52,732 bases of DNA from positions 1-52,732 of the forward strand of contig JAFQFD010000030.1 of the NCBI GenBank assembly GCA_017415715.1, read 5' to 3'. Made by a program: the position numbers and the translations under genes. This document shows, in pieces, positions 1 through 52,732 of this stretch (position 1 is its first letter; every line of letters begins with the position of its first letter). The notes beneath the pieces were generated by a model. It worked only from the letters and a program-made list of their open reading frames with translations. It was not told the origin of the DNA and searched no databases. The stretch is from Bacteroidales bacterium. GTDB lineage: Bacteria > Bacteroidota > Bacteroidia > Bacteroidales > UBA932.

Positions 1-57
1 AATAGGAAGCAATCTTCACTTATTACTCCTTAATAACCTCGTGAGAATCAAAAATTG

Positions 58-93
58 AAGAAGGATACCGAATCATCTCGATATCCTTCTTTT
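58..93 (+). terminator. Rho-independent terminator of an upstream gene
   Basis: A 10-bp stem (58-67 with 82-91) is extended by three more pairs after one mismatch and ends in a short T run at 90-93. It probably ends a gene lying left of the window. The rest of 1-212 holds no ORF I can support, only the leader and promoter of the SusC gene. Confidence 0.6.
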
Positions 94-160
94 ACTTAAA
101 TCTCAGCCACTTCATCAAAGGGAATCTTTTTCAGTGCCCTCATTATAATTAAATAATTTT

Positions 161-168
161 TATATTTG
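161..168 (+). promoter_or_regulatory. Bacteroides-type -7 box for the SusC/D operon
   Basis: TATATTTG matches the Bacteroidota sigma-ABfr -7 consensus TAnnTTTG and lies 44 bases before the SusC start. No clear TTTG is seen at -33. A small inverted repeat (GGTTG at 171-175, CAACC at 181-185) falls near the expected transcript start and could form a leader hairpin. Confidence 0.55.
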
Positions 169-212
169 AAGGTTGATACGCAACCCATTATAACTAACTA
201 ATAACATTTATT

Positions 213-3200
213 ATGAACAAACTTTGTCTATGGACACTATTGTTCTTGTCTGTATTTTCCGTTTGTACGGCTTCTTTTGCCAATGCACAGTCGGAAGACC
301 TGATAAAAGGTAGGGTTACAGATGAGATAGGCGAGCCCGTAATTGGGGTCGGTGTTATGGTAAAGGGTACATCCAGAGGTGTTGTGACCGATTTTGAAGG
401 TTACTATTCCATCGAGGCATCTCAAGGTATGACCCTTGTTTTCTCTTCAATCGGATATAAGGATTACGAGACGGCAATCGGCGTCAGCAATGTGATCAAC
501 GTTGTCCTTCATCCTGACACAGAACTTATCGACGAAGTCGTTGTGGTCGGATACGGCGTGCAGAAGAAGGTCAACCTGACAGGTTCTGTCAGCGTTGTAG
601 AGTCAGAAGACATTGTCGGAAGAACATCTTCAAATACTTCGAACCTCCTCGTCGGTGTGGTTCCTAACATGAACGTAACCAACGACAACGGTCGTCCGGG
701 AGACGGATCCAGCATCAATATCCGAGGTGTCAACTCAATCTCAAGCAGCGCAGGTCCATATGTGCTCATCGATGGTGTCGAAGGTAACATTGACCGTGTC
801 AATCCTAACGATATTGAGTCTATCTCTGTTCTCAAGGATGCATCTTCAGCTGCAATCTATGGTGCAAAGGCTGCGTTCGGTGTGATTCTCATCACGACCA
901 AGCAGGGAAAGGACGGCAAGGCGCACGTTGACTATAACGGACGTTTCACATTCCACTCTCCTGCAGTCAGCACAAATTATGAGACAAGGGGATACTACTC
1001 TGCCGCAATCAATGACCTTTTCCATGAGACTTATCAGGGAGTCCGCTTCACAAACTACAACGACGAAGACTACTATGAACTCTGGATTCGTCGCAATGAC
1101 GTGACCGAGCATCCGGACCGTCCATGGGTTATGGTGAAGGACGGCCAGTACAAGTACTACGCTAACATGGACTGGTTCAACTACTTCTTCAAGAACGATC
1201 GTCCTACTCACGAGCACAATGTCAGCGTATACGGCGGAAACGCAAAGCTCAACTATCGTCTCTCTGCAGGATACTACCATCAAGACGGTGTCCTCAGGCA
1301 GGGAAGAGGTGACGAGTACACCCGCTACAACATGCGTGCAAGAATCTCATCACAGATCAACAACTGGCTCAAGGTCAGCAACAATACTTCATACTATGCT
1401 GACAAGTATCCATATTACACCCGCGGTAATGTCAAGAACCTGTGGTCAAAGACGATGACCGGTGGTCTTGCTTCAATCCCGGCAACCAACCCTGACGGAT
1501 CAGCTGTATGGATCGTGTCTAACTATGCTACTTCAAATAACCGTCTGATGTCCGGATACCCTGCTGTTGCAGAGCATGGCGGAACATACAACCAGGACGA
1601 CAACAAGCACTTCTCGACTACATTCGAGGTGACCATCACTCCGTTCGAGGGATTCAGGATCACAGGTGACTATACTTACACAGATGCTGAATACAGGGCA
1701 GTGAACCGCAGCCTTCCGGTTCCTTACTCGCAGTACCCTGGCGTCATCGAGATGTGTTATGACCTTACTGACCAGCTGTCTGAGACCAGGACTGTCCAGG
1801 AGATCCAGACTGCCAACATTTATGCGAACTACAATCATACATTCGCAGAAAGTCACAATCTGGCACTCACCGCCGGTGTATTCTACAACACCAGGTTCCA
1901 GTACACCCTTGGAGCTTCTCGTCAGGACCTCCTCAGCGAGGAACTCAATGACTTCAATCTTGCAAAGAGCGAGACGATGACAGTCAGCGGAGGTAGGTCA
2001 CGCTACATCAACCAGGGTCTCTTCTACCGTGCATCATATGACTATAAGGGACGTTATCTTGTCGAGTTTAACGGACGTTATGACGGATCGTCAAGATTCC
2101 CTAAGGGCATCCGTTACGGATTCTTCCCTTCAGTATCGGCAGGTTGGAGAATGAGCGAGGAGTCTTGGTTCGAGCCTGCAAAGAACGTGATCAGCAACCT
2201 CAAGATCCGTGCATCATACGGTAAGCTCGGAAACAATGAGGTTTCAGACTACGGATATATCCAGACCATCTCTTCAGGTGCTTCCATCGATTACGTCTTC
2301 GGCGGTACCAACAAGGCTACAGGTGCGTCTATTTCCGCTCCTAATGCATCTGACTACTCATGGGAAGTTGTGACATCTTCAAACATCGGTCTCGATATCA
2401 GCTTCTTCAACGACAGACTGACCTTCACAGGTGATGCGTACATCCGTGACACTGACGGCATGTTCATGGCAATGGCAGACCTTCCATCAGTATACGGAGC
2501 ATCTGCGCCGAAGAGCAACGCTGCGTCACTCCGCTCAAAGGGATGGGAACTCGCGATCGAGTGGAAGGACAACTTCATGCTTGGCGGCAAGCCTTTCAAC
2601 TACTCTGTCGGAGCATCATTGGCTGACTACATTTCACATGTACGCCACTACAACAATGACAACCACACCATCGGCACTCCATATTCTGGACAGCGTCTCG
2701 GTGAGATCTGGGGTTATGTTGTGGACGGATATTTCACTTCAGAAGAAGAGATCGCCAATCATCCTGTCGATCAGTCATATGTCAACAACATGATCAATGT
2801 CTGCGTTATCGACAAGGGCCTTCATCCTGGTGACCTCAAGTTTGTGGATATGGATGGTGACGGTATCATCGCCCCTACAACTTCTGCAAAGGATGTGAAG
2901 GACCAGGTGGTCATCGGTAACTCGCTTCCAAGATTCACCCACACTCTCCGTCTCTCTGCTACATATGCAGGATTCGACCTCTCGCTCCTCTTCAATGGAG
3001 TCGGCATGCAGCACTGGTATCCGGGCAGCAACACAGGTCTCTTCTGGGGTCCATATGCACGTCCGTTCCAGACATACATTCCACGTGACTTCATGGCGGA
3101 TGTATGGACAGAGGAAAATCCGAATGCATACTTCCCACGCCCACGTGGTTATGTTGCATTCGCCGGTGACGGTGGAGCACGTGAGCTCGCCTCTGTGAAC

Positions 3201-3470
3201 AACAGATACCTCCAGAATGTAGGATACTTCCGTCTCAAGAACCTTACATTCGGATATTCTCTTCCGAAGAAGGTGCTTCAGAAGCTCAACATTGAGAATT
3301 TGAGAGTATACTTCAGCGGTGAGAATCTCTTTACTGCAACTCCTCTCAAGAGCAAGTATATCGACCCTGCAGTTGCCGGTGCGACTACTACTTGGAAGAC
3401 TGGTAATACAGACTGCTATGGCTATCCTACAGCAAGGGCTTACTCATTCGGTCTTGACATAACTTTCTAA
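213..3470 (+). CDS. susC: SusC/RagA-family TonB-linked outer membrane transporter
   Basis: An outer membrane active transporter, energised by TonB, that pairs with the SusD lipoprotein encoded next to bind and import a glycan or other oligomer. At 1085 aa it has the usual family length. Visible features are a Sec signal peptide (about 1-26, ending ANAQ), a carboxypeptidase-regulatory-like beta-sandwich (about 30-110), the SusC signature DEVVVVGYG at about 107-115, a plug domain (about 115-235) with the motif NIRGVNS and LKDASSAAIYG, then a long beta-barrel ending in an aromatic-rich strand (SFGLDITF). It is the first gene of an operon and is separated from susD by 12 bases. Nothing in the sequence identifies the substrate, so the gene symbol marks the family, not starch specificity. 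Confidence 0.95.
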   Translation: MNKLCLWTLLFLSVFSVCTASFANAQSEDLIKGRVTDEIGEPVIGVGVMVKGTSRGVVTDFEGYYSIEASQGMTLVFSSIGYKDYETAIGVSNVINVVLHPDTELIDEVVVVGYGVQKKVNLTGSVSVVESEDIVGRTSSNTSNLLVGVVPNMNVTNDNGRPGDGSSINIRGVNSISSSAGPYVLIDGVEGNIDRVNPNDIESISVLKDASSAAIYGAKAAFGVILITTKQGKDGKAHVDYNGRFTFHSPAVSTNYETRGYYSAAINDLFHETYQGVRFTNYNDEDYYELWIRRNDVTEHPDRPWVMVKDGQYKYYANMDWFNYFFKNDRPTHEHNVSVYGGNAKLNYRLSAGYYHQDGVLRQGRGDEYTRYNMRARISSQINNWLKVSNNTSYYADKYPYYTRGNVKNLWSKTMTGGLASIPATNPDGSAVWIVSNYATSNNRLMSGYPAVAEHGGTYNQDDNKHFSTTFEVTITPFEGFRITGDYTYTDAEYRAVNRSLPVPYSQYPGVIEMCYDLTDQLSETRTVQEIQTANIYANYNHTFAESHNLALTAGVFYNTRFQYTLGASRQDLLSEELNDFNLAKSETMTVSGGRSRYINQGLFYRASYDYKGRYLVEFNGRYDGSSRFPKGIRYGFFPSVSAGWRMSEESWFEPAKNVISNLKIRASYGKLGNNEVSDYGYIQTISSGASIDYVFGGTNKATGASISAPNASDYSWEVVTSSNIGLDISFFNDRLTFTGDAYIRDTDGMFMAMADLPSVYGASAPKSNAASLRSKGWELAIEWKDNFMLGGKPFNYSVGASLADYISHVRHYNNDNHTIGTPYSGQRLGEIWGYVVDGYFTSEEEIANHPVDQSYVNNMINVCVIDKGLHPGDLKFVDMDGDGIIAPTTSAKDVKDQVVIGNSLPRFTHTLRLSATYAGFDLSLLFNGVGMQHWYPGSNTGLFWGPYARPFQTYIPRDFMADVWTEENPNAYFPRPRGYVAFAGDGGARELASVNNRYLQNVGYFRLKNLTFGYSLPKKVLQKLNIENLRVYFSGENLFTATPLKSKYIDPAVAGATTTWKTGNTDCYGYPTARAYSFGLDITF

Positions 3471-3482
3471 ACAACCGGCAAT

Positions 3483-5243
3483 ATGAAATCAACTAACATA
3501 TCAAAATGGCTGATGCTCCTTGTGTCTGTTGTGGCATTCTCGTCGTGTGACATAACACTCTATCCAGAGGATACCATCACTCCTGATTCATATTTCAGGA
3601 ATGAAAATGACCTTCAGCTCTTCACAAATACATTCTACACTTATCTTCCAGGTGCCGAGGGCATCTATGCAGATGAGGCTGACATCATCATCAACCCTAT
3701 GCTTGACGATGCGATCAGCGGACAGAGGATTGTTCCTGAGACATCTTCAAACAACCTTACAGGCTGGGGCTGGACTCTTCTCCGTCAGATCAACTATTTC
3801 CTTGAAAATTCTCACAACTGTCCGGATGAGGAGGTGAGAAACCATTATGACGGCATCGCACATTTCTTCCGTGCATATTTCTATTATTGCAAGGTTCGCA
3901 CTTACGGAGATGTTCCTTGGTATGACCAGGTCATCGGTTCGGCTGACACCGATCTCCTTCACAAACCACGCGACTCCCGCAAGCTCGTAATGGACAACGT
4001 GCTCAAGGACCTTGACTTTGCAATCGCAAACCTCAGGACTACACAGGATGTCTACAGAATCAGCAAGTGGAGCGCTCTGGCCCTCAAGTCCAGAATCATG
4101 CTCTTCGAGGGTACTTTCCGCAAATATCACAACCTTGGTGACTGGGAAGTGTGTCTTCAGGAGGCTGCGGAGGCTGCTGAAGAGTTCATGAAGTCAAGCG
4201 GATACGGCCTTCTTCCTTCATATGAGAAGCTCTTCACAACCCTTAACGCAACTGATACGAAAGCAGAGGTGATTCTCGCGCGCGACTATAATAATGGTGT
4301 AGCCCTCCGTCATAGCGTACAGAATTACACAACTTCTCCTACAGCAGGCTGCGGTGGTGTGACAAGACGTCTTGTCGACGCTTACCTGATGAAGGACGGC
4401 ACGCGTCATACAGACCGTGCAGGTTACAACACTATGTCATTTGTAGACGAGTGCAAGAACCGTGACCCTCGTATGGCGTACACTCTCCGCACTCCTGGCT
4501 ACAAGATCAGTGGCAAGGCTGCTCCTGCAAACCTCAATTCGGCAAAGCTCGGATATCAGCTCAGAAAGTACTATATCGCTCCTGAGTATGACGGTTTCTC
4601 AGAAATCGACCTTCCTATCTTCAGAACCGCAGAGGTGTACTTGAATTATGCTGAGGCGAAGGCAGAGCTCGGAACCCTTACCCAGTCAGACCTTGACAAG
4701 ACCGTGAACGCACTGCGTCAGCGTGCTGGCGTGACAGGCAAGCTCATGCTTGATGTTGAAGTGGATCCATGGCTCAAGGGCTGCTATCCTAACCTCGCAT
4801 CTGTCAATCCATCGAACATGGGCGTCATCCTTGAGATCCGTCGTGAGCGCACAGTCGAGCTCGTAATGGAGGGACTCCGCTACTGGGACATCATGCGTTG
4901 GAAGGAAGGAAAGGTATTCGACGAGGAGTTCCTTGGCCTGTACATCGCTGGTCCGGGAACAGTCGACCTTGACGGTGACGGTGCTCCGGATGCAAACATC
5001 GCTACAGCAACCAACCCTGGTAATCCTAATGCAGGCGTGGCTACATTCAAGATCGGTGAGAACCTCACCCTTGCCAACGGCGCTACAGATCAGGGATATC
5101 TGACTCTTCACAGTATTTTGAAGATGAACAGACAGTGGAACGAGGAGAGAGACTACTATTATCCGATTCCAAAGAAGGACCGTGTCCTGACAAACGGAGC
5201 TCTTGCCCAGAACCCAGGCTGGAATGATGGTCTTGGATTTTAA
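3483..5243 (+). CDS. susD: SusD/RagB-family nutrient-binding outer membrane lipoprotein
   Basis: The surface lipoprotein that sits as a lid on the SusC barrel and captures the substrate. It is 586 aa long with a type II signal peptide whose lipobox cysteine is C22 (AFSSC). The N-terminal part is rich in TPR-like helices, including the stretch around HFFRAYFYYCKVRTYGDVPW typical of the family. The C-terminal part carries the usual RTAEVYLNYAEAKAELG helix and the RRERTVELVMEGLRYWDIMRW motif, and ends with a YYPIPKKD segment. It is 12 bases downstream of susC and 19 bases upstream of the next lipoprotein, so it is surely co-transcribed. Ligand residues cannot be assigned from sequence. Confidence 0.95.
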   Translation: MKSTNISKWLMLLVSVVAFSSCDITLYPEDTITPDSYFRNENDLQLFTNTFYTYLPGAEGIYADEADIIINPMLDDAISGQRIVPETSSNNLTGWGWTLLRQINYFLENSHNCPDEEVRNHYDGIAHFFRAYFYYCKVRTYGDVPWYDQVIGSADTDLLHKPRDSRKLVMDNVLKDLDFAIANLRTTQDVYRISKWSALALKSRIMLFEGTFRKYHNLGDWEVCLQEAAEAAEEFMKSSGYGLLPSYEKLFTTLNATDTKAEVILARDYNNGVALRHSVQNYTTSPTAGCGGVTRRLVDAYLMKDGTRHTDRAGYNTMSFVDECKNRDPRMAYTLRTPGYKISGKAAPANLNSAKLGYQLRKYYIAPEYDGFSEIDLPIFRTAEVYLNYAEAKAELGTLTQSDLDKTVNALRQRAGVTGKLMLDVEVDPWLKGCYPNLASVNPSNMGVILEIRRERTVELVMEGLRYWDIMRWKEGKVFDEEFLGLYIAGPGTVDLDGDGAPDANIATATNPGNPNAGVATFKIGENLTLANGATDQGYLTLHSILKMNRQWNEERDYYYPIPKKDRVLTNGALAQNPGWNDGLGF

Positions 5244-5262
5244 CATTCAAATAATCTGACAT

Positions 5263-7509
5263 ATGAAAATTAGAAATATATTTGGTTTAGGCCTGGCCTT
5301 GTCACTTGTCTTTGCAAGCGCGTGCACCGAGAAGGATATGTCTATGGTGGACGAGTGGCTCGGCGAAAAGTTCAACCAGGAGATTCTGTGGGATGTCGAT
5401 TCTATGGCATTCCGCAGGGCTGACTGGAAGATGAACGATGTTGTGAACGGTGTGCAGATCCGTCAGTCTTCCATCAAGATGTGGGGATCTGTACAGAGCA
5501 TATCCTTCATCACATATTCACCTAATACGTTCAATACATATCTTGGCTACACAGGTGAGGAAGGTACTGTTGCAGATATCGCAGGAAGCTACGAGGGCGC
5601 CCTCTTTGCAATCAATGCAGGAAGCCTTGTGGATGGAAAGCCTGCTGACTACTTCAAACTTGACGGTGAGGTGATCACATCTGAAAACTCGTCGGCTGAT
5701 GCAAACGGAATCATCGGTCTTACAGTTTCACCGCTTGGCGTGAGCGCCAATGTTTCTATCAATCTTGACGCGTCTGAGTACACATCCGCAATGGTTGCAG
5801 GTCCAGTTCTTCTTACCAACGGTGAGGAGAGGGAATTCCCTGAGGGAGAGTTCTATGACACCCGTATGGCGCGCACCATCTTCGGTGTTACTGATGCCGG
5901 AAACTATGTCATGGGAGTCATTGACGGTGGAGCTGCCGGTCAGGCTGACGGAGCTACCGTCAAGGAGGCTGCATTTGTCGCACGTCTCATGGGACTCAAG
6001 AGCGCCATCCTTCTTGGATGCGGCGACCAGACATCGGTGTGGTCCGCTGACAAGGGAGTGCTCAACGCTCCTTCAGCCGGTTCTGCGCAGAAGACAGGAA
6101 CTGTCATCTATGTTGGAGCAGGAACTTCGCGCGTGTCAGGAAGCGGTACGGCTGCTGAACCATATCTCATTGAGAATCATGTTCATATGACTCAGATCAG
6201 GGCCCTCAGCAAGGAGAATGCAGCAACTTACTTCCGCCTGGAGAACGACATTGACATGTCTGCAGTGAAGATCTGGACCCCTACCAACTTTGACGGAGAA
6301 TTCAGCCGTCAGGTGCATTTCGACGGTAACGGAAAGACCATCAGCAACTTCGCTCCTACGGCTTTCGTTGCAGATGACCAGACAACCGCAGCTACTTATC
6401 CTTCATTGTTTGGAGTACTCTATGGATCATGCAAGGACCTTACTATAACTGATTCAAAGATCATCGTATCATATACAACTCCTTCATGCGGATTCCTTGG
6501 CGGATTCGTCGGTACTACAGGAAAGCCTGCGACTGTTGAGAATGTCCATATCTCAGGCGAAATCCATGGCGGTTCGAATATCGGAGCGTTCGGCGGACAG
6601 TCGCGCGAGTCTACATTCAAGAACTGTACAGCTGATATCAAGATCACATCAGGTGGAACAGACGCGGGCGGAGTTGTCGGCAAGTCTGGCGTTTCAATTC
6701 ATATCGAGGACGTGGATGTTAAGGTAGACATCACTCCAACAGATGCTCTCAGCGGAAACCAGCGTCATGCAGGTATCCTCGGATACTCAACCGGAACTTC
6801 AATGGTTATCAAGAACTGCAAGGCAGAAGGTGTGATCAGGAACTGTGCAAACAGCACCAAGACAACCGGTGGTATCAATGCGTATGCAGGCGCAGAGACA
6901 TGTGAGATCACAAATTGCTCGTCATCCGTTGTTGTTACTGGAAGCAAGATTGCCAATTCCGGCGGTATCTGCGGTATTGCATCACCGGCAGTAAGCATCA
7001 CGATAGAGAATTGCTGCTCTTCGGGAGAGACATATCCTGGTCAGCAGTTCGGAGGTATGATAGGACGTACAGAGAAAGGCGCTGCAGTCATCAGGAACTG
7101 CTATTCAATAATGGATATCCATGGATATTCAGGAAACGGTGGCCTGTTCGGCGTCAATACTGCCGCTGCATGCTCTCTTGAGATTGTAAACTCATTTGCA
7201 TGGAATGCTGTCATCGAAGCCAGCCGTGAGACTGCGGACAAGTACAGTTCCGGTGCGATGATAGGTTCGGCTGCATGTCCTGTTACCGTTTCAGGTTCGT
7301 TCCGTAATCCAAACATGTCATTCGCTGATGCATTCAGGTCATTGGAGACCCATGGCGACTGCTCAGCCAAGACTCTGGACGGCGCTGCCAACCAGAAGGC
7401 ATATGACTCTACTCCTTCCGCAGAAGCAACTCTTACTGCAGCTGCAAAGAAGGCTGGCTGGTCTTCGTCTGTATGGGACTTCTCTGGTGATGTGCCTGTG
7501 CTTAAGTAA
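5263..7509 (+). CDS. Lipoprotein: divergent phosphodiester glycosidase (NAGPA-like) domain fused to GLUG-type beta-helix
   Basis: A 748-aa lipoprotein with lipobox cysteine C21 (ASAC). Residues about 60-285 resemble the NAGPA/phosphodiester glycosidase fold: an NAGSL segment, a GPVLLTNGE segment, RTIFGVTDAGNYVMGVIDGG, and a helix before the place where active relatives carry DGGGSS. Here that place reads GCGDQTS (about 252-258), so the conserved aspartate, glycines and serines are changed. Activity is doubtful. From about 340 to 690 there are repeated units with GGFVG, GGVVGKSG, GGMIGR and GGLFGV, the pattern of GLUG repeats in a right-handed beta-helix, followed by a short C-terminal tail. 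It lies in the SusC/D operon directly before an intact member of the same enzyme family, so it may bind rather than cut the glycan. Confidence 0.75.
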   Translation: MKIRNIFGLGLALSLVFASACTEKDMSMVDEWLGEKFNQEILWDVDSMAFRRADWKMNDVVNGVQIRQSSIKMWGSVQSISFITYSPNTFNTYLGYTGEEGTVADIAGSYEGALFAINAGSLVDGKPADYFKLDGEVITSENSSADANGIIGLTVSPLGVSANVSINLDASEYTSAMVAGPVLLTNGEEREFPEGEFYDTRMARTIFGVTDAGNYVMGVIDGGAAGQADGATVKEAAFVARLMGLKSAILLGCGDQTSVWSADKGVLNAPSAGSAQKTGTVIYVGAGTSRVSGSGTAAEPYLIENHVHMTQIRALSKENAATYFRLENDIDMSAVKIWTPTNFDGEFSRQVHFDGNGKTISNFAPTAFVADDQTTAATYPSLFGVLYGSCKDLTITDSKIIVSYTTPSCGFLGGFVGTTGKPATVENVHISGEIHGGSNIGAFGGQSRESTFKNCTADIKITSGGTDAGGVVGKSGVSIHIEDVDVKVDITPTDALSGNQRHAGILGYSTGTSMVIKNCKAEGVIRNCANSTKTTGGINAYAGAETCEITNCSSSVVVTGSKIANSGGICGIASPAVSITIENCCSSGETYPGQQFGGMIGRTEKGAAVIRNCYSIMDIHGYSGNGGLFGVNTAAACSLEIVNSFAWNAVIEASRETADKYSSGAMIGSAACPVTVSGSFRNPNMSFADAFRSLETHGDCSAKTLDGAANQKAYDSTPSAEATLTAAAKKAGWSSSVWDFSGDVPVLK

Positions 7510-7529
7510 TGAATTAAATATTTATTGGA

Positions 7530-8603
7530 ATGAAATTTTTTAACTTTATTAATGTTCTGGTTGCTCTGTTTGTATTCCTTTCGGCGTGCGATCCTTATAA
7601 GGTGGACATACCGGAATGGGATTACGGAAAAGATGATCCGTCAGAGCAGCCGGGAAAGCCTGGCGAAGGCGGTAGCGATGAGGACTACCCGGTAAAGTAT
7701 CCGGACCCTTCGACTCCGAAGGTCAAGACCCTTCTGACAGAGGGCCTCTTCCGCGAGACTAAGGTCAAGGATGGAATCACTTTGTACTCTTTTGAACAGA
7801 AGAAAGAGGAAGTGTCGAATGCGGTCCAGACCGTATTCGTTCTTGAAGTCGATCTTAACAACAAAGACTACAAGGTGAATTTTTTCTACTGTCAGTCTGA
7901 CACCACCTCAGCTGTCGCCAAGAGACAGAAGGCGATTGCGGCTGTGAACGCATGCTACGAGATGGAGGCGATCTACTGTAAGGTAAACGGCAACGTTCTC
8001 GGAACTGTGACTTTGGATCCGGATCATCTCCGCTACTGGAAGCATGAGGCTGCAATTGTCGGTGACGGAAAGAGGAAGATCGGCATGGTACATGGTGCAA
8101 AGGGCACCAACAATCACAAGCAGGGTGGTCTCCAGGCTCTCGAAATATATGAGAGCCTGACAGAGAAGAATATCTATGCAAGTTCCCCTATGCTTATTGA
8201 TGATTTCGAGCCGGTAGGAGCATACTTTGTTCCGGACATCTATTCTGCAAGTGACCTGAACAAACTTGATGCAGAAGACTATCGTCGCCATCAGGGAGGC
8301 CGCAATCCACGCGTGGCTGTCGCCCTCACTGATGACAACGACCTCCTGCTTGTAGTAGTTGACGGCCGCTTCTCTGGAAAGGCAGAGGGAATGACTGCTA
8401 AGGAACTTACCAACTTCCTTGTGAAGCATTTCAATCCACGCTGGGCTATCAACATGGACGGCGGCGGTTCTTCGACAATGTATATCAACGGATTGGGAGA
8501 TCCTGTCAACAATGTCCTCAACTATCCTTGCGACAACAAGAAGTGGGATCACTACGGACAGAGAAAGCGCCCTACCTATTTCCTTATTCAGTATGACGAA
8601 TAA
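7530..8603 (+). CDS. Phosphodiester glycosidase family lipoprotein (NAGPA domain)
   Basis: A 357-aa lipoprotein (lipobox LSAC, C20) with a Pro/Gly/Glu-rich linker (about 35-65) and one NAGPA domain (about 75-357). The family includes the mammalian uncovering enzyme that removes GlcNAc from GlcNAc-1-phosphate diesters, and bacterial homologues act on phosphodiester-linked sugars. Diagnostic segments are NPRVAVALTDDNDLLLVVVDGR, the helix GMTAKELTNFL, and the catalytic-site motif DGGGSST at 310-316. All key residues seen in the family motif are present, unlike in the preceding gene. It starts 20 bases after that gene. The substrate is unknown, but a phosphate-bearing glycan imported by the SusC/D pair is a reasonable inference. 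Confidence 0.88.
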   Translation: MKFFNFINVLVALFVFLSACDPYKVDIPEWDYGKDDPSEQPGKPGEGGSDEDYPVKYPDPSTPKVKTLLTEGLFRETKVKDGITLYSFEQKKEEVSNAVQTVFVLEVDLNNKDYKVNFFYCQSDTTSAVAKRQKAIAAVNACYEMEAIYCKVNGNVLGTVTLDPDHLRYWKHEAAIVGDGKRKIGMVHGAKGTNNHKQGGLQALEIYESLTEKNIYASSPMLIDDFEPVGAYFVPDIYSASDLNKLDAEDYRRHQGGRNPRVAVALTDDNDLLLVVVDGRFSGKAEGMTAKELTNFLVKHFNPRWAINMDGGGSSTMYINGLGDPVNNVLNYPCDNKKWDHYGQRKRPTYFLIQYDE

Positions 8604-8619
8604 ACTAAGAACCAATAAT

Positions 8620-11600
8620 ATGAAAATCAAGCATTTGTTGATCGGTCTGTTCGCAGTTGCGGCAGCCGTTGCGTGTAAGCAGGATGAGCCTGTAGAGACG
8701 CCGAAGCTCGATGTTGACAAGACAGCCGTTCAGGTGGTTGCCACAGCAGGCGAGGCTTCTTTCAATGTGACTTCAAATCAGTCTTGGGTAGCGACAGCTG
8801 ACGCTGACTGGGTTTCTCTCGAGCCGGCAAGCGGCCAGGCATCTGAGAAGTCAGTTGCAGTAAAGGTTACAGCAGAGGACAATGAGACAACTGAAGCAAG
8901 AAAGGCAACCGTGACTGTAAAGGCAGGTGAACTGACCAAGACAGTCGAGGTCAATCAGGCGGCAGGCGCAGGCGACCAGCCAGGTCCGGGGCCTGAGCTC
9001 CCTCAGTCAGAGTGGGCTCTCGTAGGAACATTCGGTGAGTCAAACAACTGGAATGCTGCATCAGACCTCTATCTTTCAGTTCTTGATGAGGAGTATTTCG
9101 TATACTATGGCCTTGAGATTGCTTCAGACACTGAGTTCAAGTTCCTCAAGGGCGGCGCATGGCCACCAGCAGGACAGGAGGTCGGCGGTAACGGCCTTGT
9201 AGAGCCTAATACAATCCAGCCGGCAGGCGGATCGAACATCAAGGTGACAGAGGCAGGCAAGTATGACATCTATCTTGCAGCAGACCTCACCAAGTTCTAT
9301 ATAATGTCAGAGGGCAAGCTCCCTTCAGAGGCTACAGAGCCTGCACCGGTAGAGAACCAGTGGGGCATGATGGGCTGCTTCGTTGACAACCAGTGGACTT
9401 CGGACGTTCCTATGACCAAGGAAGGCGAGTGGATCGTAGCGAAGGGCGCACAGTTCACAGAGCTCACATTCAAGATCCGCGCGAACTCAAGCTGGGCAGA
9501 CGCAACCAACATAGGTGTTGCACCTGGTTCAGAGAGAGGCGTAGTAAACGGCAAGATCTCAGTCGTTACAGCGGAGTACTCAAAGGCTAACCTCGGCGGC
9601 GACGCGGCTGACATCAAGCTCAACGGCGAGGCCGGCACATATGACGTATACTTCAGCTTCGAGAACCTCGAGGTCTACGTGATGGAGCAGGGCTTCAAGC
9701 CAGGCGAGAAGGAGCCTCAGAACCCAGAGCCGGTGGAGATCACTTACACAGTAGTAGGTACTCTCAAGGACATCAACTGGAGCAACAACGCCCCAGAGGG
9801 CCTCATGGTCAAGGAAGGTGACTACTATGTAGGTAAGAACATCCCTCTCGTGACAGCAAAGACACTGTATCAGGGTGCGGACCAGATCGAGTTCAAGGTC
9901 GTTGAGACCGGCACATGGAGCGGTTATGCACATGCTCAGAAGGAGAACGAGAACTACATCAATGGTGAGATACCTGTTGTGGCAGGTGGAGAAAACATCA
10001 TCGTGAAGGGTGCAGAAGGAAACTACGACGTATACTTCGACAAGGCAAACCTCAAGGTTTGGGTTATGGAAGCCGGCTTCAAGCCAGGCGAGAAGGAGCC
10101 TGTAGTGCCTGCACCTGTTGAGGTTACTTATACAGTGACAGGTACAATCAAGGGTACTGACGCAGACAAGAAGGCAAACTACTGGAATCCATCAAACGAG
10201 CCTGGTCTCATGGCTCTCGAGGGTGACTATTATGTTGCCAAGAACGTAGAGCTTGACTATGACTACAGGTTCTCTGAAGATGGAACAGGTGAGGACTTCG
10301 TGAAGTTCAAGATCTGTGAGACCGGCACTTGGAATGCTTATGGTCAGGCTGAAGAGGCTGTCAACAAGCCAAACACAGAAATTGCAGTTCTGAAGGACGG
10401 TAAGGACATCTACCTTAACAAGTCTGGTGTATACGACGTATACTTCGACAAGACTAATGGCAAGGTATGGGTAATGGAGGCAGGCTACAAGCCAGGCGAA
10501 GAGATCGCAAGACTCGACGGATACCAGTGGCTGGGTGAGTTTGATGATATGCCGATTCTTTTTGACTTCGGTATTGCAGAAGAAGGCATGCTCAGCATCG
10601 CCCTCCCTACAATGGATGAGAGCGGCTTTGCTCTTCACATGGTAGGTTTCTATGAGATTGAGGCTACAGATAAGTCTTCAGGTGTCATTTCATTCACACA
10701 GTATGACTGGGAATGGGATGAAGTGGGCGAGGAGTTCGAAATCCAGTACTCAGAACTTACAGCCAATTCAGTAAAGGTAGTTTGCGAGAATGTATTTGGA
10801 GTGGCAGATCCGATTACGCTCACGAGAGTGGAGAATCCATATGAGATCCAGCTTCCTGGCGGCGGTGGAGAGTCTCCGGAAGGACCTATCGCAAACGGTG
10901 GATACTGGTTCACTAACAGCGGCAAGGTGATGGCTCCTATGGCAGAGGATGTGACATCAGGCATGTTCCCTGCAAAAGACCTCATCAACTATGCAAGCAC
11001 AGTGAAGAACACCTTCACTTTCACATATGATCCAGACTATACAGCATATACTATCCAGGATTCATACGGACGTTACATCGGTCAGACAGATTGGGAGTCG
11101 GGAAATGCTTCCCTCACAACAACTCTTCCTGCAGGTGAAGAATATGCTTACTATCTGTGGGTTGTAGACAACTCATACGAAGATGGTACTGTCGATGTAT
11201 ATAACCTCTCTACATGTTTCGGCATCGGATACTTTGCTGACAGCAATGAGTGGCGTCTCTCAGAGGATACATATACTGACGCAACCCTCCGTCCATTCCT
11301 CGTTGCAGCAGACAATCCTGTTGAGGAACCGGTAGAGCCGGAGGTTCCATCTTTTGAGGCAGGTCAGTATTTTGTAATGGATGGTAAAGGAAAGGTTGTC
11401 AGCCCAATTGCCGAGTCAGCTACATACGGATATTGGAATGTACAGGATGCGGTAGAGGATGCCGGTTCTTATATCGGATATGCTGAAAATGTATTCACTA
11501 TCGCTGCAGTTGATGGTGGTTATACAATTCAGGACGTATATGGAAGGTATCACTATATGACAACTTATAACTCATTCTCATTGTCTAAGAGCACTCAGAG

Positions 11601-12210
11601 CGATAACAGTCATGTGTGGACAATCACTCTCCAGGACGATGGAACTTATGCAATCGTAAACACTGTTTCAGGTAAGACTGTACAGTTCAGCTCATATGGC
11701 AACTATGCACCTTACACAGATGTAACAGGAGCTCTCCCTTATCTTGTAAAGGCAGATAAGATTGCAGAGAAGCCAGAAGTGCCTGATACAGAGGCAGCAA
11801 AGTATGCTACAACTGTAACTTGCAAAACAGTATCATCAGCGTATACTGATGGCGTAGCTACCGTAAATGGAGTGCCAGATGTTTATACATTAAAGCTGGG
11901 AACTTCTAAGCTGAACGGTAAAGCGACTATTACATTGCCAGCTGGAACAACTGAGGTTACTTATTATGCTGTAGGTTGGAAAGGAACTTCTGCAAAACTT
12001 CAGTTCTCTGTAGCAGGTTCAGTTGTCGGCACTCAGTCTCTTGCTGCAAACACAGGAGCAACTGGAAACTCTCCTTATACAATGACAGTTTCAGATTCAG
12101 ACCACTATACATTCTCTTTGGGTTCTGCTCTTGAGGCGGATACTGAAGTGACTGTGGAAACTACAGGTTCTGCATACCGTGCAATTATTTTTGGTATCCA
12201 GGCAAAATAA
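8620..12210 (+). CDS. Large modular SusE/SusF-like surface lipoprotein with BACON domain
   Basis: 1196 aa from the ATG at 8620. That start gives a clean signal peptide with lipobox cysteine C19 (AVAC), whereas an upstream in-frame ATG at 8512 lies inside the preceding gene. Modules in order: BACON (about 25-105, with WVATADADWVSLEPASG), a Gly/Pro linker, then four SusE/F-like starch-binding-type beta-sandwich modules (about 128-230, 245-365, 367-493, 495-628). The last three end in near-identical YDVYF...VWVMEAGFKPGE strands and linkers. A unique module follows (about 630-745), then two related modules (about 755-905 and 910-1050) with TIQDSYGRYIG and TIQDVYGRYHY, and a C-terminal beta-domain (about 1060-1196). 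It closes the operon and probably holds the substrate at the cell surface. No catalytic motif is visible. Confidence 0.85.
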   Translation: MKIKHLLIGLFAVAAAVACKQDEPVETPKLDVDKTAVQVVATAGEASFNVTSNQSWVATADADWVSLEPASGQASEKSVAVKVTAEDNETTEARKATVTVKAGELTKTVEVNQAAGAGDQPGPGPELPQSEWALVGTFGESNNWNAASDLYLSVLDEEYFVYYGLEIASDTEFKFLKGGAWPPAGQEVGGNGLVEPNTIQPAGGSNIKVTEAGKYDIYLAADLTKFYIMSEGKLPSEATEPAPVENQWGMMGCFVDNQWTSDVPMTKEGEWIVAKGAQFTELTFKIRANSSWADATNIGVAPGSERGVVNGKISVVTAEYSKANLGGDAADIKLNGEAGTYDVYFSFENLEVYVMEQGFKPGEKEPQNPEPVEITYTVVGTLKDINWSNNAPEGLMVKEGDYYVGKNIPLVTAKTLYQGADQIEFKVVETGTWSGYAHAQKENENYINGEIPVVAGGENIIVKGAEGNYDVYFDKANLKVWVMEAGFKPGEKEPVVPAPVEVTYTVTGTIKGTDADKKANYWNPSNEPGLMALEGDYYVAKNVELDYDYRFSEDGTGEDFVKFKICETGTWNAYGQAEEAVNKPNTEIAVLKDGKDIYLNKSGVYDVYFDKTNGKVWVMEAGYKPGEEIARLDGYQWLGEFDDMPILFDFGIAEEGMLSIALPTMDESGFALHMVGFYEIEATDKSSGVISFTQYDWEWDEVGEEFEIQYSELTANSVKVVCENVFGVADPITLTRVENPYEIQLPGGGGESPEGPIANGGYWFTNSGKVMAPMAEDVTSGMFPAKDLINYASTVKNTFTFTYDPDYTAYTIQDSYGRYIGQTDWESGNASLTTTLPAGEEYAYYLWVVDNSYEDGTVDVYNLSTCFGIGYFADSNEWRLSEDTYTDATLRPFLVAADNPVEEPVEPEVPSFEAGQYFVMDGKGKVVSPIAESATYGYWNVQDAVEDAGSYIGYAENVFTIAAVDGGYTIQDVYGRYHYMTTYNSFSLSKSTQSDNSHVWTITLQDDGTYAIVNTVSGKTVQFSSYGNYAPYTDVTGALPYLVKADKIAEKPEVPDTEAAKYATTVTCKTVSSAYTDGVATVNGVPDVYTLKLGTSKLNGKATITLPAGTTEVTYYAVGWKGTSAKLQFSVAGSVVGTQSLAANTGATGNSPYTMTVSDSDHYTFSLGSALEADTEVTVETTGSAYRAIIFGIQAK

Positions 12211-12230
12211 GACTTCATGATATGATATTT

Positions 12231-12260
12231 CAGGCGGCCTCAGGGTCGCCTGATTTTGTT
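12231..12260 (+). terminator. Terminator of the SusC/D operon
   Basis: A 9-bp GC-rich stem (12231-12239 with 12244-12252, one G-T pair) closes a 4-base loop and is followed by a T-rich tract (ATTTTGTTTT). It lies 21 bases after the stop of the large lipoprotein, and its T-rich tail carries the -33 box of the next promoter. Confidence 0.8.
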
Positions 12261-12285
12261 TTAACATATTGTATGCATATCTTTG
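12255..12285 (+). promoter_or_regulatory. Bacteroides-type promoter of the lipoprotein operon
   Basis: TTTG at 12255-12258 and TATCTTTG at 12278-12285 are separated by 19 bases, a full match to the Bacteroidota TTTG-N19-TAnnTTTG promoter. It lies just before the lipoprotein gene starting at 12313. Confidence 0.7.
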
Positions 12286-12301
12286 TGAATTATTCACAAA
12301 G
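12281..12301. promoter_or_regulatory. Operator-like perfect palindrome overlapping the promoter
   Basis: Two perfect 10-base arms (12281-12290, CTTTGTGAAT, and 12292-12301, ATTCACAAAG) flank one central base. The left arm overlaps the last bases of the -7 box and the palindrome covers the expected transcript start. This is the position expected for a repressor site. As RNA it could alternatively form a hairpin at the very 5' end of the mRNA. Confidence 0.45.
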
Positions 12302-12312
12302 GTAATCTGGAT

Positions 12313-14277
12313 ATGAAGAAAATGCTTTATATGGCGGGCCTGATCGTGGCTTCGCTGCTTATGTGGGGGTGCGACAGGCCGCAGCCGGAACCTGTCGGAC
12401 CTGAGGATCCCAATGCGGATTTCGTGCTCGAGGTGTCAGATGTGACAGCTACATCTTGCCATTTCTCTGTTGAGCCGAAGGATGAGACGATGTCATATGT
12501 GGTGATGCTTGTCGACAAGGCTGACTTTGATGCATTTGAGGATGAGTACAAGTATCAGGACAGTGACCTGGAATGGTTCCGCAACAAGGCTCTGGAAGAG
12601 GAGAAGGACCTGACTGAATGGCTTGAGGACTTTCTCCATGTAGGCCCGTTCGAGAGTGACGAGGCCGGACTGATGCCTGGTACTGCATACTATCTGTATG
12701 CATATGGCCTCGATTATGAGGGCTATTTCACGACAGGAGTAAACAAGATAGAGTTCACCACTCCGGAGATAGAAATGTCCGATGTGACCTTCGACATCGA
12801 GGTGAGCGATATCGGACTGACCAACGCCAAGGTGAGCGTGACAGCGAGTGAGAAGGACGCACTGTTCTTCATGAATGTATTCTCAGTAGCGGAATATGAG
12901 CAGTGGGGCGGAGATGAAACAGCATATGCCACCCATGCCTCAGCCCTTGTAGACTACTATATAAAGATGGGCCAGACGCTTGAAGCTATGGTGACGAATC
13001 TGGGAAGCATCGGAACAGAGGAGCTCGTATTCAATGACCTTACGGACAATACCGAGTACATAGCATATGCAGTAGGAATCGATGAGAACTTCTTTGTGAA
13101 TTCCGCACCTTCGGCAGTCCGCTTCACCACAAAGAAGTCTGTGCAGTCTTCGAATACCTTTGTCATAGACATACGGGAGGCGACATTCTGCACCGTCAAG
13201 GGAACTGTGACCCCGTCTAATGACGATCCTTTCGTCTGTGTGGTGCAGTCGAAGAGCCAGTTCGCAGAATACGAGTCGGAGTCCGACATAATGTATGATA
13301 TAGTAAATTCATATCTGAAATGGGATTCGCTGGACGGTATCCTCTATGCGGGAGAAGTGGTGAATCTTGAAGACATATCCTCATTGTCTCCTGAAACGGA
13401 GTATGAAGTGTTCTGCTTCGGCTGGGACGAGGCTCCGACAACAGCCTTGACAAGAGCGTCTTTCACTACTTCTGCAGCCGGCGGCAGACCGCAGGCTCAG
13501 AATTTTACATTTGCCATTTCTAATGTCATCCACAATAAGGCAACCGTGAACATTACTCCTGAACTTGGCCTTTATTATTTCTTTGACTGTATGTCCGTGG
13601 CGCAGCTCAATGAGTATGCGGCGGCGGAAGGTTCCGAAAGCGATGCCATCTGCAGGTTCATAGATGAAAGGATAGACTACGGCGCAGAATTCTTCGGATG
13701 CACCAGAGCGGAGTACCTTGAAGACATGGGCGGAGTGATGGGCAAGCAGAAATGGACTTTCACAGATCTCGAGGAAGATACCGAATATGTGATTGTGGCC
13801 GCATCAGTGAACATGAAAACAGGACTCATATCATATAGGAAAGGATTCAAGAGCGAAGTATTCCGCACCACGATACTCATAGAAAGCAACGCGGCAATCG
13901 AGTTCGTCGTTGACAGATACTATGACGGAACAGAGCTCGCAGAGCTTGACCCGACGCAATTCAGCAGATGCAAGGGTATGGTCATGGTGCCGTATGCAAT
14001 CGTTCCGAATGCCGATGCGGCGCATTGGAGGACTACTTTTGCCTATGGCGAGTTCAAGAGCTGGGCAGAAAGGGATGATGTCCTTATTGAGCTTGACTAT
14101 AAGTGCGACAACGACAAGACTCAGGGTTTTGCTGTAGTTCATTATGACCAGGTCGTGTCGTTCCTTGGCATAGCCGAGGATGCATCCGGATATACCGGTC
14201 CGTTCACGATCCTCGAATTCAAGGCTGAGCGCGGCGGAGCATCTCCTGCACAGGAGTTCATTGATTCATTAAAGTAG
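12313..14277 (+). CDS. Repeat-containing surface lipoprotein of unknown function
   Basis: A 654-aa lipoprotein with lipobox cysteine C20 (LMWGC). After a short Pro-rich spacer it contains about four related units of roughly 110-130 aa. Each begins with a strand like FVLEVSDVTATSCHFSVEP, VTFDIEVSDIGLTNAKVSV, TFVIDIREATFCTVKGTV or FTFAISNVIHNKATVNI and closes with a LMPGTAYYLYAYGLDYEG or LTDNTEYIAYAVGID strand. This resembles fibronectin type III-like sandwiches found in Bacteroidales lipoproteins. The last about 130 aa form a different domain shared in position with the gene at 15148-16698. It is the first gene of a three-gene operon with its own promoter. It was recognised only at the level of fold-like repeats, and the function is unknown, perhaps binding at the cell surface. 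Confidence 0.75.
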   Translation: MKKMLYMAGLIVASLLMWGCDRPQPEPVGPEDPNADFVLEVSDVTATSCHFSVEPKDETMSYVVMLVDKADFDAFEDEYKYQDSDLEWFRNKALEEEKDLTEWLEDFLHVGPFESDEAGLMPGTAYYLYAYGLDYEGYFTTGVNKIEFTTPEIEMSDVTFDIEVSDIGLTNAKVSVTASEKDALFFMNVFSVAEYEQWGGDETAYATHASALVDYYIKMGQTLEAMVTNLGSIGTEELVFNDLTDNTEYIAYAVGIDENFFVNSAPSAVRFTTKKSVQSSNTFVIDIREATFCTVKGTVTPSNDDPFVCVVQSKSQFAEYESESDIMYDIVNSYLKWDSLDGILYAGEVVNLEDISSLSPETEYEVFCFGWDEAPTTALTRASFTTSAAGGRPQAQNFTFAISNVIHNKATVNITPELGLYYFFDCMSVAQLNEYAAAEGSESDAICRFIDERIDYGAEFFGCTRAEYLEDMGGVMGKQKWTFTDLEEDTEYVIVAASVNMKTGLISYRKGFKSEVFRTTILIESNAAIEFVVDRYYDGTELAELDPTQFSRCKGMVMVPYAIVPNADAAHWRTTFAYGEFKSWAERDDVLIELDYKCDNDKTQGFAVVHYDQVVSFLGIAEDASGYTGPFTILEFKAERGGASPAQEFIDSLK

Positions 14278-14286
14278 ATCTGATAT

Positions 14287-15141
14287 ATGAAGAAGTTTTT
14301 TTCAGTTCTGGCTTCTCTTGCCTTTTTGTTTGTGTCATGCACGGAGAAGCCTGATACAGGAGAGAATGCCGGCGGAGATGCCGTAATTCCCGAGCTTCCG
14401 GCAGATCCTCAGCCCGGCAGCACGGATTTCTCGCACAGGATACTCCTGCTTCAGCATACAGGCACCGCCTGTCCTAACTGTCCGCAGCTGATGGCATCCC
14501 TCAAGACTCTGGCGGAGGACGACTCATACACGGCAAAATATCAGCATGTGGCCGCTCATTCATATAATCAGAGCGACCCTGCATATTCCAAGGCCGCGGA
14601 AAACCTGTCGCAGGCATTCTGCAGCGGATACTATCCCGATCTCACATTCAATCTTACAAAGGAAAGCACAGGCACATCACCGGTCGATGTGATAAAGTCG
14701 CATATAGACGACCTGCATATGGATGCTGCAGACGCAGGCATCGCGGCCTCTGTCCTTCAGACAGGCTCCAACCTTGGTGTGAATGTCCAGATCAAGGCTG
14801 CCAGGGAGAACAAATACCGTATAGCTGTATGGGTTCTCGAGGATGGAATCAGAGCAAGGCAGGACGGAGCGTTCGAAGATTGGATGAATACGCACAGCAA
14901 TGCTGTAAGGGTGATGGCGGGCAGCACACTCAATCTTCGCATATATGGCGAGAATGTCGATGTCCTCAAGAAGGGAGAGACGGCCTCGAAGTCTTTTGTG
15001 ATTGCTCTTGAAGACGGATGGAATGTGGAGAACTGCAAGGTCATGGTCCTGGTCAATGCCGCTACGGATGACGGCAGGTACAATCTTGCAAACTGCGCAA
15101 TATGTCCGATAGGAGAGTCAGTATCGTATAGATATAATTAA
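14287..15141 (+). CDS. Omp28-like lipoprotein with thioredoxin-type CPNC motif
   Basis: A 284-aa lipoprotein, lipobox cysteine C18 (LFVSC). After a Pro/Gly-rich linker the sequence RILLLQHTGTACPNCPQL is typical of the Omp28-related, thioredoxin-fold proteins of Bacteroidales; the motif is C62-P-N-C65. The following VAAHSYNQSDP and a YYPDLTFN segment (cis-proline-like region) fit this fold. The C-terminal half is beta-rich, with a predicted sandwich (about 165-284) ending in NLANCAICPIGE. Family members are usually anchored in the outer membrane and their redox role is not proven. It sits between two related repeat lipoproteins, 9 bases after the first and 6 bases before the second, so it is probably made with them as one complex or operon. 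Confidence 0.75.
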   Translation: MKKFFSVLASLAFLFVSCTEKPDTGENAGGDAVIPELPADPQPGSTDFSHRILLLQHTGTACPNCPQLMASLKTLAEDDSYTAKYQHVAAHSYNQSDPAYSKAAENLSQAFCSGYYPDLTFNLTKESTGTSPVDVIKSHIDDLHMDAADAGIAASVLQTGSNLGVNVQIKAARENKYRIAVWVLEDGIRARQDGAFEDWMNTHSNAVRVMAGSTLNLRIYGENVDVLKKGETASKSFVIALEDGWNVENCKVMVLVNAATDDGRYNLANCAICPIGESVSYRYN

Positions 15142-15147
15142 TTGACA

Positions 15148-16698
15148 ATGAGTAATTTGAGACGTATATTCATTATCCTTGCAGCCCTCGCCATGTCTGT
15201 GGCCTGCGAGCAGAAGGGACCGGATGAAAAGACCGGAAATTTTGACATAGAGGTGTATGACCTCCATTCGAGTCATTGCAAGGTCAAGGTCGTGCCCTCG
15301 GACCTCGAGGCTCCGTATTTCTGTGGCGTGGCCACAGAGGAATACCTTTCCACCTTCGGTCCGCTTGACGACATGCGTACTACAGCGACCAACTTCATAG
15401 AGACAATGCTGCTGGAGAACAGCGACTTGTCCATAAGTGAGCTTATGAAGACAGGGGAGTATGAGCGTGAAGTGACCGGACTTCAGCCGGAGCAGTCGTT
15501 CGTAGTCTTTGTCTGCTATACCGGAGAAATGGGTGAAGTGATTTCCGAAGTGGAATCATTGATAGTGAAGACGCCGGCCCTGGAAGAGGTTGACAATCAT
15601 TTTGAGATAGAGATAGACCAGATAACAGCCACTTCGGCCATGCTTTTCATCACGCCTTCTACTGACGATGAGTATGTGTGGCTGGAGTTTCCTGAGTTCG
15701 TCTACAAGGAGATGACTATGGATGAGCTTGCAGCTTTCCTGGAGAAGAACTACAAGCCTTTCTTTGCGCAGCATACCAATACCGGCGAGATGGTACATTC
15801 TTTTGACGGAGTTCTCGACCCGGATACCGAATACATGATAATCGTTTTCGGATATGACGGAGGATTCACTACTCCTCTTGCGACAAAGAAGTTCAGGACT
15901 CTCGAGCCTAATGATCCTAAGGATGTTACATTCGGGATAGAGCTGGGCACCTTGACCCCGCGCAGCGCCAATGTCACATTCAAGCCGTCCGATGCGAGTG
16001 TCGCTTATCTTGCCATCGTGACCGATGAGGCTCGCCTTCTCAGGCAGGGCGGTACCGATGCCGAGGCAGTCAAGAAGCTCATCGACAGCCAGATAAAGAC
16101 AGCCATAGCTTTCGGTGACTGTAAAGACAGGGCGGAGTTCTCGAAATACTATGCCCAGCGTGGAGAGCAGACCGGTTCCTTCTCCCTCAAGCCGGGCGAG
16201 AAGCATTATGCATGCGCTGTCTGTGTCGACAAGGATGGAAACTTTGCGTCGGAGGTCGCCATAAAGGAATTTATGGCTCCTGCTGAAAATGCCACAGATG
16301 CTGCAGTCACCGCTTCGCTGTTCAAGTATTTTGACGGGGATGCCCTGGCTCAGTCTTCCCCTGACATGTATGGGGATTTTGCAGGATGGGCGGTAGTGCG
16401 TCTGAAGTTCAGCCTGCAGAATTCGGCCTCTACTGCAGTGTATACAATCTACCCTGAGCAGATCCTCAAGGAAGAGGGAGCGACTGATGAGGACATACGT
16501 GCCATTCTCCTTGACGACGAGTATCTTGGAACATATACCTTCCTTGCGGAAGGTCTTACCGAGGTGCAGCTCGAATGGGGATGTGACTATAAGCTCTTTG
16601 CCATTCCTTTCGATGCCAGCGAGAATGCCGGCGAGATGTTTGTCCTGGACATACCGGCCCTGGACAGGAACGGAGCGGCTCCGGTGGCGGAGTACTGA
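15148..16698 (+). CDS. Repeat-containing surface lipoprotein, relative of the gene at 12313
   Basis: 516 aa from the ATG at 15148, six bases after the preceding stop. A TTG two codons earlier is in frame but unlikely. The signal peptide ends in the lipobox VAC (C20). Three Fn3-like units follow, opening with FDIEVYDLHSSHCKVKV, FEIEIDQITATSAMLFI and VTFGIELGTLTPRSANVTF and closing with strands such as LDPDTEYMIIVFGYDGG. This is the same pattern as in the lipoprotein at 12313. A distinct C-terminal domain (about 385-516) contains LFKYFDGDALAQSSPDMYG, comparable to VDRYYDGTELAELDP in the paralogue. It ends the three-gene operon. An AT-only hairpin at 16703-16726 might terminate it weakly. The function is unknown. 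Confidence 0.75.
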   Translation: MSNLRRIFIILAALAMSVACEQKGPDEKTGNFDIEVYDLHSSHCKVKVVPSDLEAPYFCGVATEEYLSTFGPLDDMRTTATNFIETMLLENSDLSISELMKTGEYEREVTGLQPEQSFVVFVCYTGEMGEVISEVESLIVKTPALEEVDNHFEIEIDQITATSAMLFITPSTDDEYVWLEFPEFVYKEMTMDELAAFLEKNYKPFFAQHTNTGEMVHSFDGVLDPDTEYMIIVFGYDGGFTTPLATKKFRTLEPNDPKDVTFGIELGTLTPRSANVTFKPSDASVAYLAIVTDEARLLRQGGTDAEAVKKLIDSQIKTAIAFGDCKDRAEFSKYYAQRGEQTGSFSLKPGEKHYACAVCVDKDGNFASEVAIKEFMAPAENATDAAVTASLFKYFDGDALAQSSPDMYGDFAGWAVVRLKFSLQNSASTAVYTIYPEQILKEEGATDEDIRAILLDDEYLGTYTFLAEGLTEVQLEWGCDYKLFAIPFDASENAGEMFVLDIPALDRNGAAPVAEY

Positions 16699-16890
16699 TG
16701 GATTTTCTTTTGTTAAAAAAAGAAAAAATTATAAAATTTAGAAAAATCTGCATACTGATAAATAAAAATCTTCAACAGGAAATATGAAAGCTCTTGATTT
16801 TTTCGCATTTTTGCGGAGAAAGAAAGAGGAGAGGCAGCATAAATTTTATTGCCTAAGAAAGGCCACGTTTAATTATTAATTGTAAAATTT

Positions 16891-17841
16891 ATGCAAGCAG
16901 ATTTCAGGTATGCAGACTTGATGAATGACGATGTCTTCAAACTGGTTTTCGGTCAGGAGTCAAGCAAGGATGTTATGATTGAGTTTCTCAATCGGGTGAT
17001 TACGGACAGGGTCATTGTCGACCTGGATTTTATGGACAAGGAGATGAAGTCCTTGGATCGTGACAGAAAGGATTCTGTATACGATATGTTCTGTAAGACG
17101 GATGATGGGTCAAGGATTGTTGTGGAGGTCCAGCGAAGGAAGCAGGATAGCTATATAGAACGAACTCTGTATTATTCCACTTTCCAGATCCACAATCAGG
17201 TAGATGCAGGCAGGGATAGTTATGCATTCTGTCCTGTTTACGTGATCAGCATATTGGACTTCAATATTGATGAGAATCGGGGAAATCCGGATGTGAAGAC
17301 GGTTTATCGTTTGTACGAGGAGGGTAAGCATACTCTTTTGACGGATAAGCTTACCTTGATCTATCTGGAACTTGGGAAGTTTGATAAGAAGATCGAAGAA
17401 CTGGATGGCGATGTGTTGGAAGGCTTTTATTTTTGCTTGAAGAACATGCATTGTCTTGATGAGTGTCCGGATGTGCTTGAGCATGGAGTTTTCAAGAGGA
17501 TGTTTGATATATCCGAATTGATAAAGATGGATGAAGTTACACGTTCTAAAGTATTGATGAAAATGACAACAGAAAGGGATTTGAGAAATCAGATGGCCTA
17601 TGCTAGGAAAGAGGCCATAGCTGAAGGTCTGGCGGAAGGGCGTGAAAGAGGACTTGCGGAAGGAAGAGCGGAAGGAAGAGCGGAAGGAAGAGCAGAAGGA
17701 AGAGCAGAAGGAAGAGCAGAGGGAAGGGCAGAAGGGTTGGCCGAAGCCGCTAGAAAGATGTTGGCGTCAGGAATGACGCGAGATACAATCGCAGAAATTC
17801 TTGAGTTACAGGTTGCTGAGTTGGATGATATGCTTCAATAA
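16891..17841 (+). CDS. Rpn family recombination-promoting nuclease / putative transposase (PD-(D/E)XK)
   Basis: A 316-aa protein opening with FRYADLMNDDVFKLVFGQE, the signature of the Rpn/PD-(D/E)XK transposase family. The nuclease core includes D65 in YDMFC and E79-V-Q81 in RIVVEVQRRK, spaced as in active members, and the RTLYYSTFQIHNQVDAG helix follows. Family proteins such as E. coli RpnA cut DNA and promote RecA-independent recombination, and many Bacteroidota copies are counted as defective transposon parts. After a helical region (about 190-245) the tail has six exact GRAE units (residues 258-281) and ends in a short helix. It stands alone between two lipoprotein operons. No inverted repeats or target duplications were seen around it. 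A promoter candidate near 16806-16813 (CATTTTTG) has one mismatch. Confidence 0.85.
   Translation: MQADFRYADLMNDDVFKLVFGQESSKDVMIEFLNRVITDRVIVDLDFMDKEMKSLDRDRKDSVYDMFCKTDDGSRIVVEVQRRKQDSYIERTLYYSTFQIHNQVDAGRDSYAFCPVYVISILDFNIDENRGNPDVKTVYRLYEEGKHTLLTDKLTLIYLELGKFDKKIEELDGDVLEGFYFCLKNMHCLDECPDVLEHGVFKRMFDISELIKMDEVTRSKVLMKMTTERDLRNQMAYARKEAIAEGLAEGRERGLAEGRAEGRAEGRAEGRAEGRAEGRAEGLAEAARKMLASGMTRDTIAEILELQVAELDDMLQ
17662..17733 (+). repeat. 12-bp coding tandem repeat (GRAE x6)
   Basis: Six copies of a 12-base unit (GGAAGAGCGGAA and variants) encode GRAE repeats in the Rpn-family gene. Third-position changes (GCG/GCA, GAA/GAG, AGA/AGG) separate some copies, so it is partly aged. The copy number is likely to vary between strains by slippage, always in frame. 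Confidence 0.9.
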
Positions 17842-17865
17842 GCATCATGTGTAGAAAAAGAGGTT

Positions 17866-17895
17866 GGGCAGTGCCGTAAGGTGCTGCCCTTTTTC
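17866..17895 (+). terminator. Terminator after the Rpn gene
   Basis: A 10-bp stem (17866-17875 with 17880-17889, two G-T pairs) with loop GTAA is followed directly by a T run, 24 bases after the stop codon. Confidence 0.85.
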
Positions 17896-17939
17896 TGTGG
17901 TATGTGTGTTGCTTTATTGCAAAAGTGCTGATTGATAGT

Positions 17940-17947
17940 TATATTTG
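17940..17947 (+). promoter_or_regulatory. Bacteroides-type -7 box for the nuclease/TonB operon
   Basis: TATATTTG, a perfect TAnnTTTG match, 48 bases before the first start codon of the operon. The -33 region (around 17913-17919, TTTATTG) is imperfect. Confidence 0.55.
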
Positions 17948-17995
17948 CAAGTTCAAGATGTGAAGTGAAAGCAAGTGGAATATATTATAATTTAA

Positions 17996-20134
17996 ATGAT
18001 TATGAAATTAAGAAATCTATTTGTCGGTGCGGTGGCGGCTGTCTTCGCACTGGCTGGCTGTCAGGAGAAGGAACAGAACCTCGGAACTCCTGATATTTCG
18101 ATCAGCACAAATGAGCTGACATTTGACGTAGAGGGCGGTGAGCAGGCTATTACAGTCAATGCTACACGCGACTGGAAGGTCGAGACAGATGCAGACTGGG
18201 TGGTTGTTGACCCTGCGAAGGGTGAAGCTTCGGCTGATGACCAGACCGTGACTGTCACTGTTCTCGAGAACACAGGCATGGACCGTTCTGCAGACCTCAA
18301 GTTCACAATCGGCATGAAGAGCAAGTATCTGACAGTATCACAGGCAGGCCCTGGTGGCTCGGCAGAGGCTCTCATCGTTTATTACAACGACTATGACAAG
18401 GTTGAGGCAGAAAAGACCTATGGTTCAGGATCAAGCTGGCCATATCTCGATCAGTTCGACGGCTGGATGAACCAGACAGGTACAGGTGCTGCAAATGTAG
18501 AGTATGCATACAGTGGAATGTCTGCCCGTGCAAACTCAACTTCAGACAGCAGCTATTCTGACTATGCAGGATCAGGCAAGAACAACATGTTCTTCGGAAA
18601 GTCTGCATATCTTGCAACAAAGAACATTGCACTTGGTGGCGCTACTGACTTTACACTTACATTCGGTTCCGAGAAGTATTCTCAGGACGGAGACAGCGTC
18701 TTCAAGAATGCTGAGTTCCATGTTTACCTCAGTAACGATGCGGCAAAGTGGGTAGAGATTGACTATACATTTGCCGGAACTGAAGGTGGAAGATGGAATA
18801 TTGCAGCTGCGGATTTCTCTGTTCCTGCAGGCACTGAGAACCTTTCTGTATGCGTGAAAGCGGATGTTGCCAGCGTGTACCGTATGGACGACCTGAAACT
18901 TGTGATCTCAGACGGCGGTGCCGAGGTTGATTTCTCAAAGGGCGTGGAGATGGATTTCACAGCTGGCGGCAGCACAGGCGGCGGCAGCACAACAGCTCCT
19001 GAGTCCAAGGGAAAGATGACCGTAGAGGAGTTCATCGCAGCGGCTGACACTCAGAACTACTATGAACTTACAGGTACCGTTTCAGGCTTCAATCCTACAT
19101 ATTGCAGCTTTGACCTTACTGATGCAACCGGAAAGATCTATGTGTATTCGGTTCTCGATGCAAGCAAGGCAGAGTGGACAAGCAAGATTTCAAACGGCGG
19201 TACCATCACTATCTATGGAAAGTACCTCTACTATGAGCAGAAGTCTCAGCATGAGGTGGTGGATGCTCATATTGTAAGCTTCGAGGGTGACGGCTCGGGT
19301 TCAACCACTCCGTCAGGTCAGCCTGAGTCACTGACAAAGGCGACCATTGCCGAGTTCCTTGCAGCGCCAGAGAGCTCAGATGTATGGTATGAACTCACAG
19401 GCGAGATTGTCAGCATCGAAACAGGTAATGCTTATGGTAACTTTACAATCAAGGATGCTACTGGTGAGGTATATATTTATGGTATGACTTCAAAATGGGT
19501 TGGTTCCAATGATAAGTCATTTGCCTCTTTGGGTCTGAAGGAGACCGATGTCGTGACTCTCGGAACACTCCGCGGATCATATAACGGTCAGGCTCAAGGT
19601 GGCGGAAGTGTAGTACCTGCATATTATATCAGCCATGTGCCAGGTGCTGGTCTTCCAGAGGACCCTTCAGGAACTGTAGAGTTAACCTTCTCAGCCGATA
19701 CTCAGGAATCGGCAGGTTCATACACGTCGGATTGGTCTGCTACAATTGGAACTAACAGTTGGAGGATTGTCAATTTCAATAATAATAACAACAAGTGGTC
19801 TTATATCAAGTGTGGTCATAAGGCAACATCGAATACTGCAACTATAACTACTAAGAATGCATTAGCAGGAACTATTACCTCTGTAGTCGTTCAGGTTGAT
19901 AAGATTATCGATGCATCTAAGTGTACTACAAAGTTGGAGGTAGCATCTGATGCGTCTTTCTCAAATATAGAAGAGACTGTTAATGTTACAATTGCACAGG
20001 GTGCAGTCAACTATACCTTGACAACTCCACGAGCAAATTGCTACTATCGTCTGGTTTTTGATTGCGTTGGACTTGGTGGGGACAATAACGGAAATGTTCA
20101 GATTTCTAAAGTGAAGTATCTGGCTGCAGAGTAA
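17996..20134 (+). CDS. BACON/OB-fold modular lipoprotein
   Basis: A 712-aa lipoprotein. An ATG two codons in (18002) is an equally good start. The lipobox cysteine is C22 (ALAGC). Modules: BACON (about 30-112, WKVETDADWVVVDPAKGEAS), a jelly-roll-like domain (about 120-305, with the VSVYRMDDLKL-like edge near its end), a Gly/Ser-Thr linker, then two OB-fold-like modules (about 340-430 and 440-550). Both OB modules share the plan YELTGTVSGF...SFDLTDATGKIYVY and YELTGEIVSI...NFTIKDATGEVYIYG. A C-terminal sandwich (about 560-712) follows. OB-folds of this sort occur beside nucleases and in DUF5689 proteins. As first gene of an operon with two nucleases and a TonB receptor, it may bind nucleic acid at the cell surface; this is inference. 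Confidence 0.75.
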   Translation: MIMKLRNLFVGAVAAVFALAGCQEKEQNLGTPDISISTNELTFDVEGGEQAITVNATRDWKVETDADWVVVDPAKGEASADDQTVTVTVLENTGMDRSADLKFTIGMKSKYLTVSQAGPGGSAEALIVYYNDYDKVEAEKTYGSGSSWPYLDQFDGWMNQTGTGAANVEYAYSGMSARANSTSDSSYSDYAGSGKNNMFFGKSAYLATKNIALGGATDFTLTFGSEKYSQDGDSVFKNAEFHVYLSNDAAKWVEIDYTFAGTEGGRWNIAAADFSVPAGTENLSVCVKADVASVYRMDDLKLVISDGGAEVDFSKGVEMDFTAGGSTGGGSTTAPESKGKMTVEEFIAAADTQNYYELTGTVSGFNPTYCSFDLTDATGKIYVYSVLDASKAEWTSKISNGGTITIYGKYLYYEQKSQHEVVDAHIVSFEGDGSGSTTPSGQPESLTKATIAEFLAAPESSDVWYELTGEIVSIETGNAYGNFTIKDATGEVYIYGMTSKWVGSNDKSFASLGLKETDVVTLGTLRGSYNGQAQGGGSVVPAYYISHVPGAGLPEDPSGTVELTFSADTQESAGSYTSDWSATIGTNSWRIVNFNNNNNKWSYIKCGHKATSNTATITTKNALAGTITSVVVQVDKIIDASKCTTKLEVASDASFSNIEETVNVTIAQGAVNYTLTTPRANCYYRLVFDCVGLGGDNNGNVQISKVKYLAAE

Positions 20135-20138
20135 AAAG

Positions 20139-21323
20139 ATGAAATCCAGATCAATATTCAAGGTCGCAGTGGCTGTGATAGCTGCCTGCGGCCTTATGCT
20201 GACTTCATGCAGCAAGCCGGAAGACAAGACTCGGGATATTTTCCATGTGTCAGTCAAAACTCCTAAGGTAGGTTCGGGCAAGGGTCAGCAGTTTGTGAGC
20301 GTGAAGTGCAGCGGCAGCTGGACACTCGCTCTTGTCGCAGACGAGGGCGAGGTGGACTGGGCGGAGCTCAGCGTTACTTCCGGTCAGGGTGACAAGAACA
20401 ACGTCGTCCTGAAATATGAGGTAAATGCAACTGAGAGCACCCGTTCTTTGAAGATAGTCCTTGACAATGGTGTTAAATGGACAGACTGTGCATTCGAGCA
20501 GGCTGCGACCGGTCAGCATCCCGATGACGACCCCGATGGCAGCTCGGGTCAGGTCAACGTTGACCTGACCAAGACCGGCTGGCTGGAGCTCCCGGCAATG
20601 GATGATCCTGCTCTCGGATACTACAGCCACAGCTTCAAGATGGGCGGCAAGACCTACAGGAACTATTCGTTCGGATGGAGCCAGAAGGACCGTGTGGCGC
20701 TCTGGGTGGCATATCCGCTCTGCAAGTTCTATACAAACGGAAGTGCCGGAAGAACGAATGCATGGGCTTTGGACCCGCTTCTTGGCGAGGATTCTGCGGC
20801 TCCTTTCGGAGGCTATGCGGGAAGCTATGCAAGAGGCCACCAGATCCCGTCGGCTGACCGTCAGTGTTGCTATGATGCAAATGCACAGACATTCTATGGC
20901 ACCAACATGACTCCGCAGTTGAATGACCATAACGAAGGCATTTGGTCTGACCTTGAAGGCAAGGTGCGCGGATGGGCAGACACTTCGGACACGACTTATG
21001 TGGTGACAGGAGTCACAGTGAGCGCTTCCAGCAAGAAGGAAAGAGATTCGTATGGAAACAGCGTGACCATCCCGGATGCATACTTCAAGGCGGTTCTCAA
21101 GTATAACAAAGCCTCTACTTTTGCACCATGGACTGCTGCAGCGTTTTATCTTGAGCATAGGGCATATTCAGGCAGTATTACGAAGTCACACTCAATGTCC
21201 ATAGACGAACTCGAGGAAATAACAGGAATAGATTTCTTCGTGAATCTTCCTGCCAAGGTCGGCGAGGAGCAGGCTGCAAAGCTTGAGGCTGCCGATCCGG
21301 CCAGCTCTTCGGCATGGTGGTAA
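20139..21323 (+). CDS. Secreted DNA/RNA non-specific endonuclease lipoprotein
   Basis: A 394-aa lipoprotein (lipobox LTSC, C24) with a BACON-like N-terminal beta-sandwich (about 30-128), an acidic linker, and a nuclease domain (about 135-394) of the NUC1/endonuclease G and Serratia nuclease family. The beta-beta-alpha-metal active site reads YARGHQIPSADR with catalytic H234. The metal-binding asparagine is N256 in YGTNMTPQ, and the helix WSDLEGKVRGWAD follows, as in the family. Such enzymes cut single- and double-stranded DNA and RNA with Mg2+. Lipidation suggests that it acts at the cell surface. It begins 4 bases after the preceding stop and is followed after 9 bases by a second nuclease-fold gene, which supports a role in digesting external nucleic acid. 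Confidence 0.88.
   Translation: MKSRSIFKVAVAVIAACGLMLTSCSKPEDKTRDIFHVSVKTPKVGSGKGQQFVSVKCSGSWTLALVADEGEVDWAELSVTSGQGDKNNVVLKYEVNATESTRSLKIVLDNGVKWTDCAFEQAATGQHPDDDPDGSSGQVNVDLTKTGWLELPAMDDPALGYYSHSFKMGGKTYRNYSFGWSQKDRVALWVAYPLCKFYTNGSAGRTNAWALDPLLGEDSAAPFGGYAGSYARGHQIPSADRQCCYDANAQTFYGTNMTPQLNDHNEGIWSDLEGKVRGWADTSDTTYVVTGVTVSASSKKERDSYGNSVTIPDAYFKAVLKYNKASTFAPWTAAAFYLEHRAYSGSITKSHSMSIDELEEITGIDFFVNLPAKVGEEQAAKLEAADPASSSAWW
20547..20570. repeat. 24-bp perfect palindrome inside the endonuclease gene
   Basis: A perfect, loop-free palindrome with 12-base arms and centre AACGTT. It lies in the linker between the BACON-like and nuclease domains (GQVNVDLT). It could be a protein site or simply a chance result of codon choice. 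Confidence 0.6.
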
Positions 21324-21332
21324 TGAAAAATT

Positions 21333-22409
21333 ATGAAAAGAATAGCAATGATATTCGCGGCGATGGTGCTTTTCTGCACCTGCGCGCAGGCCCAGAAGGG
21401 CACAAAGAATTATGTCGTGGGATTCTACAACCTTGAGAATCTCTTCGATACATACAACGACCCGGCAAAGAATGACGAGGAATTCCTTCCGGAGGGAAAG
21501 AACAAGTGGACTGAAGCGAAATATCAGAAGAAGCTTCAGAACATGGCCAAGGTCATCAGGTCGATGAAGGAGGAGAACGGCGCATGGCACGCCATCCTTG
21601 GCGTGTCGGAGATCGAGAACCGACTCGTGCTCGAGGACCTCGTGATGGAGCCTCAGATCGCAGAGGCCAACTACCAGATCATCCACTATGACGGACCGGA
21701 CCGTCGTGGAGTGGACGTGGCTCTGCTCTATAAGCCTGAGGTGTTCAAATTCATTGAAAGCGAATCGATTCCGTTCACTTTCGAGGGCAGCACCATAGAC
21801 TGGATCCAGAGCAAGGAGGAGAGGGACTATTTCCGTACCCGTGACATCCTCATGGTGCATGGAACCATCGACGGCGAGCACTTCGCGTTCTATGTTGCGC
21901 ACCTTCCTTCCCGCGCAGGCGGAAAGAAGGGCGGCAACCAGCTCCGCGACCGCGGCGGCGAGATCATGTATAACCACGCCATGATGATGCAGGAGAAATA
22001 TCCGGGCATCAAGATCGTGTGCATGGGCGACATGAACGACAATCCGACAGACCCGTCAATGGCTGAGTATCTCCACGGCAGAGAGTTCAAGGAAGATGTC
22101 ACCGACAAGGATTTCTTCTCTCCTTTCACTTCGATGCTTAAGGCAGGATTCGGCTCGCTGGCATATCAGGGAGTATGGAGCATATATGACCTTCTCCTGG
22201 TCAACAATGCCCTTGCAAACCCTCAGGAGGGCACATTCGGCCTTCTCCAACTTCATAAGAAGGGGTACTATGGACGCGTATACAACCCTAAGTTCCTGAC
22301 CAACCAGAAGGGACAGTACAAGGGCACTCCGTTCAGGACATTCTCCAACGGATCGTTCATCGGAGGCTACAGCGACCACTATCCGACTTACATCGTAATC
22401 ACTAAATAA
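21333..22409 (+). CDS. Secreted endonuclease/exonuclease/phosphatase family enzyme
   Basis: A 358-aa protein with a signal peptide (about 1-20, ending CAQA; also a weak lipobox). The domain is the four-layer DNase I/EEP fold. Expected catalytic segments are all present: N33 in FYNLENLFD, E93 in GVSEIENR, H190 in AHLPSR, D233 and N235 in GDMNDNP, and the final D348-H349 in YSDHYP. The family includes DNase I, exonuclease III and phosphoesterases, so the substrate may be DNA, RNA or a phosphodiester. With the NUC1-type endonuclease just upstream it could finish degradation of external nucleic acid. It overlaps nothing and lies 2 bases before the TonB receptor, so translation is probably coupled. 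Confidence 0.88.
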   Translation: MKRIAMIFAAMVLFCTCAQAQKGTKNYVVGFYNLENLFDTYNDPAKNDEEFLPEGKNKWTEAKYQKKLQNMAKVIRSMKEENGAWHAILGVSEIENRLVLEDLVMEPQIAEANYQIIHYDGPDRRGVDVALLYKPEVFKFIESESIPFTFEGSTIDWIQSKEERDYFRTRDILMVHGTIDGEHFAFYVAHLPSRAGGKKGGNQLRDRGGEIMYNHAMMMQEKYPGIKIVCMGDMNDNPTDPSMAEYLHGREFKEDVTDKDFFSPFTSMLKAGFGSLAYQGVWSIYDLLLVNNALANPQEGTFGLLQLHKKGYYGRVYNPKFLTNQKGQYKGTPFRTFSNGSFIGGYSDHYPTYIVITK

Positions 22410-22411
22410 AT

Positions 22412-25375
22412 ATGATAAAGAAAGCACTATTATTCATCGCGGCGCTGCTTTGCTCTTTCGCCCTCTTCGCTCAGAGGAGCGACTGGGGTGGAGTCAAGGG
22501 TACGGTCGTAAACCGTGCAGGCAGGGCCCCTATCGCGGACGCTGCCCTCACGCTCTCGCAGAACGGCGAGACCGTTGCGACAGCAGTATCTGACGCGGAA
22601 GGCCGCTTCCTCATGGAAGACCTTCCAAACGGAATGTATGACCTGACCATCAAGGTGAACGGATACCTTGATGCCAATGTCAATGTGACCATCGAAGGCT
22701 ATGTGAAGGACCTTATCTTCGTGGGTATGGTCGTAGAGCAGGTCGTGACAGATGTCGATGACTCCAACTTCGCGGAGTTCGATATGGACGACTCGGGATT
22801 CGAGGACGCTCCTTCGATCCTTTTCGGCAGCAACGACCCGTTCACCAACATCGCAAGCTTCGGCTTCAGCTCAATCCGCTTCAAGAACAGAGGATATACC
22901 AATGAATCTCAGGACGTATATCTCAGCGGCATCAGGATGAACGACGCCATCACAGGATATTCTCCATACTCTCTCTGGAGCGGTCTCAACGAGGCCATGA
23001 GAAGCAAGGAGACAACTGTAGGAAACGAGGTGTCAGACTATGGCTACGGCGGATATAACGGCGTCACCAACATCCATGCAGTGCCTTCAAGCGTACGTCC
23101 GGGCTGGCGTTTCAGCGCGCTGACAAACAGCGCCCTCTACCGCCTCCGCCTCATGGCGACTTATGCTTCTGGCGAGCTTGACAACGGCTGGTCATATGCG
23201 TTCAATGTGTCTGCCCGCCTTGGCGGAAACGACTGGGTTGAGGGTGTGTTCTACCGCAATTTTGCATATTATGCAGGTGTAGAGAAGAAGTTCGGCGACA
23301 TGCATCGCCTCAGCCTCGTGACTTTCGCGGCTCCGGGCCAGCGTGGCGCGCAGAACGCTTCCACCCAGGAGGTTTATGACCTGATGGGCGACAACATGTA
23401 CAACAGCAACTGGGGTTACCAGGACGGAAGGGTGCGCAACGCCCGCGTCCGCAAGACCTTCGAGCCTGTGACCATCCTCAAGTATACCGTCAACCCTACA
23501 GATGACCTCGAGGCTTCCGCTACAGTGCTCTGGAGGACAGGTAAGAACGGATATACAGCGATGGACTGGTATGACGCTCCAGACCCACGTCCGGACTACT
23601 ACCGCAACCTTCCAAGCTATTTCTGGATGGATGATCCTGACTATGGAAGGCAGAATGCCGAGAAGGCGGCCTGGGCTCAGTATGCATGGGAGGAGAACAT
23701 CCCTGAGTATGCACACCTGAACTGGGACAGACTCTACAATGTCAACTGGAACAACATTGACGCAAACGGCATGGCCCGCTCGAAATATGTGATCGAGGAG
23801 CGCCGTGTGGATCAGAATGACGTGAATCTCGGTGCCAATGTGAAGTGGAATGCAAGCAAGGCATTCACCCTCACAGGAGGTCTCAACTACAAGTGGAACC
23901 GCACAGAATACTACAAGAAGCTCGACGACCTTCTCGGTGGTAACTACTATGTGAACATCGACCAGTTCGCTGAGCGCGACTTCGCTTCAAACCAGGCGAT
24001 GGTCCAGAACGACCTTGACTATTATCTCGAGCATGGAGCGGCACAGGTCCTCTTCCAGGGTGACAAGTATGGTTATGACTACTATGCAAACATCCGCAAG
24101 GCAGATGTATGGGCGAACGGAGCCCTCGACCTCGGCGGCTTCAAGGCAAATCTCGCCCTCCAGGCTGGTTACGAGACATTCTGGAGAGACGGTCTCGTGA
24201 GAAAGGGTCTCTTCCCAGGTCTCAATGACGACGGTTCTGACTTCATCGTAGGCGACAAGAATCTCACTACATATGAGAAAGTAAATGGCGAGCTTGTTCC
24301 AATCACTTCAAAGGGCAAGTCAGCAGCTCCTGAATTCTTCACATACTCTGCAAAGCTCGGTCTTCAGTATCACTTTGCAGGCGGCCACAGAATCTATGCG
24401 AACGGAGGTTACTTCAATGACGCTCCTACATTCGCTCAGTCTTTCATCTCTCCTCGTACAAGGAACTCTCTTGTTCCTAACCTCGAGACCATGAAGACCG
24501 TTTCTGCTGACCTCAACTATCAGTACAGCAACAACGGCTACAATGTCCGTGTGACCGGTTTCTACACCAAGATCATGGATCAGACCGATATGATGAGCTT
24601 CTATGACGACTCGCAGAACTCGTTCACCAACTTCGCGATGAGCGGCATCGACCAGCGTCATATGGGCGTCGAGCTCGGTTTCAAGGTACCTCTTCCGGTG
24701 CAGGGACTCTCTGTCGAGGGTGCTCTCAGCTGGGGTGAATACATCTACACTTCGACTCCGCGCATGACTCAGACAGTGGACAACAGCGCAGAGGTGGTTC
24801 ATGACAATGCTCAGGTTCCTTATTGGGCAAGCCATCCGATCTATAAGAAGTACACAGACGATTTCGGCGTCGTGACATATGAGACTGACGTAGACGGAAA
24901 CTACATCGTCGAGAAGAACCAGAAGCACTACGTGCCTTCTACTCCTCAGCTCGCAGCTGACCTCGGCCTGAACTACCGTACAAACTCATACTGGTTCTTC
25001 GAGATTGACGCTCAGTATTTTGCAAAGTCATACCTCGACATGAACCCTGGCTACAGGACAGACCTTGCAGTGAACGGTCCTGACGGCATCTTCACTCCGG
25101 TTGAGGTTGAGTACATGGCGGCTCAGGAGGAGTTCAAGCCTGTATTCCTGCTCAACGCAAGCATCGGAAAGTCTTGGTACATCGACCGCAAGTACAACTT
25201 CGGATTCTCTCTCAACCTCCAGAACATCACCAACAACAGGTGTGTGAAGACCGGAGGTTACGAGCAGACCCGTCTGATTGACAGCGAGAGCGCCGAGAGG
25301 TTCTACCGCTTCGACTCGAAGTACTTCTACATGCAGGGCATTAACTATATGTTGAACCTCTATTTCAGATTCTAA
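22412..25375 (+). CDS. TonB-dependent receptor with carboxypeptidase-regulatory-like domain
   Basis: A 987-aa outer membrane transporter with a signal peptide (about 1-20, ALFAQ) and a CarboxypepD_reg-like domain (about 27-105, GTVVNRAGRAPIADAAL and GRFLMEDLPNGMYDLTIK). A short, acidic plug-like region is followed by a plug with FKNRGYTNESQDVYLSGIRMND, then a beta-barrel closing with NYMLNLYFRF. It lacks the SusC signature and has no SusD partner, so it is a plain TonB receptor rather than a SusC pair. The neighbours are two secreted nucleases upstream and a DUF5689 lipoprotein 3 bases downstream. A nucleotide, oligonucleotide or phosphate-containing product is therefore the likely cargo, by context only. 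Confidence 0.9.
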   Translation: MIKKALLFIAALLCSFALFAQRSDWGGVKGTVVNRAGRAPIADAALTLSQNGETVATAVSDAEGRFLMEDLPNGMYDLTIKVNGYLDANVNVTIEGYVKDLIFVGMVVEQVVTDVDDSNFAEFDMDDSGFEDAPSILFGSNDPFTNIASFGFSSIRFKNRGYTNESQDVYLSGIRMNDAITGYSPYSLWSGLNEAMRSKETTVGNEVSDYGYGGYNGVTNIHAVPSSVRPGWRFSALTNSALYRLRLMATYASGELDNGWSYAFNVSARLGGNDWVEGVFYRNFAYYAGVEKKFGDMHRLSLVTFAAPGQRGAQNASTQEVYDLMGDNMYNSNWGYQDGRVRNARVRKTFEPVTILKYTVNPTDDLEASATVLWRTGKNGYTAMDWYDAPDPRPDYYRNLPSYFWMDDPDYGRQNAEKAAWAQYAWEENIPEYAHLNWDRLYNVNWNNIDANGMARSKYVIEERRVDQNDVNLGANVKWNASKAFTLTGGLNYKWNRTEYYKKLDDLLGGNYYVNIDQFAERDFASNQAMVQNDLDYYLEHGAAQVLFQGDKYGYDYYANIRKADVWANGALDLGGFKANLALQAGYETFWRDGLVRKGLFPGLNDDGSDFIVGDKNLTTYEKVNGELVPITSKGKSAAPEFFTYSAKLGLQYHFAGGHRIYANGGYFNDAPTFAQSFISPRTRNSLVPNLETMKTVSADLNYQYSNNGYNVRVTGFYTKIMDQTDMMSFYDDSQNSFTNFAMSGIDQRHMGVELGFKVPLPVQGLSVEGALSWGEYIYTSTPRMTQTVDNSAEVVHDNAQVPYWASHPIYKKYTDDFGVVTYETDVDGNYIVEKNQKHYVPSTPQLAADLGLNYRTNSYWFFEIDAQYFAKSYLDMNPGYRTDLAVNGPDGIFTPVEVEYMAAQEEFKPVFLLNASIGKSWYIDRKYNFGFSLNLQNITNNRCVKTGGYEQTRLIDSESAERFYRFDSKYFYMQGINYMLNLYFRF

Positions 25376-25378
25376 AGT

Positions 25379-26473
25379 ATGAAAAGAATATATGCATTAA
25401 TCATTGCCGCGGCGGCGCTCTTCGCAGGATGCGAGGAGTTCCAGCCGGTGATGTTCCAAGGCAAGTACCCTGATCCTGAGCCTCAGCAGATCTATACCGA
25501 CGAAGACTTCGGCAAGTTCACACCTATTGCAGAGGTGAAGCAGATGTACGTCGACAACGGCAACAAGCCATACGACATCACAAAGAACTGCGTCATCAAG
25601 GGACAGATCATCACATCTGACAAGACAGGAAACATATACAAGAGCTTCTATATCCAGGATGCGACAGGCGGTATCGAGATCAAGATCGGAAAGAACGGCC
25701 TCTACAACGACTACAAGGTGGGTCAGTGGATCTATGTAGACTGCACCGACCTTACCGTAGGAAGCTATGAAGGCATGCTCCAGATCGGATACAAGGACGA
25801 GACAGGCGAGTATGAGACAGCATATCTCGAGCACTCGGCCATTATAGACAACCATGTGTTCAAAGGTGCGATGGCAGACGAGAAGACTCTCATCAAGCCG
25901 GTGACCATAGCTGGAAACCAGGTGTATGAGGACAAGTATCTCGGCACTCTTGTGACCATAGAGGGCTGCAAATACAGCAACCTCGTGTTCCTCATAGGCT
26001 ACATCGACCCTAACATCGTCAAGGAGTCTGACAAGAAGTCCAACTGGAACCGCTTCTTCCTCGATGACGAGGACGGACACAACTGGAACATCACCTCATG
26101 GGCGATGTCAGAGAGCCTCTTCAAGGAGCATGTGGACAACGGCGACTTCGATGCGGTTGTCATGAATGACGGCGTGACAGTTGGAGAACGCAAGGACCTC
26201 ATCAAGCCTCAGCCATACACCATGAACCAGTATTTCGAGATGCCTGGTCTTACCGGAAACAAGAAATACCTACAGGTGCGTTCAAGCGGCTACGCGAAGT
26301 GGTCTGACGTGAACATCCCTCAGCCTGTCCTTGACGGCGAGGCGACTGTGACATTCACAGGAGTCCTCACCAAGTTCGAGGCGGAGATGCAGTTCACCCT
26401 CATAGACCTCAGCGGCGTAAAGAAGGCCGACGGTTCTCCTTGGTATGATGAAAACAATAATGTAATCTTGTAG
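25379..26473 (+). CDS. DUF5689 domain lipoprotein
   Basis: A 364-aa lipoprotein (lipobox FAGC, C18). Residues about 40-260 match the DUF5689 pattern of Bacteroidales surface proteins: an ITKNCVIKGQIITSDKTGNIYKSFYIQDATGGIEIKI OB-like strand set, written here in separate parts as CVIKGQIITSDKTGN and SFYIQDATGGIEIKI, then VGQWIYVDCTDLTVG. A beta-rich C-terminus with TFTGVLTKFEAEMQFTLIDL follows. These OB-like domains often accompany TonB receptors and nucleases. It sits 3 bases after the receptor gene and 2 bases before the peptidase gene, and may serve as the surface binding partner of the receptor in place of SusD. No catalytic motif is visible. Confidence 0.82.
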   Translation: MKRIYALIIAAAALFAGCEEFQPVMFQGKYPDPEPQQIYTDEDFGKFTPIAEVKQMYVDNGNKPYDITKNCVIKGQIITSDKTGNIYKSFYIQDATGGIEIKIGKNGLYNDYKVGQWIYVDCTDLTVGSYEGMLQIGYKDETGEYETAYLEHSAIIDNHVFKGAMADEKTLIKPVTIAGNQVYEDKYLGTLVTIEGCKYSNLVFLIGYIDPNIVKESDKKSNWNRFFLDDEDGHNWNITSWAMSESLFKEHVDNGDFDAVVMNDGVTVGERKDLIKPQPYTMNQYFEMPGLTGNKKYLQVRSSGYAKWSDVNIPQPVLDGEATVTFTGVLTKFEAEMQFTLIDLSGVKKADGSPWYDENNNVIL

Positions 26474-26475
26474 AA

Positions 26476-28515
26476 ATGAGAAAGTTATCATTAATTGCTA
26501 TAGTTATCATGGCGGCAGTATCCTGCAACAGAACAAATCCATTCCTTACAGAGTGGAACACTCCTTACGGAATTCCTGACTTCGAGGCCGTGCAGGAGAA
26601 GCACTATGTTCCTGCAGTCGAGGCCGGCATCCGCCAGCAGCAGAGCGAGATCGACGCGATCATCGCTGACCAGGACACCCCTACATTCGAGAATGTAGTG
26701 GAGGCATATGAGTGCTCAGGCGCCATCCTCGACAGGGTTGTCGGTGTGCTCTTCAACCTTTCAGAGACAGACGGAACAGACTCTCTCCAGAAGATCGTGG
26801 AGCAGGTGCTTCCGATGCTTTCAGCGCACTCAGACAACATCTTCATGAACCCATACTTCTTCAAGAAGGTGGAGGTGCTCTATAATGACATGGAGAACCT
26901 CGGTCTCAATCAGGAGCAGAAGATGACCCTCAAGAAGCTCTACAACAGCTTCGTGAACAACGGTGTCGCCCTCGGCGAGGCAGAGCAGGCAAGAATGCGC
27001 GAGATCAACATGGAGCTCTCGTCACTGTCCAATACATTCGGAAACAGGCTTCTCGCCGAGAACAATGCGTTTGCGCAGGAGTTCGGCGTGGCCATTTCCG
27101 AGTATGGCGGAGCGATGGCCTCTACCGAGGACCGCGCTCTTCGCGAGAAGATGTTCAAGGCATATGCCTCACGCGGCAACAACGGTAATGAGAACGACAC
27201 CAAGGACCTCATCATGAAGATGATGGCCCTCCGCATAGAGAAGGCAAACCTTCTCGGATATGAAAACCCTGCACAGATGATCCTCCATGACAAGATGGCC
27301 GGAACACCTGAGGCGGTCGATGCATTCCTTGCAGGCATCATGGCTCCGGCTGTGGGGAAGGCAAAGGCGGAGATCGTCGACATGCAGGCAATCATGGACG
27401 AGGACATCAAGGCTGGTCTTCTTCCAGAAGGTTCGAAGATCGAGCCATGGGACTGGGCATACTATGCAGAGAAGGTGCGCAAGGCAAAGTATGCGCTCGA
27501 TGAGGAGCAGACCAAGCCATATTTCAAGATGGAGAATGTGCGTGCCGGCGTATTCAACACTGCCCACAAGCTCTTCGGCCTCAACTTCGAGCAGCTTGAC
27601 AGCATCCCTGTATATCATCCTGACGTAGAGGGTTTCAAGGTGACAGATGCAGACGGAAGCCTTATCGGCGTCCTTCTCACAGACTACTTCCCGCGCAGCA
27701 CCAAGAGGGGCGGAGCATGGATGAACAACTTCGTGAACCAGGAGATCGTCAAGGGCGAGGAAATCCGTCCTGTGATCGTGAATGTCGGCAATTTCTCAAA
27801 GCCGGTCGACGGCAAGCCGGGCCTCCTCACCCTCGATGAGGTGGAGACCATGTTCCACGAGTTCGGACATGCCCTCCACGGCCTTCTCAGCCAGTGTACA
27901 TACAAGAGCGTGGCTGGCACATCTGTAGCGCGCGACTTCGTCGAGCTTCCTTCGCAGATCATGGAGAACTGGGCATTCCAGGACGAGGTGCTCGCAGAGT
28001 ATGCTCGTCACTATGAGACCGGTGAAGTGATCCCTGCAGAGCTTGTAGCCAAGATCAATGCGGCAGGCACATTCAACCAGGGCTTCATGACCACAGAGCT
28101 CGCAGCAGCATCCATCCTCGACCTCAAGTGGCACATGCTCTCCGAGCTCCCGAGCGACTCCACTGTCATTTCGAGCGAAGTCGAGAAATCCTTCGTAGAA
28201 GAATTCGAAGCGGCAGCATGCAAGGAGATGGGCCTCATCGACGAGATCATCCCACGCTACCGCAGCACATACTTTGCCCACATCTTCAGTGGCGGATACA
28301 GCGCAGGCTACTACAGCTACCTCTGGGCAGAGGTGCTTGACAAGGACGCGTTCGAACTCTTCATGCAGAAGGGTATCTTCGACAGCGAGACAGCCATGTC
28401 ATTCCGCCGCAACGTCCTCGAGAAGGGCGGCAGCGACGAGCCTATGGATCTCTACCGCCGCTTCCGCGGCGCCGACCCGGATCCGGCAGCTCTCACCCGC
28501 GCCCGCGGTCTGTAA
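26476..28515 (+). CDS. dcp: M3-family dipeptidyl carboxypeptidase (Dcp-like) lipoprotein
   Basis: A 679-aa zinc metallopeptidase of family M3 that removes C-terminal dipeptides. The zinc site is H461-E-F-G-H465 with third ligand E490 in FVELPSQIMENW. The C-terminal signature RYRSTYFAHIFSGGYSAGYYSYLW fits Dcp. The N-terminus has a lipobox (AVSC, C17), so it is exported and anchored, unlike cytosolic E. coli Dcp. The length is close to the family norm. A stretch at about 560-576 (SDSTVISSEVEKSFVEE) looks like an extra segment relative to remembered E. coli Dcp, and its DNA matches a dispersed Bacteroidota repeat; see the repeat entry. It is the last gene tightly packed in the nuclease/TonB operon. 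Its part there is unclear, perhaps simple nutrient peptide trimming. Confidence 0.92.
   Translation: MRKLSLIAIVIMAAVSCNRTNPFLTEWNTPYGIPDFEAVQEKHYVPAVEAGIRQQQSEIDAIIADQDTPTFENVVEAYECSGAILDRVVGVLFNLSETDGTDSLQKIVEQVLPMLSAHSDNIFMNPYFFKKVEVLYNDMENLGLNQEQKMTLKKLYNSFVNNGVALGEAEQARMREINMELSSLSNTFGNRLLAENNAFAQEFGVAISEYGGAMASTEDRALREKMFKAYASRGNNGNENDTKDLIMKMMALRIEKANLLGYENPAQMILHDKMAGTPEAVDAFLAGIMAPAVGKAKAEIVDMQAIMDEDIKAGLLPEGSKIEPWDWAYYAEKVRKAKYALDEEQTKPYFKMENVRAGVFNTAHKLFGLNFEQLDSIPVYHPDVEGFKVTDADGSLIGVLLTDYFPRSTKRGGAWMNNFVNQEIVKGEEIRPVIVNVGNFSKPVDGKPGLLTLDEVETMFHEFGHALHGLLSQCTYKSVAGTSVARDFVELPSQIMENWAFQDEVLAEYARHYETGEVIPAELVAKINAAGTFNQGFMTTELAAASILDLKWHMLSELPSDSTVISSEVEKSFVEEFEAAACKEMGLIDEIIPRYRSTYFAHIFSGGYSAGYYSYLWAEVLDKDAFELFMQKGIFDSETAMSFRRNVLEKGGSDEPMDLYRRFRGADPDPAALTRARGL
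28165..28191. repeat. Dispersed Bacteroidota repeat inserted in frame in dcp
   Basis: The sequence running GTCATTTCGAGCG...GAGAAATCC is the core of an imperfect-hairpin repeat that I know from intergenic regions of many Bacteroidota, where its translation in one frame gives CHFERSREI. That frame is present here on the plus strand. In the dcp frame it encodes TVISSEVEKSF. It sits in a surface-loop-like position between two conserved blocks. Confidence 0.7.
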
Positions 28516-28528
28516 TTGACATGATGCG

Positions 28529-29683
28529 ATGATACGCTTAAGTCAGAAGATGAAAAGACTCTTCAATGTCATGGCAGACAACGCATTGGCGTCTGCCGTG
28601 ACATTGCTGGTCGTATTCGTGTTCATCCTGTTTCCTTTGTCCTTCTCCCGTTTCAATACGGCGCAGACAATGAGGGAGCAGTACAACCTGATGGATGCGT
28701 ATTTTACCATAAGCAATCATGTGGGTAAATCCCGTCCGTACCATAATACGCGTCATGATATAGTGATAGTAGATATAAAGGATATATATGACAGGGATGA
28801 ACTGGCTGATATTGTTTCTATGGTAGTAGCCTCAGAGCCTTCTGCGGTGGGACTGGATGTTATGTTCGATCAGAGGAAGTCGGAGAGGGCGGATTCTGTC
28901 CTGTCGGCATTAGCGGCTTTGCCGAATGTCGTGTCTCCTGTTATCCTTGTTTCCGAAAGGCTGGGAAACGGTCCCTCTTTTTCAGGCGCCACCCTGCCGT
29001 TCTATATGTCCGATATCCGTCCGAATGCCGGATTTGTCAATGTGGCGACATCGGGCGCAACCGAGACATGCCGGTATTATACGGCAGCCTTGAAACTTGG
29101 CAATGTGGAGGTCCCGGGTTTTGATATGGCTCTCATACGGACCGTATCTCCATCCGTTTACGAGGAGGTTGTGGGACGAGACGTGTTTTCCGGTTTTATA
29201 AACTACAGCCTTTCATCCTATTCGGTCTTTTCTGCCGATGCGCTTCCATATAATAAGGATATGCTTAAAAATAAGATTGTCCTTATTGGAGACAGGGACG
29301 ATATGTCCGATATGCATGTGACTCCGATAGGTGCGCGTGTGCCTGGTGTGGACATACATGCAATGACCATTGCCACTATCCTTGAAGGCAGGGAGATCGA
29401 CGTCATGTCGGAATCCGGGGCATGGATCTTCGCCTTCCTGGTCACCATGCTGATTATCCCTTTAATGCGTCTGCTCAAAAAGAATGATTGGACAGCGATA
29501 TTTTCGCCTGTCTTCCAGACGCTCCTGATAATAGCTGCTGTCTTTATCTGTTATCTCATATTCGTGTCAAGCGGATATTATGTCAGAGTAGTCTATGCGC
29601 TCCTGGCCATAGGCTTTGTAGATTTGGGTTATAATCTTTATCTGAAACTTAAAGAGCTATGCGTAAAATTGCTGTCTCGCTGA
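28529..29683 (+). CDS. CHASE2 domain membrane protein
   Basis: A 384-aa inner membrane protein; an ATG at 28550 (seven codons in) is an alternative start. It has one N-terminal transmembrane helix (about 18-40), an extracytoplasmic CHASE2 sensor domain (about 60-292), and three C-terminal helices (about 296-316, 325-349, 350-373), the usual CHASE2 layout. CHASE2 marks are IVIVDIKDIYDRDELADIV, AVGLDVMFDQ, KNKIVLIGDRDDMSDMHVTPIG and PGVDIHAMTIATILEG. Only about ten residues follow the last helix, so no cyclase, kinase or other output domain is attached. The output must pass to a partner. The next gene overlaps it by 25 bases. CHASE2 proteins are often encoded near CHAT proteases, and two CHAT genes lie 2.5-5 kb downstream. 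Confidence 0.88.
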   Translation: MIRLSQKMKRLFNVMADNALASAVTLLVVFVFILFPLSFSRFNTAQTMREQYNLMDAYFTISNHVGKSRPYHNTRHDIVIVDIKDIYDRDELADIVSMVVASEPSAVGLDVMFDQRKSERADSVLSALAALPNVVSPVILVSERLGNGPSFSGATLPFYMSDIRPNAGFVNVATSGATETCRYYTAALKLGNVEVPGFDMALIRTVSPSVYEEVVGRDVFSGFINYSLSSYSVFSADALPYNKDMLKNKIVLIGDRDDMSDMHVTPIGARVPGVDIHAMTIATILEGREIDVMSESGAWIFAFLVTMLIIPLMRLLKKNDWTAIFSPVFQTLLIIAAVFICYLIFVSSGYYVRVVYALLAIGFVDLGYNLYLKLKELCVKLLSR

Positions 29684-30501
29684 TGCTGATCCTGTGCGTG
29701 TGTCTTGCCCATGCGCAGAGCTATACTGTCGTCCATATTTCCGGTGGAGAATGTCAGGTAGACGACGGGAATGGATGGAAGCCATTGGAGGTCAATGCTT
29801 CTCTGGATAAGAATGCTGTTCTTAGGAACACGGGCAAGCCTTATTCGGAAGTTGTCATGAGGGAGGCTGGAAGTGAAATGGTATACAAGGTATATCTTCT
29901 CGAAGATAATTTCGAGCTCGTCCGCTTTGTGACCGACCAGTCCAAGGATATCCCTTCCGGCGAAGTGGAGAAATTTTCGTGTTTCATGATGGAGATGATA
30001 AGGACCTCAAAGGCGGTATCGGTGAATGTGAACTATAATCGCATTACCGCGACACATCGTGACGGGTCTGAGTCGGAGCTGTCTTCTGCCGACGACTTCA
30101 TGAGATATATAGCCCACGCGGCAGGCGGCCGTCTGGATGTCGGCAGCGTTACCGGACTCTCATCGGGATTGATTGCAGACGTGAGGAAGGAGGATGGCTG
30201 TCTTGTCATTACGAATTATGGCGATGAGCCGGTGTTCTGTTATCCTTGCGTGTTGCGAAAGGGGTATGTGGCTCTGAAAGCATCACCTGTCTACTCTGAC
30301 CGTATATTTCTGCTTGAGCCGGGCACAGAAGCCGCAGTGCCGTATGAAAAGGCATCGGCTGCAGAGAAAACAGTGGTGATTTTCTCTGCAACCGATTGTA
30401 TATATGATCCTGTTATTGTTTCGGAATATCTTCAGATTGTCATAGACAGGAAGGCTCCGGAACCGCAGAATAAGTATGCATTCTGCGTCAATATCCTTTG
30501 A
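29659..30501 (+). CDS. Secreted FecR-like protein of unknown function
   Basis: A 280-aa protein with a signal peptide (about 1-20, LAHAQ). Residues about 22-75 have a FecR-like pattern: a strand with SGGECQVDDGNGWKPLEVNASL, then NAVLRNTGKPYSEVVMREAG. The remainder is beta-rich with no motif that I recognise. FecR-like domains combine with CHASE2 domains in single proteins of other bacteria, so this gene and the overlapping upstream CHASE2 gene may be a split version of such a sensor. The overlap of 25 bases points to coupled translation. Its 3' end overlaps by 14 bases the convergent gene at 30488-31441, with no room for a terminator between them. Confidence 0.6.
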   Translation: MRKIAVSLMLILCVCLAHAQSYTVVHISGGECQVDDGNGWKPLEVNASLDKNAVLRNTGKPYSEVVMREAGSEMVYKVYLLEDNFELVRFVTDQSKDIPSGEVEKFSCFMMEMIRTSKAVSVNVNYNRITATHRDGSESELSSADDFMRYIAHAAGGRLDVGSVTGLSSGLIADVRKEDGCLVITNYGDEPVFCYPCVLRKGYVALKASPVYSDRIFLLEPGTEAAVPYEKASAAEKTVVIFSATDCIYDPVIVSEYLQIVIDRKAPEPQNKYAFCVNIL

Positions 30502-31441
30502 TTATCTTCACTACTCCCGGGCCGACGATGTTTTCATTGGTGGTCATCTGTGAAAGTGAACCGGGAAGTGCTTGTCTGAAGTACTCGTATGCATATGAGG
30601 CTCCAGCCTTCCTCGGCCTGGCGGTCGATTCCCTTATGGATACTTGTATCTCGAACTCTCCGGCACTCCAGCATTCCTGATATCTTCCATTGCTGATGAA
30701 TGCTCCATAGGAGCGAGGCACGAAGAAGCAGAAGCCGTTGAGCATATTTCCGGCCTTTTCTCCTCCGAAAGAAACCACCGGATTCTTTTCGTCATATTTC
30801 ATGTTCGGTAACGAGATTCGGAACAGGCCGAGCTGCTGGTCCTGATGTACGATCATTGCCTCGTCGATCCAGGTGGCTGTGATAACTATGTCTATTTCGA
30901 TCGAAATGCGTTTTTCCCTTCCGTATTTGGCCTTGACCTTCGACAGGTCTATCGCCAGTGAATCCAACTCCATGCTGAAGCGGGAATTGGTAATGAAGGA
31001 TGTCACGGATCCCGGGTCTGAAGGTACGCTGCACTCCAGATGGAACACGCTGCTCGTGTCTGCTGCAATCATTTCTCTGGACATGTAAAGTCCCGAGAAC
31101 TTCATTCCGGTCGGGTCTAAGGCTCCATATTGTGACGGGGCTTCGTAGAAATAATCCTTGACGGCAGGGGTGCTCCATTCGGCAACCTTCTGCTTCTGAG
31201 CCTTGTCGAATGCGGAGAATATTGCACGAGAAGCCAGGTTGGCGGCGAAATCTATGGCTGTGCTCACGAACCCCCTGTTCATGGAACGGGATAGCATGGC
31301 CGAACTTTGTCCTACGGCTATGCTCATCTCTGTCGTGTTCTTGACCTGCAGGAGTATCTCTTCCTGAGGTTTCGGTTCCTGTGCGTGGACGCTCAGCTGC
31401 ATAAATGCCGCTGCAAGAGCAATAGCGATGATTTTCTTCAT
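30488..31441 (-). CDS. Exported protein of unknown function
   Basis: A 317-aa protein with a clear Sec signal peptide (about 1-20, SVHAQ). I do not recognise the family. The mature part contains an alpha-helical stretch (about 45-85, MNRGFVSTAIDFAANLASRAIFSAFDKAQKQ), followed by a mainly beta domain with a repeating pattern of polar and hydrophobic residues, including ISIEIDIVITATWID and FEIQVSIREST. It is likely the second gene of a minus-strand pair. The upstream gene ends 8 bases before it. It lies within the CHASE2/CHAT region and may share its role, which is only a guess. Confidence 0.7.
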   Translation of the reverse strand: MKKIIAIALAAAFMQLSVHAQEPKPQEEILLQVKNTTEMSIAVGQSSAMLSRSMNRGFVSTAIDFAANLASRAIFSAFDKAQKQKVAEWSTPAVKDYFYEAPSQYGALDPTGMKFSGLYMSREMIAADTSSVFHLECSVPSDPGSVTSFITNSRFSMELDSLAIDLSKVKAKYGREKRISIEIDIVITATWIDEAMIVHQDQQLGLFRISLPNMKYDEKNPVVSFGGEKAGNMLNGFCFFVPRSYGAFISNGRYQECWSAGEFEIQVSIRESTARPRKAGASYAYEYFRQALPGSLSQMTTNENIVGPGVVKIIKGY

Positions 31442-31449
31442 AGGTGTCT

Positions 31450-32136
31450 TTATTTATGGTGGCTGCCGAATAGACGAAAGCGTACCGTTATATTTATAGT
31501 GAAGTATCTGTTAAAGGAAATTCTCTCCCTGTTGTAATATGAATACCTTTCCAGATTTATCAAACCGGCGTTCAAGGGTATTTCTGCGTCAAAGTAGCAA
31601 TAGTCGGAAAATGAGTATCCGACTACCAGATAGGGGATGAAGCTGTTCAGGCATTCGCGGTTGATCTTGCATAGATTATAGCTGTATTCCGATCCTCTGA
31701 ACCCTGTTAGGAAGTCTCCTGACATGCCGATATAAAATCCCGTGAAGCCGGATATGGTTACTCCGACGATAGCTTTAGCAGATATGTGGCTGCTGGTAAT
31801 ATATGCCTTTCTGTCAGCCAGAATGTCGTTTTCGCTATGTCTGACTACCTTGTAGCCTATGGAGCCTATTACATAAGAATCTATTAAGGAGCCGTTTTTA
31901 AGCGATAGCCTTATATCAGGTCCGATTCCCACTCCATAACTATTAAGAAACAGGTTCCCGCCAATGGTTTTGTATGTAAAGTCAGGTCTGGTGAATTCCG
32001 CATGGATTCCTACTGAATACGGCACGCCCCTGTCCTTGCTATGACGAACAGGCGTAAGCTTGATCCCGCCTTCGGCTGCAGCAAGGTGCATAATGCAGAA
32101 GAATATGCATATCAATATGAGCTTCAGGTGTTTCAC
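31450..32136 (-). CDS. Probable outer membrane beta-barrel protein
   Basis: 228 aa when started at the GTG at 32136. That start gives a good signal peptide (VKHLKLILICIFFCIMHLAAA, ending near residue 21) and lies about 19 bases after a perfect TATATTTG box on the same strand. An ATG at 32217 is in frame, but it would lie inside the opposite-strand CHAT gene and upstream of that promoter. The mature sequence alternates polar and aromatic/hydrophobic residues (GVGIGPDIRLSL, SYVIGSIGYKVV, AKAIVGVTISGFTGFYIG, YFTINITVRFRLF), as in small outer membrane barrels. It is probably the first gene of a two-gene minus-strand operon. The function is unknown. Confidence 0.65.
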   Translation of the reverse strand: MKHLKLILICIFFCIMHLAAAEGGIKLTPVRHSKDRGVPYSVGIHAEFTRPDFTYKTIGGNLFLNSYGVGIGPDIRLSLKNGSLIDSYVIGSIGYKVVRHSENDILADRKAYITSSHISAKAIVGVTISGFTGFYIGMSGDFLTGFRGSEYSYNLCKINRECLNSFIPYLVVGYSFSDYCYFDAEIPLNAGLINLERYSYYNRERISFNRYFTINITVRFRLFGSHHK

Positions 32137-32154
32137 CGGCGTACTGGACAGGTA

Positions 32155-32162
32155 CAAATATA
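32155..32162 (-). promoter_or_regulatory. Divergent -7 box, minus strand
   Basis: TATATTTG read on the minus strand, about 19 bases upstream of the GTG start at 32136. It faces away from the plus-strand box at 32175-32182. Confidence 0.55.
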
Positions 32163-32174
32163 ATAAATATAAAC

Positions 32175-32182
32175 TATATTTG
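32175..32182 (+). promoter_or_regulatory. Divergent -7 box for the CHAT operon
   Basis: TATATTTG on the plus strand, 19 bases before the ATG at 32202, mirroring the minus-strand box 12 bases away. The two promoters face away from each other and their boxes almost touch, so one bound protein could affect both. Confidence 0.6.
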
Positions 32183-32201
32183 CATACATAATCGGACAGA
32201 T

Positions 32202-34607
32202 ATGAAGCGCATATCAAGACTTGTATTTTCGCTGCTGCTTATATGCCTGTGCCATACATCTCATTCCCAGGAGCTGGACCGGATGTATGTGCCGGATTCT
32301 TTGTCCAATGCCAGGATGGCCCGGATGTTCTTCGCCATGGCCACGGACGAGGGCGATTCTTTAGAGCAGGCCAGTCTGTATCGGATGGCTCTTGAAAGAT
32401 ATGAACTTTTGTATCGGTCTGCCGAGTTGTCTTCTACCGAAGACTCTTTGAATGTCCTCATAAACATGGCTGTATGCAATAGTCACATAGACTCCAGCGG
32501 GCGTGTGGCTCCGTTGCTGCAGGAAATGCTTTATCTTGCGGAAAGCAGATATGGGGTTCAGACACAGGAATATGCGGATGCCGTCCGTTGTGCGGCGCGT
32601 GTCTGTGATATTTTCGGAGACCATTCCCAGGCACATGACCTTTATGACATATCGGCGGAACTGGCTGAGAAATTCGGTAATGGCGGATATAGGGGATTTA
32701 CCCCCATACGCTATTCCTATTATCTGTTCGGAAGATCGTTCAACGAATATTGTAACGGAAGAGTGGGCAATGCTTACCGGTTGTCTCGCGAGGCGGATAA
32801 AGTGATGAGGAGGGAAGGCATTTCGGATGATGTCTATAGCAGAAATCTCAGGCTCCTTACTGATTATGCAGGAATCATGGGCAGGTCAGGTCAGAAACAG
32901 AAGAACCTCAGGCGTGCCACCGGACAGTATACCGCAGATCTGATGGTCCGTTTTGCGAGTATGTCCGAGATGCGCAGAAGTATGTATTGGGAGAGCGCAT
33001 CTACGTATTTCGATGATATTCTGTCTGCTGCTTACGGGGGTTATGATGCTGAACTGTGTTGTGATGCCTATGATGCTTTGCTGTTCTCCAAAGGCCTTCT
33101 CCTGAACACATCTGTCGCCTATAGGGAATTCATCGGGAAGTCAGGTTGTGCCGAGGCGCGTAGAGGGTTACACGTACTGGACAGTCTTGTCGCCACCGGT
33201 GCCGATCCCTGCCAGATAGATTCCGCAGACATGGCTGTCGTGAGAATTCTGGATGAAGAGGGATTGCGGATGCCTCCGGTCAGAAAAGTAAGATGGCAGG
33301 ATGTCAGGGATGCATTGGGAAAGGATGATCTTGCCATAGAGTTCTTCAGACTTAATGATGGGCGCTATGGAGCCTTGCTTCTTCGCAAGGGATGGAAGTC
33401 GCCGAAGATGGTGGAACTCGGTGATTCATATAAGATAAGACGTAAGGTGTTCCGTTCATACGAGAGTGAATTCATTGCCGGCGATATGCTGGATGAACAT
33501 AAACGGGATTCGCTTCTTATTGATGACATCCTTAAGAGCAAGGCGATATGGGGCAGAGGTATTATGCGTCATTTCCCGTTGACGGACGAGGGGCGGGTGT
33601 TCTTTTCTCCGGACGGTATTTTCCATCAGACAGGTATAGAGTACCTGCCGCTATACACTTCTGCTTCAGGGTATGATGGTTCGACGGTACTGGATAATTA
33701 TAAGATATATCGGGTGTCTTCCACAAGGGAATTGGCCGAAACCGGCGGCAACGATGTATCAGGTATGTCTGCCAGCATATATGGTGGTATGATGTTCAAT
33801 CCTTCTCATGGCGATCTCGGTTATGCCGTCTCGTTGCTTTCGCAGACGGACAGCAGTCTCGTAGACGAGTTTTACGAAGAAGAGCTGGACGCCATGCAGG
33901 ACGACCTGCTGGACAGTCTGTCTCGCGACGGAGGATATATACGTCCGCTTCCCAAGACATTGAGGGAAGTACATGAAGTGGATGATGTGGTCTCGGAATA
34001 CGGTTCGCAATCGAGGCTTTATACAGGTGTGTTTGCCAATGAGGATGCATTCAAACAGAAGACTTACGGTCAGCATATCATCCATGTGGCCACTCACGGC
34101 TTTTACGTGACCGCATCTGATGCTTTGGGAGGAGGACATCAATATTACAGGGCTCGTTTCTCCCATAATCCTGCCGCCCTGTCCGATCCGATGTACCGCA
34201 GCGGCCTGCACTTTTCCGGTGCCGCTCCGTCATGGGCAGGGTATCCTGATTCCGATGGACTTGAAGATGGGGTGCTTACAGCCAAGGAGGTCTCCCTTAT
34301 GAATCTTTCACACGCCGACCTTGTCGTGTTGTCGGCATGCCATACAGGAGCAGGAGAGATATCCAAAGACGGTGTCTACGGTCTGCAGAGGGCTTTCAAG
34401 AAGGCCGGTGCCAAATCCATCATTATGAGCCTGTGGGAGGTGAATGATAATGCTACCTATCTCATGATGAGCAGCTTCTACCATAACCGTTTTGTTCTTG
34501 GAATGTCTAAGTATGAGGCCTTCGTATCGGCGCAGCGCCAGTTGAGGAACATGTATCCTGAGCCATATTATTGGCGTGCATTCATATTGCTGGATCCTGA
34601 AATATAA
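32202..34607 (+). CDS. Exported CHAT-domain (caspase-like) protein with helical repeats
   Basis: An 801-aa protein with a signal peptide (about 1-22, THSHSQ region). Residues about 35-290 are alpha-helical and TPR-like (paired helices such as ALERYELLYRSAEL and AVRCAARVCDIFGDHSQAHDLY). A helical linker follows, then a CHAT cysteine protease domain (about 385-801). The catalytic dyad is H632 in VATHGFYV and C713 in VLSACHTG, followed by GLQRAFKKAGAKSIIMSLWEVND, all typical of CHAT. CHAT proteases are related to caspases and separase. The signal peptide places this one outside the cytoplasm, unlike the CRISPR-linked TPR-CHAT peptidase. No cas genes or arrays are nearby. It is followed after 8 bases by a paralogue. 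The target is unknown. Confidence 0.88.
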   Translation: MKRISRLVFSLLLICLCHTSHSQELDRMYVPDSLSNARMARMFFAMATDEGDSLEQASLYRMALERYELLYRSAELSSTEDSLNVLINMAVCNSHIDSSGRVAPLLQEMLYLAESRYGVQTQEYADAVRCAARVCDIFGDHSQAHDLYDISAELAEKFGNGGYRGFTPIRYSYYLFGRSFNEYCNGRVGNAYRLSREADKVMRREGISDDVYSRNLRLLTDYAGIMGRSGQKQKNLRRATGQYTADLMVRFASMSEMRRSMYWESASTYFDDILSAAYGGYDAELCCDAYDALLFSKGLLLNTSVAYREFIGKSGCAEARRGLHVLDSLVATGADPCQIDSADMAVVRILDEEGLRMPPVRKVRWQDVRDALGKDDLAIEFFRLNDGRYGALLLRKGWKSPKMVELGDSYKIRRKVFRSYESEFIAGDMLDEHKRDSLLIDDILKSKAIWGRGIMRHFPLTDEGRVFFSPDGIFHQTGIEYLPLYTSASGYDGSTVLDNYKIYRVSSTRELAETGGNDVSGMSASIYGGMMFNPSHGDLGYAVSLLSQTDSSLVDEFYEEELDAMQDDLLDSLSRDGGYIRPLPKTLREVHEVDDVVSEYGSQSRLYTGVFANEDAFKQKTYGQHIIHVATHGFYVTASDALGGGHQYYRARFSHNPAALSDPMYRSGLHFSGAAPSWAGYPDSDGLEDGVLTAKEVSLMNLSHADLVVLSACHTGAGEISKDGVYGLQRAFKKAGAKSIIMSLWEVNDNATYLMMSSFYHNRFVLGMSKYEAFVSAQRQLRNMYPEPYYWRAFILLDPEI

Positions 34608-34615
34608 GATTTGCC

Positions 34616-37036
34616 ATGAGGAAATACATCGTCATCTTATTTGCCTTCCTGTGCGCCGAAATGTCGGCGCAGGTGGATTATGTGGAGTATTATGCGGAAA
34701 GGGCCGCAGCCTGTATGGCGGAGGGAGACGGATTGGGCGCACGCGATAACTTCAAGCGCGCATATGAGGCAACAGGAGAGAATATGGAATACGAGCGTAT
34801 GGTTCTGGCTATCAACCTTTCCTCCGTTCTGATAGATCTTGCAGAGTACGCTGAGGCTTATTCATATATATCTGCCGCTGAGAAGTCTGCAGATTCGTAT
34901 CCATCGCTCGTGGATGATCTCGATTATCAGAAAGCCGGACTCTTTGCAGCGGTAGGCGATAATGCTGCAGCTCTGGATATACTTGAGCCTCTGACACAAA
35001 GATTGTCCCCGGACAGTCATCTATATGTACCTTCGGTAAGAAGCCTTCTGGACACATATGTTCAGGATGGAAGATATGAAAAGACCGTCCATAAAGCGGA
35101 TACCCTGATGTCTGTTGTCACATCATGTGAAGATTCCCTTTATGTGTCACGCCTGATGGTCCGGGCTTTTGCCTTGATGGGCAAGGAGGAGGAAGCCCGC
35201 CGCCATCAGAAGGTGTCGGATGAGCTTTATGAAGCTTTGCCGGCGGAAATGTTCCTGAAGGCTCAGCAGCAGCGCCTTCATGGAGAAGTCGATGAGATGT
35301 TCGGGGAATATGAAGCGGCATATGCTGCTTATGGCAGGGCTTGTGATCTGCTTGTTTCCGTATTGGGAAAGGGACATCCCGAGTGCGTGTCTCTGTTATA
35401 TGGAATGGCAAAGACCTCTCTTCTTTCCGGTGACGTGAAGCGTGCCTGGAGATACTATTCGGACTACCTTTCACAGAAGATGGATTATCTGTCAGGAGAG
35501 ATGTTCAGGATGAATACCTGGGAGATGTTGTCATACTGGAAGCGCAGCAATGAGGGATTGGTCGATGCCGGACTTTTCTGTCACGATGTCGAGGTGTCCG
35601 GCGCGAATCTGTCGGATGCCCTCAATGCCGTGATGTTTGCCAAGAGCGTTTCCTTCGACACTTCTGTCGGATTCGGAGAACTCGTCGGCAAGGCCGGCGA
35701 TCCTGCCTTGCTTGATGATTACCGTCGTCTGAAAGAATTGAATATGCGACGTTCCCAGGCTTTGCGTGTCAGCAGGCCTCTGTCGGATGCGATAAAGTCT
35801 GAGGCTGAGGCACTGGAGGCTGAGATGCGCAGAAAGCTCAGCGCATGTGGCCTTATCAGGGATGATATGACGTATCCTGACTGGCGCAATGTTGCCGACC
35901 GGATGGACGAGAATGCCGTAGCTGTGGAGTTTGTAGACTTCAAGGCAGGTGACGTGTGGCAGTATTCCGCTTTCATATATAGGAAAGGGTGCAAGGCTCC
36001 GGTTTATGTTCCGCTATGTACGGAGGATGAAATTTTGGAACGGACCGTAACGGCTTATCTTTATGGTGATTACCGGGTTTCAGACGAGGTGTATGATGCG
36101 GCGTTCGAGACTCTGTATGACTTGCTGTGGACGCCGCTAGAGCAGTATTTCCGCGAAGGAGATACGATCTGCTTCTCTCCTTCGGGTCTTCTGCATAACT
36201 TCCCTATAGAATATCTCGAGTCCGATGGCAGGATGTTCGCCGAACGATATCCGCAGGTCAGGCGCATGATGGTAACCAAGGATATTCCTTATGTGAAGCC
36301 AGTCTCCGGAATAGACCGTGTAGAGGCTTTCGGTGAAGTCGATTACTATACCATGGCGAGGTCTAGATTCTCTTCGCTTGACTTCAGGTATCTGGAACAT
36401 ACTGCCGCCGAGATGCTCTATCTTGAAGAGGCCTATATGGGCGAGCCTGTGGTTTTCAATCAGCATAAGATGGACAATGCTACAGAAACCGATTTCAAGG
36501 ACATGGATATACCCGTGTCGGGCAATGCGGTAATCCACCTTTCTACTCATGGATTCTATCTGTCTGCAGAAGATGCCTCCTATTACCCCTATTATGCCGA
36601 TATGGATAGCCGGATGCTTGATATCTATCCTTTGCTGCGATGCGGTCTGGCCATGGCCGGAGCCAATCTGGCCTGGCGTGGTCTCCGGGTGTCGGATGGT
36701 GATGATGACGGTATCCTTACGGCACAGGAAATTTCGGAAATGGATATGAGAGGTGTGTCTCTTGTGGTTCTTTCAGCCTGTCAGACAGGCCTTGGCGATC
36801 TAGGACGCGATGGTGTGCAGGGCTTCCAAAGGGCGTTCAGATTGGCGGGAGCGGATAACCTGATGGTAAGTCTGTGGCCTGTCGACGATTTCTGGACAAT
36901 GCAGCTGATGACGCAGTTCTATGGCAATATGGTTGTAGGAATGGACGCTCATAGTGCCCTGCTGGATGCTGTAAGGTGGCTTAAGAGCGAAGGTCTGTCG
37001 CCTTATTTCTATGCTCCTTATGTGATCGTCAGTTAG
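34616..37036 (+). CDS. Exported CHAT-domain (caspase-like) protein, paralogue of the preceding gene
   Basis: An 806-aa protein with a signal peptide (about 1-18, EMSAQ), TPR-like helices (about 20-300), and a C-terminal CHAT domain (about 400-806). The catalytic pair is H645 in LSTHGFYL and C722 in VLSACQTG, then GFQRAFRLAGADNLMVSLWPVDD. The order of segments matches the upstream gene along the whole length (SFDTSVGFGELVGK against LLNTSVAYREFIGK), so the two arose by tandem duplication and then diverged strongly. Both keep the dyad, so both may be active, perhaps as a heterodimer or on different targets. The stop codon overlaps by 4 bases that of the convergent gene at 37033. Confidence 0.88.
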   Translation: MRKYIVILFAFLCAEMSAQVDYVEYYAERAAACMAEGDGLGARDNFKRAYEATGENMEYERMVLAINLSSVLIDLAEYAEAYSYISAAEKSADSYPSLVDDLDYQKAGLFAAVGDNAAALDILEPLTQRLSPDSHLYVPSVRSLLDTYVQDGRYEKTVHKADTLMSVVTSCEDSLYVSRLMVRAFALMGKEEEARRHQKVSDELYEALPAEMFLKAQQQRLHGEVDEMFGEYEAAYAAYGRACDLLVSVLGKGHPECVSLLYGMAKTSLLSGDVKRAWRYYSDYLSQKMDYLSGEMFRMNTWEMLSYWKRSNEGLVDAGLFCHDVEVSGANLSDALNAVMFAKSVSFDTSVGFGELVGKAGDPALLDDYRRLKELNMRRSQALRVSRPLSDAIKSEAEALEAEMRRKLSACGLIRDDMTYPDWRNVADRMDENAVAVEFVDFKAGDVWQYSAFIYRKGCKAPVYVPLCTEDEILERTVTAYLYGDYRVSDEVYDAAFETLYDLLWTPLEQYFREGDTICFSPSGLLHNFPIEYLESDGRMFAERYPQVRRMMVTKDIPYVKPVSGIDRVEAFGEVDYYTMARSRFSSLDFRYLEHTAAEMLYLEEAYMGEPVVFNQHKMDNATETDFKDMDIPVSGNAVIHLSTHGFYLSAEDASYYPYYADMDSRMLDIYPLLRCGLAMAGANLAWRGLRVSDGDDDGILTAQEISEMDMRGVSLVVLSACQTGLGDLGRDGVQGFQRAFRLAGADNLMVSLWPVDDFWTMQLMTQFYGNMVVGMDAHSALLDAVRWLKSEGLSPYFYAPYVIVS

Positions 37037-37779
37037 TCTCCGCAGGCGAAGTAGATGTATTTTATAGCCCGTACACGGTACTCGGTATCTTTGGTCCAGT
37101 ATCTTTTCTTTCCCGGATAGCGTCCGTCAGCAGTTATCGGAATCGCTCTTCTTGCGGGGTCATAGTCGCTCTCGGCTTGAACCTGTTCGTCAGCGAATGC
37201 AAATACATCCTTGATGTCTTCCACGCAGGTCCAGTAATAGTATGGGGAATCACCGTTCACCGGAGTTATCGGTGTCCCTCCGTATCCGGTTATCTTTTCA
37301 TTAAGGATATCCAGAGCTTTGCCGTCCTGAAATATCTCGTCCAGTTCTCCGCAGCTAGGAAGCATCCAGCTGCTTGAGTGTATGTGCTTCTCGTTGCGGT
37401 TCTTTGCCATGCACCATTCGAATGCCGGGAACTTCTCTTTTCCGAAAGTCTCCACCCTTCTGTTCATGTCAAGTCCGAACATGTTCCCCCAGGGATAATC
37501 CTCATTGAAGCTGTCATTCACATCATACACGATACTCCCCATCGGCCCCCAGGTCGTGATGGTTTCGTCAAGAGACAGGACGATGGTGTATTTCAGGAAG
37601 GAATCCCCATCTCTATAGTCGTATTTGGCCGCAACTATTCCTTCATTGCCGTATTGGTCGGCATAGTAGTCGTAGAGCTCATACTCCCTCATGTCGTTGT
37701 CGGAGACTCCTTCTTTTCCATGTTTGGTGCATGCAGCCGCAAGTATTGACGCTATGATTATGATGGTTATTCTATACAT
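37033..37779 (-). CDS. Lipoprotein with FISUMP/DUF1566-like C-terminal region
   Basis: 248 aa from the ATG at 37779, chosen because it gives a signal peptide with lipobox AAAC (about C17). In-frame sequence further upstream lies inside the next gene. Residues about 125-248 contain SSSWMLPSCGELDEIF, YYWTCVEDIKDVFAFA and EYRVRAIKYIYF. These recall the W-LP-EL / YW-S-E / VRAV pattern of FISUMP or DUF1566-type domains of Bacteroidota surface proteins. It overlaps the upstream gene by 13 bases and is the last of three minus-strand genes. The role is unknown, perhaps a surface adhesin component. Confidence 0.65.
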   Translation of the reverse strand: MYRITIIIIASILAAACTKHGKEGVSDNDMREYELYDYYADQYGNEGIVAAKYDYRDGDSFLKYTIVLSLDETITTWGPMGSIVYDVNDSFNEDYPWGNMFGLDMNRRVETFGKEKFPAFEWCMAKNRNEKHIHSSSWMLPSCGELDEIFQDGKALDILNEKITGYGGTPITPVNGDSPYYYWTCVEDIKDVFAFADEQVQAESDYDPARRAIPITADGRYPGKKRYWTKDTEYRVRAIKYIYFACGD

Positions 37780-38639
37780 GTGATTGTTCCGTTCTGACAG
37801 TTGATCTTTATCTGCTTCGGCTTTTTGTCCTCTATATGGAATGTGCCGTCGCACTCCAGAGGATCTGCATTCCCGTCCTTATATGAAATACTGCACTTCA
37901 AGGTTGTTGTTCCATCATTGCCTGGAATTATATATAGGCACTGGTGAAGAATGTCGCTATCTGTCTGCATCGTATTATAATGGTTCGCAAGTCCGCAATA
38001 TTTCTCATTTCCTGTGGGAGAGAACATATATAGGCCTGAATAGCTGATAAATATTTCACTGACATTGCCGCATCCTTCGTATATGAGGTGGCAGTAGGTT
38101 CCTGCGTGCTCCAGCGATAGCCCGACAGTCTGAGCCTGTGGCCTGGCCGACGTTAAAGCGCAACCGAAAAGGTCGAACATGCCGCCCGGGCCGAACGTGC
38201 GTTCAAGATGAAAACTGTCCAGAGTACCGGTCAGAATGGGATACCAGAAGTCTATCTCAGCCCCATGTTCTCCGAGTTCGAAGAATTCGCCTGTGGCGAC
38301 AAAAACGTATTCTTCCTTCTTATTCAGGTGGTCGAACTTGAACATGACACTTTCCTTGACTGAAGACCTTGAAACGGATTGTTTCCCTACAAGTTTTCCT
38401 TCGCAGTCGTAGCAGTATGCCGTTAGCCGCATCTTTGCGATTTCTTTATATTCATCAGGTATTTCGCCATCCTTGATGAGGTCATCAGTTCCATAAAAAG
38501 GTAGTCCTGTAACGATAGGCATGACATCTACCTCCAGAGAGATGCCGCTTGTTTCCGACTCGGTTTCCGGGTCGAAATTCTTCATGCATGAAGCCGTCAG
38601 AACGGCGCTCAGCAATATGAGGAATATCCTTCTAGTCAT
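37767..38639 (-). CDS. Lipoprotein of unknown function, possibly FimB/Mfa2-like
   Basis: 290 aa from the ATG at 38639, which forms a 4-base ATGA overlap with the stop of the upstream gene and so fixes the start. The signal peptide ends with lipobox LTASC (about C18). The mature part is beta-rich. The strand order with MRLTAYCYDCEGKLVGKQ and YVFVATGEFF is like the FimB/Mfa2 anchor proteins of Bacteroidales fimbriae, but the match is weak. Six or more cysteines in the mature protein are unusual for the group. It lies between a barrel-like protein and a FISUMP-like lipoprotein in one operon. Confidence 0.6.
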   Translation of the reverse strand: MTRRIFLILLSAVLTASCMKNFDPETESETSGISLEVDVMPIVTGLPFYGTDDLIKDGEIPDEYKEIAKMRLTAYCYDCEGKLVGKQSVSRSSVKESVMFKFDHLNKKEEYVFVATGEFFELGEHGAEIDFWYPILTGTLDSFHLERTFGPGGMFDLFGCALTSARPQAQTVGLSLEHAGTYCHLIYEGCGNVSEIFISYSGLYMFSPTGNEKYCGLANHYNTMQTDSDILHQCLYIIPGNDGTTTLKCSISYKDGNADPLECDGTFHIEDKKPKQIKINCQNGTITCIE

Positions 38640-39286
38640 TTTCTGAAATACCAAAGCATGCATAATCCTATCGACCATCTTTCATTCAAGGCATTTCTCA
38701 TGGCATAATAGTCAAAGGAACCGGTCTCGTAAATATGTTTCTGGTCGAATGTCGGCTTAAGGTCATATCTTGCAAACACGCTTATGTCATATCTGTCGGT
38801 GACATATCCGATGCGCATGGAGGTTGAGAAATGGTTTCTGGCCAGAAGTGTATCGGAGGTCTCCCTGTCCGCAATCCTGTATTTTTCACCTGCGTTGATG
38901 TTATAAGACATCCCTCCTTCCAAGTAAAGGCTTCCTGGCGCCATCCGGACGTAATTGATTCTAAATGCAAGGTAAGGTGAATTCTGTACGTATGTTATAT
39001 TGGGCTTTTCTTTATGGATAGGATTATGCCACATGATTTCCCACCCGGCTATCGCGTTGACCAGCTGCCTTTCCGAGCCGACCCTCCATTCCAGCCTGGC
39101 TCCGGCTCCATGGTTATAGAAGCCTTCACATTCCACACCCAAACCGATGTTGACAAGGTTGGCTTTAGTGAAATGCATCATTTTTTTACCTCTGTCCGGC
39201 TGCCATTCCCGTATCTCGGTCTGTGCGAAGGCGCAGAGCGGCATCAATACGGAAACAATGGCGGATATGATGATCTTCTTTACCAT
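38636..39286 (-). CDS. Probable outer membrane beta-barrel protein
   Basis: 216 aa from the ATG at 39286. That start gives a signal peptide (about 1-22, PLCAFAQ), and a longer in-frame form would run into the promoter region. The mature part looks like an eight-stranded outer membrane barrel: NLVNIGLGVECEGFY, GAGARLEWRVGS, YLAFRINYVRMAPGSLYLEGG, MRIGYVTDRYDISVFARYDL, and a last strand WSIGLCMLWYFRK. A possible -7 box on its strand (TGTCTTTG, 39297-39304) has one mismatch. It is the first of three overlapping genes and is divergent from the sialidase gene. The function is unknown. Confidence 0.65.
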   Translation of the reverse strand: MVKKIIISAIVSVLMPLCAFAQTEIREWQPDRGKKMMHFTKANLVNIGLGVECEGFYNHGAGARLEWRVGSERQLVNAIAGWEIMWHNPIHKEKPNITYVQNSPYLAFRINYVRMAPGSLYLEGGMSYNINAGEKYRIADRETSDTLLARNHFSTSMRIGYVTDRYDISVFARYDLKPTFDQKHIYETGSFDYYAMRNALNERWSIGLCMLWYFRK

Positions 39287-39425
39287 GGTGCGCTTACAAA
39301 GACACACGAAGTTAGCAAAAAAATCACAAGTATTGCTACTTATTGCTTAAATGTTTGACAGCTAGTTAGTTAAACATATAGGGGTCGGAGTGTGGGCAAG
39401 GAGACGGATATGAACAGAAAATGAT

Positions 39426-39433
39426 TAAATTTG
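39426..39433 (+). promoter_or_regulatory. -7 box for the sialidase gene
   Basis: TAAATTTG matches TAnnTTTG, 27 bases before the ATG at 39461. No TTTG is seen at the matching -33 position. Confidence 0.5.
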
Positions 39434-39460
39434 CATATAGACTGAAGATGAATATATCCT

Positions 39461-40711
39461 ATGAGAACTTTTGCACGAAATTTATCAGTCAGCATAGCCA
39501 TTCTGCTTGCTGCTGCATGCGGAGGGAGGTATACTCCTGATGAGCATGTGCTTTTCGAATCTGCTCCAACCGACACGATTCCGTACAGGATTCCTGCGCT
39601 GGCGGTTCTGCCTGACGGCGGACTTGTCGCTTTGACCGATTACAGACACTGCAAGGCGGATATCGGTTATGGCAGGGTGGATATCCATGGCAGGCTTTCG
39701 GAGAATGGTGGACGGACCTGGAGCGACGAGTTCGTGGTAGTAGAGGGGTCCGGAGTATCGGGATCGCGTGACTGCGGTTTTGGTGACGCTGCAATGGTTG
39801 CCGATAGGGAGAGCGGAGAGATTCTGATGATGTCCGTCTTCGGACATACAGTTTATTGGCATGAGACCACGACCAGGCAGAATCCCAACAAGATGTCAGC
39901 AATCCGAAGTCATGACGGAGGACGGACCTGGACCTCTTATGAAGAGGTGACGGAGTCTGTCTATCCTTTGTTTGACGATTGCAGTTACGGATGCATGCAG
40001 AGCTGCTTTGTCGGCTCGGGAAAGATATTGCAGAGCAGACAGGTAAAGGCAGGCAGCCATTATCGTATTTATGCCGCATTGTGTGCCCGCCCTAACGGAA
40101 ACAGGATCATCTACAGTGATGATTTCGGTCACACATGGAATGCGCTTGGAGGTCCGGATGCCATGCCTGCTCAGCACGGCGATGAACCTAAGTGTGAGGA
40201 ACTTCCTGACGGAAGCATCGTACTGAGTTCACGCACACGTGGAGGCCGCATCTTCAACATCTTCAGATATACGGATGTCGCTGGAGGCTCCGGAGAGTGG
40301 GGCGCTCCTGCATTTTCGGGCGCTGACAATAACGGCTGCATCGCCCTGGATAACTCATGTAATGGCGAGATCCTGATAGTGCCGGCAGTCAGAAAGGAAG
40401 ACAGGAAGAAGGTGCAGCTTGTCCTCCAGTCCGTGCCTCTCGGGCCGGGTCGCGCCAATGTCGGCATATATTATAAGGAACTTCCGTCAGACATCTCCGG
40501 TCTTACTCCGGAATCATTCGCAGCAGACTGGCAGCCGCCATTCCAGGTGTCTGGCAAGTCGTCTGCCTACTCCACAATGCTGCCTTTGCATAACGGCAAC
40601 ATCGGCTTCTACTACGAGGAGGGCGACAACTGCTGCGAGGGAGGCTACAACATGGTCTACAAGGAAATTTCCCTTGCAACCATCACCTCCGGCCGCTATA
40701 GTTGCCGATAA
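39461..40711 (+). CDS. Exo-alpha-sialidase lipoprotein (GH33-type)
   Basis: A 416-aa lipoprotein (lipobox AAAC, C20) with a six-bladed sialidase fold. Visible marks are the YRIP motif with R43 of the arginine triad, three Asp-boxes (SENGGRTW 80-87, SHDGGRTW 150-157, SDDFGHTW 219-226), CEELPDGSIVLSSRTRGG with R258/R260, and the C-terminal SAYSTMLPL with its tyrosine and IGFYYEEG. It removes terminal sialic acids from host-type glycans, freeing sialic acid and exposing underlying sugars. It has its own promoter and ends in a palindrome shared with the convergent ROK kinase. No sialic acid transporter, lyase or epimerase is in the window, so a complete nan pathway would have to be encoded elsewhere. 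Confidence 0.9.
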   Translation: MRTFARNLSVSIAILLAAACGGRYTPDEHVLFESAPTDTIPYRIPALAVLPDGGLVALTDYRHCKADIGYGRVDIHGRLSENGGRTWSDEFVVVEGSGVSGSRDCGFGDAAMVADRESGEILMMSVFGHTVYWHETTTRQNPNKMSAIRSHDGGRTWTSYEEVTESVYPLFDDCSYGCMQSCFVGSGKILQSRQVKAGSHYRIYAALCARPNGNRIIYSDDFGHTWNALGGPDAMPAQHGDEPKCEELPDGSIVLSSRTRGGRIFNIFRYTDVAGGSGEWGAPAFSGADNNGCIALDNSCNGEILIVPAVRKEDRKKVQLVLQSVPLGPGRANVGIYYKELPSDISGLTPESFAADWQPPFQVSGKSSAYSTMLPLHNGNIGFYYEEGDNCCEGGYNMVYKEISLATITSGRYSCR

Positions 40712-40751
40712 AAAATGGTCTCGGAATTTTCCGAGACCATTTTTTATCGGC
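40704..40751. terminator. Bidirectional terminator containing both stop codons
   Basis: A perfect inverted repeat with 23-base arms (40704-40726 and 40729-40751) around two T bases. The A6/T6 runs in the arms act as the U tract in both directions. The TAA stops of the sialidase gene (40709-40711) and of the ROK gene (40744-40746, minus) lie within the two arms. Confidence 0.92.
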
Positions 40752-41847
40752 TGAGCTGATGGAGGGCGAAGGCGTAGGCGCCGAGTGAGACGGCCTTGTT
40801 CGCGCCGATTTTCGAGAGGGCCACGCCGATGCGCTTCTGCGGGTCGTATGTGACTTCGATCTCGCTGTTGTAGATCTTGAGCTGGCGCTGCTCTCCCTTG
40901 AGGAACTGTCTGAGCTCTTCCTTGTCATCCAGATCGTATACCTTGCTGGCGAGCTTGTTGATTTCCTCGCCGTTGAGGCGCTTCATCTTGCCTCTGATGC
41001 TCTCGAACATCGAATCCTTGATGTATTTATATGCTCCAGAGAGTCCGCCTCCGATGACTACCAGACCGTCTATGATGGATACTGTCATGGCTATGACATC
41101 TCCCAAAGCCGCTCCAAGCTGCGCAAATGCTCCCTTTGCCGCTTCCATGTCACCTTCCTTCACGCCTTCTGCGATCTCGAAGATGTCCTTTGGAGACAAT
41201 CCATGATCAGGGTTGCCGCTCAGTTCGCCGTACATTCTCTTGACTGCTCTGATGGAGATGCCCTCCTCGGCAATCACGTCAGGGCGGCCTTTCAAAGGAA
41301 TACTGAACATCTCGATGCAGGAGTTGTCTCCTCTGTTGAGCTCGCCGTTGATCACCATTCCGATTCCGAGTCCTGTGCCGAGCGTGAAGCCGAGCAGATT
41401 GCGGTATCTCTTCCTGCTGCCCGACTCGTCAAGCATTTCGTTGATCTCGGGAAGCATGCCTCCGAGGGCCTCTCCATATGCATACAGGTCTCCGTCGTTG
41501 TTGATGTATACCGGCATGCTGAACTTCTTCTTGAGATAAGGTCCGAGCGCAACTCCCTCCCTGAATGCAGGGAAGTTGAGGAGCTGGCCTCCGATTATGC
41601 CGTTAGGGTAGTCTGCAGGACCAGGGAACGCGAAGCTTATGGCCGCAGGCCTTTCGTCAAGCTGGTCTATGATGGTCCTGAATCCTTCCACCATGTTCTG
41701 AAGACATAGGTCAAGGTTGTCTGCATGCGCAGGAAGCGTCAGCGGCTCGACAATGAATTCGCCCCTCTGCATCGCTCCGAATACCATGTTAGTACCTCCG
41801 GTGTCCAGAGTAAGGATGATGCGAGGGTCAGTGCTGTAGTTGATCAT
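40744..41847 (-). CDS. ROK-family sugar kinase-like protein
   Basis: A 367-aa protein of the ROK family (sugar kinases and regulators). The ATP phosphate loop is LTLDTGGTN (12-20), the likely catalytic aspartate is D118 in YINNDGDLYAYGEA, and FTLGTGLGIGMVINGEL and VVIGGGLSG fit the fold. There is no DNA-binding N-terminus, so it is a kinase rather than a repressor. The ROK zinc motif (a GH followed by a CxCG-x4-C cluster) is not present, and the sequence there is NRGDNSCIEMFSIPLKG. It is slightly longer than usual (about 300 aa), with an insert near 285-330. Convergence with a sialidase suggests use on GlcNAc, ManNAc or glucose, as for RokA of Bacteroides, but substrate assignment is open. 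A possible -7 box (TATCTTCG, minus, 41875-41882) has one mismatch. Confidence 0.85.
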   Translation of the reverse strand: MINYSTDPRIILTLDTGGTNMVFGAMQRGEFIVEPLTLPAHADNLDLCLQNMVEGFRTIIDQLDERPAAISFAFPGPADYPNGIIGGQLLNFPAFREGVALGPYLKKKFSMPVYINNDGDLYAYGEALGGMLPEINEMLDESGSRKRYRNLLGFTLGTGLGIGMVINGELNRGDNSCIEMFSIPLKGRPDVIAEEGISIRAVKRMYGELSGNPDHGLSPKDIFEIAEGVKEGDMEAAKGAFAQLGAALGDVIAMTVSIIDGLVVIGGGLSGAYKYIKDSMFESIRGKMKRLNGEEINKLASKVYDLDDKEELRQFLKGEQRQLKIYNSEIEVTYDPQKRIGVALSKIGANKAVSLGAYAFALHQLSR

Positions 41848-41889
41848 TACGGTCGTATAAAGTGGTTAGTTCCACGAAGATAGTAAATT

Positions 41890-41921
41890 TTTGTCATTAA
41901 GCGGAAAAAACGTTATATTTG
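41890..41921 (+). promoter_or_regulatory. Bacteroides-type promoter of the tubulin/VWA operon
   Basis: TTTG at 41890-41893 and TATATTTG at 41914-41921 with a 20-base spacer form a full consensus promoter, 48 bases before the first ATG. It is the strongest promoter-like sequence of the 3' third of the window and drives all five following genes, since no terminator appears until 52544. Confidence 0.72.
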
Positions 41922-41969
41922 AAGTTCGGTTACATTCCCTTATGCTTAGGTAATCAATAACAAAATCAT

Positions 41970-43616
41970 ATGAGAAATTATTTGAATATCCTGCTTCTGA
42001 TCTGTGCTCTGTCAGTGTCTTCCAACATGCTGGCTCAGCAGACGGCAGAAGAAGCGATGAAGCGTGACTATCCGCAGCTTATGCAAAAGTATGGTTCCCT
42101 TCTGACTCAGCAGAAGGCCCATTACATCTTTGCTGTGGACATATCCAGCTCGATGCGGCAGTATGAGAGCGTTGTAAAAAGCAATTTCCTGTCTTTTGTC
42201 GAGGCTATTCCGGATGGGGACCAGGTCACTTTGATACGTGTCGCCGACGAAAATCATACAGATTATGTAAACAGCATGTATAAGTGCATCACTTTGAACG
42301 GTGATGTCAGAAATGCGTTGAAGACAGACATATATTCAGAAGATTTCAAGTTCCTCAGCAACGGCCATCCGCACGACGGTTCTGACATGTACGGCATGAC
42401 AAAGCTCATTGCTGAGGCTGTAAACACTATAGGCAGCAATGACCTGACTTTTGTCTACATGTTCACGGATTTTGAATATTGGACAAGGAGATATCATTAT
42501 AATCCGTCTAATGAGGATTGGAACGCTCTTGAGAAAATGATGGAAAACCAGAAGCAGTTCGCAATCTGCAAGTATGGTCTGGAACTTAATGTCAACAATT
42601 CGAATCTTCATCAGCATGCAATCGTAAAGCCGCAGCTGGACAAGGTTTTCGGACCGGTTGATTACCAGGCGGTATCTTCCGCAGCTGTGCTCTCGCAGTG
42701 GTTCAATCATACGATAGCCAATGTCATGGCTGTCAAGCTGAACTCTCTTGTGGAACGTGATTGGAATGAATTCGCAGAGTCAGTGAAGTGCGAGGTTTCA
42801 GCGACCGGCAGCTCGGTAAAAGTCAATGTAGACAGTCATCCTACAGACCTTGTTTCAGGATTCGCCATTTCTACAAAGCATGATGATGTCAGCCTCAGCA
42901 CCAATACGCTGCCGTTTGTTGAGAATTCAAAAGGTGGATGCGATGCCGTGATAGGCGAATATTCAGTGCGTCCGGAGTCGGTGATGCCTTCATATAAGAC
43001 CTTCGGTGGCGGCCCGATTGAAGTCCAGCTGGGGTTTGTGTCACCCTATCAGTCTGAAATCGACCTTCTGCAGCAGATCTGCAAAGACAACAGCAAGTGT
43101 GTAGGCGGATCGGAGCATCAGCTTGACATGCCGACTGTGAGAGTGTGGAATTCCATTATCCCTCTTTGGGTATGGATTGTTGCGGCTGTCATCCTTCTGA
43201 CCGTAATAGTTTCGGTTCTATATACTATCTTCGGCATAAAACTGAACAAGGAGTGGCAGGTGACTGTGACCAGGAGAGATTCTGAAGGAAACAGGGTGAA
43301 GGAGTCATCGGCCTTCATTGTGGCTCCTGCAGAAATCAAGTCTACGAAGGATAAGAGGCCTACGAATGATTGGGTTGTGAAGTTCACGGCGAAGAAGTAT
43401 AATCCTCTGAATGTGTTCAGACTGGGCAAGACCGGCTATTATGTGACTCTGCAGAGCGGCGCTTTCCTCGAAGTGATGGACCCGTTTGCCCCTAAGGCGG
43501 TCCTTCATACGCTTTCTCCAGGTGACGAGGTGTTCGTTTCCTCACATCGCAAAACGGATCAGATCATTCTTCAGATCAAGACATCATGCGGTCAATATAA
43601 GATAGATATCATATAA
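41970..43616 (+). CDS. Signal-peptide VWA-domain membrane protein
   Basis: A 548-aa protein with a signal peptide (about 1-22, NMLAQ), an extracytoplasmic VWA domain (about 48-235) with MIDAS motif D57-I-S59-S-S61, SDMYG near 145 and MFTDFEYW near 167, then a beta-rich region (about 265-385). One transmembrane helix follows (about 395-420, SIIPLWVWIVAAVILLTVIV), and a cytosolic tail (about 421-548) is also beta-rich, with SAFIVAPAEIKS and YYVTLQSGAFLEVMD. VWA domains bind partners through a metal ion. The topology would link the periplasm to the cytosolic tubulin-like protein encoded 21 bases downstream. It is the first gene of the operon. A VWA protein linked to tubulin-like genes is known in other bacteria. 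Confidence 0.8.
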   Translation: MRNYLNILLLICALSVSSNMLAQQTAEEAMKRDYPQLMQKYGSLLTQQKAHYIFAVDISSSMRQYESVVKSNFLSFVEAIPDGDQVTLIRVADENHTDYVNSMYKCITLNGDVRNALKTDIYSEDFKFLSNGHPHDGSDMYGMTKLIAEAVNTIGSNDLTFVYMFTDFEYWTRRYHYNPSNEDWNALEKMMENQKQFAICKYGLELNVNNSNLHQHAIVKPQLDKVFGPVDYQAVSSAAVLSQWFNHTIANVMAVKLNSLVERDWNEFAESVKCEVSATGSSVKVNVDSHPTDLVSGFAISTKHDDVSLSTNTLPFVENSKGGCDAVIGEYSVRPESVMPSYKTFGGGPIEVQLGFVSPYQSEIDLLQQICKDNSKCVGGSEHQLDMPTVRVWNSIIPLWVWIVAAVILLTVIVSVLYTIFGIKLNKEWQVTVTRRDSEGNRVKESSAFIVAPAEIKSTKDKRPTNDWVVKFTAKKYNPLNVFRLGKTGYYVTLQSGAFLEVMDPFAPKAVLHTLSPGDEVFVSSHRKTDQIILQIKTSCGQYKIDII

Positions 43617-43637
43617 TAATCAATAAAGCTAATAACT

Positions 43638-46600
43638 ATGCCTACAAAAGCTTATTTCATCGGACTCGGAGGCTGCGGCATGCATACCGTGGCAAATCTT
43701 CAGAACAGACTTTGTCCTACAGGGGACTTCTCTGAGTATAAATTCACCTATGTCGATACTGATGATTCGACTCTCAAAGAAGTAAACAAAAACAAGACTA
43801 TAGTAAGGACATGCGATCTGATAAATGTAGGTGACACCAATCCATATCAGGTGTATATGAATGCTCTTGGCTCACCTCTCCCAAGAGCCAGAAGATTCAT
43901 GGAATGGGTTATCAAGCAGGGCCAGAAGGAGGCGAAAGAGGCCCGTTTCACTCTCCCTAACAACTTTCTGTCAGATGGCGCAAGAGGACAGCGCATGATA
44001 GGAAGGACTGCGGTTTATCACAGATATGATAGTATATTCAGCGAATTCAGATCGAAGCTTGCCACTTTTGCCAAGTATGATCCTCATGCATCAGAGAACC
44101 AGATACCTCAGATATGGGTTGTAGCTTCATCATGCGGAGGAACGGGAAGTTCCATGACGCTTGATGTCCTCTACATGCTTGACAAGATTGTCAATGACAG
44201 CTGGAAGTCTGCTCCAGAACTCAGACTTGTGCTGTTCATGCCTCAGCCGTTCATTGAGGCAAATCAGGGAAATCCTGATTATTCGATGAATGCCTATTCA
44301 TATTTCTGGGAACTCAATGCATTCAGATTGGATCATCAGATCGGAGTTCTCGACCGTTTCTGCAACTTCAGCGTAGAGCCGACAGAGTCTTCGGGACGAA
44401 CTTTCCCTCTCTACAAGTATATCATTCCAGTAGATGTGGAAACGTCGTCCGGCACCAAGATTCCGCTCAATGACCTGTATCCGACAGTAGCAGAGCTTAT
44501 CTATTACTGCAACAAGGGAAGTGCGGCAAATGAAATGATGAGCCGCATCAGCAACGACCAGAACAATCTGAACAACCTCTCGCAGCATACGAGCTCTCGG
44601 TTCAGATGGACTCAGACACTTGTTCCATACGGATATAGGCTGATCAAGAAGGCGAATGAGGAATTCAGGGAGTATCTTCAGAAACGTGCCAGATATGAGG
44701 TGCTTCACTATGGGTTGCTTGGAGAAGGAATGCCTGATGATCCTGCAGTTCGCGAAAAGGCAAAGAAAGAATTCTCAAAGACATATGTCCTGAAGTATAT
44801 ATGTGATTGTCCGTCAGCAGATCTGACCGCTGGCGAGCAGAGCCTGCAGGCAGATGTGGAGGATCTTTATTCGGCAATACCTGTCAGCCAGACAAATCTT
44901 GACAAGCAGCGCATAAATTATTACCTGACTCAGATCGATGAACAGGAAATCGAGAGCAGAAACCTTGCGGCTGCGGCATATGATCGTGTAGTGGATTCGA
45001 TTGATCTCGGTGTGCAGGCGGCCATCATCAATCACGGCTTGAGGTATACCAAGGAACTCCTCAGTCTTGTGGATGACTTCTATCTCCAGGAGGAAGTTCT
45101 CCAGCAGCTGAAGGCGGAGTATGAAGATGCTCGGGTTTCCAAGGAAGAACAGAGGAGCAAGTGTGAGAGGTTGCTGGCAACTTACAAGGACAAGCAGGCA
45201 GCCGAGATGTCTAAGGCTCTGAATGAGTACAAGGAGATCTCTAAGAAATATGTGACTCTGGACCTTGCCATTGACATGATCGAAAACAAACTTACGCCTT
45301 ATCCTGGCGGATATCTCGAGAAACTGCGCAGAGGTGATGACCGCATCAACGGCCTGCAGCCGATAATATCGAGGATAGAAGCGGCCGCTTCGGCAGCTTT
45401 TGATTCATATGAGGCTCTGGCTAAGAAGTTCATGGAGACAGAAAAGGATGCCTTGACACAATATCTTCCGACCTTGAGTTCGATTGCGAAGGGAAAGAAC
45501 GATTCAATCTGGCCTAAGGACACCTTCTTTGACAGGATGTACAGGGACTCTATGATTGACATAGATATTGAGTATGAAAGAGCGAACAAGGTCCGCATTC
45601 CGGCAAGAACGAACAGCGGGGATAATAATCTCTGTGCCTATGTGGGACGTGTATGTGCCGGAGAGACATCTGTCTTGAAACTTGCAAAACACAATGATAC
45701 TTTCCGACTGGATCGTAATCTCAAAGAGTGGATATTGGAGCCTTTGGATCTGGCTGTGTCTGAAGCTGTGAACAGAGAAGGTTCTCAGGCAGACAAGTGG
45801 ATCAAGCTCTCATTGGAGGAATCGCTGGATATGGAGCTGATGCTTCCTGAAGGAGTGTCACGCGAGAAATTCATCAATTCCATGTCCGACAGGAGCAAGA
45901 TACCGGTGCTGTTCCCGACTGTTCCTGGAACACAGGAGCCGCCTCTTGTCCGAATCATGTTTGCAGGAGCATCCGAAAGTTTCGCACGTACTCTCGGCTA
46001 TGTTCCTGAAGACAATGCAGGCAATAAGTTTATTCAGGACAACGAGATGACTGACCGTTTTCTGATCATCAAGATGCCTCTTGGCTATGACTTCATGTCA
46101 TACAAATACTTCCTGCCAATCCAGAAGGAGTATCAGAAGAACCTTTACAATATCAGGAAAGAGATGCATGGATGTCATACACACAAGGAGTTTGCGACAC
46201 TTGATCTTGAAACAGCGGTGCGTAACACCAGACTGAGGACTCAGATATCTTATGTGACCGATCTGTTCAAAGCTGTCTTCTGTCAGGAGTTCCTGAATGT
46301 TCTTGAAAAGGAACAGAAGGATGTGTATGATCGTCTGTGGGGATCGTTCGCTTTGCCTGACTTCTCTGTTCCTTTGGCTCAGAGCGATCCATTCGGCAGT
46401 ACGTCTTCAGATCCGTTTGGAATGGCGTCCGATCCATCAGGTGCTGTTGCGGATCCGTTTGGAATGGCGTCCGATCCATTTGCATCTGCCGCAGATCCGT
46501 TTGGCGGCGGAGACCCGTTTGCCGCCCCTTCTCATAAGTTCCTTCTCAAGGCAGATTACAATAACGCATTCCGTACGCTTACGATAGATGCTCGTCAGCT

Positions 46601-46934
46601 GATAAGAAGGGATTTCGTCATAGAGTGTACCGATGAGGAAATCAGCATTGAGGCTAAGGAACTTACCACATTCACAAACTTCCTGAATGAACTTATAGAT
46701 CAGGATACATATGGAGTCTTCCATAAAGCACTTTGTTCAGCTGCAGAACTAAAGTCGCTCATGACGTCAGACAAGATCTTGAAAGATGCATATTCTAAAT
46801 TGTTCACGAAGGTTCAGGCAGCCGTAATGCAGAATCAGTTGTTTGTAATGGCTATGAACTGGAGCAAACAGCAGGTTCAGACGGAGAGAATATTCTTCAA
46901 TATTCTGAGTCAAATATATAGAGGAAATATATGA
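43638..46934 (+). CDS. Tubulin/FtsZ-like GTPase (Tubulin_2 type) with DPF-repeat tail
   Basis: 1098 aa, with no signal peptide or membrane helix. The N-terminus reads AYFIGLGGCGMHTVANL (residues 5-21), matching the first phosphate loop of FtsZ (GVGGAG). YVDTDDSTLKEV follows, like the FtsZ NTD-AL segment, and SSCGGTGSSM with GGTGSS at 167-172 is the tubulin/FtsZ signature loop. The GTPase core spans about 1-400. A long helical part (about 410-660, with EYEDARVSKEEQRSKCER) looks like coiled coil. A second mixed domain follows, then a low-complexity tail (about 916-965) with six DPF and one DPS units, and a final about 130-aa domain. This fits the large FtsZ-like families that Makarova and Koonin linked to VWA proteins and membrane remodelling. 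Its stop overlaps the next start (ATGA). Confidence 0.85.
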   Translation: MPTKAYFIGLGGCGMHTVANLQNRLCPTGDFSEYKFTYVDTDDSTLKEVNKNKTIVRTCDLINVGDTNPYQVYMNALGSPLPRARRFMEWVIKQGQKEAKEARFTLPNNFLSDGARGQRMIGRTAVYHRYDSIFSEFRSKLATFAKYDPHASENQIPQIWVVASSCGGTGSSMTLDVLYMLDKIVNDSWKSAPELRLVLFMPQPFIEANQGNPDYSMNAYSYFWELNAFRLDHQIGVLDRFCNFSVEPTESSGRTFPLYKYIIPVDVETSSGTKIPLNDLYPTVAELIYYCNKGSAANEMMSRISNDQNNLNNLSQHTSSRFRWTQTLVPYGYRLIKKANEEFREYLQKRARYEVLHYGLLGEGMPDDPAVREKAKKEFSKTYVLKYICDCPSADLTAGEQSLQADVEDLYSAIPVSQTNLDKQRINYYLTQIDEQEIESRNLAAAAYDRVVDSIDLGVQAAIINHGLRYTKELLSLVDDFYLQEEVLQQLKAEYEDARVSKEEQRSKCERLLATYKDKQAAEMSKALNEYKEISKKYVTLDLAIDMIENKLTPYPGGYLEKLRRGDDRINGLQPIISRIEAAASAAFDSYEALAKKFMETEKDALTQYLPTLSSIAKGKNDSIWPKDTFFDRMYRDSMIDIDIEYERANKVRIPARTNSGDNNLCAYVGRVCAGETSVLKLAKHNDTFRLDRNLKEWILEPLDLAVSEAVNREGSQADKWIKLSLEESLDMELMLPEGVSREKFINSMSDRSKIPVLFPTVPGTQEPPLVRIMFAGASESFARTLGYVPEDNAGNKFIQDNEMTDRFLIIKMPLGYDFMSYKYFLPIQKEYQKNLYNIRKEMHGCHTHKEFATLDLETAVRNTRLRTQISYVTDLFKAVFCQEFLNVLEKEQKDVYDRLWGSFALPDFSVPLAQSDPFGSTSSDPFGMASDPSGAVADPFGMASDPFASAADPFGGGDPFAAPSHKFLLKADYNNAFRTLTIDARQLIRRDFVIECTDEEISIEAKELTTFTNFLNELIDQDTYGVFHKALCSAAELKSLMTSDKILKDAYSKLFTKVQAAVMQNQLFVMAMNWSKQQVQTERIFFNILSQIYRGNI
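46410..46479 (+). repeat. 42-bp tandem duplication in the DPF tail of the tubulin-like gene
   Basis: A 28-base identical segment occurs at 46410-46437 and 46452-46479, 42 bases apart. This gives two copies of DPFGMASDP and adds 14 residues to the DPF-repeat linker. Perfect identity suggests a recent event. Confidence 0.85.
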
Positions 46935-49846
46935 TGAATCCGGTCTGGATAATAGATTTCTTGAAGAAGGGCTCGATAGAGTCCTTCTTCTCCACCTATC
47001 ATAAGGCATTGTTGCAGGGTGATCCTGAAATGAACCCGGCAAGATGGTTTTATGTCACCGAAGGCAAAGACATGATGTCATTGGCGGAGTTTGCCCGAAC
47101 TGCACAGACCCTCCTTCTTGACACAATGGTGAATGGGCAGCCGACCAAGAGATTGCTTCCTGCATGGGAAAACAATGTCAACAAGTCGTTGAACATTATA
47201 TTTGCAGGCGACATTGAAGACAATGCCACCCAGCGCCTGCTGCTGGAGTATGCAAAGCTTCTTTTTGAGCACAGAGACTATCTGCCTGCAGCATCGATAC
47301 GTTTCTATGCTCTCCTCTGGAGATCGACCGCATCTACTGCTGAACCTGGAGTTTCTCCGGAGACTTTTGCATTTATGCAGGCACTCACCCAGATGATGAG
47401 CAGAGATGAGAACAATCGTTTCCATAAGGTCATGTTCTTCGAGTCTTCGCTGATGCCGGAAGAAAAGGAGAAGTCTTTTGCAACAATGCGATTGGCGGCC
47501 CTCCATATCGCCACCCATCAGGATCTCGGGGATGGCGATGAGATTTCCAGACAATATAATAACGTGCTGTATAATGCCGGATCTGCCGGTACTTTCTACG
47601 AAAAGGATGTACAGCACGAGCAGGAGACATTCTTCCTGAGCAACATTCTGCTCAGTGCGCTCGTGACCGGTAATGACGGAAAATTTGTTGCGCCGCAGGA
47701 GGCGAAGGATTATCTGGACAAGCAGACTGATTTCTTTGCCAAGTTCGAGGCTGGCAATGTCGTAGAGACAATCAAGTCGGATTGCCCTCAGATACCGGCA
47801 GGTAAAGGTGCGTATTCAGTTGATAGTGAAGTCTCTCCATTCAGTCTGAATCTCAAGTCTGTATGGAAGAAATATTTCAATGATTACGTCATAAATCTGA
47901 AGCGTAATATCATAAACAAGACCAAGAAGGTCCTGTCTGAGTTCAAGCATGGTTATAATGAGATTCTCTATTCAAAGCAGGCAGAATTCGTCAACTCGAT
48001 AAAAGAGGAGATTGAGGAGAAGGTGTTTGCCATTTTCAAGAATCCGACATCATTCGATGCTGTCAGCATTCCTCAGGCCTTGGAAATCCTGGATAGAATC
48101 AAGAAGAGGATCGGTGCGATGGCGGAAGACATGAATGTCGCTTCGATTGAGGCTTTTCATTTTCCCGAATATCTTAAGGATGCACGAGAGCAGGTTGAGG
48201 CGGAAGTTCAGAACAACAATCCGAACGACATCATATCTGTTCTTGAAGGAAAGCTCAGAAGGCATCCGGTATATTTCTTCGCATCTTTTGTGCGTGCCAT
48301 TGTTCTTGGCGCCCTCTTATGCTATACCGGCATAACATTCTTCATGTCTGATGCTTCTGAGGCTGTCATCTGGGGAGCAGGCTCCGGCCTCTTCCTGCTG
48401 CCGGTCATAATTTCCTTCTGGAATTTCCGTGAACGTATAGTCCGCATAGAGGCGCTGAAGGATCAGTATGCGGCGGCTATGCTCCTTAAGTGCAGAGCTG
48501 AATTGAACCAGAGTCTGGTCAGGTGCGTAACCAAGACCTATGAGGATATAGACCAGGTGATAGAATGGATAAGGAAATACAAGTTGGAGTTTCTTCAGAA
48601 AAACCTTTCGGCTGTCTGTCCGCCGGAATTCTCTTTCGCTCCTTCGTCCCGTTTCCAACCGCTGATGAAGTGCATGCCTTATGGCGAGGGAAACGAAGGT
48701 CGGGTCATGATTCCTGCAACACGCGTTGATGTCGGTCATGATTCACAGCTTTCCGGAACATTCGGCAGATATCCGATATTGTCTGATCCACCGGTCAGCA
48801 AAGTCATAATAAAGGGAGATCAATACTCTTTCGAGGAGATCCTTCAGACCAATAATGATGATCTGATCAGGCAGCTCATCCGGGATCTTCTTCGTAAGAC
48901 TGCCAAGGCAGCTGGAAACGTAGAGCATAATGTCAAGTTTGAGGCTATACGTACTCCTAGGACCAAACTTCTCCTTTTGGACGTGTCAGGCAGTATGTCT
49001 GACGAAGACATGAGGCAACTCAAGGAGGCAGTGGCCAAGCTCTCTATGACGGCGGACATCAAGTGGATCGCATTTAATGACAAGGTTGTCAAGGTTGGAG
49101 ATACTCCGGAAGAGTTTGACAGTCTTCAGTCAGGAGGTGGCACAAACTACATCCCGGCGATACGTGAGGCGCAGAACATATGCTCTTCGACATTTGTCGA
49201 TCAGATCATCCTGATAAGTGACGGTCAGCCGTTCGAGAGTTCGGCAGATATAATCTCTGCCGCTCACGGACTGAATCAGCCGCTGCATACCATATCAATA
49301 GGCGAAAGTGGACTCTCTGTGATGAAGCAGATATCAGATGCGACTTCAGGTGAACAGATCATCGTAAATGACATCAAGGAACTTGCTGTTGAGATGGAGT
49401 CTAAATTCAATACGATATTTACAGTAGGAATATCAGGTGACTATTCTATTGGAGAGCTCATGCAGAAGTGCTATATCCCTGGCTGTGCGGAAGCCCTTCA
49501 TGCGTTCTCGGCATCAAGAATGACTTCTGGAGTCACAACGATTGCAGGTCTTCTCTCTGATTATGCCAATGAACAGGGAATGGCAGAGTGGAGGACAGCA
49601 GCAGACTTTACTTGCACTCATAATCCTGCCGTGGCTTTGAGAAGGGATGAAGTCAAGACCTATGTGCAGATGGTCTGTGCGAATGATGAAGAGGATGAGG
49701 TCAAGTCAGTATTGGGCGGAAGTTTCTTTAATCCTGTACTTTCACAGATGGAGACCGTTCCGGAAATTCTGGTGTCGGTGCTGACTCTTTGTCCAATCAG
49801 CAAGATAGGAGATCTGAAATGGGTGACATCTAATGCCACGAAGTAA
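46931..49846 (+). CDS. Membrane-associated VWA-domain protein
   Basis: A 971-aa protein; the second ATG at 46934 is an alternative start. It has no signal peptide. The large N-terminal region (about 1-440) is mainly helical and includes a coiled-coil-like part (about 320-440). Two transmembrane helices form a hairpin (about 447-470 and 478-500), so both flanks probably face the cytoplasm. The VWA domain (about 675-850) has a complete MIDAS: D684-V-S686-G-S688, T738 in GGGTNY and D764 in ISDGQP. The last 110 aa (about 855-971) are not recognised. The start overlaps the tubulin-like gene by 4 bases, a sign of coupled synthesis and direct partnership. It may be the membrane anchor or activator of the tubulin-like protein. 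Confidence 0.85.
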   Translation: MMNPVWIIDFLKKGSIESFFSTYHKALLQGDPEMNPARWFYVTEGKDMMSLAEFARTAQTLLLDTMVNGQPTKRLLPAWENNVNKSLNIIFAGDIEDNATQRLLLEYAKLLFEHRDYLPAASIRFYALLWRSTASTAEPGVSPETFAFMQALTQMMSRDENNRFHKVMFFESSLMPEEKEKSFATMRLAALHIATHQDLGDGDEISRQYNNVLYNAGSAGTFYEKDVQHEQETFFLSNILLSALVTGNDGKFVAPQEAKDYLDKQTDFFAKFEAGNVVETIKSDCPQIPAGKGAYSVDSEVSPFSLNLKSVWKKYFNDYVINLKRNIINKTKKVLSEFKHGYNEILYSKQAEFVNSIKEEIEEKVFAIFKNPTSFDAVSIPQALEILDRIKKRIGAMAEDMNVASIEAFHFPEYLKDAREQVEAEVQNNNPNDIISVLEGKLRRHPVYFFASFVRAIVLGALLCYTGITFFMSDASEAVIWGAGSGLFLLPVIISFWNFRERIVRIEALKDQYAAAMLLKCRAELNQSLVRCVTKTYEDIDQVIEWIRKYKLEFLQKNLSAVCPPEFSFAPSSRFQPLMKCMPYGEGNEGRVMIPATRVDVGHDSQLSGTFGRYPILSDPPVSKVIIKGDQYSFEEILQTNNDDLIRQLIRDLLRKTAKAAGNVEHNVKFEAIRTPRTKLLLLDVSGSMSDEDMRQLKEAVAKLSMTADIKWIAFNDKVVKVGDTPEEFDSLQSGGGTNYIPAIREAQNICSSTFVDQIILISDGQPFESSADIISAAHGLNQPLHTISIGESGLSVMKQISDATSGEQIIVNDIKELAVEMESKFNTIFTVGISGDYSIGELMQKCYIPGCAEALHAFSASRMTSGVTTIAGLLSDYANEQGMAEWRTAADFTCTHNPAVALRRDEVKTYVQMVCANDEEDEVKSVLGGSFFNPVLSQMETVPEILVSVLTLCPISKIGDLKWVTSNATK

Positions 49847-49870
49847 AACACACAAATAGATAAGACCGAA

Positions 49871-51550
49871 ATGAATGCAATGCTTATATTTTATCTGATA
49901 GTTCTGTTCTTTGCTTTTGCCCTGCTTCTGATCTATCTGTTTTGTCGTTTTGCACGCGTATATCGTACGCTGTCGTCTGGAAAACGTGAGTTTGTCGGCT
50001 ATGTGTGGAAGTGGTCACGGACATACATCATATATGACGGCATACCTTTCTTTTTCGCAGACAGGATAGGTTTTATAGATCAGAATAAGAACATCTATCT
50101 CAAATCAGAGAACAGCCAATATAATTTTGTCGAGACCCAGTATGGCTCGGTAACTGATGACGGTCTGATTTCAGACACAAACAATAATGCGATGGCATCC
50201 TGCGATTCAATAGGAACGTCTTCGCGCCGGACAGTTGTGACGGATGCCTCCGGCAACGAAATCGCATTTGCAAAAACCGGATTGCGTAAAGGGGATGACC
50301 TTCTCATAAGAGCAGCGGCTACAGGCGCTTTGTGCGCTCTTAATTCTGAGAAAGACAAGGCTCTGCGTGCTGACGTGCGTATAGGGTTCAAGGACCTGGC
50401 GCTCCCTTCTGCACTCATATTCATGCTTCTTTTTGTGCCGCTTGCGCTTCTTGGATATGATACTTCCATATTGTCCTTCCTCGGCTCTGAGATTTCATAC
50501 ATTTCTTATATGCTTCTGGCATATGCATTCATATGTTGGACGCTGTATTTCATAAAGAAATGCATGACGATGAGAAACAGATCCATGGTGTATTTCCTTG
50601 GTCTGGTAGACCGCAACATCGGTCTGACAGCCTGGAACATAATAATAATAGTATTGTCGGGTCTGCTTTCGCTTGCCAGTCTGTTCATCTGCAATTATAC
50701 CCTGTTTCCTCTCTTTCTCGTGCTTTTCCTCGGTTTTGTGATCAATCTCGGTTGCTTTAAGGATGAGTGGAAAGTTGTTGATCCATGTTCTTCGTGGGGA
50801 CCGAAATGGGGAGGATCCCGTCGCGCCGGACAGGCTCCTAAAGCCCATGTGCTGGGAACGCTTGAGGTCGTGTATTCATGGGTGCCTGTTCTTGAGGCCA
50901 AGGGTATTGCTCATGCCAATGAGGAAGTGGTGCTTACTTTTAACGAATCTGATTTCGATCCGTCTGCTGGCAGGGTAAGACGGGCTAATCCATTTGCCGA
51001 AGGACCAGTAATGTCCCATGACGAACTTAAATCAAAGGCAAAGACAGTGATGAAAGGAAGCGACGGTCCGGAAAACGATGAGCGCAAAGCCCTTGTGGCA
51101 ATCGTCAACAGTGCCTATCAGATCTGTCAGAGATACAGTCTGGCTGACTTCGAATTGTATGACCTGATCCTCATGTTCTGCCAGTACAATATCGAGTATC
51201 ACGATGATAAGGAATGCGACACCATAGGAAATGTTGAGGAATATTTCCGTTTCGCTGCTGAAACCCTGGTTGACAGGAAGGGAGACTGTGACTGCAAGTC
51301 AATCCTTGCTTATAAGATTTTTGAAGTTCTAGGAGTCAATGTTGACCTGGCCTTGGTGAAGAGCAACAGTACCGAATATAATCACGTGGGTCTCGTGCTC
51401 CATAAGGACTCCACTTCTGTCGTTCCTATTCCTCCTTCTTATCATCAGTATTCAAGAGGGCTGATCTATTGTGAGACTACGGGAGAGGCATTTGCCCCTG
51501 GTGAGGTCCCTCCAGGAATAGACATAGACACAATTCAGTTGATAAAGTGA
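49871..51550 (+). CDS. Multi-pass membrane protein with transglutaminase-like (papain-fold) domain
   Basis: A 559-aa protein with an N-terminal helix (about 5-27), a soluble insert (about 30-175) and four or five further helices (about 177-197, 205-230, 249-270, 275-297), then a soluble C-terminal half. There, residues about 400-540 form a transglutaminase-like domain with a full catalytic set: C473 in RKGDCDCKSILAYKIFEVLG, H505 in YNHVGLVL and E535 in YCETTGEAF. Such domains work as proteases, peptidases or transamidating enzymes. It follows the VWA gene after 24 bases. The next gene begins within its stop codon (TGATG), so the two are translationally linked. The side of the membrane that the catalytic domain faces cannot be settled by eye. 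Confidence 0.8.
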   Translation: MNAMLIFYLIVLFFAFALLLIYLFCRFARVYRTLSSGKREFVGYVWKWSRTYIIYDGIPFFFADRIGFIDQNKNIYLKSENSQYNFVETQYGSVTDDGLISDTNNNAMASCDSIGTSSRRTVVTDASGNEIAFAKTGLRKGDDLLIRAAATGALCALNSEKDKALRADVRIGFKDLALPSALIFMLLFVPLALLGYDTSILSFLGSEISYISYMLLAYAFICWTLYFIKKCMTMRNRSMVYFLGLVDRNIGLTAWNIIIIVLSGLLSLASLFICNYTLFPLFLVLFLGFVINLGCFKDEWKVVDPCSSWGPKWGGSRRAGQAPKAHVLGTLEVVYSWVPVLEAKGIAHANEEVVLTFNESDFDPSAGRVRRANPFAEGPVMSHDELKSKAKTVMKGSDGPENDERKALVAIVNSAYQICQRYSLADFELYDLILMFCQYNIEYHDDKECDTIGNVEEYFRFAAETLVDRKGDCDCKSILAYKIFEVLGVNVDLALVKSNSTEYNHVGLVLHKDSTSVVPIPPSYHQYSRGLIYCETTGEAFAPGEVPPGIDIDTIQLIK

Positions 51551-52545
51551 TGAAATCGACATTCAATCTTATCCTTTTACTGATTGTTCCTGTATTATGG
51601 AACTGCATGTTCATACAATGGTGCATCAACACTCGCGATGATGCACCATTGTCACAAGTGCAGATACCGGAATCGACTATAGCGTTTCTGGATAGCCTCG
51701 GCAGTCGACTTATGGGAGATGATGACCACTTGATACTGCGTTGGGTGGATTCTCTGGATGTTGATTCATGGAATAACAGAAACGACTATGGACAGGACAG
51801 CCTTTATGTATATGAGGCAGACAGTCTGTTTATAATCTATTCTGACCGTGATGACAAAGAGTTGATGGAAAAGGTCCGTCAGTATGCATGCAATGCTGTC
51901 AGACCTTTGGAGCAACTGATGGGGCATTATGTCTATCCAAGTGAGCTGAATGGCAGAAAGCTTCCCTTGTATCTGTGCTCGGATACGGACAACTATCAGA
52001 AAGTCTGTTGTGAACTTGCAGGTGATGATGATTACTCTAAGACATGGGGGCTTTGTATTTACTCATATTCCGGAGTAGATGTTCAGACCCGAGGCATCAC
52101 ACTCAATTATGGCAGCATGCGGAAACTCTCCATGAGCCCGGAAGTCGATCTTAATGCCACCATATGGCACGAAATGAATCATTATGTGTATTTTCAGTCT
52201 ATAGATCTCTCGACAGAACTTTGGATGCATACATGGCTTTATGAGGGACTGGCAGAGTATTTCTCATCGCAGATAAAGAAACAGACGACGGCTCTGTCTT
52301 CGCAGGAGAAGTCAGCTGCTGACAGAAATCATTTGAACTCATCATTCACTCCGTTCATGTTCAATTACAGCGGAGGTGAAATCTTCTATGACTATCTGGA
52401 GGAAGCATATGGTAAAGACGGCGTGTCAAGGTTTGTTCAGGGTATTTACGATAAGCCTGTTCCTGAAGTCCTGAAGATGTTTGATTCTGACGTCAGTCTT
52501 GCTGAACGAGGATGGCGGAATTACATCAAGGAGAATTATATATAA
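51550..52545 (+). CDS. Membrane-anchored gluzincin-type zinc peptidase
   Basis: 331 aa from the ATG at 51550, which shares its A with the TGA of the preceding gene. A GTG one codon earlier is an alternative. The N-terminal hydrophobic segment (about 4-25) is a signal anchor or uncleaved signal. The zinc site is H207-E208-M-N-H211, with third ligand E232 in WLYEGLAEYFS, 21 residues further on. This is the HExxH plus downstream E plan of gluzincins of the kind listed as putative peptidases (DUF1570/M1-like). The last 60 residues contain YDYLEEAYGKDGVSRFVQGI, common after the active site in such proteins. It is the last gene of the tubulin/VWA operon. The target is unknown. A strong hairpin lies in the 5' part of the coding sequence (51615-51652). 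Confidence 0.8.
   Translation: MKSTFNLILLLIVPVLWNCMFIQWCINTRDDAPLSQVQIPESTIAFLDSLGSRLMGDDDHLILRWVDSLDVDSWNNRNDYGQDSLYVYEADSLFIIYSDRDDKELMEKVRQYACNAVRPLEQLMGHYVYPSELNGRKLPLYLCSDTDNYQKVCCELAGDDDYSKTWGLCIYSYSGVDVQTRGITLNYGSMRKLSMSPEVDLNATIWHEMNHYVYFQSIDLSTELWMHTWLYEGLAEYFSSQIKKQTTALSSQEKSAADRNHLNSSFTPFMFNYSGGEIFYDYLEEAYGKDGVSRFVQGIYDKPVPEVLKMFDSDVSLAERGWRNYIKENYI
51615..51652 (+). repeat. Perfect 14-bp inverted repeat near the start of the gluzincin gene
   Basis: Arms at 51615-51628 and 51639-51652 are fully complementary around a 10-base loop. It lies 65 bases after the start codon, encodes ordinary residues (QWCINTRDDAP) and lacks a T run, so it is not a normal terminator. It could slow ribosomes or polymerase, or protect the mRNA. 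Confidence 0.8.
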
Positions 52546-52580
52546 AAAGAATCCTGGCCAACCGACCAGGATTCTTTTTG
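52544..52580. terminator. Terminator of the tubulin/VWA operon, active in both directions
   Basis: A perfect 14-bp stem (52544-52557 with 52566-52579) has an 8-base loop, an A5 start and a T5 end. It starts inside the stop codon of the peptidase gene and lies between two convergent genes, so it serves both. Confidence 0.9.
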
Positions 52581-52598
52581 TTATATATTATAAAAAAC

Positions 52599-52732
52599 TT
52601 ATGCCATCACGCTGCCTGGGATGATGCCGTTTGCAACGAGGTATGCTACTACTGCTGTTACAGTGAGGCATACGAAGATGAGGGTTGCAAATGCCTTTCC
52701 GATGATCTCGAGTCTCTTCTCCCAAACCTTGT
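52599..52732 (-). CDS. C-terminal end of a membrane protein (cut by the window edge)
   Basis: On the minus strand an open frame enters from the right edge and ends with TAA at 52601-52599. It encodes the last 43 residues of a protein: KVWEKRLEIIGKAFATLIF followed by VCLTVTAVVAYLVANGIIPG and VMA. A hydrophobic stretch of about 20 residues reads as a final transmembrane helix preceded by a positively charged segment. The codon use fits the neighbours and a terminator lies just downstream, which supports a real gene. The family cannot be named from this piece. Confidence 0.6.
   Translation of the reverse strand, partial: KVWEKRLEIIGKAFATLIFVCLTVTAVVAYLVANGIIPGSVMA

Follow-up and report, generated by a model that had tools for sequence, protein, structure and literature searches.

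A five-gene Tubulin_2/VWA operon with two enzyme-like membrane proteins in Bacteroidales: a candidate switch for a membrane-tethered protease

Operons that combine GTPases of the FtsZl1/Tubulin_2 family with vWA proteins were described by Makarova and Koonin in 2010 (PMC2875224). In these systems, a divergent GTPase of the tubulin family, with T1 and T4 loops and a coiled-coil or helical C-terminal part, shares its operon with a vWA gene and with genes for membrane proteins particular to the lineage. The locus analysed here shares all of these traits and is of this parent kind, but differs in that two enzyme genes are fixed partners, while some sister loci carry a papain or a calpain. Neither peptidase nor transglutaminase occurs as a word in the main text of that article, whose unnamed families A1-A2 and B1-B9 may include some of the proteins treated below. 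Among open-licence full texts, no functional test of the FtsZl1 family was found, and nothing came up that ties it to transglutaminase-like, papain or calpain partners. The FtsZl1-vWA parent kind is already known, whereas the link to proteases was not found in the literature searched.

Likenesses extend to other vWA systems. The GAP1-N2 GTPase-centric systems (Kaur et al. 2020, PMC7159879) also have a tubulin homologue with a coiled coil, two vWA proteins, a membrane location and a proposed regulated assembly; as far as that text describes them, they comprise GTPase and GAP1 components, and their tubulin theme comes from Firmicutes and Actinobacteria. In the same text, transglutaminase occurs once, for VMAP. 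The MoxR-vWA ternary systems (PMC7159879, PMC12839542) are similar in joining vWA, an NTPase switch and variable peptidase domains, but the NTPase of the present locus is tubulin-like, not AAA+, and the parts are separate genes. Pfam searches of the five proteins at an E-value of 0.1 gave no match to a P-loop GTPase and, with regard to MoxR, none to any AAA+ ATPase; the locus would work like the vWA-NTPase conflict systems but is not one of them. Pfam and PADLOC revealed no VMAP or iSTAND protein among the five, and PADLOC models gave no match in them at E 0.1.

The window, i.e., the whole stretch of DNA analysed, is one entire contig of 52,732 bases, so no sequence is visible past 52732. The features of the locus are as follows.

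41890-41921, plus strand: Bacteroides-type promoter-like site TTTG-N20-TAnnTTTG, 48 bases upstream of the VWA1 gene.
41970-43616, plus strand: VWA1, 548 aa, with a signal-peptide-like start, a VWA domain, a predicted TM helix at about 396-414 and a tail of ~130 aa (Pfam, alignment, topology).
43638-46934, plus strand: TUB, 1098 aa, a GTPase of the Tubulin_2/FtsZ-like kind, helical over a long stretch at about 423-600 (Pfam 3.2e-32, model).
43662-43679, plus strand: T1 loop GLGGCG of TUB, residues 9-14 (alignment).
44136-44150, plus strand: T4 loop GGTGS(S) of TUB, residues 167-171 (alignment).
46931-49846, plus strand: VWA2, 971 aa, with an N-terminal part of unknown fold, a predicted two-TM hairpin at about 447-496 and a C-terminal VWA domain (Pfam, alignment, topology).
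48980-48994, plus strand: MIDAS core DVSGS of VWA2, residues 684-688 (alignment).
49871-51550, plus strand: TG, 559 aa, with TM1, a beta-rich domain, four further predicted TMs and a C-terminal transglutaminase-like domain (about 379-559).
51287-51475, plus strand: putative catalytic residues of TG, C473 (51287-51289), H505 (51383-51385) and E535 (51473-51475) (alignment).
51547-52545, plus strand: HEX, 332 aa, with an N-terminal anchor and an HExxH...E metallopeptidase-like domain; start GTG at 51547 or ATG at 51550.
52168-52245, plus strand: putative zinc site of HEX, HEMNH (52168-52182) and E233 (52243-52245) (alignment).
52542-52581, plus strand: intrinsic terminator-like hairpin of 16 pairs, the longest stem in the terminator scan.

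A preliminary description of this DNA had placed five genes, with stop-start overlaps or short gaps, between one promoter and one terminator. The ORF check recovered five plus-strand reading frames over 41970-52545, at or near the earlier positions; neighbouring frames are 21 and 24 bases apart in two cases and overlap by 4 bases in the other two, and a single five-gene operon is supported. The TTTG-N20-TAnnTTTG pattern is a consensus for Bacteroides promoters, and it matches the window twice against 0.35 expected, a count reached in 5 of 100 shuffles; the hairpin follows at the other end. The general scans, by contrast, did not rise above chance, with 21 E. coli-type sigma-70 promoters found against 18.0 expected in the window and 6 terminator-like sites, below the chance mean of 8.5.

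The affiliation of TUB with the systems of Makarova and Koonin, also proposed in that description, is borne out by the vWA gene in the operon and by the match to Tubulin_2 (PF13809), which reaches 3.2e-32 and 112.6 bits (cut-off 27). Across 10 of 10 aligned homologues, G9, G11, G12, G14 and the stretch G167-S171 are invariant. The model of the 43638-46934 product shows the expected tubulin fold, its confidence being low beyond about residue 600. The T7 loop motif, NxDxxD/E, is needed for GTP hydrolysis by the polymer. In the TUB alignment no clear motif of this type is seen, model confidence being low in the part after about residue 600; the D-x-x-T pattern near residue 604 was weighed as a T7 candidate, a position at which L068 has E and at which the other types do not align. 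Because a canonical FtsZ is encoded on contig C23 of the same genome, TUB is not the division protein. A sequence search of the PDB returned nothing convincing for TUB, TG, VWA1 or VWA2.

The motif counts that follow refer to 11 of the 13 five-gene rows, the two others being L066, identical to L065, and L058, which is close to L069. In VWA1 the MIDAS consists of D57xSxS and D167, and D57, S59 and D167 are invariant in 11/11 loci. The VWA match of the window's own VWA1 is weak (E 0.0055, under the Pfam cut-off), while the domain is clear in the VWA1 of the distant relative L131 (2.8e-9). From its sequence, the VWA domain of VWA1 is predicted to be periplasmic and the tail of about 130 aa cytoplasmic. 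VWA2 is matched by VWA_CoxE at 5.9e-7 (29.6 bits against a cut-off of 26.4), and both ends of its TM hairpin are predicted to be cytoplasmic. A C-terminal VWA domain with MIDAS is found in VWA2 at only three of the 11 loci (the window, L057 and L068), its absence being judged by lack of a Pfam match at three loci and by alignment at the remaining ones. The two-VWA arrangement, which had been thought specific to this version, is therefore not general, whereas the two enzyme genes do mark the five-gene type.

For the window's TG protein Pfam gave no match, but DUF553 matches three of its homologues above cut-off, and the TG model resembles transglutaminase-like enzymes. The Cys-His-Glu triad, in this order, is complete in one or more domains at 11/11 loci; in six of the 11 proteins the domain is duplicated in tandem, and the triad is intact in the second copy alone, Cys being replaced by Ser or Ala in the first. 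A loss of the Cys in L061-L067 and L064 was considered and rejected, since the domain search found a second, intact copy there. It is improbable, in our estimate, that TG acts as a cross-linking or amide-forming enzyme, or as an amidase, modifying TUB or a membrane partner so as to fix an assembled scaffold without any protease output. Charge patterns suggest that the transglutaminase-like domain lies in the cytoplasm.

The HEX gene, earlier called a gluzincin, has HEMNH and E233 in the window, and its matches to peptidase models all fall below cut-off (DUF2268, 20.3 bits against 23.6; flagellinolysin, 3.9e-9 and 36.4 bits against 205). The earlier domain assignments are supported, but the metallopeptidase motif is not constant across the type: HExxH is present in HEX at 5/11 loci (the window, L057, L068, L069 and L027) and nowhere in HEX of the other six. 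These six form one clade on the TUB tree, which indicates one loss event and not six, and within that clade HEX shows dN/dS values of 0.044 and 0.171, so that the protein still seems needed despite the loss of the motif.

Our preferred, though tentative, reading is that the operon encodes a trans-membrane switch controlling a membrane-tethered protease. VWA1 would sense a periplasmic ligand through its metal-dependent MIDAS, and its state would be passed through the single TM helix to the cytoplasmic tail. TUB, which would bind GTP and carries a predicted long helical arm, would assemble on the cytoplasmic face with the two-TM VWA2 and serve as a gate or scaffold. The output would come from the Cys-His-Glu domain of TG, tethered to the membrane and facing the cytoplasm, and HEX would be an auxiliary peptidase, retained as a protein even where its catalytic site has gone. 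The trigger might be an invader or envelope stress. The sequence shows the gene set, its linkage, the conserved GTPase loops, MIDAS and triad, the constraint on the genes and the other protease types of sister loci; the topology, the GTP-driven assembly, the sensing and the proteolysis are inferred. LapG is periplasmic and controlled by c-di-GMP; relative to the LapG/LapD pair, the cysteine-hydrolase domain here is predicted to be cytoplasmic and tethered. If the tethered-protease switch is real, the functions of tubulin-family GTPases would extend beyond filaments, division and DNA segregation.

The same components could be read as an apparatus for envelope or inner-membrane remodelling, as suggested in the preliminary description and, for the family, by Makarova and Koonin; membrane-bound TUB filaments would then be anchored by VWA1 and VWA2, and envelope proteins would be trimmed or cross-linked by the enzymes. 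We consider this unlikely. The predicted cytoplasmic position of the TG domain counts against envelope processing, the five proteins show no Pfam or NCBIfam match to a peptidoglycan- or lipid-acting family at E 0.1, the T7 polymer loop was not identified in TUB, and the block is rare, with 4 of 400 genomes in its genus. With an enzyme as constant partner, its active site definable, and with cysteine proteases of other families in some sister loci, the general membrane-remodelling proposal becomes a testable question, namely whether a relative of tubulin turns on a tethered protease.

The coherence of the block is seen from its distribution. In a tree of 36 TUB proteins, which omits L066 and one protein under 500 aa, 12 proteins including that of the window form one clade with an SH-aLRT support of 100, and the other four genes are present in 12/12 of its members, as judged by per-protein profiles, with tblastn supplying VWA2 in L058; L066, whose sequence duplicates that of L065 exactly, also has all five. 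The co-occurrence on which the preliminary description depended is thus observed throughout the clade. Outside it, not one of the other four genes accompanies any of the 24 TUB rows, some of them on short contigs (e.g., L032, L042, L073 and L074). A TUB search of 60 genomes near the window's returned one relative, G017, in which the other four genes adjoin in identical order. With a profile built from two TUB rows, matches were found in 13 of the 400 genomes sampled in the genus (150 of the 400 being 90% complete or more) and at 11 loci in GTDB contigs, two of which (L059 and L060) are apparently the same contigs as those of G722 and G017. Four of these 13 genomes carry the five-gene type (the window's own, G017, G679 and G722), and the block is rare in its genus. 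In the order sample, Tubulin_2 matched over cut-off in 16 of 393 genomes; of the 15 others, 14 neighbourhoods were read (G117 being left out) and none is of the five-gene type. The window's TUB alone found no match in the plasmid collection, the phage collection or GTDB contigs, and profile A6 found none in IMG/VR. The TG profile matched 21 of 395 genomes of the class Bacteroidia, including the window's, most matches spanning the TG-domain part only. A Tubulin_2 search in 17 of the 20 other TG-positive genomes gave just two short matches, in frames of 498-508 aa that are probably FtsZ, so no TG-tubulin link exists in those genomes. Gut bacteria carry the five-gene block, and the relatives of the window's genome are gut Bacteroidales.

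The five genes appear to have been inherited together. Their trees largely agree, sharing 5 to 7 of 7 splits in pairwise comparison over 10 rows (without L066, L058 and L067). For two pairs within one subtype, dN/dS values of the five genes lie between 0.03 and 0.17; in the window's own subclade dS is saturated. The host phylogeny tells another story: the rpoB tree, which covers the hosts in which rpoB was found and hence lacks those of L064, L067, L068 and L069, groups the window with G017 and with two more members of its genus, at 86-92% identity to the window, and sets apart the hosts of L057, L061, L062, L063 and L065 (65-72%). On the TUB tree, the window stands with L068 and L057, and the G017 copy with L061-L067 and L064, the copy of a Fibrobacter MAG. 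That MAG may be contaminated. The conflict between the two trees suggests transfer, and transfer of the whole block would be its best explanation; ancient duplication followed by loss is possible. Two different copies of the block in one genome were not seen in the genomes searched, G1176 having two identical contigs. L065 and L067 share the block at 94.7% identity, from 7208 to 20235, and nothing to the left of it.

Rarity and conflict with the host phylogeny are also what would be expected if an invader set off the same switch and the protease were the effector of anti-phage or anti-element defence. Such a role would further fit L062 and L065, whose hosts are 98.0% identical in rpoB and which have the block in common, at 81.8% DNA identity, but nothing left of it. 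It would also fit the proposal of related vWA systems as conflict systems (in the text of PMC7159879) and the surroundings of plasmid tubulins outside the phylum. In 3/3 Thermales plasmids, brxL comes after a vWA-tubulin-hypothetical series (a transposase intervenes in L132), and helicases, HmaC (L137) or a GajB-like protein (L133) are nearby; on Azospirillum plasmid p2, two caspase-family genes stand beside the tubulin on the opposite strand. Even so, a defence role seems quite unlikely to us: no PADLOC model matches the five proteins, and just 8 match among 62 flanking ones, with one protein each at E 1e-5; neither the plasmid nor the phage collection has a match to the window's TUB, and IMG/VR has none to profile A6; and the other 3 tubulin plasmid records viewed have no brxL (6 of 7 records were viewed), two of them having neither brxL nor caspase-family genes.

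Sister loci bear on the tethered-protease switch. The gene next to TUB in L075, L077, L124 and L125, from other Bacteroidales, encodes a papain C1 membrane protein (E 5.6e-23 to 5.5e-16) in which Cys, His and Asn are present by eye, and a calpain C2 domain (1.1e-16) lies in a large membrane protein adjoining TUB in L070; several of these loci have weak VWA matches near TUB. Among distant loci, L130 carries a TG relative with the C-H-E pattern two genes from TUB (E 1.6e-15), and L131 has the order HEX-VWA1-TUB-VWA2-like up to the contig end. With TG, papain, calpain and HEX profiles, such a gene was found within 4 genes of TUB in 20 of 43 Tubulin_2 rows (19 before a correction for L058), a count that is not unbiased because the profiles were built from these very proteins and because L124 and L125 were fetched by a papain search, which also fetched a third locus, L126, without TUB. 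The 20 rows are the 13 five-gene rows and L070, L075, L077, L124, L125, L130 and L131; the other 23 have none of the four enzyme types tested within 4 genes, and beyond that distance no enzyme profile matched except at L058's own two genes.

The constant pair across loci is a periplasmic VWA protein and a tubulin-like GTPase. In Bacteroidota, the recognised enzyme beside this pair mostly has a membrane-tethered cysteine-hydrolase fold, which supports the tethered-protease switch, and papain or calpain would replace TG as the output domain in some sister Tubulin_2 loci. The papain and calpain loci point to protease control as a probable theme of part of the Tubulin_2 family. A wider proposal, which we hold to be possible but doubtful, is that FtsZl1-type GTPases are general switches for membrane-tethered proteases, with a constant core of VWA sensor and tubulin and a cysteine protease swapped between lineages (transglutaminase-like, papain, calpain and perhaps caspase), as a tubulin counterpart of MoxR-vWA or inflammasome-like control.

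In L063, one extra papain-like gene (1.8e-10) lies four genes from TUB.

In one subtype of the five-gene loci (L061-L067), VWA1 is preceded by a gene of 298 aa, which is found at the following positions in two of these loci:

L065, 7356-8249: 298-aa gene ahead of VWA1
L067, 7358-8251: 298-aa gene ahead of VWA1

Between L065 and L067, dS for this gene is 0.95, against 0.12-0.26 for the five core genes of the block, and it may therefore have been exchanged independently of them. A single MAG (G1176) contributes two contigs, L065 and L066, with the same sequence over 21,004 bases and the block present on each; the pair is probably an assembly duplicate. To the left of the block, two serine-recombinase-like genes were recognized by eye in L067 (3-2199).

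The version of the block in genome G017 (L027) carries a modified transglutaminase-like protein (TG) and a further gene beyond the metallopeptidase-like HEX:

L027, 3318-6593: TG with an inserted FGE-sulfatase domain (domain match 9.4e-29)
L027, 1010-2272: BspA-type LRR gene downstream of HEX; it also matches TerB weakly

In the window, a small-membrane-protein frame was read by eye on the minus strand just past the terminator (52590-52732), and it seems to continue beyond the contig end.

Protease-type genes also lie near Tubulin_2 genes outside the five-gene type:

L070, 128-10227: two differing Tubulin_2 genes with a calpain-domain membrane protein between them (single locus)
L038, 5428-7500: retropepsin-like aspartyl protease domain (domain match 1.7e-14) within a TPR protein

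The gene for this TPR protein sits two genes upstream of a Tubulin_2 gene.

On three Thermales plasmids (L132, L133 and L137), vWA, tubulin and hypothetical genes, in that order, are followed by brxL, with helicases or HmaC close by; this set is possibly a defence system absent from PADLOC. In L132, a transposase separates the first three genes from brxL.
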